Shown: positions 1 to 51,090 of the stretch, one piece after another
How positions within the stretch are numbered: position 1 is the first letter of the stretch
How the letters are laid out: the number at the start of each line of letters is the position of its first letter
From: Fluviicola sp.
GTDB lineage: Bacteria; Bacteroidota; Bacteroidia; Flavobacteriales_D; Crocinitomicaceae
DNA: 51,090 nucleotides
Assembly (NCBI GenBank): GCA_029866325.1
Contig: JARWZO010000005.1
Coordinates: 279,049-330,138, forward strand
Direction: 5' to 3'
Program-made: the position numbers and the translations under genes
Notes under the pieces: generated by a model
What the model saw: the letters and a program-made list of their open reading frames with translations, nothing else
Database searches by the model: none
Told to the model about the DNA's origin: nothing

Positions 1-321
1 TATGTGATTGAAGACTCCTTAATTGGTCGACAGACAGTTCAGCCTGAGGATGATCCTGACGGTGGGGCAGGGCCCAATGGAACCGATCCAGATGGAAAGC
101 ACAATACTTATATTCATCGAGACATCATGCGTGGTTGTATTGACGGAAGGGCTTTTGGACGAACGCTTGGAACTGCAGATTTGAATGCGAACGGCAAGTA
201 TTATGTCAATTATAGCTATAGAATTCCGGATGAACTGGAGGTAGAAAACATGCACTTGGTGATTTATGTGTATGATAAAATAACAAAGGAGATATATCAA
301 ACGATCAAACACGAAATTTAA
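1..321 (+). CDS. Omp28-related outer membrane protein, 3' part only
   Basis: The reading frame is open from the first base (frame 1, starting TAT GTG ATT), so the gene begins upstream of the window and only about 106 C-terminal residues are present. The segment has the layout of the end of Omp28-like proteins: an opening V-I-E-D strand, a region with H-R-D-I-M-R, then a final pair of strands reading MHLVIYVYDKITKEI. Omp28 family members are secreted or outer-membrane-associated proteins of Bacteroidota, often carrying a thioredoxin-like part followed by a beta-sandwich. Their function is poorly known. The short stretch visible has no T9SS sorting domain. The call rests on recognition of the C-terminal pattern only. 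Confidence 0.65.
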   Translation, partial: YVIEDSLIGRQTVQPEDDPDGGAGPNGTDPDGKHNTYIHRDIMRGCIDGRAFGRTLGTADLNANGKYYVNYSYRIPDELEVENMHLVIYVYDKITKEIYQTIKHEI

Positions 322-428
322 CCAGGCTTTTAATCATAAGTACTGTTTTAAACGCTAATCAATTTACTCAATCTACGCAATTTTTAGTCTTTCAATTGAA
401 AGGAATTTAACCAATTAAATAAAAAGTT

Positions 429-1895
429 ATGAAAAGACTGATTTTGACGGGGATGGTTGCGTTAACACTTAGTTACCAATCCTCGGCTCAATTTTCACAA
501 ACAGTTACTTCTTCTATTGGAAGTAACTTGGCTAATCAAAATGCTGGAGGAACTGAAATCACGACTAATGGTGTTAATGGTGATATAATTAGTACTGGGT
601 ATTTTTCTGGAACAGCCGATTTCGATCCGAGCTCAGGCTCAACTGTAAATTTAACTGCAGGCGCGAATGGTTCTGGTTATGTGCAGCGTCTTACAAATAA
701 TGGCGTTTATATATGGGCAGTTTCTATACCGAGTATATCAACTAGAAGTGTAATCGTTGGGGAAAACGGTAATTGCCTTTATATCACAGGTAGTTACACA
801 GGAACTGTTGATTTTAATCCTAATCCTAGTTCTACCGCTAATTTGACGTCTGTAGGCGGAAATGATATTTTTGTTTTAAAATTGTCAATTACTGATGGTT
901 CATTTATTTGGGCTAAAAGTTTTGGGGGTTCAGGCGACGATGTTGGAGTTTGCACCACGATGTTGGCAGGAGTTCCATTTGTAACAGGACACTTTACGGG
1001 GACTTCCGATTTTAATCCAAATAGTGGAACAACTAATCTAACTTCATTTGGAGGGACTGATGTATTTGTAATGAAGCTTTCAGTAAGTGGAAATTTAGCT
1101 TTTGTTAAACAGGTTGGTGGAACTGGCGATGACAACGCAACTCAGATCATTACTCCAGTCGGTGGTAATGGAGTCGTTCTTACCGGAACGTACAATCTGT
1201 CTGCTGACTTAGATCCTTCAAGCGTAGTTCAAAATGTAACTTGTCAATCTATCGGTTCTTTTTGTCTTAATTTGAGTGCACTCGGAAATTATGTTTGGGC
1301 AACAAATATTTCAACGTCTGATTGGGGACAAGCTTATGTTTATGATGTAGTTGAATATGCATCAAATTATTATTTATGTGGTAGCTATATAGGTAACATG
1401 GTCGTCTATACTGCTTCGGGGAAAGCTATTGGTGGTACACCGAATAATTTAGATGCAGGTTTTGTACTTAAACTTGATCAAAATGGTTTTGGTGTTTGGT
1501 TTAAACTACTTGATAATCCAGTAGGAACTCCACAATCTGGTTGTTTGCCATCAAGTATTGGAGCAAATTATAGTGGGGATTTATATATTACTGGACGAAA
1601 CTTAGTCACAACAGATTTTGATCCAGGGGCTGGAGTTTTTACCTTGACAGGAATAGACTATGAAACATTTGTTACGAGATGGACTACGGATGGTGTGTTT
1701 CAATGGGCATATTCTCTTGAAAACACACGTGGGATTCCTAAAATCACCGCAACTTCGCATGGAGGTTACTCACAATTTTACTTAACTGGTGGATTTGTGA
1801 ATACGCAGGATTTTGACTTCACTGGCGGCACAAATACTAGAGTGTCAACTGGTAGTCAGGATGCATTTAGTGCAAAGTGGCAAGAAATTGATTAA
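429..1895 (+). CDS. Secreted SBBP-like beta-propeller repeat protein
   Basis: The 488-aa product starts with a clear signal peptide (residues 1-20, ending S-S-A-Q). The rest is built of repeats of about 50-60 residues with the pattern G-T-x-D-F-x-P, then N-L-T-S-x-G-G-x-D-I-F-V-x-K-L, then F-I-W-A-K-x-x-G-G-x-G-D-D. This is the SBBP-type repeat common in Bacteroidota exported proteins and probably folds as a beta-propeller. Relatives usually end in a T9SS sorting domain; here the protein stops at K-W-Q-E-I-D with no such tail, so it may use another export route or be periplasmic. A hairpin terminator follows within 25 bases, so the end seems genuine. Specific function unknown. Confidence 0.75.
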   Translation: MKRLILTGMVALTLSYQSSAQFSQTVTSSIGSNLANQNAGGTEITTNGVNGDIISTGYFSGTADFDPSSGSTVNLTAGANGSGYVQRLTNNGVYIWAVSIPSISTRSVIVGENGNCLYITGSYTGTVDFNPNPSSTANLTSVGGNDIFVLKLSITDGSFIWAKSFGGSGDDVGVCTTMLAGVPFVTGHFTGTSDFNPNSGTTNLTSFGGTDVFVMKLSVSGNLAFVKQVGGTGDDNATQIITPVGGNGVVLTGTYNLSADLDPSSVVQNVTCQSIGSFCLNLSALGNYVWATNISTSDWGQAYVYDVVEYASNYYLCGSYIGNMVVYTASGKAIGGTPNNLDAGFVLKLDQNGFGVWFKLLDNPVGTPQSGCLPSSIGANYSGDLYITGRNLVTTDFDPGAGVFTLTGIDYETFVTRWTTDGVFQWAYSLENTRGIPKITATSHGGYSQFYLTGGFVNTQDFDFTGGTNTRVSTGSQDAFSAKWQEID

Positions 1896-1918
1896 ATGTG
1901 CTTCATTAAGTTATTCCC

Positions 1919-1947
1919 AAAAGCGATCTTCACAGGTCGCTTTTTTT
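1919..1947 (+). terminator. Rho-independent terminator after the propeller gene
   Basis: Stem AAAGCGA (1920-1926) pairs with TCGCTTT (1937-1943) and runs into seven T's. It lies 24 bases after the stop of the upstream gene, which argues against the in-frame ATG at 1896 being a real start for the downstream small gene. Confidence 0.75.
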
Positions 1948-2063
1948 GGTTCAATTTGCCTTGTATGTTAAAATACGCCCCGTTCATGTTTTTTAACATT
2001 TCAGACAATACCACGAATCGAATTTTGTCGTTATATTGTGAAGTAACTTTAATTTCCGCTCTT

Positions 2064-2258
2064 ATGTTCGAACTAACGAAGAAGATTTTGGTGCGGGTCA
2101 GTTTTGATCCTCAACTGTTTCAGAAGGAATTGGCGAAAGCGATTCGTTGGATGACTGATAGTGAAGAGGTGCAGCGATTGCGCGAATGGTGCATCAAAGA
2201 ATTCGGGGCAGTTTACCCGAGTATTGTGCACACAGCCTTTTCGAGTCAGGTAAAATAG
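2064..2258 (+). CDS. Conserved small Bacteroidota protein (64 aa)
   Basis: The product begins MFELTKKILVRVSFDPQLFQ and is 64 aa. I recognise it as a small protein with the same length and opening seen in many Bacteroidota genomes, always described as hypothetical; it looks helical, with charged and amphipathic segments (KAIRWM, VQRLREWCIKEFG) and no signal peptide or membrane segment, so probably cytoplasmic. The frame is open back to an ATG at 1896, but that start would place a terminator inside the gene, and the family opens with M-F-E, so 2064 is chosen. A strong terminator follows directly at 2283. Function unknown. Confidence 0.7.
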   Translation: MFELTKKILVRVSFDPQLFQKELAKAIRWMTDSEEVQRLREWCIKEFGAVYPSIVHTAFSSQVK

Positions 2259-2282
2259 AACGTATGTAACATGATCTTGACT

Positions 2283-2311
2283 AGCGGTTTCGGAAACGGA
2301 GCCGCTTTTTT
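2283..2311 (+). terminator. Rho-independent terminator with GAAA loop
   Basis: AGCGG (2283-2287) pairs with CCGCT (2302-2306); the intervening bases continue the stem with two G-T wobbles and leave a GAAA tetraloop, followed by six T's. It ends the 64-aa gene. Confidence 0.85.
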
Positions 2312-2344
2312 GTTTTGGGAGATTTGGTGCAGCACTTTTTTCAA

Positions 2345-3006
2345 CACAAAGGCACAAAGTTTTTCGAAGGTTAGACGTGTTAAGATAACAAAGTCGTTCT
2401 ACATAAATCTAATTCCAACGGGAAGAATCATCGAGTAGGTAATTGAGCAAAGAGCTTATTTACAAAGGTTTTTTGCCCGTTTCGAATAAGATTGGAACAA
2501 TTGAAATTGTAGAGAATTCCTTTAGGCGCAGATAGTTGCTGCATATAAGTCAATAATTGAGCTTCATGAATACTATGCATTGCTTCAACAGCTTTAATTT
2601 CCAATACTATGCAACGTTCTACGAATAGATCACATCTCAGATTGGAATTTAACAATACCCCTTTATAGTTTAATTGAACATTCAGTTCTGAGTCGAAATA
2701 GATGTTTCTAAGTGAAAGTTCTTGTTGTAAACATTTTTGATAGATACTCTCCAATAACCCTGGACCGATTGTTCTGTGTACTTCTATTGCCGCAGCATTG
2801 ATTTCATAGGTTAACTCATCTAAATAGCGTTGTGATAATCCATTTTCCATGTTATTGAATATACGGAAAAAATTCACTATTTACCAAAAAATCGAAAGGT
2901 CTTTTGGAAGAATTGTAGGCCACCGAGAACACATTGGTGTTCTAACAAAAATCCCTTTGTGTTCTGTATTACAACTCAAGCATATCCTTCTCTTTGTGCC
3001 TTTGTG
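2345..3006. repeat. Inverted-repeat-bounded cassette around the GxxExxY gene
   Basis: CACAAAGGCACAAAG at 2345-2359 is the exact reverse complement of CTTTGTGCCTTTGTG at 2992-3006. Both flank the minus-strand GxxExxY gene. Within the right flank, CCACCGAGAACAC (2920-2932) and TTTGTGTTCTG (2956-2966) look like further fragments of the dispersed repeat type reading CTTTGTGCCTTTGTG...GTTCTCGGTGG that is common between genes in many bacteria. The cassette is therefore likely an insertion of a dispersed repeat unit carrying its own gene. Boundaries beyond the two 15-bp arms are not clear. Confidence 0.55.
2428..2850 (-). CDS. GxxExxY protein, PD-(D/E)XK nuclease-like
   Basis: The 140-aa product carries the family motif G-L-L-E-S-I-Y (Gly31, Glu34, Tyr37 from this start), preceded by A-A-I-E-V-H-R-T-I-G-P. 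A second block, RCDLFVERCIVLEIKA, has the D...E-x-K spacing of the PD-(D/E)XK nuclease fold to which this family is assigned (PDDEXK_3). Biochemical activity is, as far as I know, unproven; DNA or RNA cleavage is inference from the fold. The frame extends nine residues further to an ATG at 2877, but those residues are not family-like, so the ATG at 2850 is preferred. The gene lies alone on the minus strand between two inverted repeat arms, which suggests it came in with a mobile or dispersed repeat. Confidence 0.85.
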   Translation of the reverse strand: MENGLSQRYLDELTYEINAAAIEVHRTIGPGLLESIYQKCLQQELSLRNIYFDSELNVQLNYKGVLLNSNLRCDLFVERCIVLEIKAVEAMHSIHEAQLLTYMQQLSAPKGILYNFNCSNLIRNGQKTFVNKLFAQLPTR

Positions 3007-3020
3007 GTAAATACTCAATA

Positions 3021-3491
3021 TTATTCAAATTCTATCAGCAAACTGCCTTTATCTACCACCTGATTTACTTCAATCGAAATGCTTTTCACCACCCCAATAC
3101 CTTCTGCTTTGAGCACGTTCTCCATTTTCATGGCTTCTAGTGTCAATAACGGTTCGCCAACGGAAACTTCGGTTCCAACAGAAACGGCAATTCCAACCAC
3201 ACGACCCGGCATAGGAGCTTTCAGTTGTTTTAATTTGCGCACTTTCGGTACGTCCAATCCCATAGAAGCAATCAATTCATCCAGAGGTCCGCTTTTGCGA
3301 ATATCAAATACACGGTGATTCAATTTAACAGTCAGCAAGCCTTCTTCCATTCGGTTAGAAATCACTTCGCCATGGTACGTTTTTCCGTTGTGTTCCAGAG
3401 AGAAAAAAGTAGCATTTTCCCATTGTATACGAACCGCATCACTTGTGGTTGAACTGATTTCTCCGTCGAATTTCCATGTTGACATTTCCAT
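3021..3491 (-). CDS. Biotinyl carrier subunit of an acyl-CoA/pyruvate carboxylase
   Basis: The 156-aa product ends in a biotinyl domain (about residues 88-156) with the biotinylation motif A-M-K-M, Lys122 being the modified lysine, preceded by APMPGRVV and followed by the VKSISIEVNQVVDKGSLLIEFE hairpin. The N-terminal 85 residues match the extension seen in carrier subunits of Bacteroidota carboxylases. Such proteins shuttle CO2 on biotin between a biotin carboxylase and a carboxyltransferase in the cytoplasm. No partner subunit is adjacent, so whether the complex acts on acetyl-, propionyl- or methylmalonyl-CoA cannot be settled. An internal ATG two codons in (3485) is an alternative start. 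Confidence 0.85.
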   Translation of the reverse strand: MEMSTWKFDGEISSTTSDAVRIQWENATFFSLEHNGKTYHGEVISNRMEEGLLTVKLNHRVFDIRKSGPLDELIASMGLDVPKVRKLKQLKAPMPGRVVGIAVSVGTEVSVGEPLLTLEAMKMENVLKAEGIGVVKSISIEVNQVVDKGSLLIEFE

Positions 3492-3638
3492 GAACTTTAT
3501 TTTGGATACAATATTACAAACTATTCAACCATTCAGCCGTTTTTTATCGCAAAAAACAAGCCTTAACTAGGCTAGTATTGGTATCTTGTGCGGTTAAAAC
3601 AGTTTACATATTGATTTTCAGTTTAATCAAACAATTTC

Positions 3639-6269
3639 ATGAAGAAATCTTTCTTATTTGTAGCCTTATTGGCGGTTGGTTGTATGCCTCGTCACACACA
3701 GCATGATTTCGAAAGCGACGGTTCCGAAACGAATCCAAATAACGATACGGAAGTACAAATCAGCGGAGATGGTGATGTTACCGAACGTCCTGTTTACCGT
3801 GCTACAGAAACGGTTTTTACTGATTTGATTACCACCAAACTGGAAGTGTCGTTCGACTGGAACAAAGCGCAGCTGATCGGCAAAGAAACCCTTACGGCCA
3901 AGCCTCATTTTTATGCTTCGGATAAACTGATCCTTGACGCAAAAGGAATGGAAATCAAAAGCGTGGCAATGAACGGCGCTGCTCGACCGTATTTGTATGA
4001 AAACGATATCCTCACGATTACCCTTGATAAAACCTATCAACGTACTGAAAACTACACGGTGGTCATTGATTACATCGCAAAACCCGACGAACGCACCGTG
4101 GAAGGAAGTGCAGCCATTACAAGTGACAAAGGATTGTATTTCATCAATCCGCGAGGAGAAGACCCGAATAAAATGCCACAGATCTGGACACAAGGCGAAA
4201 CCGAAGCCAGTTCTGTTTGGTTTCCCACCATCGATGCGCCGAACGTGAAGACCAAGCAAGAGATGTTTATTACGGTCGAAGACAAATACACCACACTTTC
4301 CAACGGAAAATTTATGGGTTCGAAAAAGAATGCTGATGGCACTCGAACGGATCATTGGAAGCAAGATTTACCGCACGCACCTTACTTGTTTATGATGGGA
4401 GTAGGTGGTTTTAAAGTGGTGAAAGATTCCTACAAACGTGCCGATGGTACCCTCATGGAGGTGAATTATTATGTGGAACCGGAATGGGAACAATATGCCA
4501 AGGATATTTTCGGAGAAACGCCAAAAATGATTGCGTTTTTCTCGAAGTTGATGGACGTTGATTACCAATGGGATAAATACGATCAGATCATTGTACGTGA
4601 CTATGTTTCGGGGGCGATGGAAAATACCGGAGCCGTTGTGTTTGGAGATTATGCTTACAAAACACGCCGTGAATTGCTGGATGGGAATGATAATTCTACG
4701 ATTGCACATGAGTTGTTTCACCACTGGTTTGGTGATTTGGTAACGGCAGAATCTTGGTCGAATCTAACGCTCAATGAATCGTTTGCCAACTACTCACAGT
4801 ATCTCTGGGATGAATACCGTTATGGAGTGGATGAAGCCGATTTGAATGCCAACGGTGAGATGGAAGTGTATTTTCAATCGGGAGCAATGGGTGGTTTTCA
4901 CGATTTATTTTGGGACGATTATGCCGACAAAGAAGACATGTTTGATGCGCATTCCTATAACAAAGGCGGACGTATTCTACACATGTTGCGCAACTACCTG
5001 GGCGATGAAGCGTTCTTTCAAGGAATGCAATTGTACCTTAAAACCAACCAATTCAAAGCTGCCGAATTTCACCAGTTGCGTTTGGCATTTGAAGAAGTGA
5101 GTGGCGAAGATTTACATTGGTTTTTTGATCAATGGTATGAAGCTTCCGGTCACCCACTCTTGAATGTTACCTATAGTGAAGGAAATGGAAAAGTAACGCT
5201 GGACATAACACAATCGCAAGACCTGAAAGCATTCCCTGTTTTCCGTTTACCCATAGACGTGGTCGTTTTTGATGATAAAGGAGCCACAACACATCGCATT
5301 GATATCGATGAGGTGAATGAAAAATTCGAATTGCCGGTTACCGGAACATTGAAGAATGTCTTGTTTGACAATCAGGCAATGGTTCTGGCACAAGTGAAGG
5401 AGAAGAAAGCATCTTCGTGGTACATTCATCAATTTTACAATGGCAAGCGTTGGAGAGCACGCCGTGATGGTTTGAACAACGGAATCAAAGAACGTACTGC
5501 GGAAGCTAACAAAATGGTGTTGGATGCCTTAGACGATCCGTTTTGGGATATTCGTCTTACGGCCATTGAAAAAGTGGCGCTGCTTTCAGGAGGCGATAAA
5601 TCGATTGCGCTTGAAAAAATAAAAAAACTGGCACAAGCAGATCCTTCTTCTGCCGTGCGATCAAGTGCGATCAGTGCATTGAGTGCAGGACTTTCAGAAA
5701 CAGAAGCAACACCGATTATGGAACAAACCGTACAATCAGATTCTTCTTACGTGGTGATTAATAATGCACTGAATCAGTTGGGTAAAATGAATCCGCAATC
5801 GGCCATGAAATTGGCAAAACCACTCGAAAATGAACGCTCATCTTCTATGTTGACAGGCATTGCTTCGCTTTATGCGCGTCACGGTAAAGCAGAACAGTTT
5901 GCCTTTTTTGAGCGTATTCTGAGCTCGAACGTGTTGCAAGGATTTGATCAAGTAGGCGGATTGTATAATTTTTCTGCGTTCTTGATCGATAAAGATTTGT
6001 CGTTGTTTCAAAAGTCGCTCAAGATTTACGAGGATAAAGCCAAAAACGGCGACATGTATTCCAAAATGTACATGGGCAATTACCTCGATCAGCTCACAGC
6101 GCATCTCGAAGAACGCATCATAGGTTTTAAAGAAGAACAAAACAAACAGAAGCAAGCGGGCAATGCGAACGGTGTGGATGTTGCAAAAGCCAAACAAGCC
6201 GAAGCACAAGCGTTAATTGTGGAATTTAAACGAATTGCAGCAAGTGTAGGCGAAGAAGAAGGACACTAA
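3639..6269 (+). CDS. M1 family metallo-aminopeptidase lipoprotein
   Basis: This 876-aa protein has a lipoprotein signal (lipobox A-V-G-C, Cys15), an N-terminal beta domain, the M1 substrate motif G-A-M-E-N (residues 325-329) and the zinc site HELFHH (His357, Glu358, His361) with the third ligand Glu380 in NESFANY, exactly 18 residues after the second histidine. M1 enzymes remove N-terminal amino acids from peptides. After about residue 600 the sequence turns into HEAT-like helical repeats, the usual C-terminal arch of the family. As a lipoprotein it should act on the periplasmic or outer face of the envelope, in peptide nutrition or protein turnover. It stands alone, closed by a terminator 25 bases after its stop. 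Confidence 0.93.
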   Translation: MKKSFLFVALLAVGCMPRHTQHDFESDGSETNPNNDTEVQISGDGDVTERPVYRATETVFTDLITTKLEVSFDWNKAQLIGKETLTAKPHFYASDKLILDAKGMEIKSVAMNGAARPYLYENDILTITLDKTYQRTENYTVVIDYIAKPDERTVEGSAAITSDKGLYFINPRGEDPNKMPQIWTQGETEASSVWFPTIDAPNVKTKQEMFITVEDKYTTLSNGKFMGSKKNADGTRTDHWKQDLPHAPYLFMMGVGGFKVVKDSYKRADGTLMEVNYYVEPEWEQYAKDIFGETPKMIAFFSKLMDVDYQWDKYDQIIVRDYVSGAMENTGAVVFGDYAYKTRRELLDGNDNSTIAHELFHHWFGDLVTAESWSNLTLNESFANYSQYLWDEYRYGVDEADLNANGEMEVYFQSGAMGGFHDLFWDDYADKEDMFDAHSYNKGGRILHMLRNYLGDEAFFQGMQLYLKTNQFKAAEFHQLRLAFEEVSGEDLHWFFDQWYEASGHPLLNVTYSEGNGKVTLDITQSQDLKAFPVFRLPIDVVVFDDKGATTHRIDIDEVNEKFELPVTGTLKNVLFDNQAMVLAQVKEKKASSWYIHQFYNGKRWRARRDGLNNGIKERTAEANKMVLDALDDPFWDIRLTAIEKVALLSGGDKSIALEKIKKLAQADPSSAVRSSAISALSAGLSETEATPIMEQTVQSDSSYVVINNALNQLGKMNPQSAMKLAKPLENERSSSMLTGIASLYARHGKAEQFAFFERILSSNVLQGFDQVGGLYNFSAFLIDKDLSLFQKSLKIYEDKAKNGDMYSKMYMGNYLDQLTAHLEERIIGFKEEQNKQKQAGNANGVDVAKAKQAEAQALIVEFKRIAASVGEEEGH

Positions 6270-6294
6270 AGCAACACTTAAATAGAATAATATG

Positions 6295-6319
6295 AGGCAT
6301 CGAAAGGTGCCTTTTTTTG
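6295..6319 (+). terminator. Rho-independent terminator after the M1 peptidase
   Basis: AGGCA (6295-6299) pairs with TGCCT (6308-6312); inner T-G and C-G pairs leave a GAAA loop, followed by seven T's. Confidence 0.85.
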
Positions 6320-6629
6320 TTTTTACCTGTTTCAATAGAATGAATTTCGTGACAACAAGCCACTTTTATCTGACCGTATAATCCACGAAAATAAAATTAC
6401 AAATCATTAATATACAACTAGTTGATGTTTTGAATGTAAGTATTTGTAAGTGCAAAAGGCGCTATCCTGATTTACCGTAAGTATTTGTAAGGGCTCATTC
6501 TTAGGTGGATAAATAACGCACCAATACTTTTGAGGACTCCTCATTTGGGAGCATTCATTCGGAAGCTACAACCTGAAATGAAAAACAATCTCACCGAATG
6601 CATGATAAACCTTAAAACTAGTAGAACTT
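6320..6629. other. Intergenic region with a 15-bp direct repeat
   Basis: About 310 bases without a convincing gene. It holds two exact copies of GTAAGTATTTGTAAG at 6436-6450 and 6477-6491, 41 bases apart start to start, upstream of the T9SS/S74 operon. They may be duplicated regulator sites or promoter-like elements; nothing else stands out. An open frame from 6530 crosses into the next gene in another frame and is not protein-like. Confidence 0.5.
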
Positions 6630-7112
6630 ATGAAAAAACTATACAAAACAGTCTGCCTGCTCTTCTTTCTGAACGCTCTCGGAACACACGCTCAGGAAGG
6701 TTCCGTTTCGTCGGGATTGCATGCGTCGGATGCCGGTGGATCAATCAGTTATTCCATCGGTCAGGTAGCGTATACGGAAGCTACGGGCGCAAATGGAAGC
6801 ATCAATCAGGGAATTCAGCAACCCTATCTAATCAATGTAATCGGAGTTCCGGAACTTCCGGGAGTTTCTCTAACCATGATTGTTTATCCGAATCCTGCAA
6901 CCGCAATTGTAACGTTGAAAGTTGAAGGATTTCTTCCCGAAAAGCTGAGCTATAGCCTTTCTGACGGTAGCGGAAAAATACTCCGAAGCCAGGCGGTAAA
7001 AGCATCCGAAACAATCATTGATGTCGAGCAGCTGCCTGTCGCAACCTACTACCTGCAAGTGTTTGATCAATCCAAACCAACGAACTTATTCAAAATCATT
7101 AAAAACAACTAA
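6630..7112 (+). CDS. Small T9SS-sorted exported protein
   Basis: The 160-aa product has a signal peptide (residues 1-21, cleavage near T-H-A/Q), a short glycine- and serine-rich body including GSINQGIQQPYLI, and a T9SS type A sorting domain from about residue 81 to the end, beginning Y-P-N-P-A (86-90) and ending in strands YYLQVFDQ and FKIIKNN. This tail directs the protein through the type IX secretion system to the cell surface, where it is normally removed. The body is only about 60 residues, so it is little more than a sorting tail with a short linker. It ends six bases before the S74 protein gene and is almost certainly co-transcribed with it; small proteins of this sort are often found before fibre-like proteins in Bacteroidota. 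Confidence 0.85.
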   Translation: MKKLYKTVCLLFFLNALGTHAQEGSVSSGLHASDAGGSISYSIGQVAYTEATGANGSINQGIQQPYLINVIGVPELPGVSLTMIVYPNPATAIVTLKVEGFLPEKLSYSLSDGSGKILRSQAVKASETIIDVEQLPVATYYLQVFDQSKPTNLFKIIKNN

Positions 7113-7118
7113 ACCCGA

Positions 7119-10100
7119 ATGTATATGAAAACAAACATGTCTAATTTATGGAAACAACTGTTGGTGATCTTAACAGTTGTCATAGCGCACAGCGCTTTTG
7201 CTCAGGCTCCTCAAAAAATGAGTTATCAGGCCGTCATCAGAGATAATACGAACCAATTGATTGCCAATACTGCAATCGGAATGCAAGTAAGTATTTTGCA
7301 AGGTTCTGCCTCTGGAACGGCTGTTTATGTCGAAACACACACTCCGACAACCAATCAAAACGGTCTTACAAGTGTGGAACTGGGTTCAGGAACGCAAGTA
7401 TCTGGCGATTTCACAACAATCGACTGGTCTACCGGAGATTATTTCATAAAAATCGAAACAGATCCTACCGGAGGAATTACGTACACGATTACCGGAACAA
7501 GTCAGTTATTAAGTGTTCCATATGCGTTCTACGCTGAAAGCACAAATGAAACCGATCCTAAAGTAGGTTCAGTTACCGCGAATAAGGTTCCAACTTGGAA
7601 CGGAACGACCTTGGTGGATGGAACCATTCAGGACAATGCAACCAATATCGGAGTAGGAACAGCACCGGTGGCGGGAAATAAACTTACCGTGAATGGAAAA
7701 ACAGCTACCACCAATCTTCAACTTACCAATGGTGCCACTGCTAATTATGTCTTGCAATCGGATGCGTCAGGAAATGGAACATGGGTTAATCCGACTACGC
7801 TTCCTGTTACGGAAACCGATCCGCAAGTTGCAGCGGCAACAACCAATAAAATCCCAAAATGGAACGGAACAACCTTGGTAGATGGATTGGTAACCGATGA
7901 TGGAACCAATGTTGGTGTAGGAACTGCCACACCAGCTGATAAACTTCATATAGTTGGAAACACACGCGTTGATGGAGGAAGAATTGACTTCCGAAATACC
8001 GGTAATTCTGTTTTAATTGGTGAAAATGCCGGATTGAATGATGATTTGAACAACAACAGCAATGTTTTTATTGGAACAGACGCTGGAAACGCATCGATTA
8101 CTGGTTCGGATAATGTAGCTGTTGGTCAAGGTGCGCTTGAAAATTCATTGAATAGCAGCAATGTTGCAGTAGGAAAAGGATCATTTAATAACAACATAAA
8201 TGGGTCTAATAATGTTGGGCTAGGTACCAACTCGGGCTACCTCAATAATGACGATAACAATACTTTTATTGGTACTCACGCCGGTTATAATAATGTCGGT
8301 ACAGCCAATATTTTTATTGGAGCTTATGCCGGTTATTATGAAACAGCAAGTGATAAATTATATATCCACAATAGTGATGTGACAGATCCTTTGATTTATG
8401 GAGATTTTGTTGAACGCGATCTTACCTTCAACGGTTCGGTAGGTATCGATACGGCACCTGATGCTGCTAATAAATTAACGGTAAACGGAAATACGGCAAC
8501 CACCAATTTTCAAATGACCGATGGTGCTACCGCTAATTATGTTTTGCAATCAGACGCATCAGGAAATGCCACTTGGGTCGATCCAACAACGCTTACCATT
8601 ACGGAAACCGATCCGCAAGTATCTGCTGCAACAACCAACCGTATCCCGAAATGGAACGGAACCACTATGGTGGACGGACAAATTACCGACAATGGAACAA
8701 ACGTTGGAATAGGAACGGCAACACCTGTTGCTAAACTGCACGTTGTTGGAAATACACGAATTGATGCAGGAAAAATCGATTTTAGAAATACAGGTAATTC
8801 AGTTTTTATTGGTGAAAATGCTGGTCAGAACGACGATTACAGCGCAAATAACAACGTGTATGTTGGTTTTGAAACAGGCCAAGCGGGTGTAGTGGCAAAC
8901 AACAATATAGCAATAGGGTATCAGGTGTTAAAAGCAAATACCGCGGATAATAACGTAGCCATTGGATCCAATGCGATGAAAAATTCTACAGTCGCCTACC
9001 AGAATGTAGCTATCGGAAGCAATGCTTTGATTTTTAATGTTTCTGGAAACTATAACGTGGCAATTGGAAATGACGCACTTAGAAGTAACAATAGTGGAGG
9101 CCAAAACGTCGCTATTGGAGTTGGCGCCCTGCAAAATAATAATACTGGATCGGGTAATGTCGCAATAGGTCGTGAAGCTGGAATGAACGAAACTGGAAAC
9201 AACAAATTGTACATACACAACAGCAATGTTACCAACCCTTTGATTTATGGAGATTTTACTTCGCGTTTACTTACAATAAATGGTTCGATGGGAGTTGGAA
9301 CTGCCCCGGTTGGTGGAAATCAATTGACCATTGCAGGAAAAACTGCAACTACCAACTTGCAAATGACCAATGGCGCCACTGCTAATTATGTATTGCAATC
9401 AGACGCATCCGGGAATGCGACTTGGGTCAATCCCGCAACGCTTGCAATTACGGAAGCCGATCCGCAGGTAGCCTCTGCCACAGTGAGTACCGTACCTAGA
9501 TGGAATGGAACAACGTTGGTTGATGGAATCATTCAAGATGATGCAACCAATGTGGGAATAGGAACAACACCGGTTCCTGCCAACATGTTAACCGTTGCCG
9601 GAAAAACGGCTACAACCAACCTGCAAATGACCAATGGTGCTACAACCAATTATGTATTACGATCCGACGCTACTGGAAATGCCACTTGGGTTAACCCAAC
9701 ATCTCTCGCCATTTCAGAAAATGATCCGCAGGTGTCATCGTCAACTTCCAACAAAATCCCAAAATGGAATGGATCAACTATGGTGGATGGACAAATAACT
9801 GATAACGGGACAAAAATTGGAATTGGAACCACAACACCGGGTTGGTTTACAACAGTTCGAAATGATGACAATTTGTTTTCTTCAGCGAATGTGGTAGATG
9901 AATCGAAGTTTGCATTGGTTGTTTTAAGTCAATCAGGTAATGATGGAGACGGTGTTGGAATTGGTTTAGGAAATAATACCGGAGGTAACCAGGCAGGCGC
10001 CGGAATTGTATTTAAAAAAACAAGCACCAATTCAGTAGGAGATTTGATGTTAACGGTGAAAGAAGATTTATCTTCCTCAGGTCCGCAGTTTCCGGCATTG

Positions 10101-10934
10101 ACCATCAAAAGTGTCACCGGGAATGTAGGTATAGGGACAACTTCTCCAAGTCAAGCAAAATTAGTCATAAACGGTTCGGCCAATAGCAATGTGGGTGGTT
10201 ATGGTTATTTGAACAGCTCTGGATCAACCGGAACAAGCAGTGGAGTATGGTCGTATTCTATTTATGCTTCGCACCGTGTTGCCGCGCTTGAATTCAACGC
10301 ATTTTCTGATGCACGGATCAAAAAAGTAAAAGGTGTTTCTGATTCTGAAGCAGATTTAGCCACCTTGGCAAGTATCAAAATAACCGATTATCAACTAATC
10401 GATTCCATTGCAAAAGGAAACAAAATGATCAAAAAAGTGATCGCTCAAGAATTGGAGCAAGTTTATCCGCAAGCTGTTTCCACGCATACCGATGTGATTC
10501 CGGATATCTACACCCGTGCTGAAATCACGAATGGATACATTGCTTTGAAAAACACCTTGAAATCAGGCGAAAAAGTGCGTTTGATTTTACCGACAGGCGA
10601 AGAATTGCTTGAAGTTGCCACAGCTACCGAAAACGGATTTACAGTTGCTTCCAACCAAACCGGACCGGTGTTTGTTTACGGTCGCGAGGTCAACGATTTT
10701 CATACGGTTGATTACGAGGCGTTAACGACCTTGAATATTTCTGCAACACAGGAATTATTGATTCAGATTCAAGCGCTGCAAAACAAAGTGGTTGATTTGG
10801 AACGAGAAAACAACAACCTGAAAGCAGAAGTACAATCCATTGAAGATGTAAAAAGAGATTTGGATGAATTGAAACGATTGATTTACAATTCTTCAGCGAA
10901 TACTTCATCCGAAGCGGTTGAGTTAGCAAAGTAA
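7119..10934 (+). CDS. Fibre-like exported protein with Peptidase_S74 chaperone
   Basis: The 1271-aa product has a signal peptide (ends H-S-A-F-A-Q), an N-terminal domain ending L-L-S-V-P-Y-A-F-Y-A, typical of Bacteroidota exported tail-fibre-like proteins, and four repeats containing N-Y-V-L-Q/R-S-D-A followed by G-N-x-T-W-V. Two blocks (about residues 327-404 and 574-687) resemble the N-V-A-I-G-x-x-A-L head repeats of trimeric adhesins. The C-terminus is a Peptidase_S74 intramolecular chaperone with the self-cleavage signature S-D-A-R-I-K (Ser1063, Lys1068), then a coiled coil (about 1210-1255) rich in L-E-R-E-N-N-N-L-K. By analogy with phage tail spikes it should trimerise and may cut itself before Ser1063. 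Second gene of an operon, six bases after the previous one. No T9SS tail is seen. Confidence 0.85.
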   Translation: MYMKTNMSNLWKQLLVILTVVIAHSAFAQAPQKMSYQAVIRDNTNQLIANTAIGMQVSILQGSASGTAVYVETHTPTTNQNGLTSVELGSGTQVSGDFTTIDWSTGDYFIKIETDPTGGITYTITGTSQLLSVPYAFYAESTNETDPKVGSVTANKVPTWNGTTLVDGTIQDNATNIGVGTAPVAGNKLTVNGKTATTNLQLTNGATANYVLQSDASGNGTWVNPTTLPVTETDPQVAAATTNKIPKWNGTTLVDGLVTDDGTNVGVGTATPADKLHIVGNTRVDGGRIDFRNTGNSVLIGENAGLNDDLNNNSNVFIGTDAGNASITGSDNVAVGQGALENSLNSSNVAVGKGSFNNNINGSNNVGLGTNSGYLNNDDNNTFIGTHAGYNNVGTANIFIGAYAGYYETASDKLYIHNSDVTDPLIYGDFVERDLTFNGSVGIDTAPDAANKLTVNGNTATTNFQMTDGATANYVLQSDASGNATWVDPTTLTITETDPQVSAATTNRIPKWNGTTMVDGQITDNGTNVGIGTATPVAKLHVVGNTRIDAGKIDFRNTGNSVFIGENAGQNDDYSANNNVYVGFETGQAGVVANNNIAIGYQVLKANTADNNVAIGSNAMKNSTVAYQNVAIGSNALIFNVSGNYNVAIGNDALRSNNSGGQNVAIGVGALQNNNTGSGNVAIGREAGMNETGNNKLYIHNSNVTNPLIYGDFTSRLLTINGSMGVGTAPVGGNQLTIAGKTATTNLQMTNGATANYVLQSDASGNATWVNPATLAITEADPQVASATVSTVPRWNGTTLVDGIIQDDATNVGIGTTPVPANMLTVAGKTATTNLQMTNGATTNYVLRSDATGNATWVNPTSLAISENDPQVSSSTSNKIPKWNGSTMVDGQITDNGTKIGIGTTTPGWFTTVRNDDNLFSSANVVDESKFALVVLSQSGNDGDGVGIGLGNNTGGNQAGAGIVFKKTSTNSVGDLMLTVKEDLSSSGPQFPALTIKSVTGNVGIGTTSPSQAKLVINGSANSNVGGYGYLNSSGSTGTSSGVWSYSIYASHRVAALEFNAFSDARIKKVKGVSDSEADLATLASIKITDYQLIDSIAKGNKMIKKVIAQELEQVYPQAVSTHTDVIPDIYTRAEITNGYIALKNTLKSGEKVRLILPTGEELLEVATATENGFTVASNQTGPVFVYGREVNDFHTVDYEALTTLNISATQELLIQIQALQNKVVDLERENNNLKAEVQSIEDVKRDLDELKRLIYNSSANTSSEAVELAK

Positions 10935-10978
10935 ACAAACAGATTATCGCTTTCAAAGTATTGGTTGAAAGGCGAAAC

Positions 10979-11030
10979 AATCCCGGTTGTGAGTTGGTTT
11001 AAGATCAACTTTCAATCGGGATTTGTTTTT
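10979..11030 (+). terminator. Rho-independent terminator of the T9SS/S74 operon
   Basis: An 11-bp stem (10979-10989 with 11013-11023, one G-T wobble) encloses a second small hairpin, AGTTG/CAACT, and ends in a T-rich run. It lies 44 bases after the S74 gene stop. Confidence 0.75.
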
Positions 11031-11059
11031 TAATCTCTTTCGTGACGGGACGATTCAAC

Positions 11060-11097
11060 AAAAAAGAGGACGTTTTAAAAAAACATCCTCTTTCTCC
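11060..11097 (-). terminator. Rho-independent terminator of the minus-strand lipoprotein gene
   Basis: Read on the minus strand, GAGGATG pairs with CGTCCTC (one T-G wobble) and is followed by a run of T's. It lies just beyond the stop of the lipoprotein gene at 11113. Confidence 0.7.
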
Positions 11098-11112
11098 GTT
11101 TTATAACCTAAA

Positions 11113-11931
11113 TTATTCGATTGTACGTGTGGCTAAATTGATCGTAAACACTTTGTTTTTGCGTTTTGCAGTCAATTGTGCGAACTCATCGCACTCACCC
11201 GAACCATAGTTGATGATGCAACCGCGTTTTGAAGTAGTCCCGAAGTCAATTTCTCCTGCAACCGGGTAGCGACATGAATTTTTGATGTGAATGGCACTTG
11301 TGATGGAATAAGACCGAGCTGTTCCACTGTTGCGTGTTACAGAGCCAGAGCCAGTAATTAAGAATTCATCGTCTGTGCGCTCGCAGGTAGCATGACCAAT
11401 CCATTCCCTTACATGGTCGGATGAACGTGTTCGCGTTCCGTTTCCATTTGTAAATGTCAAATCGGCATCCACTGAAATAAGTGCGTTTCCAGCTGAATTA
11501 AAACCGGTGTTTTCTAGATTTTTCGTTCCGGTAATTTGAGTGGAGTTAACATAGAAACCATCAAATGAGATTTGTCTGACAGCACCTTCTACATTTAACG
11601 GATTTGTCATGTAAACGATCACTTTTCCTTTTTTCGTTACTCCATTGCTATTGGTGCACCCTGTTCCATAATCAATGGTAATGGTTTTTGGAAAACTGGC
11701 AGAAGTTTCCGTGACCACTGCACAAGGTGCTAATAGTTGAGTGAGGTCATAATTGCAAGGCGAACCGAGCAAAATTTCTTCATCCCTGGTCATCATTTCA
11801 TCGTCTTCTGAACTTGTGCCATCCAAAGAGACTTGATTGTATTCTTCCTGCTCTTCTTTTTTCTCACATGATGTAGAGAAAAGTACAATTCCAATAATTG
11901 CAACTGCTAGATATTTTACTGTCTTTTTCAT
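11113..11931 (-). CDS. Uncharacterised Bacteroidota lipoprotein
   Basis: The 272-aa product has a lipoprotein signal with lipobox S-T-S-C (Cys22), followed by a highly acidic linker (E-K-K-E-E-Q-E-E and S-S-E-D-D-E). The remaining beta-rich body has the pattern TITIDYGTGCT, then GKVIVYMT, and ends with CIINYGSGECDEFA and TINLATRTI. I recognise this layout from Bacteroidota lipoproteins of unknown function; several conserved cysteines may form disulfides in the periplasm. The acidic linker after the cysteine may matter for surface export, which in some Bacteroidota depends on acidic residues near the lipidated cysteine; that is inference. The gene is monocistronic with its own terminator and is divergent from the SIMPL-like gene. 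Confidence 0.7.
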   Translation of the reverse strand: MKKTVKYLAVAIIGIVLFSTSCEKKEEQEEYNQVSLDGTSSEDDEMMTRDEEILLGSPCNYDLTQLLAPCAVVTETSASFPKTITIDYGTGCTNSNGVTKKGKVIVYMTNPLNVEGAVRQISFDGFYVNSTQITGTKNLENTGFNSAGNALISVDADLTFTNGNGTRTRSSDHVREWIGHATCERTDDEFLITGSGSVTRNSGTARSYSITSAIHIKNSCRYPVAGEIDFGTTSKRGCIINYGSGECDEFAQLTAKRKNKVFTINLATRTIE

Positions 11932-12186
11932 GGTTTCTAAAATTTAAATGTTGTTAACTAATTAGCGTTTTAAACAAAGAGAGAAGTTTTAGAAAAAGAG
12001 TTGGGCGGCTTGCAAAAAAAAGTAAAATAATTTTTCAATTAGCACTTTATCAGCAACTTAAATATGAGCGGTGTTTTATAGGTTATTCTTAATGCGGTAT
12101 AATTGAATAGCTGGCGACTTGATTTTTAACGCATTCGGCTTGTCCAAACCAAACTTTAATTACCTTCATCTTAAATACTTCAAAAA

Positions 12187-13110
12187 ATGATCAAAACTTC
12201 CCTAATTGTCGCTGGAATTCTCTCATTCTCGACTGCATTTGCCCAAACTACGTCTAATCACATCGAAATTGTCGTAAGCGAAAGTGTTGAATTAAAGGCC
12301 AAAGAGGCTGAGATTGTAATCTTCGTGGAGTCATCTGAAAGTCAACGCAATAATAAAGCCTATAGCTATGGTTATGCCGAATCTTATTATGATTACGAAG
12401 GTTATGGATACTCAGAGGAGGATTATGAGTATGAATATATGCTGTCTGAAAATCCGAAAAAGGTTACCAAAAAAATGAAACAGGAATATGAAGAGCGTCA
12501 AAAACAACGTGAAGTAGAGCGAGAAGTAATGGAACGTGAGCGACTGGAACAAGAACGTCAAAATGAGCTTGAATTGGCCAGTTTTGAGCCATTCGACTTA
12601 GCGGATATGATGGCATTGTTGACTGAAAACAATATCAGTTTTACAATCGTTGACCATAATTCTGAGTCGAGTGTTTCCTTTAGTAAACAGTTAGACTATT
12701 TGAGAAACTCCGAATATGAAACGGAGAGCGATTATAGCGACAGTGTTCTTTCCATAAAAGTGAGTGATTCAAAAGCATATCAAGATCTCATGAACCTGAT
12801 TTCAAATTCACCTGCTTCTTCTGTCGTTAATGATGTCAAATTTGAATCCAGTGAAACAATCAATACGATCATCATTCCAAAATTAACGGAAAAAGCAACC
12901 AACCAAGCACGTGCACTTGCCAATTCTTTTGGCCGAAAATTAGGGAAGGTTATTCAATGTTCTAACATCTATCCTTATACACCGAGTTCCAATTATATGC
13001 GCCAATATATGGACGATTTAATGAATGATGATGATTTTGACGGCGATCCATTTCTATCCACAAAAAAGGAAGTGATCGAATACGTTTACCGATTTGAATT
13101 GTTGAACTAA
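12187..13110 (+). CDS. SIMPL (DUF541)-like periplasmic protein with charged insertion
   Basis: The 307-aa product has a signal peptide (ends S-T-A-F-A-Q) and then IEIVVSESVELKAKEAEIVI, resembling the first strands of SIMPL domains. The later segment LTEKATNQARALANSFGRKL with GKVIQCSN and the final strand EVIEYVYRFELLN match the helix and closing strands of that fold. Between them, roughly residues 56-135, lies an insertion rich in tyrosine and glutamate followed by a highly charged run rich in R, E and Q that may form a coiled coil. SIMPL proteins are periplasmic or membrane-bound oligomers of poorly known role. Similarity is weak, and the insertion is unusual. It converges with the anti-sigma gene, ten bases apart. 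Confidence 0.6.
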   Translation: MIKTSLIVAGILSFSTAFAQTTSNHIEIVVSESVELKAKEAEIVIFVESSESQRNNKAYSYGYAESYYDYEGYGYSEEDYEYEYMLSENPKKVTKKMKQEYEERQKQREVEREVMERERLEQERQNELELASFEPFDLADMMALLTENNISFTIVDHNSESSVSFSKQLDYLRNSEYETESDYSDSVLSIKVSDSKAYQDLMNLISNSPASSVVNDVKFESSETINTIIIPKLTEKATNQARALANSFGRKLGKVIQCSNIYPYTPSSNYMRQYMDDLMNDDDFDGDPFLSTKKEVIEYVYRFELLN

Positions 13111-13120
13111 ACACACAGGT

Positions 13121-14563
13121 TTATAGATTTATTCGTAATCCTGCATTTAATTGGACATTATTGGATCGAATAGAAATTACTTTTCCGGTGTAATAGTTAC
13201 CGAAAACCTGCGCATAATTAAATTCGCCATACAGCTGTAGTTTACGTTTAGGATTGGATGAAACACCTAAGCCAAGGTGCCAGCCCGGATAAAACCCGCG
13301 AGCTTCTCTTGGTTTGGATGTGCTGAAAGAACGTTCTGTAAAAGATTTTCTCACAATCAATGTATTTTGATCATTTCCTCTAAACATAAAGTCGAAACCG
13401 GTATAGCCATATAATTGCGGACCTTTTGTATTGGTGGTATTAAACCGAATCGACAACGGAACAGAAAAGTAATTAGATCGGTGCACAATCCGCATTAAGA
13501 AAGTGGTGGTATCTGAAATCGGACTTGCCTGATCAGCTAAATCAAGTGGTGCTGATTTTAATTCTCCGCTAGGTGAAGAAATTTCCAGTTCATCGTTTAA
13601 AGAAGTGTTAGCAATTCTAACCGGGAAAAGACGTGTTGTGTAGCGGTTTGTTCCCATATTCAGCCCAATTCTCACTGAAGCAAACGGTAGAAATTGATAA
13701 TTGTAATCGAAACCGAAGTTTCTGTTGCTAAGACGAAGTGTGCGGTCGATAATGAATGCTTTTGAATCGGATTCCACAATTCCGGAATAGGTGCGGTTGT
13801 TTCGGCCAACTCCGGCGTATACGTCAATAAATGAATAAGGAAAGAATAGTTTAGGGAACGGCTTCTCGGGATGAATTGACCGAACAGTGTCTATTTTATA
13901 TTCAAGTGTTTTTGCTAAAAGCATACTCAACGTTAAATCGGTATCCGCATCTTGAGGTTTAACTTGAGTTGAAGCGGTATCATTTGGTTGACCGTTTTGC
14001 GAATTTTCTACGATCAACGGATCAACTATCGGTGAGAAATAAGTTGCGGGATTAACAATTGGATCCGTCTTCGGGTTTGTTTTCGTTCCCTGATTGTTTT
14101 CAGTTGCACCCTTCCGGTTGACTTTTCTCACTTTGTAGGTTCTTGCATGTTGATTCGGTTGATTTGAACTTAAAAGCGGGTTGTTTTTCGTTTCAGCATC
14201 GGATAAAACCGATTGATTGTGATCAACATTCGTTAATGTAGTATTCGATTCCGATTTGTTTTTTGAAGTTGTTGAAACGCCCGATTGAAGCGGTTTTAGT
14301 GTTTTACTGATTGGAACGGTTGTCCCATTAAATGAAAGATCAATATGATTTGCCGGAAATAAAAAGAAATAGGAGAGTGAAAGTAGCCCTAGGAATAAAC
14401 CCGAGAACACAAACCACCAGAAAAATGGACGTCTTTTTTTTGTCGGAGGAAAAAGTTCCTTTTCAATTGCCGGCCAAATGAAATCCGGAGCAGGAACAGT
14501 ATGTTCCTCCAACTTTTCATGGAGCAATTGCCGTAATTTCGGATCGTCATTATGCTCTTTCAT
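13121..14563 (-). CDS. Dual-membrane-spanning anti-sigma-like protein (Dma type)
   Basis: The 480-aa product reads as four parts. Residues 1-45 are a cytoplasmic helical segment (PKLRQLLHEKLEEH...FIWPAIEKEL) like Bacteroidota anti-sigma N-termini. Residues 46-69 form one membrane segment rich in F, W and L. Residues 70 to about 240 are a low-complexity N/T/S/P linker. From about 245 to the end, alternating strands (SFIDVYAGVG to VQLNAGLRINL) look like an outer-membrane beta-barrel. This matches the dual membrane-spanning anti-sigma factors described in Bacteroides thetaiotaomicron, where a disordered linker joins an inner-membrane anti-sigma to an outer-membrane barrel. Its start overlaps the sigma-factor stop by four bases (ATGA), so the two are translationally coupled. 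Likely role: hold the sigma factor until the envelope is disturbed. Confidence 0.75.
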   Translation of the reverse strand: MKEHNDDPKLRQLLHEKLEEHTVPAPDFIWPAIEKELFPPTKKRRPFFWWFVFSGLFLGLLSLSYFFLFPANHIDLSFNGTTVPISKTLKPLQSGVSTTSKNKSESNTTLTNVDHNQSVLSDAETKNNPLLSSNQPNQHARTYKVRKVNRKGATENNQGTKTNPKTDPIVNPATYFSPIVDPLIVENSQNGQPNDTASTQVKPQDADTDLTLSMLLAKTLEYKIDTVRSIHPEKPFPKLFFPYSFIDVYAGVGRNNRTYSGIVESDSKAFIIDRTLRLSNRNFGFDYNYQFLPFASVRIGLNMGTNRYTTRLFPVRIANTSLNDELEISSPSGELKSAPLDLADQASPISDTTTFLMRIVHRSNYFSVPLSIRFNTTNTKGPQLYGYTGFDFMFRGNDQNTLIVRKSFTERSFSTSKPREARGFYPGWHLGLGVSSNPKRKLQLYGEFNYAQVFGNYYTGKVISIRSNNVQLNAGLRINL

Positions 14564-15147
14564 AACGCGTGTTTTTTAGCGATAGAAGTGTTTTTTTCTA
14601 AAGCAAGTTTCAATTCTTTTTTGGCATCGTGAAGCTGCGATTTTGAGGTTCCTTCGCTGATTCCTAACAACTCGGAGATTTCACGGTGATTGTATCCTTC
14701 AACATAATAAGCATTGAAAATTTGTTTTCTTCCCGGGCTCAATTTGTTGATGTAAAATAGTATTTCGTCGGCATCCATTTCTGAAATGAAGTCGGTTTGA
14801 ATGGCATCGTTTTCAGTAATTTCATTGGTCATCTGACTGTAAACTTTTGCGTTCTTTTTTTTGTGTTGCGCCAGACTCGTATGAATGGTTATTCGCTTCA
14901 TCCAGGCTTTAAAGTTTGACTCACGACTGTATTGATGTAAATTTTTAAAAATGTTGATAAAACTTTCTTGCAGCGCATCTTGAGCATCATCCGGAGTGGA
15001 AGAATAACGGATACACAAAGCATAGAGCCACGAACTGTAGTGTTGATACAATTCATGAAAGGCCCGCTGATCGTTCTTTAAACAACGGTCAATTAACGCT
15101 ATATCTCTTTCCTGTGAGTCGATAAACTTAGTATACTTATTAAACAA
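14560..15147 (-). CDS. ECF-type RNA polymerase sigma factor
   Basis: The 195-aa product contains sigma region 2 (DDAQDALQESFINIFKNL, then F-K-A-W-M-K-R) and region 4 with its helix-turn-helix (YNHREISELLGISEGTSKSQ). It lacks regions 1 and 3, as expected for extracytoplasmic-function sigma factors. It directs RNA polymerase to stress or envelope genes; targets cannot be read here. No ATG is available before the conserved start of region 2, and the frame is closed by a stop about 40 bases upstream of the chosen TTG, so a TTG start at 15147 (protein MFNKYTKF) is likely. The downstream anti-sigma-like gene overlaps by four bases, giving a clear two-gene regulatory unit. Confidence 0.9.
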   Translation of the reverse strand: MFNKYTKFIDSQERDIALIDRCLKNDQRAFHELYQHYSSWLYALCIRYSSTPDDAQDALQESFINIFKNLHQYSRESNFKAWMKRITIHTSLAQHKKKNAKVYSQMTNEITENDAIQTDFISEMDADEILFYINKLSPGRKQIFNAYYVEGYNHREISELLGISEGTSKSQLHDAKKELKLALEKNTSIAKKHAL

Positions 15148-15298
15148 GAGTGAACTTAGTTTAAAAAGGTTGGGTAAGAGTTATTTTTTTTAAAGAATTC
15201 TGTTGGAAGGGCGGGGGAGGATTTAATGAGGTAGGTGAGAGATGTGTGGTTGATGAGGAGGCGTCGGGCTACAGGCCAATGAAAATGGACTAAAATTT

Positions 15299-15373
15299 GA
15301 AAATTTTCCAGTTTTCTTGACGAAAATTTCCAAATTGGATATTTGTCCAATTTGCCATTTGGTAAATTTGGAA
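15299..15373. repeat. Cluster of AT-rich inverted repeats upstream of the sigma factor
   Basis: The segment holds the palindrome GAAAATTTTC (15299-15308), the hairpin AAATTGGA/TCCAATTT (15332-15339 with 15346-15353, six-base loop), and a longer pair TTCCAAATT/AATTTGGAA (15328-15336 with 15365-15373). It lies between the end of the large outer-membrane gene and the sigma-factor gene, so it could fold at the 3' end of the former's transcript or serve as protein-binding dyads. No T run typical of a terminator follows. Confidence 0.5.
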
Positions 15374-15387
15374 TTTTGCTGTTTTCC

Positions 15388-18300
15388 TCAGAAAAAAGCC
15401 TTCACTTCCATTCCACCTGCATGCACGGTTTTCGATCCTTCCGACTGGCGTCCGTTGTATTGAATCGACAACTGTAGATTTTTGGAAATAGTGCGCTGAT
15501 AACCGATGCTCCACACCAGATTCTTTCCTGCTTTGAGGGCTTCCAATAATTCAAACCCGAGTGGTGAATTGGCGTTTCCGTCAGAAGTAATTTGGATGAA
15601 ATTAAACTGACCTTGCAAACTTCCTTTTTGTGCCTGGTTGTACTTGGCAGTGAATCCGATATCGCTGACTTTAGCATATTCGCCACCAAATTCGGCGGCA
15701 TTGGTTTTGTCAGAAAACCGGCTTTCGATGCTAAAACGCAACGATGTATTCGGCTGAAATACAAGCGATGGTTTGATGATCCAATAATTTAACCGGTAAT
15801 TTCGACCGGTGGTATAATCAACCGATGAGGTTTTTAAACCTTGCTCAAACGAACTCAAAATACTCCATTCTTTCGAGATGTTCCAGCGACCGTTTACCTC
15901 ATGCGACTCATTGCTTTTCCCATCGTAACCTGTTGCTAACAGGGTTTTCGATTGCACGTTTTGATACGAATAATCGAAGCCAAACAACGAACTGGTGCGG
16001 TTGAAATAAAGCGTGTGCTTCATGTTACTGGAAGTGCTGATGAGGTCGGCATCATCGATACGGCCGTTGAACGGATTGTAAGCATTGAGATTGTCGAACG
16101 AACTGGTTTTGCGTTGAATCCGAAACCGTGATTGAGTAGAAAACCGCGCCATGAACAGTTTAATTCCCTGTTTATTGGCCCAAACGCGTTCCGGACGAAT
16201 AATGAGACTTTGGTTGTATTCGTTGCTATACGTATTGATGTAATCGTTACTAGGCGTAAAAACACGAATGTAACTTGCTTGATCGGCATAAGCGGCCAAT
16301 TCGAATTCGTTGAGATCTTTCACATTGTCGCCGTTGTAATCGATCCAAGTGTAAACTCCTTGACCGTCGTTGACTTTGATGTAAATAAACTCGCGTTTTT
16401 GTTCCAATCCGGCACCGATCTCGTAAAAAGTAGTCAGTGAAACAGCGCTTTTCCACAGTTTTATTTCGTGGTCAACCCGACCATTGGTGGTGTTTTCCGG
16501 TTTCTGAGAAATCAGGTTGGTGTCTAGGATTTCCAACGTTCGGTAATTCCCAACCAATACCAAGCGTTGATTTTTCAACGATTTTAAGGTCCATTCACCA
16601 CTGATGGTGCGTGCTTTGGCGACATTGGTGAGACGTGTACTGTCCGATTTTTTATCCAATCGTTCGCGGTAACTCAAGCGCAATTCACCCATGGTGGTGT
16701 CACCGAAAACCACATAGCCCTGATAATCAAAGAAGGAATAAGAATTCAACGCAAGCAACGAATCGCCGGTATTAAAACGGTTCCATTCTTGGTCGTCTTT
16801 GTAACCGATGCGTATTTTTTTACCAAGTTCCTGCGAAACATCCAGTTTGTGTCGAATGAACTGATTGTCATTAGCCGTTTTTGAACTCAAGGCACTGGCA
16901 TCCCATGTAACGCGCAAGCCTTTCTGTTTCCAGTTGGCGCCACTGTGCAAACGATATCCTGTAAAATCGGTCCCGATCTTAAATTGCTGTGCATTGAGCG
17001 AAACTTGTCCATACTTGATGTGTCCGAGTGCGGAAGAAAGTGTTGAATATACCTGATTTCCTTTGAATCCTTGATTCCGCGTATTCCAGTCACGGTCAAA
17101 TTCAACCGAACGGTATTGCTCAATGGGTTTGAAATACGGATCGAGCGCTTCCACTTCGGCTTTATTGGTCCATGACCATAGTGGAATACTATCACGACCA
17201 AACGGAAGCGTGTGTTCTACTTTCGAGCGGACGGAAAATCCTCTGTCATCGAAACGATCAAGGGTCGAAAACGTATTGAGATCATAAGTGCTCATTCCCA
17301 CCTCGGAAGTCACTTTTAAGCGATCATTAAAGCGATAGGTTCCACCGGCAGTAAATAATTGTTGTTGTTTCGGAGTAATGAGCAGTGAAACAGGAGCGTA
17401 ATCACCCTGTGAAATACCACCGACGGGTTCCACCCATTTGTAAACGCGACCCAGCGCATTGAATTTTTCAAACACATAATCGCCTTTTCCGGGGCCGACA
17501 AACGTAAAATTGACCTTGTACTTGGCCAGGATCGGATCAACGGAAACTACCAATACGCTGTCGTATCCAAGTGAATCGATGAGTTTATAGAGCACCAAGT
17601 TTTCACTGAAACCAACCGAATCGAGTACCAAACTTCTGGCGGCTTGTAAATCATCACCTATGGAAGAAAGCAGGAATTTTTGATCGGAAGTGAGGTTCTG
17701 CTGCAAGGGTTGGTTTTTGGCATCCTGCTCCGAATAAGCGTTGATCCACCAGTCGTACTTTTTGGTGGTCGCAGCGGTAGAAAACTGAAAGAGCGAACGG
17801 GCGTAATTCTGATCGGAATACTGAAATTCGACCACAATACGAATGTCTTTGGTAATGAGTTGTCTTGCGGTGAAGGTGAGTTCGGAAGTATTGTAATCGA
17901 TCACGTAATCGTATTCCTGACCGCGAGTGAGGAGTTTTCCATCGATGAATACGCGTTCCGTTCCCGAAAGCACCACAATGAAAGGTTCGTTTTCATTTCC
18001 ACGCAATCGATACGGACCTTGATTTCCCTCAACTCCCTGAATGATTTGCCGGTTGAATTTTCCTTTCGACAAGGCTCCGCTTACCTGTGTTTTGAGCGAT
18101 TTGTTTTTGTCTTTGATCCAATAATATTCGCCGGTGAGTCCTTGTCCGCGCTTTTTGTAAGTGAGGAAATAACCCTCGGGTTTGGAAATCCAGAAATCGC
18201 CGGCTGTGAGTTTGAACCGGTCGTTGAACAACTGAATAAATACCTGATCAAATTCCTGCAATTTATTGGTATTGCCTTCGGGCTGAATGGGTAAGTTATC

Positions 18301-18834
18301 GTCGGTTACCGAAGCCAACACTTGCAGATTGGGTGTTACATATCCGGAAAGTTCTAGATTGAGCGAAGAATTGACGGATAAATCTTGCCGGTTTCCGAAT
18401 GAGATTCCACGTGAAATACTTCCCGATTTTTGCAAGCCACCTGTTCCCAATAAATCGAGCGCATTATTGGTGGGTTCAATGAGAAATTTCTCACGATCGC
18501 CTTTTGAGATGTTATAAATGAGACTGGTATCGCGGCGAGATTCGGTGTAGGAGAAGCGCACGGGAATAATGCGATAAGCAACCGATAGTTCTTCCGGACA
18601 AGGAGATTTCAGTTCAATTGTGGCACTAGCAAAATCTACTGTATAGGCAGATTCGGGCAACAATTGTTCACCGCATTTGCAACTGATCGAACCCGGATAA
18701 ATGGAAAAAGTATCCAAAGCGATAGAGATAGTATTGGCCGCAACGGATTTTTGGCGCTGTGTACTTAACTGCGCGAAGCTGTTCAACGAAACGAACAGCG
18801 AAAAAAAAACCAACCAAATACAAATCCTCGGCAT
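15388..18834 (-). CDS. Large predicted outer-membrane beta-barrel protein
   Basis: The 1148-aa product has a signal peptide (ends N-S-F-A-Q). An N-terminal domain of about 130 residues includes YTVDFASATIELKSPCP, then comes a conserved block with RGISFGNRQDLSVNSSLNLE and DNLPIQPEGNTNKLQEFDQV. A second conserved block reads EGNQGPYRLRGNENEPFIVV and GTERVFIDGKLL. Long runs of alternating hydrophobic residues continue to a C-terminal phenylalanine, a usual end for outer-membrane barrels. I recognise the block order from a family widespread in Bacteroidota and never given a clear function. It is not long enough to be SprA, although a few motifs are reminiscent. The gene is alone on its strand, 240 bases upstream of the sigma factor. 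Confidence 0.7.
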   Translation of the reverse strand: MPRICIWLVFFSLFVSLNSFAQLSTQRQKSVAANTISIALDTFSIYPGSISCKCGEQLLPESAYTVDFASATIELKSPCPEELSVAYRIIPVRFSYTESRRDTSLIYNISKGDREKFLIEPTNNALDLLGTGGLQKSGSISRGISFGNRQDLSVNSSLNLELSGYVTPNLQVLASVTDDNLPIQPEGNTNKLQEFDQVFIQLFNDRFKLTAGDFWISKPEGYFLTYKKRGQGLTGEYYWIKDKNKSLKTQVSGALSKGKFNRQIIQGVEGNQGPYRLRGNENEPFIVVLSGTERVFIDGKLLTRGQEYDYVIDYNTSELTFTARQLITKDIRIVVEFQYSDQNYARSLFQFSTAATTKKYDWWINAYSEQDAKNQPLQQNLTSDQKFLLSSIGDDLQAARSLVLDSVGFSENLVLYKLIDSLGYDSVLVVSVDPILAKYKVNFTFVGPGKGDYVFEKFNALGRVYKWVEPVGGISQGDYAPVSLLITPKQQQLFTAGGTYRFNDRLKVTSEVGMSTYDLNTFSTLDRFDDRGFSVRSKVEHTLPFGRDSIPLWSWTNKAEVEALDPYFKPIEQYRSVEFDRDWNTRNQGFKGNQVYSTLSSALGHIKYGQVSLNAQQFKIGTDFTGYRLHSGANWKQKGLRVTWDASALSSKTANDNQFIRHKLDVSQELGKKIRIGYKDDQEWNRFNTGDSLLALNSYSFFDYQGYVVFGDTTMGELRLSYRERLDKKSDSTRLTNVAKARTISGEWTLKSLKNQRLVLVGNYRTLEILDTNLISQKPENTTNGRVDHEIKLWKSAVSLTTFYEIGAGLEQKREFIYIKVNDGQGVYTWIDYNGDNVKDLNEFELAAYADQASYIRVFTPSNDYINTYSNEYNQSLIIRPERVWANKQGIKLFMARFSTQSRFRIQRKTSSFDNLNAYNPFNGRIDDADLISTSSNMKHTLYFNRTSSLFGFDYSYQNVQSKTLLATGYDGKSNESHEVNGRWNISKEWSILSSFEQGLKTSSVDYTTGRNYRLNYWIIKPSLVFQPNTSLRFSIESRFSDKTNAAEFGGEYAKVSDIGFTAKYNQAQKGSLQGQFNFIQITSDGNANSPLGFELLEALKAGKNLVWSIGYQRTISKNLQLSIQYNGRQSEGSKTVHAGGMEVKAFF

Positions 18835-18879
18835 TGATGCTAAGGTACTAACGTTTAAGGAAAGTTCTTATTTTGTTGG

Positions 18880-18962
18880 TTGCATATATTGTGGGCATGT
18901 GATTCAGCATGGGCGTGATTTGTATATTAGAATATATGCAAAGAGGCGCGATTCATCGCGCC
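18880..18962. repeat. Palindromic intergenic repeat with GC-rich hairpin
   Basis: TTGCATATATT at 18880-18890 is the exact inverse of AATATATGCAA at 18931-18941. Directly after it comes a GC-rich hairpin, GGCGCGA/TCGCGCC with loop TTCA (about 18945-18962). On the minus strand the second hairpin is followed by TCTTTG and sits 30 bases past the M61 stop, so it may also end that transcript. The GC-rich dyad resembles a short palindrome dispersed in many genomes. Confidence 0.55.
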
Positions 18963-18991
18963 CCTTACATTGAATTTATCTTAATCAGAAT

Positions 18992-20869
18992 CTATTTTCC
19001 TTTTAACCACGATTCACGAATCGCTTTTTTGCTGTCGTCAGATGAAGCATAACCTTCGGCATTTTCTTTCGGTAGTGCTACAATACCCTTCAGACTTACG
19101 GTTTTACCGTCTCTTTTTACCTTCATGGTCATGTTATCACCATCTTTCCATGAAATACTCGCTTCAATCATGGAATTGATGCTTTCGTAATTGTATGCTG
19201 TGCCGTTGATCTCAACAATGATATCACCATCTTGAATTCCCATAGCTTTTGTGAACTCATTGCCTTCGGGTAACCAGAAAATTTCTTTTGTAGTCCCATT
19301 AACGCTGATATAAGGCATCATTTCTCCACCCGACATGAGACCTTTCAAAAATGGATTCCCATCAGTAAGAACGGTTGTTTTGGTAACACCCATTCGCCCG
19401 AAAAATTCTTCGTACGGAATTGGAGTATCACCTGCCACATATTTATCCAAAAATGCGCCAACTTCCGGATAAGTAAGATCGGTTACTTTCGCAAATAACT
19501 CATCGTCTTTAAACGGTTTTTGACTACCGTATTCGTTAGACAACTCTTGCATTAAATTCAAGATTCCTTTTTGCCCATTGCTGTTTTCACGAATCAGGAT
19601 ATCGATACACATGGCAATGAGCGCACCTTTTTGATATACATTCAGGTATTGTTCTTTGAAGTAAGGCTCGAAAACATGCTTACTCATGTAAGTGAAACTC
19701 ATCGAGTCATCCATTTGCATGGAGTTGGCGATTTTCTCCGACATACGTTTGTAGAAATCGTTCTCGTCAATCAACCCTTCGGTTACCTGAAACAAGTTGG
19801 CAAAATACTCGGTCACACCTTCATACATCCACAAGTGTTCAGACATTTGAGGGTCGTTGAAATCGAAGAAATGAATCTCTTCCGAATGCACGGTCAGTGG
19901 TGTTACAATGTGGAAAAACTCATGCGACACTACATCTTTTAGGATTTCTTCCATTGCACCAAGCTCCATATCTTCAGGTAAAACAACCGTTGTAGATGTT
20001 GGATGCTCTAACGCTCCGGTACCTTTTGCATCCTTTGCTTTCGGGTCGGCAAGGTAAATCAAAACAGCATATTTTTTTGTGGAGTTGATGGAACCCAAAA
20101 AGTGCTTCTGAGCCTTCATCATTTTTTCCATAGCCGGAGCGATCTGCGAAACCTTGTACTTCCCGCTTGGCGAATGCAGACTGATGATAATTTCCATTCC
20201 ATCAACTATAAACGACGTATAATTCGGTTTGGAGTACATGATCGGCATTTCAACCAGATTGGCGTAACTTGGCATTTCGAATACGTCTACCGTTTTGCTT
20301 GGATTGGCATCTACCATTGCCGAAACACCTTCCAACCCTTTTGGATGAGTAACGGTTAATTTATAAGGAACCTGCTCTTGACCCTTGAAATATCCAATGA
20401 ATCCGTGGGTGTTGAGCATGAAGTTTTTCTTCGCATTGATATTGGTTCCAGCCGGTGAAAAGATGTCTTTTTTCCCGAAACCTTCACCAACTTCCGTATC
20501 GTATGTGTCATTCACCAAGTACGTTACTTTATTCAGTTTTGAGGCATTTTCGATGATGTAGGTGTTTTGATCTTTCTTTGAAACCGTCAAACTTGCTCCG
20601 CTAGCATCAAACGCTTTTAATCCCTCTATGTAACGACCGTAATTGTCTTCTGAATATGTACCCGGAACTGTTTTAGGAATATGAAAAGTAGCAGTTGAGG
20701 TAGTAAAAACGGGTGTCATTATGGTTACCGATACTTGGTCGTTTTTCACTTTGACCAAATCAATACTTACATTAAAAGCAGCACTTGGTGCAACCTCTTT
20801 CGCATAAGAGGTAAAGCTGACCAATAAACTTGCAAAGGCTAGGCTAAAAAGCGTTTTTTTCATATTCAT
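18992..20869 (-). CDS. M61 family metallopeptidase with PDZ domain
   Basis: The 625-aa product has a signal peptide (ends F-T-S-Y-A) and the M61 layout: an N-terminal beta domain containing P-K-T-V-P-G-T-Y, the zinc site HEFFH (His316, Glu317, His320) with a further Glu350 in MYEGVTEYFA, and a C-terminal PDZ domain (about residues 530-600: GDIIVEINGTAYNYESINSM). M61 enzymes (glycyl-aminopeptidase-like) act on peptides in the periplasm or outside the cell. The substrate here is unknown. A second ATG at 20863 gives the more compact signal peptide MKKTLFSL and is an equally good start. It appears monocistronic; dxs follows upstream on the same strand with a 263-base gap. Confidence 0.9.
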   Translation of the reverse strand: MNMKKTLFSLAFASLLVSFTSYAKEVAPSAAFNVSIDLVKVKNDQVSVTIMTPVFTTSTATFHIPKTVPGTYSEDNYGRYIEGLKAFDASGASLTVSKKDQNTYIIENASKLNKVTYLVNDTYDTEVGEGFGKKDIFSPAGTNINAKKNFMLNTHGFIGYFKGQEQVPYKLTVTHPKGLEGVSAMVDANPSKTVDVFEMPSYANLVEMPIMYSKPNYTSFIVDGMEIIISLHSPSGKYKVSQIAPAMEKMMKAQKHFLGSINSTKKYAVLIYLADPKAKDAKGTGALEHPTSTTVVLPEDMELGAMEEILKDVVSHEFFHIVTPLTVHSEEIHFFDFNDPQMSEHLWMYEGVTEYFANLFQVTEGLIDENDFYKRMSEKIANSMQMDDSMSFTYMSKHVFEPYFKEQYLNVYQKGALIAMCIDILIRENSNGQKGILNLMQELSNEYGSQKPFKDDELFAKVTDLTYPEVGAFLDKYVAGDTPIPYEEFFGRMGVTKTTVLTDGNPFLKGLMSGGEMMPYISVNGTTKEIFWLPEGNEFTKAMGIQDGDIIVEINGTAYNYESINSMIEASISWKDGDNMTMKVKRDGKTVSLKGIVALPKENAEGYASSDDSKKAIRESWLKGK

Positions 20870-21132
20870 TCAGGGTTTATTGTATTATTCTTTTTCGGGG
20901 TGAATCGAAAAATGACTGTTTCGTTTTGTTTAGACTGTATTTTGGGCTTTTTGTTACAAAAAACGGTGTAAATGTTACGTTTAAATTGAAAGATCTTAGA
21001 TTGTTACATCCCAACGATGCCTTAAATAATAGGTTAATGTTAATTCAAACGAATGAAACATGCTTATCAAAAACTGCTGAATTCTTTGTTTGAAGGATAA
21101 ACGAACGATTGACGTGATAAATGGAAGCAGAA

Positions 21133-23091
21133 CTATCCGACTTGTTGGGCATCCTGCTGGGTATCTGAAGATGAAACACCAACCAATTGCAACACTTTCG
21201 TTCTAATAGATTGTGTATCGAATCCACACTGGATGTGCAATTCTTCCACAGTTCCATGATGAATGTAGGTATCCGGAATGCCCAATCGAACCACTTTAGC
21301 ACTGTAATTATGGTCGGCCATAAATTCAATTACCGCAGAACCGAAACCGCCCATAATAGCACCGTCTTCGATGGTAATGATTTTATCGAATTTCGAGAAT
21401 ACTTCGTGCAGCATCAATTCATCAATCGGTTTGGCGAAACGCATATCGTAGTGAGCTGCCGAAACGCCATCTTCTTTGAGTAAAGCAATGGCATCTTGCG
21501 CAAAATTCCCAACGTGACCGATGGTAAGAATTGCTGCGTCTTCACCGCTTGTTAATTTACGACCTGTGCCCACTTTCATGGCTTTCATGGCTGTTTTCCA
21601 TTCGGTCATTACACCGTTTCCACGCGGGTAACGAATGGAAAAAGGACCGTGATTTTCAGCCTGAGCGGTAAACATCATGTTGCGCAATTCTGCTTCGTTC
21701 ATCGGTGCAGCCACAATCATATTCGGAATGGAGCGCATGTATGCAATATCGTAAGCACCATGATGCGTAGCACCGTCGGCGCCAACCAAACCACCACGGT
21801 CAAGACAGAAAACTACTTGCAGGTTTTGCAATGCAACATCATGAATTACCTGATCATAAGCGCGTTGCATAAACGACGAATAAATATTGCAGTACGGAAT
21901 CAATCCTTGAGTTGCCAGTCCGGCCGAGAAAGTCACAGCGTGTTGCTCGGCAATTCCTACGTCGAATGCACGATCGGGCATGGCTTCCATCATAAAGGTG
22001 AGTGAGCAACCCGAAGGCATAGCAGGTGTCACACCCATGATTTTATCATTATTTTCGGCCAATTCAACAATGGTATGACCGAAAACATCCTGATATTTGG
22101 GCGGTTGCGGCGATTTTGGCACCACTTTGATGATTTCACCCGTGTCTTTATTAAACACCCCCGGAGCGTGCCATTTGGTTGGATTTCCCTCTTCGGAAAA
22201 CTTGTAACCCGCACCTTTTCGGGTAATGCAATGCAAGATTTTTGGGCCTGGGATATCTTTTAAATCTTCCAACACTTTGGCCAAACCGATGGCATCGTGC
22301 CCGTCGACCGGACCGAAATAACGGAAGTTCAACGATTCGAAGAAATTACTTTGTTTCAGCAACGAACCTTTCAGCGCATTGGAGATTTTAGAAGCGATGG
22401 TTTGTGCATCAGGACCGAATTTGCTCACTTTCCCCAACAATTTCCAAACTTCGTCTTTTACCTTGTTGTAGGTATGCGAAGTAGTAATGTCGGTAAGGTA
22501 TTCTTTCAGCGCACCCACGTTCGGGTCGATGGACATACAATTGTCGTTGAGTACCACTAGCAGGTTGGCGTCTTTTTCAAATCCGGCGTGGTTTAATCCT
22601 TCAAATGCCAAACCGGCTGTCATGGCTCCATCACCGATTACAGCAATGTGATGACGGTCTTTTTCGCCTTTGTAACGATTGGCAACTGCCATTCCCAAAG
22701 CTGCGGAAATAGAGGTAGAAGAGTGCCCTACACCGAAGGTATCGTATTCGCTTTCGCTGCGTTTCGGGAAACCCGAGATGCCGCCTTTGGTGCGGTTGGT
22801 ATGAAACAATTCACGGCGACCGGTAAGGATTTTGTGTCCGTATGCCTGATGGCCGACATCCCACACCAACTGGTCGTAAGGCGTGTTGAATACGTAATGC
22901 AAGGCAACGGTCAATTCCACCACACCGAGACTGGCACCGAAGTGCGAATTCCCGATTTCGGAAATGACATCTACAATATACTGGCGTAATTCGTCGGAAA
23001 CCTGTGGTAGGTCATCGATACTCACCTGATCGCGAAGATCTTGCGGGATATGGATGTTTTCGAGTAATGGGCCAGCTTTGTATGGATGCAT
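21133..23091 (-). CDS. dxs: 1-deoxy-D-xylulose-5-phosphate synthase
   Basis: This 652-aa thiamine diphosphate enzyme joins pyruvate and glyceraldehyde 3-phosphate to make DXP, the first step of the MEP isoprenoid pathway and a precursor of thiamine and pyridoxal. Visible marks include the opening block S-H-F-G-A-S-L-G-V-V-E-L-T, VWDVGHQAYGHKILTGRR, the ThDP block GDGAMTAGLAFEGLNHAG, GPVDGHD, and IAEQHAVTFSAGLA, followed by the transketolase C-terminal domain. The frame extends 13 residues to an ATG at 23130, but a consensus promoter (-33 TTTG, -7 TAACTTTG) lies inside that extension, so the ATG at 23091 (MHPYKAGPLLENI) is chosen. The last 20 or so residues (SSSDTQQDAQQVG) form a loose tail. 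Confidence 0.97.
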   Translation of the reverse strand: MHPYKAGPLLENIHIPQDLRDQVSIDDLPQVSDELRQYIVDVISEIGNSHFGASLGVVELTVALHYVFNTPYDQLVWDVGHQAYGHKILTGRRELFHTNRTKGGISGFPKRSESEYDTFGVGHSSTSISAALGMAVANRYKGEKDRHHIAVIGDGAMTAGLAFEGLNHAGFEKDANLLVVLNDNCMSIDPNVGALKEYLTDITTSHTYNKVKDEVWKLLGKVSKFGPDAQTIASKISNALKGSLLKQSNFFESLNFRYFGPVDGHDAIGLAKVLEDLKDIPGPKILHCITRKGAGYKFSEEGNPTKWHAPGVFNKDTGEIIKVVPKSPQPPKYQDVFGHTIVELAENNDKIMGVTPAMPSGCSLTFMMEAMPDRAFDVGIAEQHAVTFSAGLATQGLIPYCNIYSSFMQRAYDQVIHDVALQNLQVVFCLDRGGLVGADGATHHGAYDIAYMRSIPNMIVAAPMNEAELRNMMFTAQAENHGPFSIRYPRGNGVMTEWKTAMKAMKVGTGRKLTSGEDAAILTIGHVGNFAQDAIALLKEDGVSAAHYDMRFAKPIDELMLHEVFSKFDKIITIEDGAIMGGFGSAVIEFMADHNYSAKVVRLGIPDTYIHHGTVEELHIQCGFDTQSIRTKVLQLVGVSSSDTQQDAQQVG

Positions 23092-23109
23092 AAACACGTA
23101 TTTAACAAG

Positions 23110-23141
23110 CAAAGTTACGTCTTCGCTCATTGGATAACAAA
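23110..23141 (-). promoter_or_regulatory. Predicted dxs promoter
   Basis: On the minus strand, TTTG (23138-23141) is followed after 20 bases by TAACTTTG (23110-23117), a full match to the Bacteroidota -33/-7 consensus (TTTG, 19-20 bases, TAnnTTTG). Transcription would start near 23103, about 12 bases before the ATG at 23091. Confidence 0.75.
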
Positions 23142-23260
23142 CAAACGGAGGGTTTATTTTGTTCGAAACGTTAAAGAATGTTGTTCCTATTTCATCAATT
23201 CATTCTTAGCTCTTTTACTTTACAATTTATACTCTAAATCCAAAACAGGTATTTCTACCC

Positions 23261-23296
23261 TTCTACAAATAGTTCCATTCTTCTATTCTTGTAGAA
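23261..23296. promoter_or_regulatory. Inverted repeat upstream of the GH72-like gene
   Basis: TTCTACAA (23261-23268) and TTGTAGAA (23289-23296) form a perfect 8-bp dyad 42 bases before the start codon. A near-consensus -7 box TATTCTTG (23284-23291, one mismatch) overlaps the right arm, so the dyad could be an operator or a leader hairpin. Confidence 0.4.
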
Positions 23297-23337
23297 AGAT
23301 TAGGTTCAATTATTTATTCATCAAAAAAAACTTATTT

Positions 23338-25398
23338 ATGCCAACTACTCCATTACCAGTTATTTCTACCAGCGGAAAAGCATTTGTCGACACAAGTGGC
23401 AATCGTTTTGTTGTGCGCGGTGTGGCCCTTTCAGCAAGTGGTGTTTCCGCCCTTATGATCGATGACATTCTAGCAGATGATCACAATCCATTGATGGTCA
23501 ATACCATTATTCCAAAACTTGTGTCATTAAATGTCAATTGTATTCGTGTTTATCAGGTTAATCCAGCGAATAGCCATGCGCTATCCATGGCGAGTCTTGA
23601 AGCAAGTGGTATTTATGTAATGGTTGGCCTGGCGACATCAACCTATTCGGTAAAACAAATGACGGGCGAATACAGTTATGGAACTTTCCTTCACGCGGCT
23701 GGAATAATAGACGAGTTTTACGCGTATAACAACACCCTTTGTTTTTCGGTGGGTAATGAAGTAGAGTTTCCCGGACAACAAGCGAGTAACCTGAATAGTG
23801 TAGCACCGGCTGGAACAGCAGCGTCAACAATCGTTACAGATACAATTGCGCTTGAAATTGCAGTTGCACAAGCTATGAAATCATTTGCGCGCGACGTTAA
23901 GGCTTACATAAAAACCAAGAATCCCCAAAGTACCATTCCAGTTGGTGTAGCTATGCAGGACGGCCCTCAAACATCTTGGGAAAGTGGCAATCCGAACGCT
24001 TATCAATTAGGTATTATTGGTACAGATATAATTGCACAGTATTACGCTTCGGGAGCTGTTGAAGAGCGTATGGACTTCATCGGAATCAATTCCTATAGGT
24101 ATCAAAGCGGTACTACCGGTACAAATGCTTATGACACACTTGGTGCTGAATGTAAACCACTACCAGTTCCTGTTTTTTTAACTGAAACTGGCGCACTTGC
24201 TACTCCGCGCACCTGGGCTATAGTACCACAGATGTATACTGACACGAATTTGTATCCTCAACTTTCCGGACAAGTAGCCTTTCAACTATTGGAAGAAGGT
24301 TCCGGTTATGGTTTGTATGATGTGACCAATAGTTCAGGAACGATTACATTAACAGCCAGCACAAATGGTGGTGCTACTGCATTAGGTACTCAATATGGTT
24401 TACCCGTTCCAAGTCCTTTAAATTCTGCAAGTACAACGCCATCTGGCACAACCGTTGCCCCAACAAGCTTTGGTCAATCGCCAATTGTTAATGTAACATG
24501 GCCTGATTCTTTATTAGCGCCTTATACCTATCAAAGTGCTGACGCGTCCATCACCATTGAAAATTATGCGTTAAACGAAGTTCAAATCACCCAAATGGGA
24601 ACGGTAATGGGTACTATAGCAGCGGCTACAAACACAACTACACCAACCTCTCAAACAATGAATGTCTATTCTGGTCATGCAATTTCAATTCAAGCTCAAA
24701 ACCCTAGTGATAGCACTTGGGATGCATTGTGTGGGGTGGCTGCAGCAAATGTGGTAGCTGGAATAACCGTTCAAACGAATGTGTCTTGGGGTGTTTATTC
24801 AGGATGTAACGTTGATCTTCCAACGAGCAATCCCATTTCAGTTACCGTGAATAATTATGCATCAGTTGAAATAAATGTTGTGGTTGGCGGTACAGTTGTA
24901 GCTACTGTGGATGCTCCTGCTGCGAATAAATCCTACGCTCAACAAGTCGTTTCGCTTACAAGTATTGGTGTATTAAACCTGCAAAATTCAGCTTATGACG
25001 AAATCTGCTCGGTGTCTGCACTTCTTATTCAAGATAATATCACGATAGAAAATAACGTGTCTTGGGGCAGTGGTTGCTGTAACTTACCTGTTCCTAACAA
25101 TAATACAATACCCGTAACGGTTGAGAATTACAATACTCAACAAGCCATGTGCCTGATTCAAAATGGAGCTCAAATAGGCAGTAGTTTACCCGTGGCAACA
25201 TCGAGTACCGTGCCTAGTAGCACTGTTATTCAATTAAGTGTTGTGAATGACTTATACATACAATACGAAAACACCGAAAATCAATGGATCACAGCTTGTA
25301 TGGTTCCTGCCATTGAGATCAGTGCATGGATGACGATAGCGAATAATGTTGCTGCTTACGGAAACAACATGTGTGTAATCAGTTACTCAGGTGGTTAA
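23338..25398 (+). CDS. GH72-like glucanosyltransferase homologue with three C-terminal repeats
   Basis: The 686-aa product begins with a barrel of about 360 residues that follows the fungal Gas/Gel (GH72) pattern closely: NRFVVRGVALS, VNCIRVYQVNP, LEASGIYVMVGLAT, IIDEFYAYNNTLCFSVGNEV with Glu141 as likely acid/base, IPVGVAMQD, MDFIGINSYRY, and FLTETGA with Glu283 as likely nucleophile. GH72 enzymes cut and rejoin beta-1,3-glucan. After a P/S/T linker come three repeats of about 95 residues (about 400-495, 497-588, 589-686), each opening I-T/P-V-T-V/I-E/N-N-Y and holding a cysteine-bearing segment such as NVSWGSGCCNLP. No signal peptide or T9SS tail is seen. An open frame back to 23086 runs over the dxs start and is not protein-like. 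Substrate in this organism is unknown. Confidence 0.75.
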   Translation: MPTTPLPVISTSGKAFVDTSGNRFVVRGVALSASGVSALMIDDILADDHNPLMVNTIIPKLVSLNVNCIRVYQVNPANSHALSMASLEASGIYVMVGLATSTYSVKQMTGEYSYGTFLHAAGIIDEFYAYNNTLCFSVGNEVEFPGQQASNLNSVAPAGTAASTIVTDTIALEIAVAQAMKSFARDVKAYIKTKNPQSTIPVGVAMQDGPQTSWESGNPNAYQLGIIGTDIIAQYYASGAVEERMDFIGINSYRYQSGTTGTNAYDTLGAECKPLPVPVFLTETGALATPRTWAIVPQMYTDTNLYPQLSGQVAFQLLEEGSGYGLYDVTNSSGTITLTASTNGGATALGTQYGLPVPSPLNSASTTPSGTTVAPTSFGQSPIVNVTWPDSLLAPYTYQSADASITIENYALNEVQITQMGTVMGTIAAATNTTTPTSQTMNVYSGHAISIQAQNPSDSTWDALCGVAAANVVAGITVQTNVSWGVYSGCNVDLPTSNPISVTVNNYASVEINVVVGGTVVATVDAPAANKSYAQQVVSLTSIGVLNLQNSAYDEICSVSALLIQDNITIENNVSWGSGCCNLPVPNNNTIPVTVENYNTQQAMCLIQNGAQIGSSLPVATSSTVPSSTVIQLSVVNDLYIQYENTENQWITACMVPAIEISAWMTIANNVAAYGNNMCVISYSGG

Positions 25399-25430
25399 TC
25401 AGAGCTATTGTTTTAAAACGACAGTTTAAA

Positions 25431-25471
25431 GAAGCGCGAGATCAACCCTTGTTGATTATCGCGCTTCTTTT
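25431..25471. terminator. Strong bidirectional hairpin terminator
   Basis: GAAGCGCGA (25431-25439) pairs with TCGCGCTTC (25459-25467); the loop contains a second ATCAA/TTGAT stem, and T's follow. It lies between the GH72-like gene and the convergent 57-aa membrane protein gene and can serve both. Confidence 0.85.
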
Positions 25472-25497
25472 GATAAAAACAACACATTTTTCAGCAA

Positions 25498-25671
25498 TTA
25501 GTTACGTTTCGACTGTTGGCTAATCACCAGCAACAACATTCCTAGAATAAAAAGTATAGGACCGGAGTAAAATGCTTTTATCGGATCAGGCCAGTGACTT
25601 ATTTTGATTGGGAATCCAATAAGGAGGGTTAATGATCCCAGCACGATTAGCACAATTGATAATGCTTTCAT
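25498..25671 (-). CDS. 57-aa two-pass membrane protein
   Basis: This short minus-strand frame reads M-K-A-L-S-I-V-L-I-V at the start and ends S-Q-Q-S-K-R-N. It holds two hydrophobic segments (about residues 4-20 and 36-50) separated by a polar loop K-I-S-H-W-P-D-P-I-K, with positive residues at the C-terminus. It starts nine bases after the stop of the beta-barrel-like gene, in the same direction, and stops just before a strong terminator, so it is likely the second gene of that operon. I recognise no family. Composition and spacing support a real gene; function unknown. Confidence 0.6.
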   Translation of the reverse strand: MKALSIVLIVLGSLTLLIGFPIKISHWPDPIKAFYSGPILFILGMLLLVISQQSKRN

Positions 25672-25680
25672 GTTCGTTAT

Positions 25681-26277
25681 TTAAAACACATACCCAATCC
25701 CAAACAACATCCCAAACGCATCAGTTCCGATGGAATAACTACTTCCTATATACAATACCATATCCTCATTTCTCACGAAGCGGAAACGGCCTGCAACAAT
25801 AGGTGCAAAACGCAATGATTTATTTTGGTCGATGAGTAAACTCGCCAACGGCCCTGCTTCGAACTCAACGGCTGATTTTTTCCCAATCGTAAGTCTGAAA
25901 GCTCGGTATTGGATGCCAGCACCTAAGGTAGGAGAGGCGCGTTTGGAAACCAATTCACCGTTTATGATGTATTGCCTGCTTTCTGTTGGCAGGTTAAAGA
26001 AAATGGGAATTCTCAGTTTTTTATCCGGACGTAGTTCTGCAAAAAACAACTTGGCATTTGTTGGAACGATCACCGCTTCTTCCGTTTGAATGTCTTCCAA
26101 TTTGGAATCGGACACAAACAATAGGGTTTGCCCAAGGCTGAGTTCGAAGTAGTGTTTGTTTTTTTTGATTGAATCGGATGTCACCGAAGTTAAGGTGTCT
26201 TGAGAAAATGATGGACTTGAAACGATCATTAACAAGATGAATGATAGTTTAGTAGAGAGGGAAGTTGGATTTTTCAT
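25681..26277 (-). CDS. Exported protein, probable small outer-membrane beta-barrel
   Basis: The 198-aa product has a signal peptide (ends S-S-P-S-F-S-Q). The mature part is mostly alternating beta strands, for example KHYFELSLGQTLLFVSDS, GAGIQYRAFRLTIGKKSAVE and the last strand FGMLFGIGYVF, which ends in phenylalanine as many outer-membrane barrels do. At about 175 mature residues an 8-stranded barrel fits. There is no T9SS tail. A near-consensus -7 box (TACTTTTA on the minus strand) precedes it. It seems to head a two-gene operon with the 57-aa membrane protein. No specific family recognised. Confidence 0.55.
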   Translation of the reverse strand: MKNPTSLSTKLSFILLMIVSSPSFSQDTLTSVTSDSIKKNKHYFELSLGQTLLFVSDSKLEDIQTEEAVIVPTNAKLFFAELRPDKKLRIPIFFNLPTESRQYIINGELVSKRASPTLGAGIQYRAFRLTIGKKSAVEFEAGPLASLLIDQNKSLRFAPIVAGRFRFVRNEDMVLYIGSSYSIGTDAFGMLFGIGYVF

Positions 26278-26393
26278 GCTTCTAAAAGTAGAAAAAATTG
26301 TGAGGAAGAGTTAGTTGAACTTTCAGCGGATAGATTTTTCCGTAATATTGCGGGATTACTGAATTTAAATTATTTAAAATCAATTACTTGGAA

Positions 26394-27428
26394 TCAAACC
26401 ATATCCCAACCCGCCACAAAAATCGGCTTCGAGTTCAATTCATCCAACTGCAACCAGTTTTTGCGAAGCACCACCACATCTACCGGTGTTTGTGAAGTCA
26501 GTTTGTGCAGCATTCCCCAATTGACAGAGTGTTTGGCTTCTCGCCACAATGATTCGCGGCGGTCGATCCACCATAACAGCACGTGTTGATTTTCCTGATG
26601 TAAAATGCCTTCGAAGAAACGGCTCAAGAGAACAGGATCATTGTCTTGCACACAAACTGCTTCCGGCACGACGAAACGATGATTATTTGGTTGTATGATC
26701 TTGCGCAAGCCCGGAATGAAAGGAACAATTTTGGTAAGCATGCCCCCTAATGTTCCCGGTAAACGCTCAATGACCCAATTTGCTTGTGTGATTTTTGCAA
26801 AAGCAATCAATTCATTGGTCTCGCTAAACATGCCATAATACACCGGATTTTCACAGTGCTCCGGAACAAAATACGCGTGGCATTTTTCAACCTGCTGCAG
26901 TTTCGCAGCAATCAATTCTTCGTCGGTTAACTTGCGCACCGATGCCTGAGCTTTCGGTTTTACACGGCTAAAAGTTTGTGTGACGAGATGTGCCTCTGTG
27001 CGGAAACCGAATTGCTCGGCCATCCATTTACTACGTTCGTTTTTAGGGTCGATGTAAGCATATAATGTTTCGGGCGCTTCACCGTAATTGCCATCGAAGA
27101 CTTCTTGGTAAAAATGGGCTATTTCTTGTTTCAGGCGTGAACGAGCGCGATCGGCATGTTGACCGTTTTTTGAAGCTTGTTTTTGTCCTGAAAATGCAAA
27201 ATAGCGCACATACCAATGCGTTTTCCGGCGACAGAAAGTTACGTTTCCTTGTACTTTCCCATCTTTCTCTACCGACAAAAACAACGGATCCTCTGCTTCA
27301 GAAATGCGTTGCTTCGTGTCCAAATGACGGTAACGGGCTCCATTGGTTCCGAGTGTTGTTTGGGTCAACAGTTCCAATAGCGCCGGGGTTGCTTCGTAGC
27401 GAATCGTAAATCTTGACGAAAGGCCCAT
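26394..27428 (-). CDS. GNAT-fold acetyltransferase-like protein
   Basis: The 344-aa product has an N-terminal half with a GNAT pattern: strands around LFLSVEKDGKVQGNVTFCRR, then PETLYAYIDPKNERSKWMAE followed by Q-F-G-F-R-T-E, where N-x-R-S-K-W...F-G-F resembles the acetyl-CoA-binding segment and closing strands of N-acetyltransferases. The C-terminal half (about 170-344) may be a second, divergent GNAT-like domain. Substrate unknown; no signal peptide or membrane segments, so cytoplasmic. It starts one base after the stop of the yqhD-like gene and is almost certainly co-transcribed with it. Call is family-level only. Confidence 0.55.
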   Translation of the reverse strand: MGLSSRFTIRYEATPALLELLTQTTLGTNGARYRHLDTKQRISEAEDPLFLSVEKDGKVQGNVTFCRRKTHWYVRYFAFSGQKQASKNGQHADRARSRLKQEIAHFYQEVFDGNYGEAPETLYAYIDPKNERSKWMAEQFGFRTEAHLVTQTFSRVKPKAQASVRKLTDEELIAAKLQQVEKCHAYFVPEHCENPVYYGMFSETNELIAFAKITQANWVIERLPGTLGGMLTKIVPFIPGLRKIIQPNNHRFVVPEAVCVQDNDPVLLSRFFEGILHQENQHVLLWWIDRRESLWREAKHSVNWGMLHKLTSQTPVDVVVLRKNWLQLDELNSKPIFVAGWDMV

Positions 27429-27429
27429 T

Positions 27430-28599
27430 TCAGTAAGCGTTTAATACAATTTGTTCGGCATCAGCGGGAGTCAATAATTGACGTTCTCCCAATCCGGTCC
27501 AATTGCGTTCTTCAAAGCGTTGACGGATAATAGCTGCCGTTTCAGAATACTCTGACGTATAATCCGAAATGTGCGTAGCTACGCCCAATGATCTGAAAAA
27601 CTGTTCCGTTTCTACGATTGCTTCCTGAGCAACTTCTTCGTCGGTTCCGGTTTTGTGCCAAACTCTGCGGCCGTATTGCGCCAGTTTCGCTTTTTTCTGT
27701 TCGAATTGTTGTTCGTACAAGCGTGGAGCAATAATGGCGAGTGTTTGTGCGTGGTCAATGCCATGCAAGGCAGTTAACTCATGTCCGATCATGTGTGTTG
27801 CCCAATCGGTTGCTACTCCGCAACGCAATAATCCATTCAAAGCTTGATTGGCGCACCACATTAGGTTGGAGGCTAATTTATAGTCGGTAGGGTTTTCTAC
27901 GACACCTTGGCCTATTTCCAATAAAGTCGATAAAATTCCCTCGGCATAGCGTTCCTGCAATAAATTATCTGATGGAAACGTGAGGTATTGTTCCATGGTA
28001 TGCGTAAATGCATCTATCACACCGTTGGCTAGTTGTCGTTTGGGTAATGTTGCCACAAAAGTCGGATCCATGATCGCGAATTTCGGGAAGAACAGCGGTC
28101 CGCCCATTGTGCGTTTTTCTTTCAATGAAGAACGACTGATCACAGCTCCCGAATTAGATTCGGATCCTGTAGCAGGTAAAGTGAGAATACAACCAAACGG
28201 AAGGGCGTTGGTGAAAACTTTCCCCGGTTCACGCAAGAGCACTTCCCATGGATCACCGGCATAATTGACAGCACCTGAAATGAATTTCACTCCGTCAATG
28301 ACTGAACCGCCGCCAACTGCCAGTAAAAAGCCGATGTTGTGTTCGCGGATATATTCCACGGCTTTCATGAGCGTATCAAATTCAGGATTGGCTTCAATTC
28401 CTTTGAACAAGTGAAGATCAAACGCCGAAAGTTCACCTTTCAGTTGGGCTAAAAATCCGGAACGTTCAATGGATCCGCCACCGTATAACACAAGCACCGA
28501 TTTACCACTGTAATGGTTGGAAATCAGGTCTGAAACACGATTTATTTGGTCTTTCCCAAACACAATGGTCGTGGGTGTTGTAATCTCAAAATTATTCAT
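27430..28599 (-). CDS. yqhD: Iron-containing alcohol dehydrogenase, YqhD type
   Basis: The 389-aa product fits YqhD (387 aa in E. coli): the nucleotide-binding glycine block AVGGGSVIDG, LPATGSESNSGAVIS, and metal ligands in the same relative places, Asp196 and His200 in DAFTHTMEQY, His269 and His283 in the T-H-M-I-G-H-E-L-T-A-L-H-G-I-D-H block. YqhD enzymes use NADPH to reduce short-chain and reactive aldehydes (glyoxal, furfural, butanal) to alcohols in the cytoplasm. The frame extends 32 residues upstream, but a -7 box lies in that stretch and the family starts M-N-N-F, so 28599 is chosen. Divergent from an aldo-keto reductase and near an AraC regulator, as in the E. coli yqhC-yqhD-dkgA locus. 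Confidence 0.9.
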   Translation of the reverse strand: MNNFEITTPTTIVFGKDQINRVSDLISNHYSGKSVLVLYGGGSIERSGFLAQLKGELSAFDLHLFKGIEANPEFDTLMKAVEYIREHNIGFLLAVGGGSVIDGVKFISGAVNYAGDPWEVLLREPGKVFTNALPFGCILTLPATGSESNSGAVISRSSLKEKRTMGGPLFFPKFAIMDPTFVATLPKRQLANGVIDAFTHTMEQYLTFPSDNLLQERYAEGILSTLLEIGQGVVENPTDYKLASNLMWCANQALNGLLRCGVATDWATHMIGHELTALHGIDHAQTLAIIAPRLYEQQFEQKKAKLAQYGRRVWHKTGTDEEVAQEAIVETEQFFRSLGVATHISDYTSEYSETAAIIRQRFEERNWTGLGERQLLTPADAEQIVLNAY

Positions 28600-28614
28600 G
28601 GCGAAAGTATCGCG

Positions 28615-28622
28615 CAAAGATA
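28615..28622 (-). promoter_or_regulatory. -7 box of the yqhD-like gene
   Basis: TATCTTTG on the minus strand matches TAnnTTTG and lies 15 bases before the ATG at 28599. No clear -33 element is seen. Confidence 0.55.
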
Positions 28623-28767
28623 CGCAACAATTGAAACACCACACACTTTTTGGCTTTTTTGTGTTATGGCTTTTTAACCGAATATCGAATGCCAATCAGC
28701 TGAATAATTGTTTGAATTTCGCACTAATCCGTTTGTTTCTTGCATCTGAATCGCTAATTGACCGTTG

Positions 28768-28775
28768 TACTTTTG
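28768..28775 (+). promoter_or_regulatory. -7 box of the aldo-keto reductase gene
   Basis: TACTTTTG matches TAnnTTTG and lies 28 bases before the ATG at 28804; the -33 region is not convincing. Confidence 0.5.
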
Positions 28776-28803
28776 TAACAGTAATGAACTAAAAATCAAT
28801 ACC

Positions 28804-29832
28804 ATGAAGTATAATTTATTCGGAAACACCGGTCTTGTAGTGTCGGAATTGTGTTTGGGAACCATGACCTTCGGCGGCGAAGGAATGTGGAAAGCCATAG
28901 GCATGCTGCAGCAAGAAGAAGTCAATCAGCTGGTGAAAGGTGCTGTTGATGCAGGAATTAATTTTATCGACACAGCCAATATTTATTCCTACGGCGAATC
29001 GGAGCGTTTGCTAGGAAATGCCGTTCGTGAATTGGGATTAGATCGGAATGAGCTCGTCATCGCAAGTAAAGTGAGAGGAAGAATGGGTGAAGGACAAAAC
29101 AATACCGGACTTTCCCGTCTTCATATCTTTCAATCGGTTGACGCCAGTTTACATCGCCTTCAAATGGACCATCTGGACATTTTGTATGTGCATGGAGTAG
29201 ATCCGCTTACGCCTGTGGAACAAACCATGCGTGCACTCAACGATTTGGTTGTAGCTGGAAAAGTGCGCTACATTGCAGTGTGTAACTGGCCCGCCTGGAT
29301 GGTGATGAAAGCACAAGGAGTTGCCCGACAAAACGGTTGGCACGTATTTGAAGGTCTGCAGTATTTTTATTCGGTGGGCGGGCGCGATATTGAACGCGAA
29401 ATCTTACCGATGGCAAAAGATCAAAACCTGGCAGTGATGCCTTGGAGCCCATTGGCTGGCGGATTTTTCTCCGGAAAATATAAACGTGACGAAGCAACAG
29501 GACAAAACCGTAGAGACAACTTCGATTTTCCGCCGATTAACAAAGACAAAGGCTACGAGATCATTGACGTATTGCGCGAAATCAGTGAAGCTCACCAAAC
29601 TACGGTGGCACAAGTTTCATTGGCGTGGGTACGTTTACAGCAAGGAGTTACCAGCACCATTATCGGAGTAAAAACAGTGCAGCAGCTTCTGGATAATTGT
29701 GCTTCGGTCAACCTCGAATTATCGGCAGATGAATTAATTAGAATAAACACCGCAAGTGCATTGTCGATTGAATATCCGGGATGGATGGTAGACCGACAAA
29801 TGGCCGATCGTACTCTCAATCAAGTGAAATAA
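28804..29832 (+). CDS. Aldo/keto reductase
   Basis: The 342-aa product has the AKR barrel order: SELCLGTMTFGG, GINFIDTANIYSYGESERLL, then K-V-R-G-R and D-I-L-Y-V-H-G. The catalytic tetrad Asp56, Tyr61, Lys89, His130 is complete. The C-terminal NADP-binding part includes MPWSPLAGGFFSGKY and STIIGVKTVQQLLDNCASV. It reduces carbonyl substrates with NADPH in the cytoplasm and looks closer to the Tas/YajO-like group than to DkgA. The start at 28804 is chosen because it opens the barrel (MKYNLFGNTGL) and lies downstream of the -7 box. Its neighbours (yqhD-like, AraC, MFS) suggest an aldehyde or small-metabolite module. Confidence 0.92.
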   Translation: MKYNLFGNTGLVVSELCLGTMTFGGEGMWKAIGMLQQEEVNQLVKGAVDAGINFIDTANIYSYGESERLLGNAVRELGLDRNELVIASKVRGRMGEGQNNTGLSRLHIFQSVDASLHRLQMDHLDILYVHGVDPLTPVEQTMRALNDLVVAGKVRYIAVCNWPAWMVMKAQGVARQNGWHVFEGLQYFYSVGGRDIEREILPMAKDQNLAVMPWSPLAGGFFSGKYKRDEATGQNRRDNFDFPPINKDKGYEIIDVLREISEAHQTTVAQVSLAWVRLQQGVTSTIIGVKTVQQLLDNCASVNLELSADELIRINTASALSIEYPGWMVDRQMADRTLNQVK

Positions 29833-29846
29833 GGAACCAAATTATC

Positions 29847-29894
29847 ATCAAACTACATGTGAGGGATTTACTTTTACATGTAGTTTGATTTTTG
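29847..29894 (+). terminator. Perfect 14-bp hairpin terminator after the aldo-keto reductase
   Basis: ATCAAACTACATGT (29847-29860) and its exact inverse (29876-29889) flank a 15-base loop and are followed by T's. It is 15 bases from the AraC start, so the AraC promoter overlaps or follows it. Confidence 0.9.
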
Positions 29895-29909
29895 TACTTT
29901 TCAACTCGT

Positions 29910-30797
29910 ATGTCAACAATTCATCATTCGGAAAAACTCAATGGAAATCCCCCGATGCTGCAACGCGATTTCGGGCAATTCAATGCTATACGGATTCAGG
30001 ATCTTCCCAAAATGGCTGGAGGACCTGTCACGTATAACCGCCGCGATTACTACAAAATCAGCCTGTATCAGGGAAACAGCATTTATCATTACGCCGATAA
30101 AAGTTTAGAAATTTCCGGTACTAACTTGTTGTTTTTCAGCCCGAAAGTACCGTACACACTCGAGAAAGTTTGCGGCGAAAACTACGGCTGTTTCTGCATT
30201 TTTACAGAAGCTTTTTTCCGCGACCAACCGATGGCGAATTTGGGCGAATTGCCGATGTTCAAACCGGGTGGAAAATCATTCTATAAACTCGATGCAGAAC
30301 AGGAAGCCCATTTGGAACAGATATTCGAAAAAATACTGGCTGAAGTCAATTCCGATTACATTTACAAATACGACCTTATTCGCACGCTCGTAAGCGAGTT
30401 GATTCATTTCGCACTCAAATTGCAACCTTCTGAAACAGTCTACAATCACCCCGATTCCAATTCCCGCTTAACATCAGTGTTTACCGAATTGCTCGAACGG
30501 CAATTTCCCATCGAATCGGCTCAGCAACGACTCAAAATGCGTTCGGCTAGTGATTATGCAGAACAACTTTCCGTACACGTTAATCACCTCAATCGTGCCA
30601 TTAGAGAAACCACCGGGAAAACCACTACGTATCAGATTTCGGAGCGTATGATCCGTGAAGCCAAAGCCTTACTCAAGCACACCGGCTGGAATGTTGCTGA
30701 AATAGCGTATTGTTTGGGGTTTGAAGAACCGGCGCATTTCCATCATTTTTTCAAGAAACAAACAGGGATTACGCCAACTGCTTTTCGTGTAGGCTGA
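29910..30797 (+). CDS. AraC family transcriptional regulator
   Basis: The 295-aa product has an N-terminal cupin-like sensing half (DYYKISLYQGNSIYHYADKS, then GTNLLFFSPKVPYTLEKV) and a C-terminal AraC pair of helix-turn-helices: the first near SDYAEQLSVHVNHLNRAIRE, the second AEIAYCLGFEEPAHFHHFFK followed by K-Q-T-G-I-T-P. It should bind DNA as activator or repressor in response to a small ligand. Position next to the aldo-keto reductase and the yqhD-like gene suggests these are its targets, as YqhC controls yqhD-dkgA in E. coli; that is inference. A TTG six codons upstream is a less likely start. It converges with the MFS gene, six bases apart. Confidence 0.9.
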   Translation: MSTIHHSEKLNGNPPMLQRDFGQFNAIRIQDLPKMAGGPVTYNRRDYYKISLYQGNSIYHYADKSLEISGTNLLFFSPKVPYTLEKVCGENYGCFCIFTEAFFRDQPMANLGELPMFKPGGKSFYKLDAEQEAHLEQIFEKILAEVNSDYIYKYDLIRTLVSELIHFALKLQPSETVYNHPDSNSRLTSVFTELLERQFPIESAQQRLKMRSASDYAEQLSVHVNHLNRAIRETTGKTTTYQISERMIREAKALLKHTGWNVAEIAYCLGFEEPAHFHHFFKKQTGITPTAFRVG

Positions 30798-30803
30798 TGC
30801 GTT

Positions 30804-32102
30804 TCATTCATCCATTTCGGAATGCGTCTTCGTTTCGCGCATCAGTACATATACCAATAACGAAATCATTATGCATCCGGTGATATACCAATAAAACCAC
30901 GTTTCATGTCCACTGTCTTTGAGCCAAAGCGCAACATATTCGGCACTTCCGCCAAAAATAGCGACAGTAATAGCATAAGGAAAGCCAACACCCAGAGCAC
31001 GTATTTCGGTCGGAAATAATTCTGCTTTCACGACAGCGTTAATGCTGGTGTAACCACTTACGATAATCAGTGCGGCTAATAAAAGGAAAAAAGCCGTCCA
31101 AACAGAAGTGGTATGGCTGAGCGAGGTGAGCAAGGGAACAGTGAACAGCGTTCCTAAAATCCCAAAACCAATCAATAAGGGTTTTCTTCCGATCTTATCA
31201 GAAAGCGCTCCAAAAAAAGGTTGCAGACAAGCAAAAATCAGAAGGCTGAAAAAGGATATGAGTGTAGATGTTCCTTTCGATAAATGAACCGTATTCACCA
31301 AAAACTTCTGCATATAGGTGGTGTATGTGTAAAAGGCCAGCGTTCCACCTAATGTAAGCCCAATCACGATCAAAACGGCACGCGGATGTTTTAATAAGGC
31401 ACGAAGTGTTCCTTTTCGGGAAGCTTTTTCAGCTCTATGAGCATCAAATGCAGAGGTTTCTTCCATCGATTTACGCAAATACAACGCAACCAATGATAGC
31501 ATCGCTCCGAAAATAAACGGTAAGCGCCAACCCCACGATTCCAGATCGCTTTCACTGAGAAAACGCTGCAGCAACAGCTGAATTCCGAGGGCGATCAACT
31601 GACCACCGATGAGCGTTACGTATTGAAAACTGGCGTAAAATCCACGTCTGTTCGGCGTTGCCATTTCACTTAGATAGGTTGCCGAAACACCGTATTCACC
31701 TCCAACACTCAGACCCTGGATCATCCGCGCTATAAGCAAAATGATCGGAGCCGCAATTCCGATTGAGTGGTAAGTTGGCGTGATGGCAATGAGCATCGAT
31801 CCGAATGACATGACCAAAACCGATAAAGTCATAGCCCGTTTTCGCCCCAATTTATCAGCAATACTTCCAAAGAGCCAACCACCGATGGGACGCATTAGAA
31901 ATCCCACAGCAAAAATCCCGGCTGTATTCATTAACTGAGCTGTAGCATTACTTTCTGGAAAAAACGAATGCGAAAAATAGAGCGCAAATGCTGAATAAGC
32001 ATACCAATCATACCATTCCACCAAATTCCCGATTGAGCCGCTGATGATAGCTTTCAGTTGTTTTCCCGAGACGCGTTCTTTTTGTTGATTCATCGATTCC
32101 AA
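30804..32102 (-). CDS. MFS transporter, metabolite:H+ symporter (KgtP/ProP-like)
   Basis: The 432-aa product has about 12 membrane segments and the MHS-family hallmarks: NLVEWYDWYAYSAFALYF in helix 1, FLMRPIGGWLFGSIADKLGR between helices 2 and 3, and QGLSVGGEYGVSATYLSE in helix 5. This group imports compounds such as 2-oxoglutarate, shikimate, proline or betaine with protons across the inner membrane. The substrate cannot be told from sequence. Start could be the first ATG (32102) or the one three codons in (M-N-Q-Q-K). It converges with the AraC gene and may belong functionally to the aldehyde-reductase cluster, though it has its own upstream region. Confidence 0.9.
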   Translation of the reverse strand: MESMNQQKERVSGKQLKAIISGSIGNLVEWYDWYAYSAFALYFSHSFFPESNATAQLMNTAGIFAVGFLMRPIGGWLFGSIADKLGRKRAMTLSVLVMSFGSMLIAITPTYHSIGIAAPIILLIARMIQGLSVGGEYGVSATYLSEMATPNRRGFYASFQYVTLIGGQLIALGIQLLLQRFLSESDLESWGWRLPFIFGAMLSLVALYLRKSMEETSAFDAHRAEKASRKGTLRALLKHPRAVLIVIGLTLGGTLAFYTYTTYMQKFLVNTVHLSKGTSTLISFFSLLIFACLQPFFGALSDKIGRKPLLIGFGILGTLFTVPLLTSLSHTTSVWTAFFLLLAALIIVSGYTSINAVVKAELFPTEIRALGVGFPYAITVAIFGGSAEYVALWLKDSGHETWFYWYITGCIMISLLVYVLMRETKTHSEMDE

Positions 32103-32435
32103 AACTAACTTTTTTTACATGATGCTTGATGTTGAATTTTTGATGTTGGATGAGGTAGTTTGTAAAAAATCAAACTTTTCCAACCAATGAAAACTTGATT
32201 TACGAATCATTAGTCGCTTGATTATTCAACAATCGTGATTTCTAGTTCAAATGATCAACTGATTTTCAGGAACTGAAGCACGATTTTGGACTTCAAGCGT
32301 TCATCAAAAATTCAACATCAAACATCAAAAATCAGCTACACGTGATTAGTTAATTCTAGCACTTTCAAGTATATTTGCAGTCCTGTTTCAATCCATGGTA
32401 AACGAACAGGTGAACTTTAATATTTCAGGAAAAAC
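32103..32435. repeat. Intergenic region with long imperfect inverted repeat
   Basis: The arms at 32120-32145 and 32302-32327 are inverted copies of one another, 25 of 26 positions matching, with 19 uninterrupted pairs (32127-32145 with 32302-32320). They enclose about 156 bases with no open frame of note. The element lies between the divergent MFS and gcvP genes. It could be a MITE-like remnant or a dispersed repeat rich in GATGTTGA. The remaining sequence up to gcvP contains only the predicted -7 box. Confidence 0.6.
32370..32377 (+). promoter_or_regulatory. -7 box of gcvP
   Basis: TATATTTG matches TAnnTTTG and lies 58 bases before the gcvP ATG; no clear TTG at -33. I saw no glycine-riboswitch-like tandem structure in the short leader. 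Confidence 0.45.
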
Positions 32436-35276
<2,841 letters not shown>

Positions 35277-35294
35277 GGAATAAAAGAATAAATT

Positions 35295-35331
35295 GAAGAA
35301 ACCGTTCTGCGTTAGGTGGGGCGGTTTTTTT
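35295..35331 (+). terminator. Terminator after gcvP
   Basis: AAACCG pairs with CGGTTT across a 17-base loop, ending in seven T's. Almost the same sequence, beginning GAAGAAACCGTTCTGCGT, recurs at 40429. Confidence 0.7.
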
Positions 35332-35347
35332 GTGGAGTGAATTTGTG

Positions 35348-35355
35348 TATTTTTG
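35348..35355 (+). promoter_or_regulatory. -7 box of the DUF5122-type surface protein
   Basis: TATTTTTG matches TAnnTTTG, 19 bases before the ATG at 35375, supporting that start over upstream non-ATG starts. Confidence 0.55.
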
Positions 35356-35374
35356 TGGTTGTAAAACCTTATCA

Positions 35375-38302
35375 ATGATGAATCGCTTAATCGTTTTAAT
35401 TACAATTTGTTTTTTTAGTAATCAGTTTTCAGCTCAAACTGTAGAAAGTAACTGGTTACAACCAAATGGAGAAGTTAGAGCAATAATTAAGGATTCGGTA
35501 AATGATGTTGTGTATATTGGGGGAGACTTTAGTTTCGTTGGTGCTAACGAACCATTTGGCACCCAAATTAACGCATTAACTGCAGAAGTAAGTTTTCAGG
35601 TTGCAAATCCGAACGGTGCTGTTTTAACATCTGTGTCTGATGGTATAGGTGGTTGGTACATAGGTGGCTCATTTACCCAAGTTGGTGATAGCGCAAGAAA
35701 TAATGTAGCTCATATAAATCAATTTGGAGAAGTTACACCTTGGAATCCGAACCCGAATGGTGGCGTTAATTCTATTGTTGTTTATGGTTCAAAAGTGTTT
35801 TTAGGTGGTGATTTTACATCTGTTGGTCCAGTAGGAAGGCCATATTTTGCCGCTATTAATACTTCAAGTGGCTTGTTATTGCCTTGGGTTTTGGAATTGA
35901 ATTCTGCAGTTTCTGTAATGAAAGTAAAGGATAATTACCTTTATTTGGGAGGGTTGTTTACAAATATTGATGGACAATCGCGAAATTGTTTGGCACAAGT
36001 AGATCTTTTGATTGAGCAAGTTACTTCTTGGAACCCAGCTCCTAATTCCAATGTGAAAAGCCTTGAAGTTTCAGGAACGTCTGTATATGTGGGAGGCTAC
36101 TTTTCAACAATTGGAGGGCAAAGTAGAAGTAAAATTGCGTCAGTTGACCTTGTTACTGGAATAGCAACATCATGGAATCCGGTTTCAAATGGTGTGGTAG
36201 ATGTGATTTTAATTTCAGGAAACATTGCATATCTAGGGGGTAGTTTCACTAGTTTAGGAGGTCAATCACGGAATAATATTGCCGCAATTGATCTTGTTAC
36301 AGGTTTGGCGACATCTTGGAACCCAAGCGTAGTTAATACTGACGCATCTTGTTTTGTGAGCACACTTGGAATAATTGGACAAAGACTGTTTATAGGTGGT
36401 CAATTTGATTCTGTTGGAATGCAACAAAGGGTAAACTTGGCTGCAATCGACATCTCTTCTGGAAGTGTTGATATTTGGAAGCCTAATGCAAGCGATTATA
36501 TTAGGACATTAAGCATTTATAATTCGGAGATATATGTTGGCGGGGATTTCATTTCGATCAGCGGAGAATCAAGAAATAACTTAGCAGCGTTGGATCCGAT
36601 TTCAGGCCAACTAAGACCTTGGAATCCAAATGCAAACGGGCCAGTATCAACACTATTATTATCTGAGGATTTAATTTATATCGGAGGAGCCTTTACGACT
36701 ATTGGGGTTCAAAATCGAAATTGTTTAGCAGCCTTGGATACTATTTCGGGAAATGTGACCACATGGAATCCGAATGCAGATTCTGAAGTTAAAGCACTTT
36801 CTTTGAATAATAACAAACTATATGTAGGAGGTTACTTTTCTTACGTCGGAGGACAAAATCGCCAGTTTATTGCAGCATTAGATATCAATACAGGTGTAGC
36901 AACTTCTTGGAATCCTGTAATCAACAATGGGCTAATTGTGTCGTCAGTAGTTGCAACTGAAGAAGTGGTTTATATCGGCGGTGCTTTTTCTACCGTTGGC
37001 GGTTTAACGCGGAATAATATTGCGGCTTTGGATGGGGTAACCGGCGTGCCAACCTCATGGAATCCTAATTCTGTCGGAGAGGTTTTTTCTATGCTCGCTA
37101 TTGACTCAATTCTTTACGTTGGGGGTACCTTTTTTAGTGTCGGCGGGCAACCCTCTATTGGTGGATATCCGCGAAATAGGATTGCAGCCCTTCACTTAAG
37201 TACTGGCTTGGCAAATGAGTGGAATCCCAATCCCAATGGTTGGGTTAGGGCAATGGCTACAAGTGGAAATAATATATATGTTGTGGGTGATTTTTCTATG
37301 ATTAGTGGTGTGCAGAGGAGAAATGGTGCAGAAATAGACCGTATAACTGCTTCTATTGAGGATTGGAATCCACACACTAATGGCACTAATTTAACCATTG
37401 CATTGGATCAAACTAATATTTATTTAGGAGGAATATTTACTGAGGTAGAAGGAAATCAGCGATATAACTTTGCGGTATTTAATAAGAATTCTTTGTCATA
37501 TTCATTGGATGTCAATACGTTTGTAACACCTTCTCCTGTTGATTCTTGTGTAGGATTGGTAGCAGTAACAACTATTGGTAATCCGAATTTTGTTCTTGAC
37601 ATTGATAATAGTTCTGTTGTTCAAATATCTTCAGGCTACTCAATAGTCAATGATTTATGTGTTGGAGTTCATTCACTATTCATAATGGATGATAACAATG
37701 ATACTTTAACGACAATTTTCGTCATCCCTGTAGACTCCAACTACATCTTCAACAACCCTTTCATTGATTCTATTGCTGTTGACTCACTCGGAGCAACCAT
37801 CGAAGATTGCGACATTTACTACAACAGCATCGACACCGCTTTCATCGATTCAATCTTCGCAAACGGAAATACGGTAACCGTTATTTGGAATATTGTCGAC
37901 TCCAACGGCTCCAATTTTGATACCTCAAGCTATGTATTGAACAACGGAAATGGGGTTTATTACTTGCAATTAAGCGTTTTTTGCCCAACAAAAGCTCTGG
38001 GAGAATATTTTACTGTCACGGAAGCGGTTTATCTTGAAGGTGGTTATCTTTCGATTGAGGATCCAATACAATCGGAAAATCTCTTCGAACTCTTTCCCAA
38101 TCCCACCAACGATCTCGTAACCATACGTTTTGAATTTCCAAAAGCGGATTTGGTGATGTATGACGCTCAAGGAAAACACATTCAAACTCAAACAATCCTT
38201 TCCGGTGATTCCATTTCATTGGCACATCTTGAAACCGGTGTTTATTTCTTCGAACTCACAACCGAACAAGGAAAAACCGTGAAGCGGGTGGTGAAGCAGT
38301 AA
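35375..38302 (+). CDS. T9SS-sorted delta-60 (DUF5122) beta-propeller surface protein
   Basis: The 975-aa product has a signal peptide (ends N-Q-F-S-A-Q) and about a dozen repeats of roughly 50 residues with the pattern Y-V/I-G-G-x-F-x-x-I/V-G-G-Q-x-R-x-x-I-A-A-I/L-D...G-x-A-T-S-W-N-P. This is the delta-60/DUF5122 repeat, predicted to form beta-propellers. A shorter region (about residues 715-895) of different composition follows, then a T9SS type A sorting domain from about 900 (ELFPNPTNDLVTIRF to FELTTEQGKTVKRVVKQ). The protein should be secreted by the type IX system and displayed on the surface; binding target unknown. It opens a run of four T9SS cargo genes. Confidence 0.85.
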   Translation: MMNRLIVLITICFFSNQFSAQTVESNWLQPNGEVRAIIKDSVNDVVYIGGDFSFVGANEPFGTQINALTAEVSFQVANPNGAVLTSVSDGIGGWYIGGSFTQVGDSARNNVAHINQFGEVTPWNPNPNGGVNSIVVYGSKVFLGGDFTSVGPVGRPYFAAINTSSGLLLPWVLELNSAVSVMKVKDNYLYLGGLFTNIDGQSRNCLAQVDLLIEQVTSWNPAPNSNVKSLEVSGTSVYVGGYFSTIGGQSRSKIASVDLVTGIATSWNPVSNGVVDVILISGNIAYLGGSFTSLGGQSRNNIAAIDLVTGLATSWNPSVVNTDASCFVSTLGIIGQRLFIGGQFDSVGMQQRVNLAAIDISSGSVDIWKPNASDYIRTLSIYNSEIYVGGDFISISGESRNNLAALDPISGQLRPWNPNANGPVSTLLLSEDLIYIGGAFTTIGVQNRNCLAALDTISGNVTTWNPNADSEVKALSLNNNKLYVGGYFSYVGGQNRQFIAALDINTGVATSWNPVINNGLIVSSVVATEEVVYIGGAFSTVGGLTRNNIAALDGVTGVPTSWNPNSVGEVFSMLAIDSILYVGGTFFSVGGQPSIGGYPRNRIAALHLSTGLANEWNPNPNGWVRAMATSGNNIYVVGDFSMISGVQRRNGAEIDRITASIEDWNPHTNGTNLTIALDQTNIYLGGIFTEVEGNQRYNFAVFNKNSLSYSLDVNTFVTPSPVDSCVGLVAVTTIGNPNFVLDIDNSSVVQISSGYSIVNDLCVGVHSLFIMDDNNDTLTTIFVIPVDSNYIFNNPFIDSIAVDSLGATIEDCDIYYNSIDTAFIDSIFANGNTVTVIWNIVDSNGSNFDTSSYVLNNGNGVYYLQLSVFCPTKALGEYFTVTEAVYLEGGYLSIEDPIQSENLFELFPNPTNDLVTIRFEFPKADLVMYDAQGKHIQTQTILSGDSISLAHLETGVYFFELTTEQGKTVKRVVKQ

Positions 38303-38317
38303 TCGTTTAGGAACAAA

Positions 38318-38345
38318 GATCGTTCGAAACCCCGATCGGATTTTC
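38318..38345 (+). terminator. Weak hairpin terminator
   Basis: GATCG (38318-38322) pairs with CGATC (38333-38337) before GGATTTTC. The stem is short and the T run poor, so read-through into the next gene is possible. Confidence 0.35.
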
Positions 38346-38421
38346 GGTGGTGAAAATGAATTATTTTTTTAATCGCGTTAAGAAAGTAATTTTATACCAT
38401 CTACAAAAGTTAGATTCTACT

Positions 38422-40407
38422 ATGAAACGAATTTTTCAAGTTCTGTCGGGCATTATGCTCTCTTTTAGCGCGTTGGCACAATTCCAAGGAAACGCGCTCC
38501 AATTTGATGGTGCAAACGACAACGTATCGGCTACCTTACCAGCGTTGTTCAATAATTTGTCTACAACCGATTTTACCATGGAAGCGTGGGTTTATCCGCA
38601 GGGAGCGGTCTTTAGCCGAATCATTTACGCACAAGGTAGCACCACCAATTTTGCCACGATGAGCACCGGTGGCACAAACAATATTTATTTCTATGTGGTA
38701 GAAAATGGCACAAATTATAGTATCGCTACTTCTGTCAACCTGCCTTCCAATACCTGGACACATGTTACTGCCCGCTGGACTACTGCTACCAATTCTGCAG
38801 AAGTGTTTTACAATGGTGTGTTACAAGCAGGCATAAACGGTGGAAGTTCTTCTACCGGATCACTAAACAATCTGAGCATCGGTACAAGACCCGGCGGAGC
38901 ACAGTATTTCCCCGGAACGTTGGATGAGGTGAGAATTTGGAGCGAAGCCCGTTCGAACTGCGAAATACAAGCCAACTACAACCGATCAATGACCGGAACG
39001 GAACCCAACCTTGTGGTGAATTACAATTTTAATCAAGGTGTGGCTGCAGGCAACAATGCAGGAGTAAACACATTACCCGATCTTGTTGCCGGAAATAACG
39101 GTACATTGAACAACTTCACACTCAATGGAACAACTTCCAATTGGATTGCCTCTACAGCAACAATCAATGCTTCGAGTGAAGTGGCTGCTGTTACATCAAC
39201 TACCTCAATCAGTGCTTGTTCAAGTTATTTGTGGACTCCAACGAATCAAACCTACACTACCTCAGGACAATACATGGATACGCTCACTACGGTGGGAGGT
39301 TGCGATTCTATTGTTGTGCTTAATTTAACGATCAACCAACCGACTTCTTCAAGCATTTCAATAGCAACTTGTGATACATACATGTGGTCTGAAAACGGTA
39401 TGAATTACACCACATCAGGAACTTACTACGATACATTGGTCAATGCAATGGGTTGCGATTCCATCATCGCACTCAACCTCACCATCAATTTACCAACCAC
39501 TTCAAGTTTAACCGCAAGTGCTTGTGAAAGCTATTTGTGGGTAGAAAACGGAATGACCTATACTACTTCAGGTAGCTACAATGATACGATCCCGAATGCA
39601 GCAGGTTGTGATTCCATCATCACACTTAACCTTACGATCAATCAATCAACATCTTCGAATTTGACGGAAATTGCTTGCGGTAGTTATTCTTGGGCGCAGA
39701 ACGGAGTATCTTATATGGTATCAGGTAGTTACAACGATACCATTCCGAATGCAAATGGTTGCGACTCGATCATCACGCTCAATTTAACGGTGAATCCGAT
39801 TACGTCTTCAAGCGAAACAGTTAGCGCTTGCGATAGCTATACTTGGAACGCTAATGGAGTGACTTATACAACTTCCGGTCAACATTCTCATGCTTTCCTA
39901 AGTGTAGCGGGCTGTGATTCCATGGTTACACTCAACCTTACAGTTGTACCGACACCAACCGCCAATGCCACGGATGACGGTTTGGGAACGCTTACAGGAA
40001 GCGGTGGGAACACAGTTCAATGGATTAATTGTGGAACGAATACGGCCATTGCAGGCGCAACTTCTACCACCTTTTCGCCTATTGTTAACGGAAGCTACGC
40101 AATTGTGGTAGTAAACGGAAATTGTGACGATACATCCAATTGTGTGGTAGTAAACTATATCGGGTTGAATGAAAACCAAACAATCGATGCGGATATGTAC
40201 CCAAATCCAACCACAAGTGAAGTGACGATTATTTTTGAAGGGTTATCAGCTGTAATAAGCATTCGCGAAGCACACGGAAAAATAGTCCATACACAAAGTG
40301 TCCAAAGCGGTGAAGCAATTTCATTGGAAAAAATGCAATCCGGCGTTTATTTCTTTGAACTCACAACCGAACTAGGGAAAACGGTGAAACGGGTGGTGAA
40401 ACAGTAA
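38422..40407 (+). CDS. T9SS-sorted LamG protein with five CDSI repeats
   Basis: The 661-aa product has a signal peptide (ends F-S-A-L-A-Q), then a LamG/concanavalin-like domain (about 22-235) with ALQFDGANDNVS, DFTMEAWVYPQG, WTHVTARW and LDEVRIWSEARSNCEIQANY. Next are five tandem repeats of about 51 residues starting near 261, 312, 362, 413 and 465, each of the form A-C-x-S-Y-x-W...Y-x-x-S-G-x-Y-x-D-T-x-x-x-x-x-G-C-D-S-I-x-x-L-N-L-T-I. A T9SS type A sorting domain closes the protein (about 588-661, from MYPNPTTSEV). LamG domains often bind carbohydrate. The frame continues upstream to 38347, but the signal peptide fixes the start at 38422. Its repeats and tail are nearly the same as in the next gene. 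Confidence 0.87.
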   Translation: MKRIFQVLSGIMLSFSALAQFQGNALQFDGANDNVSATLPALFNNLSTTDFTMEAWVYPQGAVFSRIIYAQGSTTNFATMSTGGTNNIYFYVVENGTNYSIATSVNLPSNTWTHVTARWTTATNSAEVFYNGVLQAGINGGSSSTGSLNNLSIGTRPGGAQYFPGTLDEVRIWSEARSNCEIQANYNRSMTGTEPNLVVNYNFNQGVAAGNNAGVNTLPDLVAGNNGTLNNFTLNGTTSNWIASTATINASSEVAAVTSTTSISACSSYLWTPTNQTYTTSGQYMDTLTTVGGCDSIVVLNLTINQPTSSSISIATCDTYMWSENGMNYTTSGTYYDTLVNAMGCDSIIALNLTINLPTTSSLTASACESYLWVENGMTYTTSGSYNDTIPNAAGCDSIITLNLTINQSTSSNLTEIACGSYSWAQNGVSYMVSGSYNDTIPNANGCDSIITLNLTVNPITSSSETVSACDSYTWNANGVTYTTSGQHSHAFLSVAGCDSMVTLNLTVVPTPTANATDDGLGTLTGSGGNTVQWINCGTNTAIAGATSTTFSPIVNGSYAIVVVNGNCDDTSNCVVVNYIGLNENQTIDADMYPNPTTSEVTIIFEGLSAVISIREAHGKIVHTQSVQSGEAISLEKMQSGVYFFELTTELGKTVKRVVKQ

Positions 40408-40428
40408 AAATGGTTTAGGAATAGAAAT

Positions 40429-40466
40429 GAAGAAACCGTTCTGCGTAATGTGGAGCGGTTTTTTTT
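40429..40466 (+). terminator. Terminator after the LamG gene
   Basis: AAACCG pairs with CGGTTT and is followed by T's. It is a near copy of the terminator after gcvP. Confidence 0.7.
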
Positions 40467-40468
40467 CG

Positions 40469-40497
40469 TTGAGCAAGGTTGTAATTATTTACCTTTG
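40469..40497 (+). promoter_or_regulatory. Predicted promoter of the LTD-domain gene
   Basis: TTG (40469-40471) is followed after 18 bases by TACCTTTG (40490-40497), matching the Bacteroidota consensus. It lies directly behind the preceding terminator, so this gene has its own transcript. Confidence 0.6.
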
Positions 40498-40533
40498 TTC
40501 ATCACAAGCATCATGAAATTAACAGTCTTATTT

Positions 40534-42177
40534 ATGAAACAATTAATACTAATCTTTAGCAGCGTAATTTTTATAACGTTTACAAGTTCTGCTCAAGTTT
40601 GCAACCTGTTTTTTTCGGAGTACCTCGAGGGCGCTTCAAATAACAAAGCAATTGAGTTTTACAATCCGTTAAACGTAACCGTGAATCTTACCGATTACGC
40701 GTTATACCGTTACAATAATGGTTCTCCAACACCTACCGATTCACTATTCCCACAAGGAACACTTGCTCCGGGAGCTGTTTTCGTGGCTGGAAATCCGTCG
40801 GCTGTAGCAGGAATACTTGCCGTTTCGGATACCTTGCATACCATTACTTTCTTTAATGGAGACGATGCAATGGAGTTGCGTTACAGACCCACAAACACCA
40901 CACTTGATATCATCGGAATTATTGGCGTTGACCCGGGAGTAAACTGGGCTGTTGGATCTGGAGCAACCAGTGAATTTACGTTGGTGCGCATGTTTTCTCA
41001 CACAGATGGTGAACTGAATTGGGCAGTATCAGCCACCGAATGGGATGTATATCCTCAAAACACAACTACTTTTCTCGGCTCTCATTCAGGTGCTCCTTGC
41101 TGTTTAGCGAATAATTCCAGCCTTTCAGCAAGTGCTTGTTCAAGCTATACATGGGCTGAGAATGGAACGACTTATACAACATCGGGCGCTTACAACGATA
41201 CATTAACAAACGTAAGCGGTTGCGATTCTATCATTACGCTCAATCTTACAATTAATCTTCCCACATCATCTAATTTATCAGCAACTGCTTGTAACAGTTA
41301 TACGTGGGCAGAAAATGGAGTGACTTATTTCAGTGCAGGAAATTACAACGATACGCTCACTAATGTTGCAGGTTGTGATTCCATCATAACGCTCAACCTT
41401 ACGATCAATCAACCGACATCTTCGAGTTTGACGGAAATTGCTTGCGGTAGTTATTCCTGGGCGCAGAACGGAGTTTCCTATTTTGTTTCAGGAAGTTACA
41501 ACGATACCATTCCGAATGCAAATGGTTGCGACTCGATTATCACGCTCAATTTAACGGTCAATCCGATTACGTCTTCAAGCGAAACAGTTAGCGCCTGTGA
41601 TAGCTATACCTGGAGCGCCAATGGAGTGACTTATACAACTTCCGGTCAACATTCTCAACCTTTTCTCAGTGCAGCTGGATGTGATTCCATGGTTACAATC
41701 AATCTTACAATTATTCAAACACCAACCGCCAATGCCACGGATGACGGTTTGGGAACGCTAACAGGAAGCGGTGGAAGTCCGGTTCAATGGATCGATTGTG
41801 GAACGAATACAGCCATTGCCGGTGCAACTTCTAACACCTTTTCACCAACGGTTAACGGAAGCTACGCAATTGTGGTAGGAAACGGAAATGGTTGTTCCGA
41901 TACTTCAGCTTGTTTGATTGTTGATTACATTGGATTGTCTGAAAATGCCACCATCAATGCAGTTATTTACCCGAATCCAACGACAAACGAAGTAAAAATC
42001 AATTTTACTGAATCATCAGCAACGTTGATTATTCGTGATGCTCAAGGAAAAATTCTTCAAATACAAACGATTGAAAACAGTGCAGCCATTTCGCTCGTAA
42101 ATGTTCAAACGGGAATTTATTTCTTCGAACTCACAACCGAACAAGGAAAAGTCGTAAAACGAGTAGTGAAAAACTAA
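40534..42177 (+). CDS. T9SS-sorted lamin-tail (LTD) protein with four CDSI repeats
   Basis: The 547-aa product has a signal peptide (ends F-T-S-S-A-Q), then a lamin-tail-like domain (about 22-180): NLFFSEYLEGASNNKAIEFY, TLAPGAVFVAGNPSA, FFNGDDAMELRY. Four tandem repeats of about 51 residues follow (A-C-x-S-Y-x-W...G-C-D-S-I-I-T-L-N-L-T-I), then the same type of connector and T9SS sorting domain as in the preceding gene. LTD domains occur in many exported bacterial proteins and are thought to bind or anchor. An ATG at 40513 is an alternative start that lengthens the signal peptide by seven residues. The repeat part is almost identical at the DNA level to that of the upstream paralogue. Confidence 0.87.
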   Translation: MKQLILIFSSVIFITFTSSAQVCNLFFSEYLEGASNNKAIEFYNPLNVTVNLTDYALYRYNNGSPTPTDSLFPQGTLAPGAVFVAGNPSAVAGILAVSDTLHTITFFNGDDAMELRYRPTNTTLDIIGIIGVDPGVNWAVGSGATSEFTLVRMFSHTDGELNWAVSATEWDVYPQNTTTFLGSHSGAPCCLANNSSLSASACSSYTWAENGTTYTTSGAYNDTLTNVSGCDSIITLNLTINLPTSSNLSATACNSYTWAENGVTYFSAGNYNDTLTNVAGCDSIITLNLTINQPTSSSLTEIACGSYSWAQNGVSYFVSGSYNDTIPNANGCDSIITLNLTVNPITSSSETVSACDSYTWSANGVTYTTSGQHSQPFLSAAGCDSMVTINLTIIQTPTANATDDGLGTLTGSGGSPVQWIDCGTNTAIAGATSNTFSPTVNGSYAIVVGNGNGCSDTSACLIVDYIGLSENATINAVIYPNPTTNEVKINFTESSATLIIRDAQGKILQIQTIENSAAISLVNVQTGIYFFELTTEQGKVVKRVVKN

Positions 42178-42196
42178 CAATATTATCCATATTGAT

Positions 42197-42232
42197 TCCC
42201 CTTGTGATTTCGATTGCAAGGGGAGTTTTTTT
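42197..42232 (+). terminator. Terminator after the LTD gene
   Basis: TCCCCTTG (42197-42204) pairs exactly with CAAGGGGA (42217-42224), followed after one G by seven T's. Confidence 0.9.
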
Positions 42233-42282
42233 GAAAAAGCAACCATCTTAATTTTTGTACCGTCTCTAAGTCAAATTCAGAC

Positions 42283-44718
42283 ATGATGAAAAACAATCTA
42301 CTACTCAACGGTCTTCTGACCGTTCTACTCACTTTTATTGGGACGTTAAGTTTTGGTCAAGGATTTACACTTACTTCGCTTTACACCAATAACAACCAGC
42401 TTGCCGAATGTGATACGATGGTCGACATCAATATTGCAGCGTTGACAGCGCCATCAACAAATGCCGATTTTAACCTGGCACTTTTCGGTTCGTCCTTTAC
42501 GGCCTCACAATTTACAACTACAGTCAATTGGGGAGATGGAAACACAACTACTCATGTTGGGGGAACTTCCTCCGCAGGAGTTGCTATTCCCTTTGCACCG
42601 CCTATTCAGCATTATTATGCCAACAACGGAACATATACGATCTATGTGGCTGTTCTGAATCCGCAAAACAACTCGTTTGCAAGTGATACCTTATATTATA
42701 CGCAAACAACCTGCAACTCTTACTTGTTTTCTTCTGTGATCCTAGATTGCGATAATGATGGAAATACGGATTCTACTCTTGCCAATGGAGTTCCGATCAC
42801 GTTGTACGAACCCGGAGGTATGTGGTATTCCGGTACGTTGAATAACGGATCAGTGAACTACAACAATGTATTATCAGGTACCTACACTATTTCTATTAGC
42901 CAAACTTGGTTAAATCAGAACGGTTATGTAATTGAAAGCGTTACTCCATCTACGATTACTATTTCACCGAACATGCAAACGTTTACCACACAAATAGTTT
43001 TGAATTGTGATTCCATTCCAAATGCAGACAATCTCTGTTTATACGGAATGGCGTTTTGTGACGGAGATTCAAACGGTGTTTACAACGCAGGTGAGACACC
43101 TATTGTAAACGCACCGGTTCAGATTATGAACGGAGGACAAACAATGACGGTCTATACCAATTCAGGAGGTTATTATTCTGTAAGCTATTCAGGAACAGTT
43201 GGGTCGCCAACAATAATTTCGATCAACCCCAACTGGTTGGCTCAAAACGGTTATACCATGAACAGCAATCCGTTTACCGTATTGGCAGCCGATTGTAACT
43301 CGCAACCTGTTGCCAACATTCCTGTTAATTGCAACGGAGGCAATAACAATCCATATCAATGTGTGGCAGCGATTGTTTTCTGCGATGCAAATGGCAACGG
43401 GTCAATGGACAATGGTGAAACACCACTTCAAAATGCGCCAATCACACTTTGGGGACAACAAAATCAAAACGTGATCATTTATACCGATTCTAATGGTTAT
43501 GCCATGTATTGTGGTAACAACATTTCTTTACAAGTAATAGCACAATTAAACCAAGCTTGGTTGACTCAACATGGATATACGATTTCAAATCCAATCATTA
43601 CGCTATTGGCCTCAGGTAGTCAAACACCTAATCCGGGGTACTTTGCAGTTAATTGCGGAGGTGGTGGTCAAGGGCAATGCGCTGACTTATGGACTACCGT
43701 TACACCATGGATCGGTTATTACCAGAATACAACCGCTTATATCAAACTGAACTACGGAAATTACGGTCCGGGAGCTCCGGGTCCATATACCTTAACAATG
43801 ACTTTCCCGGCTGGAGTTACAGTAAATACATCTTCACTCAACCCAGGTTACACGATCAATGGAAACACCATTACATGGACGTTGAACAGTAACTTGACGT
43901 CATTTAGCACTTACGATTTGATTCTATTTAACGTTCCTTCCGGAATACCAAACGGAACTGTTCACCAGTTTACGTCAACCATCACTCCGACAGGAAATGT
44001 TTCGGATTGCTGCACTTCCAATAACAATGGATGTTTGGTACAAATCGTAGGAAATAGCTATGACCCGAATGATAAAATGGTAGATCACGTGGAACAAATT
44101 GCTCCTTCCGTTCAGGATGAATTGACCTATACCGTTCGATTCCAAAACACAGGAACCGCTCCTGCACAAAATATTTACATTTTGGATACGCTAAGTGCAA
44201 ACTTGGATTGGTCTACATTTGAATTGATCGAAGCGTCGCATGCAATGCACGTTGATGATCTTGGAAATGGTGTTCTGCGCTTCAACTTTCCGCAAATCTG
44301 GTTGCCGGATAGCACCACAAACGAAGCCGAAAGTCACGGACATTTAGTGTATCGTTTGAAAGAAAATGCAGCAAACACAGAAGGCACCGAGATCTTCAAC
44401 ACAGCCTACATCTTCTTTGATTGGAACGATCCGATTATCACCAATACAACCTACAACATCAATACGTCATTGGGCTTAACAGAGACATCGGTTCAAGGGG
44501 TCGTTTTCCCGAATCCATTCCAACAAGAAGTTACTATCCGTGCCAAATCAATGATTCAAACGGTTGTGGTGTCAGACTTGTCGGGCAAGGTATTGTTGAC
44601 ACAAGCCGCCAATTCAAATGAGTTGAAATTGGACTTGAGCAATTACTCAAGCGGTGTCTACATGGTAATGATTCAAACTCAATCGGGTGCTGAAACACAT
44701 CGAATAGTGAAAAAATAA
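42283..44718 (+). CDS. T9SS-sorted SdrD-B/DUF7619-type surface protein
   Basis: The 811-aa product has a signal peptide (ends T-L-S-F-G-Q), a PKD-like part with VNWGDGNTTTHVGG, and three SdrD-B/carboxypeptidase-regulatory-like units, each marked by D-x-D-x-x-G/D-A-N-G-N-G calcium-loop-like segments (ILDCDNDGNTDS, FCDGDSNGVYNAGE, FCDANGNGSMDNGE). A domain of the type found before many Bacteroidota sorting tails follows (GNSYDPNDKMVDH, LTYTVRFQNTGTAPAQNIYI, TAYIFFDWNDPIITNTTYN), and a T9SS type A sorting domain ends the protein (from FPNPFQQEVTIR to AETHRIVKK). Last of four T9SS cargo genes; a filamentous surface adhesin is a reasonable guess. Two adjacent ATGs are possible starts. Confidence 0.85.
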   Translation: MMKNNLLLNGLLTVLLTFIGTLSFGQGFTLTSLYTNNNQLAECDTMVDINIAALTAPSTNADFNLALFGSSFTASQFTTTVNWGDGNTTTHVGGTSSAGVAIPFAPPIQHYYANNGTYTIYVAVLNPQNNSFASDTLYYTQTTCNSYLFSSVILDCDNDGNTDSTLANGVPITLYEPGGMWYSGTLNNGSVNYNNVLSGTYTISISQTWLNQNGYVIESVTPSTITISPNMQTFTTQIVLNCDSIPNADNLCLYGMAFCDGDSNGVYNAGETPIVNAPVQIMNGGQTMTVYTNSGGYYSVSYSGTVGSPTIISINPNWLAQNGYTMNSNPFTVLAADCNSQPVANIPVNCNGGNNNPYQCVAAIVFCDANGNGSMDNGETPLQNAPITLWGQQNQNVIIYTDSNGYAMYCGNNISLQVIAQLNQAWLTQHGYTISNPIITLLASGSQTPNPGYFAVNCGGGGQGQCADLWTTVTPWIGYYQNTTAYIKLNYGNYGPGAPGPYTLTMTFPAGVTVNTSSLNPGYTINGNTITWTLNSNLTSFSTYDLILFNVPSGIPNGTVHQFTSTITPTGNVSDCCTSNNNGCLVQIVGNSYDPNDKMVDHVEQIAPSVQDELTYTVRFQNTGTAPAQNIYILDTLSANLDWSTFELIEASHAMHVDDLGNGVLRFNFPQIWLPDSTTNEAESHGHLVYRLKENAANTEGTEIFNTAYIFFDWNDPIITNTTYNINTSLGLTETSVQGVVFPNPFQQEVTIRAKSMIQTVVVSDLSGKVLLTQAANSNELKLDLSNYSSGVYMVMIQTQSGAETHRIVKK

Positions 44719-44742
44719 GGGAACACACACCCACAAATATCT

Positions 44743-44778
44743 AAGAGGTCTTTCAGAAATGAGAGACCTCTTCTTTTT
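44743..44778 (+). terminator. Terminator after the SdrD-B-type gene
   Basis: AAGAGGTCT (44743-44751) pairs with AGACCTCTT (44764-44772) and runs into a T-rich stretch. Confidence 0.85.
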
Positions 44779-44841
44779 AGGGTGAACCCAACTAACCACT
44801 AATCACCAACCACTAATCACTAAATTCCTTATTTTTATACC

Positions 44842-47076
44842 ATGAAGACGTTTCTCCTGCGTATTTGTTCGGTGCTGTTGCTGGTGTGTTTCCAACATTC
44901 GATTGCCTTAGCTGCAAACGGAGATGAAGCGAGTCGTATAAAAGCCTATCAGCAAGAAAAAAACGGAACCAAGAAGTATTGGAAACTTTATCAATTGGGT
45001 GAATATTACCGGTTGAACAACGTTGAGAAAGCCGATTCCATTCGAGATTATATACTTTCAGCCAGTCGTCAGGAAAATGATTCCGCACGTCTGCAAGCAC
45101 TTGTTTTTGATTTAAAAATTGATCAGCTTCGTGGGAATAGAATTGCTTACTATACCAAAATATTGCAACTACAACCATTTTTGAGTCGATTAAAATCGCG
45201 GGTTTCACAGGTGGTGATTTACCAGTATTTGGCCGATTATCACATCGCCTACCGCGAATTTGAACAAGCTCATTTGTACCTCGATGAAGCTCTGGTGATT
45301 TCTAAAAAATTGCGTTCGTATTCCTACAGTTGTACCGCTGAAACATTCCGGTTGATGGCTTTACTTGAAATGGAGGAAAACGACAAAGCAAATGCCTTGA
45401 TTCATGTAGGGCAATCCATTCAATACGCGCGCCGTTCTTCCGACAAAGCATTGCTAGCAGCTTGTTTCAATATGCAGGCAAAGGTTTATAATTATTTTGG
45501 ACAGGTGGAACTCAGTGTTTCGAAAAACATGATTGCTTTAGAATTGGCGAAGGAAGCTGGTGATTTTCCGAAAGTTTCCAATTACCAGCGCGAACTCGGC
45601 GAGGTGCAATACAGTATTTTCAATTACGATGATGCGGGTGATTATTTTTTACAGTCTAAGGAAACGGCTGAACGCATTCATGATAAACGATTGGTAGGTT
45701 TGGCAAAAACCGATCTCGGATTGTTGTCTTTTGCGCGAAAAGAATACCAACGCGCCATTCAATTGCTCCGCGATGCCATCAAAACGCTTCAAAAATACAA
45801 CGATGAAGACGGATTGGGTTTTGCGCACATGCATTTGGGTAATGTTTACCGTGAAGAGAACAATTACGATGAAGCATTGAGGTATTATAACAAAGCCCTT
45901 GTTTATTTTGAGTCAGCTGCCAACAGGGCCGAAATCGCTTCCGTTTATCACCTTGTAGGAACCGTATTCGAAAAACAAGGTAAATACGGAAATGCGCTCA
46001 ATTACTTGAATCGTGCTGTGGAAATTCGGTCACAATTCGGATTTAAAGGAAGCGTTTATCCTTCTTACCGCGAAATTGCAGAAGTCTATAAGAAAACGGG
46101 CAATTTGAAATTGGCGCACTATTACCTCGAGCTTTATTCCAACTATTCGGATAGCGCGAGAACAGTTGAGGTAAGTGCCAGAATTGCTGAAATCTCGGAA
46201 TTGTATCGTGCAGAACAGCGTGAACGTCTTATTGCGATGCAACAGGATTCCATCGAATTGCAACGCAAGGAAAAGGATTTGACTTCGGCTCAATTGGAAA
46301 ACACCGAACTACGTAGTAGTTTTCAGACTTATGTCATAATCGGGTTCATCTTATTACTGATTTTGGCGATTGTGATCTTTTACAATCAATGGAAACAGCG
46401 TAATATCAAACAACTGCAGCGCGAAGCCGAAATGAGTCAGGTGCTCCTGCGTTCGCAAATGAATCCGCATTTTGTATTCAACGCGATGTCGGTTATTCAA
46501 AGCTATATTTATGAAAACGACATCAAAAACTCGACTAAATTTTTGGTCAACTTCTCGAAACTGATGCGGTTGATTCTCGAAAACTCATCCAAAGAATTCA
46601 TTCCCATTCTCACGGAAATAGATATTTTGACCAAATACCTTGAAACCCAGAAATTGCGTTTTGGTGATCGATTCGAATACGAAGTAGCCATGGATGATTT
46701 GTTACTCGAAGAAGAATTGGTCATTCCACCCATGATTACACAGCCCTTTATTGAAAATGCGATTGAGCATGGTCAGCTCCATACGGTTGAAGGTGGTTTT
46801 ATCCGGGTAAAATTCTCGAAGGTTTCAGACATGCTGAATGTGGTCATTGAAGACAACGGCATCGGTAGAAAAGGCGCCGAAAAAAATAAGAAGAGTGCCG
46901 AGCACAAAAGTATGGCCATGAAAATCACCCAAGACCGAATTGACAACCTGAATTATAAGTACAGAATTCAGGGGTCGTTGAATATAAGTGATTACAATGA
47001 AGAACTGCAGACCGGAACCAAAGTCGAAATCTTTTTACCTTACCGCACCGATACCCAAAAAGTGATTCCCGATTAG
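44842..47076 (+). CDS. TPR sensor histidine kinase (LytS/YehU-type His_kinase)
   Basis: The 744-aa product has a signal sequence (residues 1-26), a periplasmic region of tetratricopeptide repeats (about 90-430, for example FAHMHLGNVYREENNYDEAL and ALNYLNRAVEIRSQFG), a helical connector, one membrane segment (about 496-515, V-I-I-G-F-I-L-L-L-I-L), a coiled coil and a His_kinase domain. The phospho-acceptor His543 is in QMNPHFVFNAMSVIQ; the ATP-binding part shows QPFIENAIEHG and VIEDNGIGRKG. It should sense an envelope signal and phosphorylate the LytTR regulator encoded next downstream, from which it is separated by 307 bases. Confidence 0.92.
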   Translation: MKTFLLRICSVLLLVCFQHSIALAANGDEASRIKAYQQEKNGTKKYWKLYQLGEYYRLNNVEKADSIRDYILSASRQENDSARLQALVFDLKIDQLRGNRIAYYTKILQLQPFLSRLKSRVSQVVIYQYLADYHIAYREFEQAHLYLDEALVISKKLRSYSYSCTAETFRLMALLEMEENDKANALIHVGQSIQYARRSSDKALLAACFNMQAKVYNYFGQVELSVSKNMIALELAKEAGDFPKVSNYQRELGEVQYSIFNYDDAGDYFLQSKETAERIHDKRLVGLAKTDLGLLSFARKEYQRAIQLLRDAIKTLQKYNDEDGLGFAHMHLGNVYREENNYDEALRYYNKALVYFESAANRAEIASVYHLVGTVFEKQGKYGNALNYLNRAVEIRSQFGFKGSVYPSYREIAEVYKKTGNLKLAHYYLELYSNYSDSARTVEVSARIAEISELYRAEQRERLIAMQQDSIELQRKEKDLTSAQLENTELRSSFQTYVIIGFILLLILAIVIFYNQWKQRNIKQLQREAEMSQVLLRSQMNPHFVFNAMSVIQSYIYENDIKNSTKFLVNFSKLMRLILENSSKEFIPILTEIDILTKYLETQKLRFGDRFEYEVAMDDLLLEEELVIPPMITQPFIENAIEHGQLHTVEGGFIRVKFSKVSDMLNVVIEDNGIGRKGAEKNKKSAEHKSMAMKITQDRIDNLNYKYRIQGSLNISDYNEELQTGTKVEIFLPYRTDTQKVIPD

Positions 47077-47383
47077 AATTCGCGCAACCCGAAAAGTGGT
47101 CACTCATAGCCGGTTTAAAATTGTTTGATAAGATAAATTATTGAGTCATTTTGAGCGAAATGAGGCAGATTTTGGAGCCATAGCACGCGTCTCTGGTGAA
47201 AGAAGAAGCATAGCTTCTGAAGACGAGAATGTCCGGAACTGAGGGGCGAAATTCGAGGTAATCGAACGAAATTGCAGCCAAAAAGGCTCATAAGAATGAA
47301 ATCAGAAGAAATTTGAACAGGCTCTTAAAACTTTAATCGTATATTCGGGTTCGTATTTTATGTATGCTAATTCCGATTAACCG
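47077..47383. other. Structured intergenic element between kinase and regulator
   Basis: About 300 bases without an open frame. Several small hairpins follow each other: CGTCT/AGACG (47188-47192 with 47221-47225) enclosing AGAAGC-ATA-GCTTCT (47204-47218), TTCGA/TCGAA (47252-47266), and AGCC/GGCT (47276-47288). The purine-rich stretch does not look like a promoter region of this organism and resembles a dispersed intergenic repeat. The kinase and regulator genes may have been one operon before it was inserted. Confidence 0.45.
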
Positions 47384-48127
47384 ATGAAAAAGGCCTTAAT
47401 TATTGATGATGAACAACGAACACGCGAGTTAATAGCTAAAATGATTGAATCTTTTGATATGGGTATTGAAGCCATACCAAGAGGTGAAAATGTACAATCG
47501 GGATTGAAAGCAATAGCGGAGATCCAACCGGATTTGGTTTTCTTAGATATTCAAATGCCCGATGGTACCGGATTTGATTTATTAAAAGCGATTCCGGATA
47601 AGAATTTTGAGGTCATTTTCATCACCGCTCATGAGGAATTTGCCATCAAGGCTATCAAATTTTCGGCACTCGATTACATTTTGAAACCGGTTGATCCGGA
47701 TGAGTTACGCGCTGCTCTAGAGCGTGCCTTAGAAACATTGGGTGAAGAAAAACAAGAACCGCAGTTCGAAGCCTTGCAACACAACATTCAACCGAATCAA
47801 AAACGCAGACTGGTATTAAAAACACAGGAAAGTGTTCACGTGGTGGAATTGGATCATATTATACGCTGTGAAGCCGACCGTAATTACACGTCGTTTTACC
47901 TTACCGAAGGCAAAAAAATATTGGTGTCTCGTACCTTAAAAGATTATGAAACCTTATTAACAGGACATAATTTCCTGCGTGTTCAGCAATCTCACTTAGT
48001 AAACCTCAATTTTGTAGAGCGATACGACAAAGGAAATGGCGGAGCCGTGGTCATGAAAGACGGTTCTGAAGTGCCTCTTTCACCCGCGAAACGTGATATT
48101 TTCTTTCAAATTTTAGAGAATCTGTGA
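47384..48127 (+). CDS. LytTR-family response regulator
   Basis: The 247-aa product starts with a receiver domain: KKALIIDDEQRTRELI, the phosphorylated Asp55 in PDLVFLDIQMPDG, then FITAHEEFAIKAIKFSALDY and I-L-K-P-V. After a short linker comes a LytTR DNA-binding domain (about 140-247) with HIIRCEADRNYTSFYL, ILVSRTLKDYETLL and FLRVQQSHLVNLNFV. It should receive phosphate from the TPR kinase upstream and act on promoters with LytTR direct repeats; none was identified here. Confidence 0.95.
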   Translation: MKKALIIDDEQRTRELIAKMIESFDMGIEAIPRGENVQSGLKAIAEIQPDLVFLDIQMPDGTGFDLLKAIPDKNFEVIFITAHEEFAIKAIKFSALDYILKPVDPDELRAALERALETLGEEKQEPQFEALQHNIQPNQKRRLVLKTQESVHVVELDHIIRCEADRNYTSFYLTEGKKILVSRTLKDYETLLTGHNFLRVQQSHLVNLNFVERYDKGNGGAVVMKDGSEVPLSPAKRDIFFQILENL

Positions 48128-48283
48128 AGTCCGTTCAGTCATTCTGACAGAATATTCATCCAAATACTTGATTTATTCATTCGTCGACGCTTTATTCCGA
48201 TTCATCTATATCTTAGTAATGGAAATAAGGAGAAATGGAATCAGGTTGTTTTCTAAGTTAGGTTAAAGTTGAAAACGGGAAAC

Positions 48284-48308
48284 ACTGCATTGGAGAGGCA
48301 GTTTTTTC
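48284..48308 (+). terminator. Hairpin terminator without a preceding protein gene
   Basis: ACTGC (48284-48288) pairs with GCAGT (48298-48302), followed by six T's in total. Confidence 0.6.
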
Positions 48309-48456
48309 ATTTTCTAGTTTTATTGAAGAGTATACAGTTCTATCTATCCGTTAAGACTTTGGCAAAAGCCGTAAGGACCTTAGAAACAACCTGATTTTCA
48401 TTATTAAAATGGGCTACTTTACACGATACACAAGCTAAAACACTACTAAACCAATG

Positions 48457-48485
48457 AGGTTTCATGCAAATGAAACCTTTTTGCT
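48457..48485 (+). terminator. Strong hairpin terminator of a possible small RNA
   Basis: AGGTTTCAT (48457-48465) pairs exactly with ATGAAACCT (48470-48478) across a four-base loop and runs into TTTTTG. Confidence 0.8.
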
Positions 48486-48575
48486 TTTTAGGCCATTCAT
48501 GTTTTAACATTCGGACGTTTATATTTTTTTAATGCCAATTGGTCGAAATCCCTTACCACGATTCAGCAATTCGTT

Positions 48576-48583
48576 TATTTTTG
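48576..48583 (+). promoter_or_regulatory. -7 box of the small-protein operon
   Basis: TATTTTTG matches TAnnTTTG and lies 15 bases before the ATG at 48599, supporting that start over the longer frame. Confidence 0.6.
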
Positions 48584-48598
48584 CCTCAAATTAGCAGA

Positions 48599-48886
48599 AT
48601 GAATACCGATGAATTTGAGCTCGTAGAGAAAGAGCAAGTAGCAAGCTATCATTTCCCCCCGGAAGAAATTCTAAAAAGTGAAAAAGAAATGCTTGCCAGA
48701 AAGGAGGCAATTGAACGTGCAAATTCACTTGGAAATTTGGAACATTACAAAGTAAAGATTTACTTTGCTGACGAAGTGAGTAAAAAACATATTGAAACAA
48801 CTATTTGGGGAGTAACGGATCTTGCAATCCTGCTGAAACAAAATGTAGTTTTGCCCATACACCGCATTATCAAATTAGAAATATAA
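48599..48886 (+). CDS. Conserved small cytoplasmic protein (95 aa)
   Basis: The 95-aa product begins MNTDEFELVEKEQ and has two parts: a charged helical N-terminal half and a beta-rich C-terminal half (HYKVKIYFADEVSKKHIETT, then IWGVTDLAILLKQNVVLPIH and R-I-I-K-L-E-I). The second half follows a pattern I know from uncharacterised Bacteroidota proteins, with E-T-T-x-W-x-V-T and a closing P-I-H-x-I strand. There is no signal peptide. It starts just behind a -7 box and is followed seven bases later by the acidic protein gene, so the pair forms an operon. Function unknown. Confidence 0.7.
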   Translation: MNTDEFELVEKEQVASYHFPPEEILKSEKEMLARKEAIERANSLGNLEHYKVKIYFADEVSKKHIETTIWGVTDLAILLKQNVVLPIHRIIKLEI

Positions 48887-48893
48887 CTGGCGC

Positions 48894-49259
48894 ATGTCTA
48901 AGAAAAGATCAATCATCAGCTATGATAAGCTGAACATCGAACAGAAAAAGCAATTACTGATGGCTTTCCCTGACGGATTTGCAGGCTCAATGACTAAAAT
49001 GACCAACCCGATTACCGGCGAAATTTACGACTCGCTGCTATGGGAAACGGAGGAAATCATTTACTTGGTAAAATTGCCTAAACAAACCGTAAAATCTCCT
49101 TCAGTTGATGATGATGAAGATGATTTTGAAGAAGAAGAAGACTTCGACAAATTTGATGGAAAAGGTGATGAAGAGGATGACGCTTCAACCGATGATGATG
49201 AGGAAGACACCTACGGTGACGATCCGGCAGATGCTGTTGCTGACGAAGAAGAAGATTAA
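48894..49259 (+). CDS. Conserved small protein with acidic C-terminal tail
   Basis: The 121-aa product begins MSKKRSIISYDKLNIEQKKQ and has a folded N-terminal half of about 65 residues (G-F-A-G-S-M-T-K-M, then SLLWETEEIIYLVKLPK), followed by a tail made almost only of D, E, G and S. I recall Bacteroidota proteins with the same M-x-K-K-R-S-x-x-S-Y opening and acidic tail, all without assigned function. Acidic tails often interact with nucleic-acid-binding or ribosomal proteins, which here is only a suggestion. Second gene of the operon, closed by a terminator. Confidence 0.7.
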   Translation: MSKKRSIISYDKLNIEQKKQLLMAFPDGFAGSMTKMTNPITGEIYDSLLWETEEIIYLVKLPKQTVKSPSVDDDEDDFEEEEDFDKFDGKGDEEDDASTDDDEEDTYGDDPADAVADEEED

Positions 49260-49286
49260 GACAAAGTATATTTTAAGATTAATAGT

Positions 49287-49322
49287 CAAAAGCGTTCCGA
49301 TTTACGGGGCGCTTTTTTTCAT
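49287..49322 (+). terminator. Terminator of the small-protein operon
   Basis: AAAGCG pairs with CGCTTT, the stem continuing in part through CC/GG, and is followed by seven T's. Confidence 0.75.
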
Positions 49323-49527
49323 TCTAAAAAATGAAATCTCTAATTCAACCGTTCTATGTCGAACTCACGTTAAATAATAATGCTAAGCATCATTTCATTA
49401 ATTGAAAAGTGCTGTTTGTTTAATTTGTAGAAGGCGTTAACGAAAATTGTTATAATTTTGTCGAAGAAAATGGGCGTTTAGGCGAATTTTTCTGACTACT
49501 TATTTATTAAATTAACCAATTACAAAC

Positions 49528-51090
49528 ATGAAAAAACAACTACTAAAAGTTAGTAGATTGAGTGTTGTAGCTACTGCTTTTTTAAGTATTGCAGGTACTG
49601 CTTACTCCCAAACTACAATTGTTGATTCCGTTAATTTTTCCGGTGGAATGACTACCTACACGATACCTTGTGGTGTTACTTCGATAACAATAGACGCTTA
49701 TGGCGGACAAGGAGGTTCAGGTGCTGCAGGAGCTTCTGTTCCCGGAGGAAATGGTGGTCTTGGCGGATATGCTTCAGGTACTTTAACTGTAACACCTGGA
49801 GATGTATTAAATGTGATGGTTGGTGGAGCTGGAGCTACACCAACAGGAGGTTTCAACGGTGGCGCAAACGGTGGTTCTACCAATGCCGGGGGCGGTGGCG
49901 GCGCTACGGATATTCGTATTAACGGAACTACGGAAGCTGATCGTATTCTTACTGCCGGTGGCGGTGGCGGTGGCGGCCGTGGTGGTTGCGAAGGTTCTTC
50001 TGGTGTATCAGGATCAGGCGGTGCTGGTGGTAATGGCGGTGGCGATGCTGGTGCAAACGGTGGTGATTCACCAACTTCTGGTGGTGTTGCTGGTGGTGGT
50101 AAAGGAGGGAACTTCGGCGCAGTTGCTGGTGCTTCAGGTCCTGCTGGTGTAGGTTGCGGAGGTTTCTTAGGAGCTCCGGGTGGTACTTCATCTACAGGTA
50201 CAGGTGCTGCAGGTGGTGCAGGTCAGTCTTGTTGCTGTTTTTCTAATGGTTCCATCCCTGGTGGCGGTGGCGGTGGCGGTGGCCAAATCGGCGGCGGCGG
50301 CGGCGGCGGCGGTTCTGCAGGAACTAGCGGTTGCTCTGGTAATGACAAAGGAGCCGGCGGTGGTGGCGGTGGTGGTACCAGCTACAACGGCGGTATGACT
50401 ACAGCAGGAACTATCACTAACGGTGTTAGAACCGGAAATGGTGTAGTTATCATTAGTTACGAAGATCCTACTCCAATCGCTTCATTATCTTCTACAGTTA
50501 ACCCTATTTGCGCAGGTGACACGGTTACTTTTGTTGCTTCAAGCACCAATTCACCAACTAGTTATACATGGGCTGCTACAGGTGGTGTAACCATTCTTTC
50601 TGGTCAAGGTACAAATACAATCTCTGTAACAGGTGCTACAACAGGAGATTTGACGGTTTTCTCTACAACAGCTTGTGGTGACGGTCCGGCAACTTCTCCT
50701 TTCACAGTAACAGTTAATCCACTTCCTACAGTAACAATTACTGCTTCTGCAACTGTAGTTTGTGCAGGTGAAACAGTTACATTATCAGGAAATGGAGCTA
50801 ACGCAGGTTATACTTGGAATAACGGCATCTCAAATGGTGTTGCTTTTACCGCTGTTACAACTGCAAATTATACTGTAACAGGAATTGATTCAAACGGTTG
50901 TTCAAATACAGCTTCTCAGGTGCTTACTGTAAACCAGTTACCAAATGTAAACTTAACTGCTGCACAAGGTAATCCGGTATGTGGTGGACAAGATATCGCA
51001 TTGACAGGTTCTCCTGCAGGTGGTACTTATACTGAAATCGCTGGTTCTCCTTCTGCTTTGACAGGAAACACATTCAACGCTCCTTCTCAA
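49528..51090 (+). CDS. Glycine-rich, Ig-like repeat surface protein, 3' end missing
   Basis: The frame starts at ATG 49528 and stays open for 521 codons to the window end, so the C-terminus is missing. A signal peptide (1-28, ending T-A-Y-S-Q) is followed by a glycine-rich domain (about 35-315) with ITIDAYGGQGGSG, GDVLNVMVGGAGA and GGGGGATDIRINGT, the pattern of the ALK/LTK-type glycine-rich family, including runs of six to nine glycines that could form polyglycine-II helices. After V-V-I-I-S-Y-E-D come Ig-like/PKD-like repeats of about 80 residues, each with I-C-A-G-D-T-V-T-F or V-C-A-G-E-T-V-T-L. Proteins of this layout usually end in a T9SS sorting tail. Likely a surface adhesin. Confidence 0.8.
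   Translation, partial: MKKQLLKVSRLSVVATAFLSIAGTAYSQTTIVDSVNFSGGMTTYTIPCGVTSITIDAYGGQGGSGAAGASVPGGNGGLGGYASGTLTVTPGDVLNVMVGGAGATPTGGFNGGANGGSTNAGGGGGATDIRINGTTEADRILTAGGGGGGGRGGCEGSSGVSGSGGAGGNGGGDAGANGGDSPTSGGVAGGGKGGNFGAVAGASGPAGVGCGGFLGAPGGTSSTGTGAAGGAGQSCCCFSNGSIPGGGGGGGGQIGGGGGGGGSAGTSGCSGNDKGAGGGGGGGTSYNGGMTTAGTITNGVRTGNGVVIISYEDPTPIASLSSTVNPICAGDTVTFVASSTNSPTSYTWAATGGVTILSGQGTNTISVTGATTGDLTVFSTTACGDGPATSPFTVTVNPLPTVTITASATVVCAGETVTLSGNGANAGYTWNNGISNGVAFTAVTTANYTVTGIDSNGCSNTASQVLTVNQLPNVNLTAAQGNPVCGGQDIALTGSPAGGTYTEIAGSPSALTGNTFNAPSQ

Follow-up and report, generated by a model that had tools for sequence, protein, structure and literature searches.

A passage of a 2017 review describes the GH72 enzymes as unique to the Kingdom Fungi (PMC5753161). 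The locus addressed here, part of a stretch of 51,090 nucleotides of Bacteroidota DNA (the window), raises two questions: does a bacterium encode a true member of this family and, if so, what would the protein do? An earlier note on this DNA, which dealt with the N-terminal half of the protein only, had proposed a GH72 homologue on the basis of the letters alone. The data presented below support this assignment and also reveal a repeated tail of a particular type, a leaderless start, an altered active site and a patchy distribution that crosses bacterial phyla.

The gene, its start and its neighbourhood

The gene is located on contig C5 of a draft genome (4.68 Mb, 32 contigs) and encodes a protein of 686 residues, from an ATG at 23338 to a stop codon at 25398. 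Its general organization is the following.

23338..25398, + strand: whole gene, encoding an apparently leaderless GH72 protein of 686 aa with three C-terminal modules
23338..24417, + strand: GH72 catalytic domain and first linker residues (residues 1-360), recognized by PF03198 and related to Gas2/Gel4 by phmmer, Foldseek and VIA-align

The automatically called ORF begins at an upstream ATG (23086), the only one in a frame that is open upstream of 23338, but the homologues favour the ATG at 23338, as the upstream stretch has no counterpart in any of them. The comparison relies on six loci: the window; L022 (identical to L003); L030 (which contains L004); L023 from Reichenbachiella faecimaris; L024 from an alphaproteobacterial MAG (126 aa, cut at the contig end); and L026, a GH72 relic on a plasmid of Candidatus Thiodictyon syntrophicum. 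In L022, L023, L024 and L030, an in-frame stop is found only 6, 4, 5 and 3 codons, respectively, before the ATG, with no alternative ATG, GTG or TTG in between, and the first conserved residue (I9 in the window) is preceded by 5-12 residues in five copies. Leaderless starts are thus a computed result of this analysis, and five of the six loci, including the window, look leaderless from their sequences.

The gene is flanked by a divergent DXP synthase gene (21133-23130, - strand) and by a 198-aa ORF on the opposite strand. As these flanking genes are bacterial and the frame is intact, fungal contamination is very unlikely to be the source of the gene. Composition gives no sign of a recent arrival, since the GC content of the gene (0.426) is close to that of the window (0.418) and its GC3 (0.316) falls within the range of 17 other ORFs of the window (0.234-0.478).

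No second glycoside hydrolase family was found among the 20 other window ORFs scanned (from 11113 on), the nearest to sugar-related genes being those of a Laminin_G_3 protein (38347-40407) and an MFS transporter (30804-32102). Four consecutive large proteins, each with a type IX secretion tail (Por_Secre_tail), are encoded at 35330-44718 (+ strand); with these tails, and with a class shared by this genome and G031, the assignment of the locus to Bacteroidota is sound. A 1148-aa ORF at 15388-18834 (- strand) lacks any Pfam match (E up to 0.001). In Reichenbachiella, a gene for a small protein without Pfam match adjoins the GH72 gene (L023:7075-7551, - strand), and a phage tail collar domain protein is encoded about 3.4 kb downstream of it (L023:12753-13391, + strand).

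Membership in GH72

In a hmmscan of the whole protein, PF03198 (Glyco_hydro_72) scored 135.1 bits against a cut-off of 25.9 (E 4.2e-39), the match extending into each half of the profile, and no other Pfam family was found at E up to 1. The domain occupies the first ~345 residues, which agrees with the N-terminal location given in the earlier note, and the match settles the profile search that it had proposed. The closest solved structures are the fungal Gas2 and Gel4, whether searched by phmmer, Foldseek or VIA-align, the predicted model being of modest confidence. NCBIfam gave no match at E up to 1, and the best match among PHROGs, of unknown function, reached just E 0.039.

The idea that Pfam has given the GH72 label to a member of some other barrel family, such as GH2 or GH5, draws on the weak partial matches (26-34 bits) that pass the PF03198 cut-off in seven other class genomes, and on the control genome Thermotoga maritima, which also passes it. 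It is hardly credible in the face of 135 bits spread across both profile halves and of the top rank that GH72 takes in each comparison. By Foldseek, the family in second place is GH157 (E 2.1e-9 versus 3.1e-15, with 9% identity); best hits to a rival GH-A family, the outcome that would have spoken against the earlier note, were thus not obtained. GH157 is a bacterial laminarin enzyme family. By its profile match, its catalytic residues and its barrel fold, the protein belongs to GH72, and its sequence predicts a beta-1,3-glucanosyltransferase activity.

The active site

Three codons of the catalytic domain deserve attention.

23758..23760, + strand: codon of E141, predicted acid/base, aligned with Gas2 E176
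24184..24186, + strand: codon of E283, predicted nucleophile, aligned with Gas2 E275
24280..24282, + strand: codon of F315, aligned opposite Gas2 Y307, which completes the tyrosine triad in fungal enzymes

E141 is found within GNEV and E283 within FLTETGA. The consulted part of PMC5753161 gives E176 as the acid/base and E275 as the nucleophile of Gas2, and in the chains of the Gas2 E176Q mutant the Q stands directly opposite E141. The two glutamates named in the earlier note are thus the counterparts of the catalytic pair. Their spacing is 142 residues versus 99 in Gas2; in the three further bacterial copies with both glutamates, it is 144, 142 and 127. Between the glutamates, the bacterial copies exceed Gas2 by 28-45 residues, so the insertion suspected earlier is real. 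For the model of Phr2, PMC5753161 gives a distance of 5 A between the catalytic glutamates.

Around this pair, Y72, Y253, N251 and N140 match Gas2 Y107, Y244, N242 and N175. A conserved tyrosine triad is described for fungal GH72 in PMC5753161, which also reports, in the section consulted, that swapping single triad tyrosines affects transglycosylation by Gel2. Two of the three tyrosines are kept in the window protein; the third (Phr2 Y292, corresponding to Gas2 Y307 via the numbering offset) is a phenylalanine in all five bacterial copies covering the site. Furthermore, the arginine at Gas2 142 (Phr2 R125, same offset) is, in an alignment read by eye, replaced by glutamine in the window, L022, L030 and L024, which counts against full likeness to the fungal enzymes, and is retained in L023 and Thiodictyon. 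Regular cysteines with cluster I disulphides are described for fungal GH72, again in the consulted part of PMC5753161; the window protein lacks this pattern, as its alignment with Gas2, read by eye, gives no counterpart to any of the five Gas2 cysteines, and the catalytic domain has few cysteines.

The C-terminal modules

The tail consists of three copies of a beta-sandwich module of ~90 residues, scored here with an HMM built on the rows of the other loci.

24541..24819, + strand: C-terminal module 1 (residues 402-494), 86.3 bits, model pLDDT 91.3
24826..25089, + strand: C-terminal module 2 (residues 497-584), 49.5 bits
25099..25383, + strand: C-terminal module 3 (residues 588-682), 44.5 bits

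The module is found in all five GH72 loci whose sequence reaches the C-terminus, and a pair of cysteines is invariant in 10 of 10 modules. No CBM43/X8 module, the mark of GH72+ enzymes, was matched in the whole protein (E up to 1) or in the tail (E up to 10). Structure searches leave all fold families open for the module, which we regard as an undescribed kind of add-on domain.

A search with P0001 retrieved the module from 3 of 390 class genomes, namely the three GH72 carriers, and a search with alignment A4 retrieved it from a single genome, the own one, among 335 of the phylum; a scan of 339 genomes in the phylum of G757 is uninformative, no known positive being among them. Among 30 relatives, the window tail gave two matches at E up to 1, the second having E 0.75 and an internal stop. 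Against 72,556 plasmid records, it gave a single match, which holds two module-gene copies 99% alike, and the L030 protein retrieved the same Undibacterium plasmid plus that of Thiodictyon.

On this plasmid of Undibacterium, pUYM01, the neighbours of the module gene (L040:3135-13550) include PLD-like and DUF2278 genes as well as the gene of a 1671-aa protein that matches MACPF weakly (E 0.025, below cut-off); the second copy, 99% identical, is at 55774-56730.

Distribution and transfer between phyla

GH72 genes of this kind are rare and patchy, and they are spread across phyla. One was found in 1 of 14 genomes of the genus and in 3 of 395 class genomes (the own genome, G031 and G111; matches of at least 50 bits). 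PF03198 at E <= 0.001 matches 19 of these 395 genomes, 10 of them over the cut-off; the 16 besides these three carriers have partial matches of at most 34.1 bits and were set aside as presumed barrel relatives. The profile of alignment A2 matched 3 of 395 phylum genomes, of which only the own one was counted as a carrier, the two others being dropped as weak (20.1 and 19.4 bits). A scan of the GTDB collection (84,980 species) by two patterns yielded at least four loci, i.e. three members and one distant relative, a lower bound since it missed the known carrier G111. The distant relative is a Phycisphaeraceae locus (L025, ORF of 872 aa) with 27% identity over 139 residues and was not retained. 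GH72 was found in 1 of 72,556 plasmid records. A phage origin was rejected, with none in 50,697 phage records and, in viral contigs, 10 and 6 pattern matches of which none was confirmed.

L022, L030 and L023 share 47-58% identity over the catalytic domain and keep both glutamates. In a tree of eight sequences (the six bacterial loci and two fungal ones) based on a short N-terminal alignment, the window, L022, L024 and L030 cluster together (SH-aLRT 99.4, UFBoot 100), the alphaproteobacterial copy L024 thus grouping with Bacteroidota copies; branching within the group has UFBoot of 47-56. A tree keeping both host phyla together was rejected (AU p 0.0008; one joint constraint, LG+G4). Therefore, transfer of the gene between bacterial phyla, in one direction or the other, is well supported by the phylogeny. 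L024 belongs to a MAG contig of 3.0 kb (GC 0.54) whose other ORFs encode an AFG1-like ATPase and a porin. On the Thiodictyon plasmid pTs485 (L026:7902-8895), the frame is broken and most of the stretch between the glutamates is gone; the C-terminal module is still readable.

Proposed function and alternatives

The best explanation, which taken as a whole commands about as much belief as doubt, is a bacterial branch of GH72 that would act on extracellular beta-1,3-glucan and be positioned by its modules. The barrel domain would most likely cut beta-1,3-glucan by a retaining double-displacement mechanism, with E141 as acid/base and E283 as nucleophile, and would then transfer the glycosyl unit either to water or to a second chain; with phenylalanine instead of tyrosine at 315, the ratio of transfer to hydrolysis is predicted to shift. 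The three beta-sandwich modules most likely place the enzyme on glucan, the role ascribed to CBM43 in fungal GH72+ enzymes. Conservation of the module cysteine pair, a putative disulphide, suggests an oxidising place of work, and the glucan would be an extracellular one of fungal, oomycete or algal origin. No Sec signal is recognisable, so that exit from the cell, if any, would proceed by another route or by lysis.

It is unlikely, but deserves to be kept in mind, that the enzyme stays cytosolic and acts on the cell's own glucan or on imported oligosaccharides. The lack of a visible signal peptide in five of six loci, four of them with starts fixed by close upstream stops, and the scarcity of cysteines in the catalytic domain would suit it, but the cysteine pair invariant in every module would not, nor would the N-terminal extension of ~30 residues in the Thiodictyon plasmid locus, which resembles a Sec signal by eye, its hydropathy maximum barely setting it apart. 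Still less likely is that the protein is the cargo of a contractile injection system directed against fungi, oomycetes or protists. This reading starts from two eCIS-type clusters in the own genome.

G000:C9:60000-79900: eCIS-type cluster L036, with Pfam matches to sheath, hub, spike tip and baseplate J
G000:C6:354000-373900: eCIS-type cluster L037, with Pfam matches to sheath and baseplate J

Sheath matches also occur in the carriers G111 and G758, and none was found in Reichenbachiella, the alphaproteobacterial MAG or the two plasmids. However, the GH72 gene lies on C5 and not beside either cluster (in a draft of 32 contigs), and the frequency of sheath matches (3 of 5 carriers versus 9 of 30 relatives, counts in which the own genome belongs to both sets and is the sole one above cut-off) shows no clear association. 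Kyte-Doolittle sums over the first 50 residues of five copies (-13.3 to +17.7) are also less hydrophilic than that of Pdp1, -36.9 in the consulted part of PMC11297309. Both the sheath distribution and this N-terminal hydropathy weaken the case for eCIS delivery. Elsewhere in the own genome, C12 encodes a 527-aa sheath-like protein (L035:9007-10590, - strand; PF04984, 33.2 bits); inspection by eye of the 20 kb around it revealed no further injection genes.

A decaying or inactive relic is what the Thiodictyon copy has become, its frame broken and its core lost, and the isolation of the window gene within its genus might suggest the same fate. It is highly improbable for the window, whose frame is open with both glutamates and most active-site neighbours intact, and whose homologues L022, L030 and L023 have kept both glutamates at their level of divergence.

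As regards the substrate of the preferred extracellular glucan enzyme, GH16 (PF00722) was found in 0 of 5 carrier genomes versus 6 of 14 control genomes, in a scan in which three of the five carriers are MAGs or have no completeness data and GH16 stands alone among laminarin families; its absence argues against a GH16-based laminarin degrader.

A bolder scenario, which we consider rather doubtful, would be that of a mobile leaderless GH72 family shared by several phyla and used on eukaryotic beta-1,3-glucan walls, with a new glucan-binding module also present on a GH16-like enzyme, a non-Sec export and a Tyr-to-Phe change that turned a wall builder towards cutting.

Comparison with known systems

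Among titles listed in the open PMC literature, no study of bacterial GH72 was found, nor, in that literature, any mention of GH72 together with Reichenbachiella; CAZy or UniProt may well contain bacterial entries that have been annotated and never studied, and the family lists given for microbial metagenomes in the portions consulted of PMC4636310 and PMC10437873 include GH72. The present analysis adds to the earlier note the triple module tail, the leaderless start, the replacement of the third tyrosine by phenylalanine and the spread between bacterial phyla. Bacterial GH72 enzymes, with their few cysteines, might be simpler to produce and would show how the tyrosine triad balances transfer versus hydrolysis. 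A new glucan-binding module may come to light with them, as may a means by which bacteria act on the walls of eukaryotes.

The closest known systems include the luminal domain of human HGSNAT, at 12% identity and with no function shown to be common to both. The protein WP_162044889.1 of the Undibacterium sp. YM2 plasmid carries this module once (52% identity to module 1) but, unlike the window protein, has no GH72 domain; its C-terminal domain displays a GH16-like motif and no Pfam family. The oomycete GH72 proteins, 14 of which are reported from Phytophthora parasitica in the consulted part of PMC4176579, belong to the same family. With the fungal Gas/Gel/Phr enzymes, the window protein shares the GH72 barrel, the two glutamates, two of the three triad tyrosines and the active-site asparagines, whereas it has no visible signal peptide, lacks the Gas2 cysteines and has a phenylalanine for the third tyrosine, and its tail is made of beta-sandwich modules where the fungal proteins carry a CBM43/X8 or a low-complexity tail.
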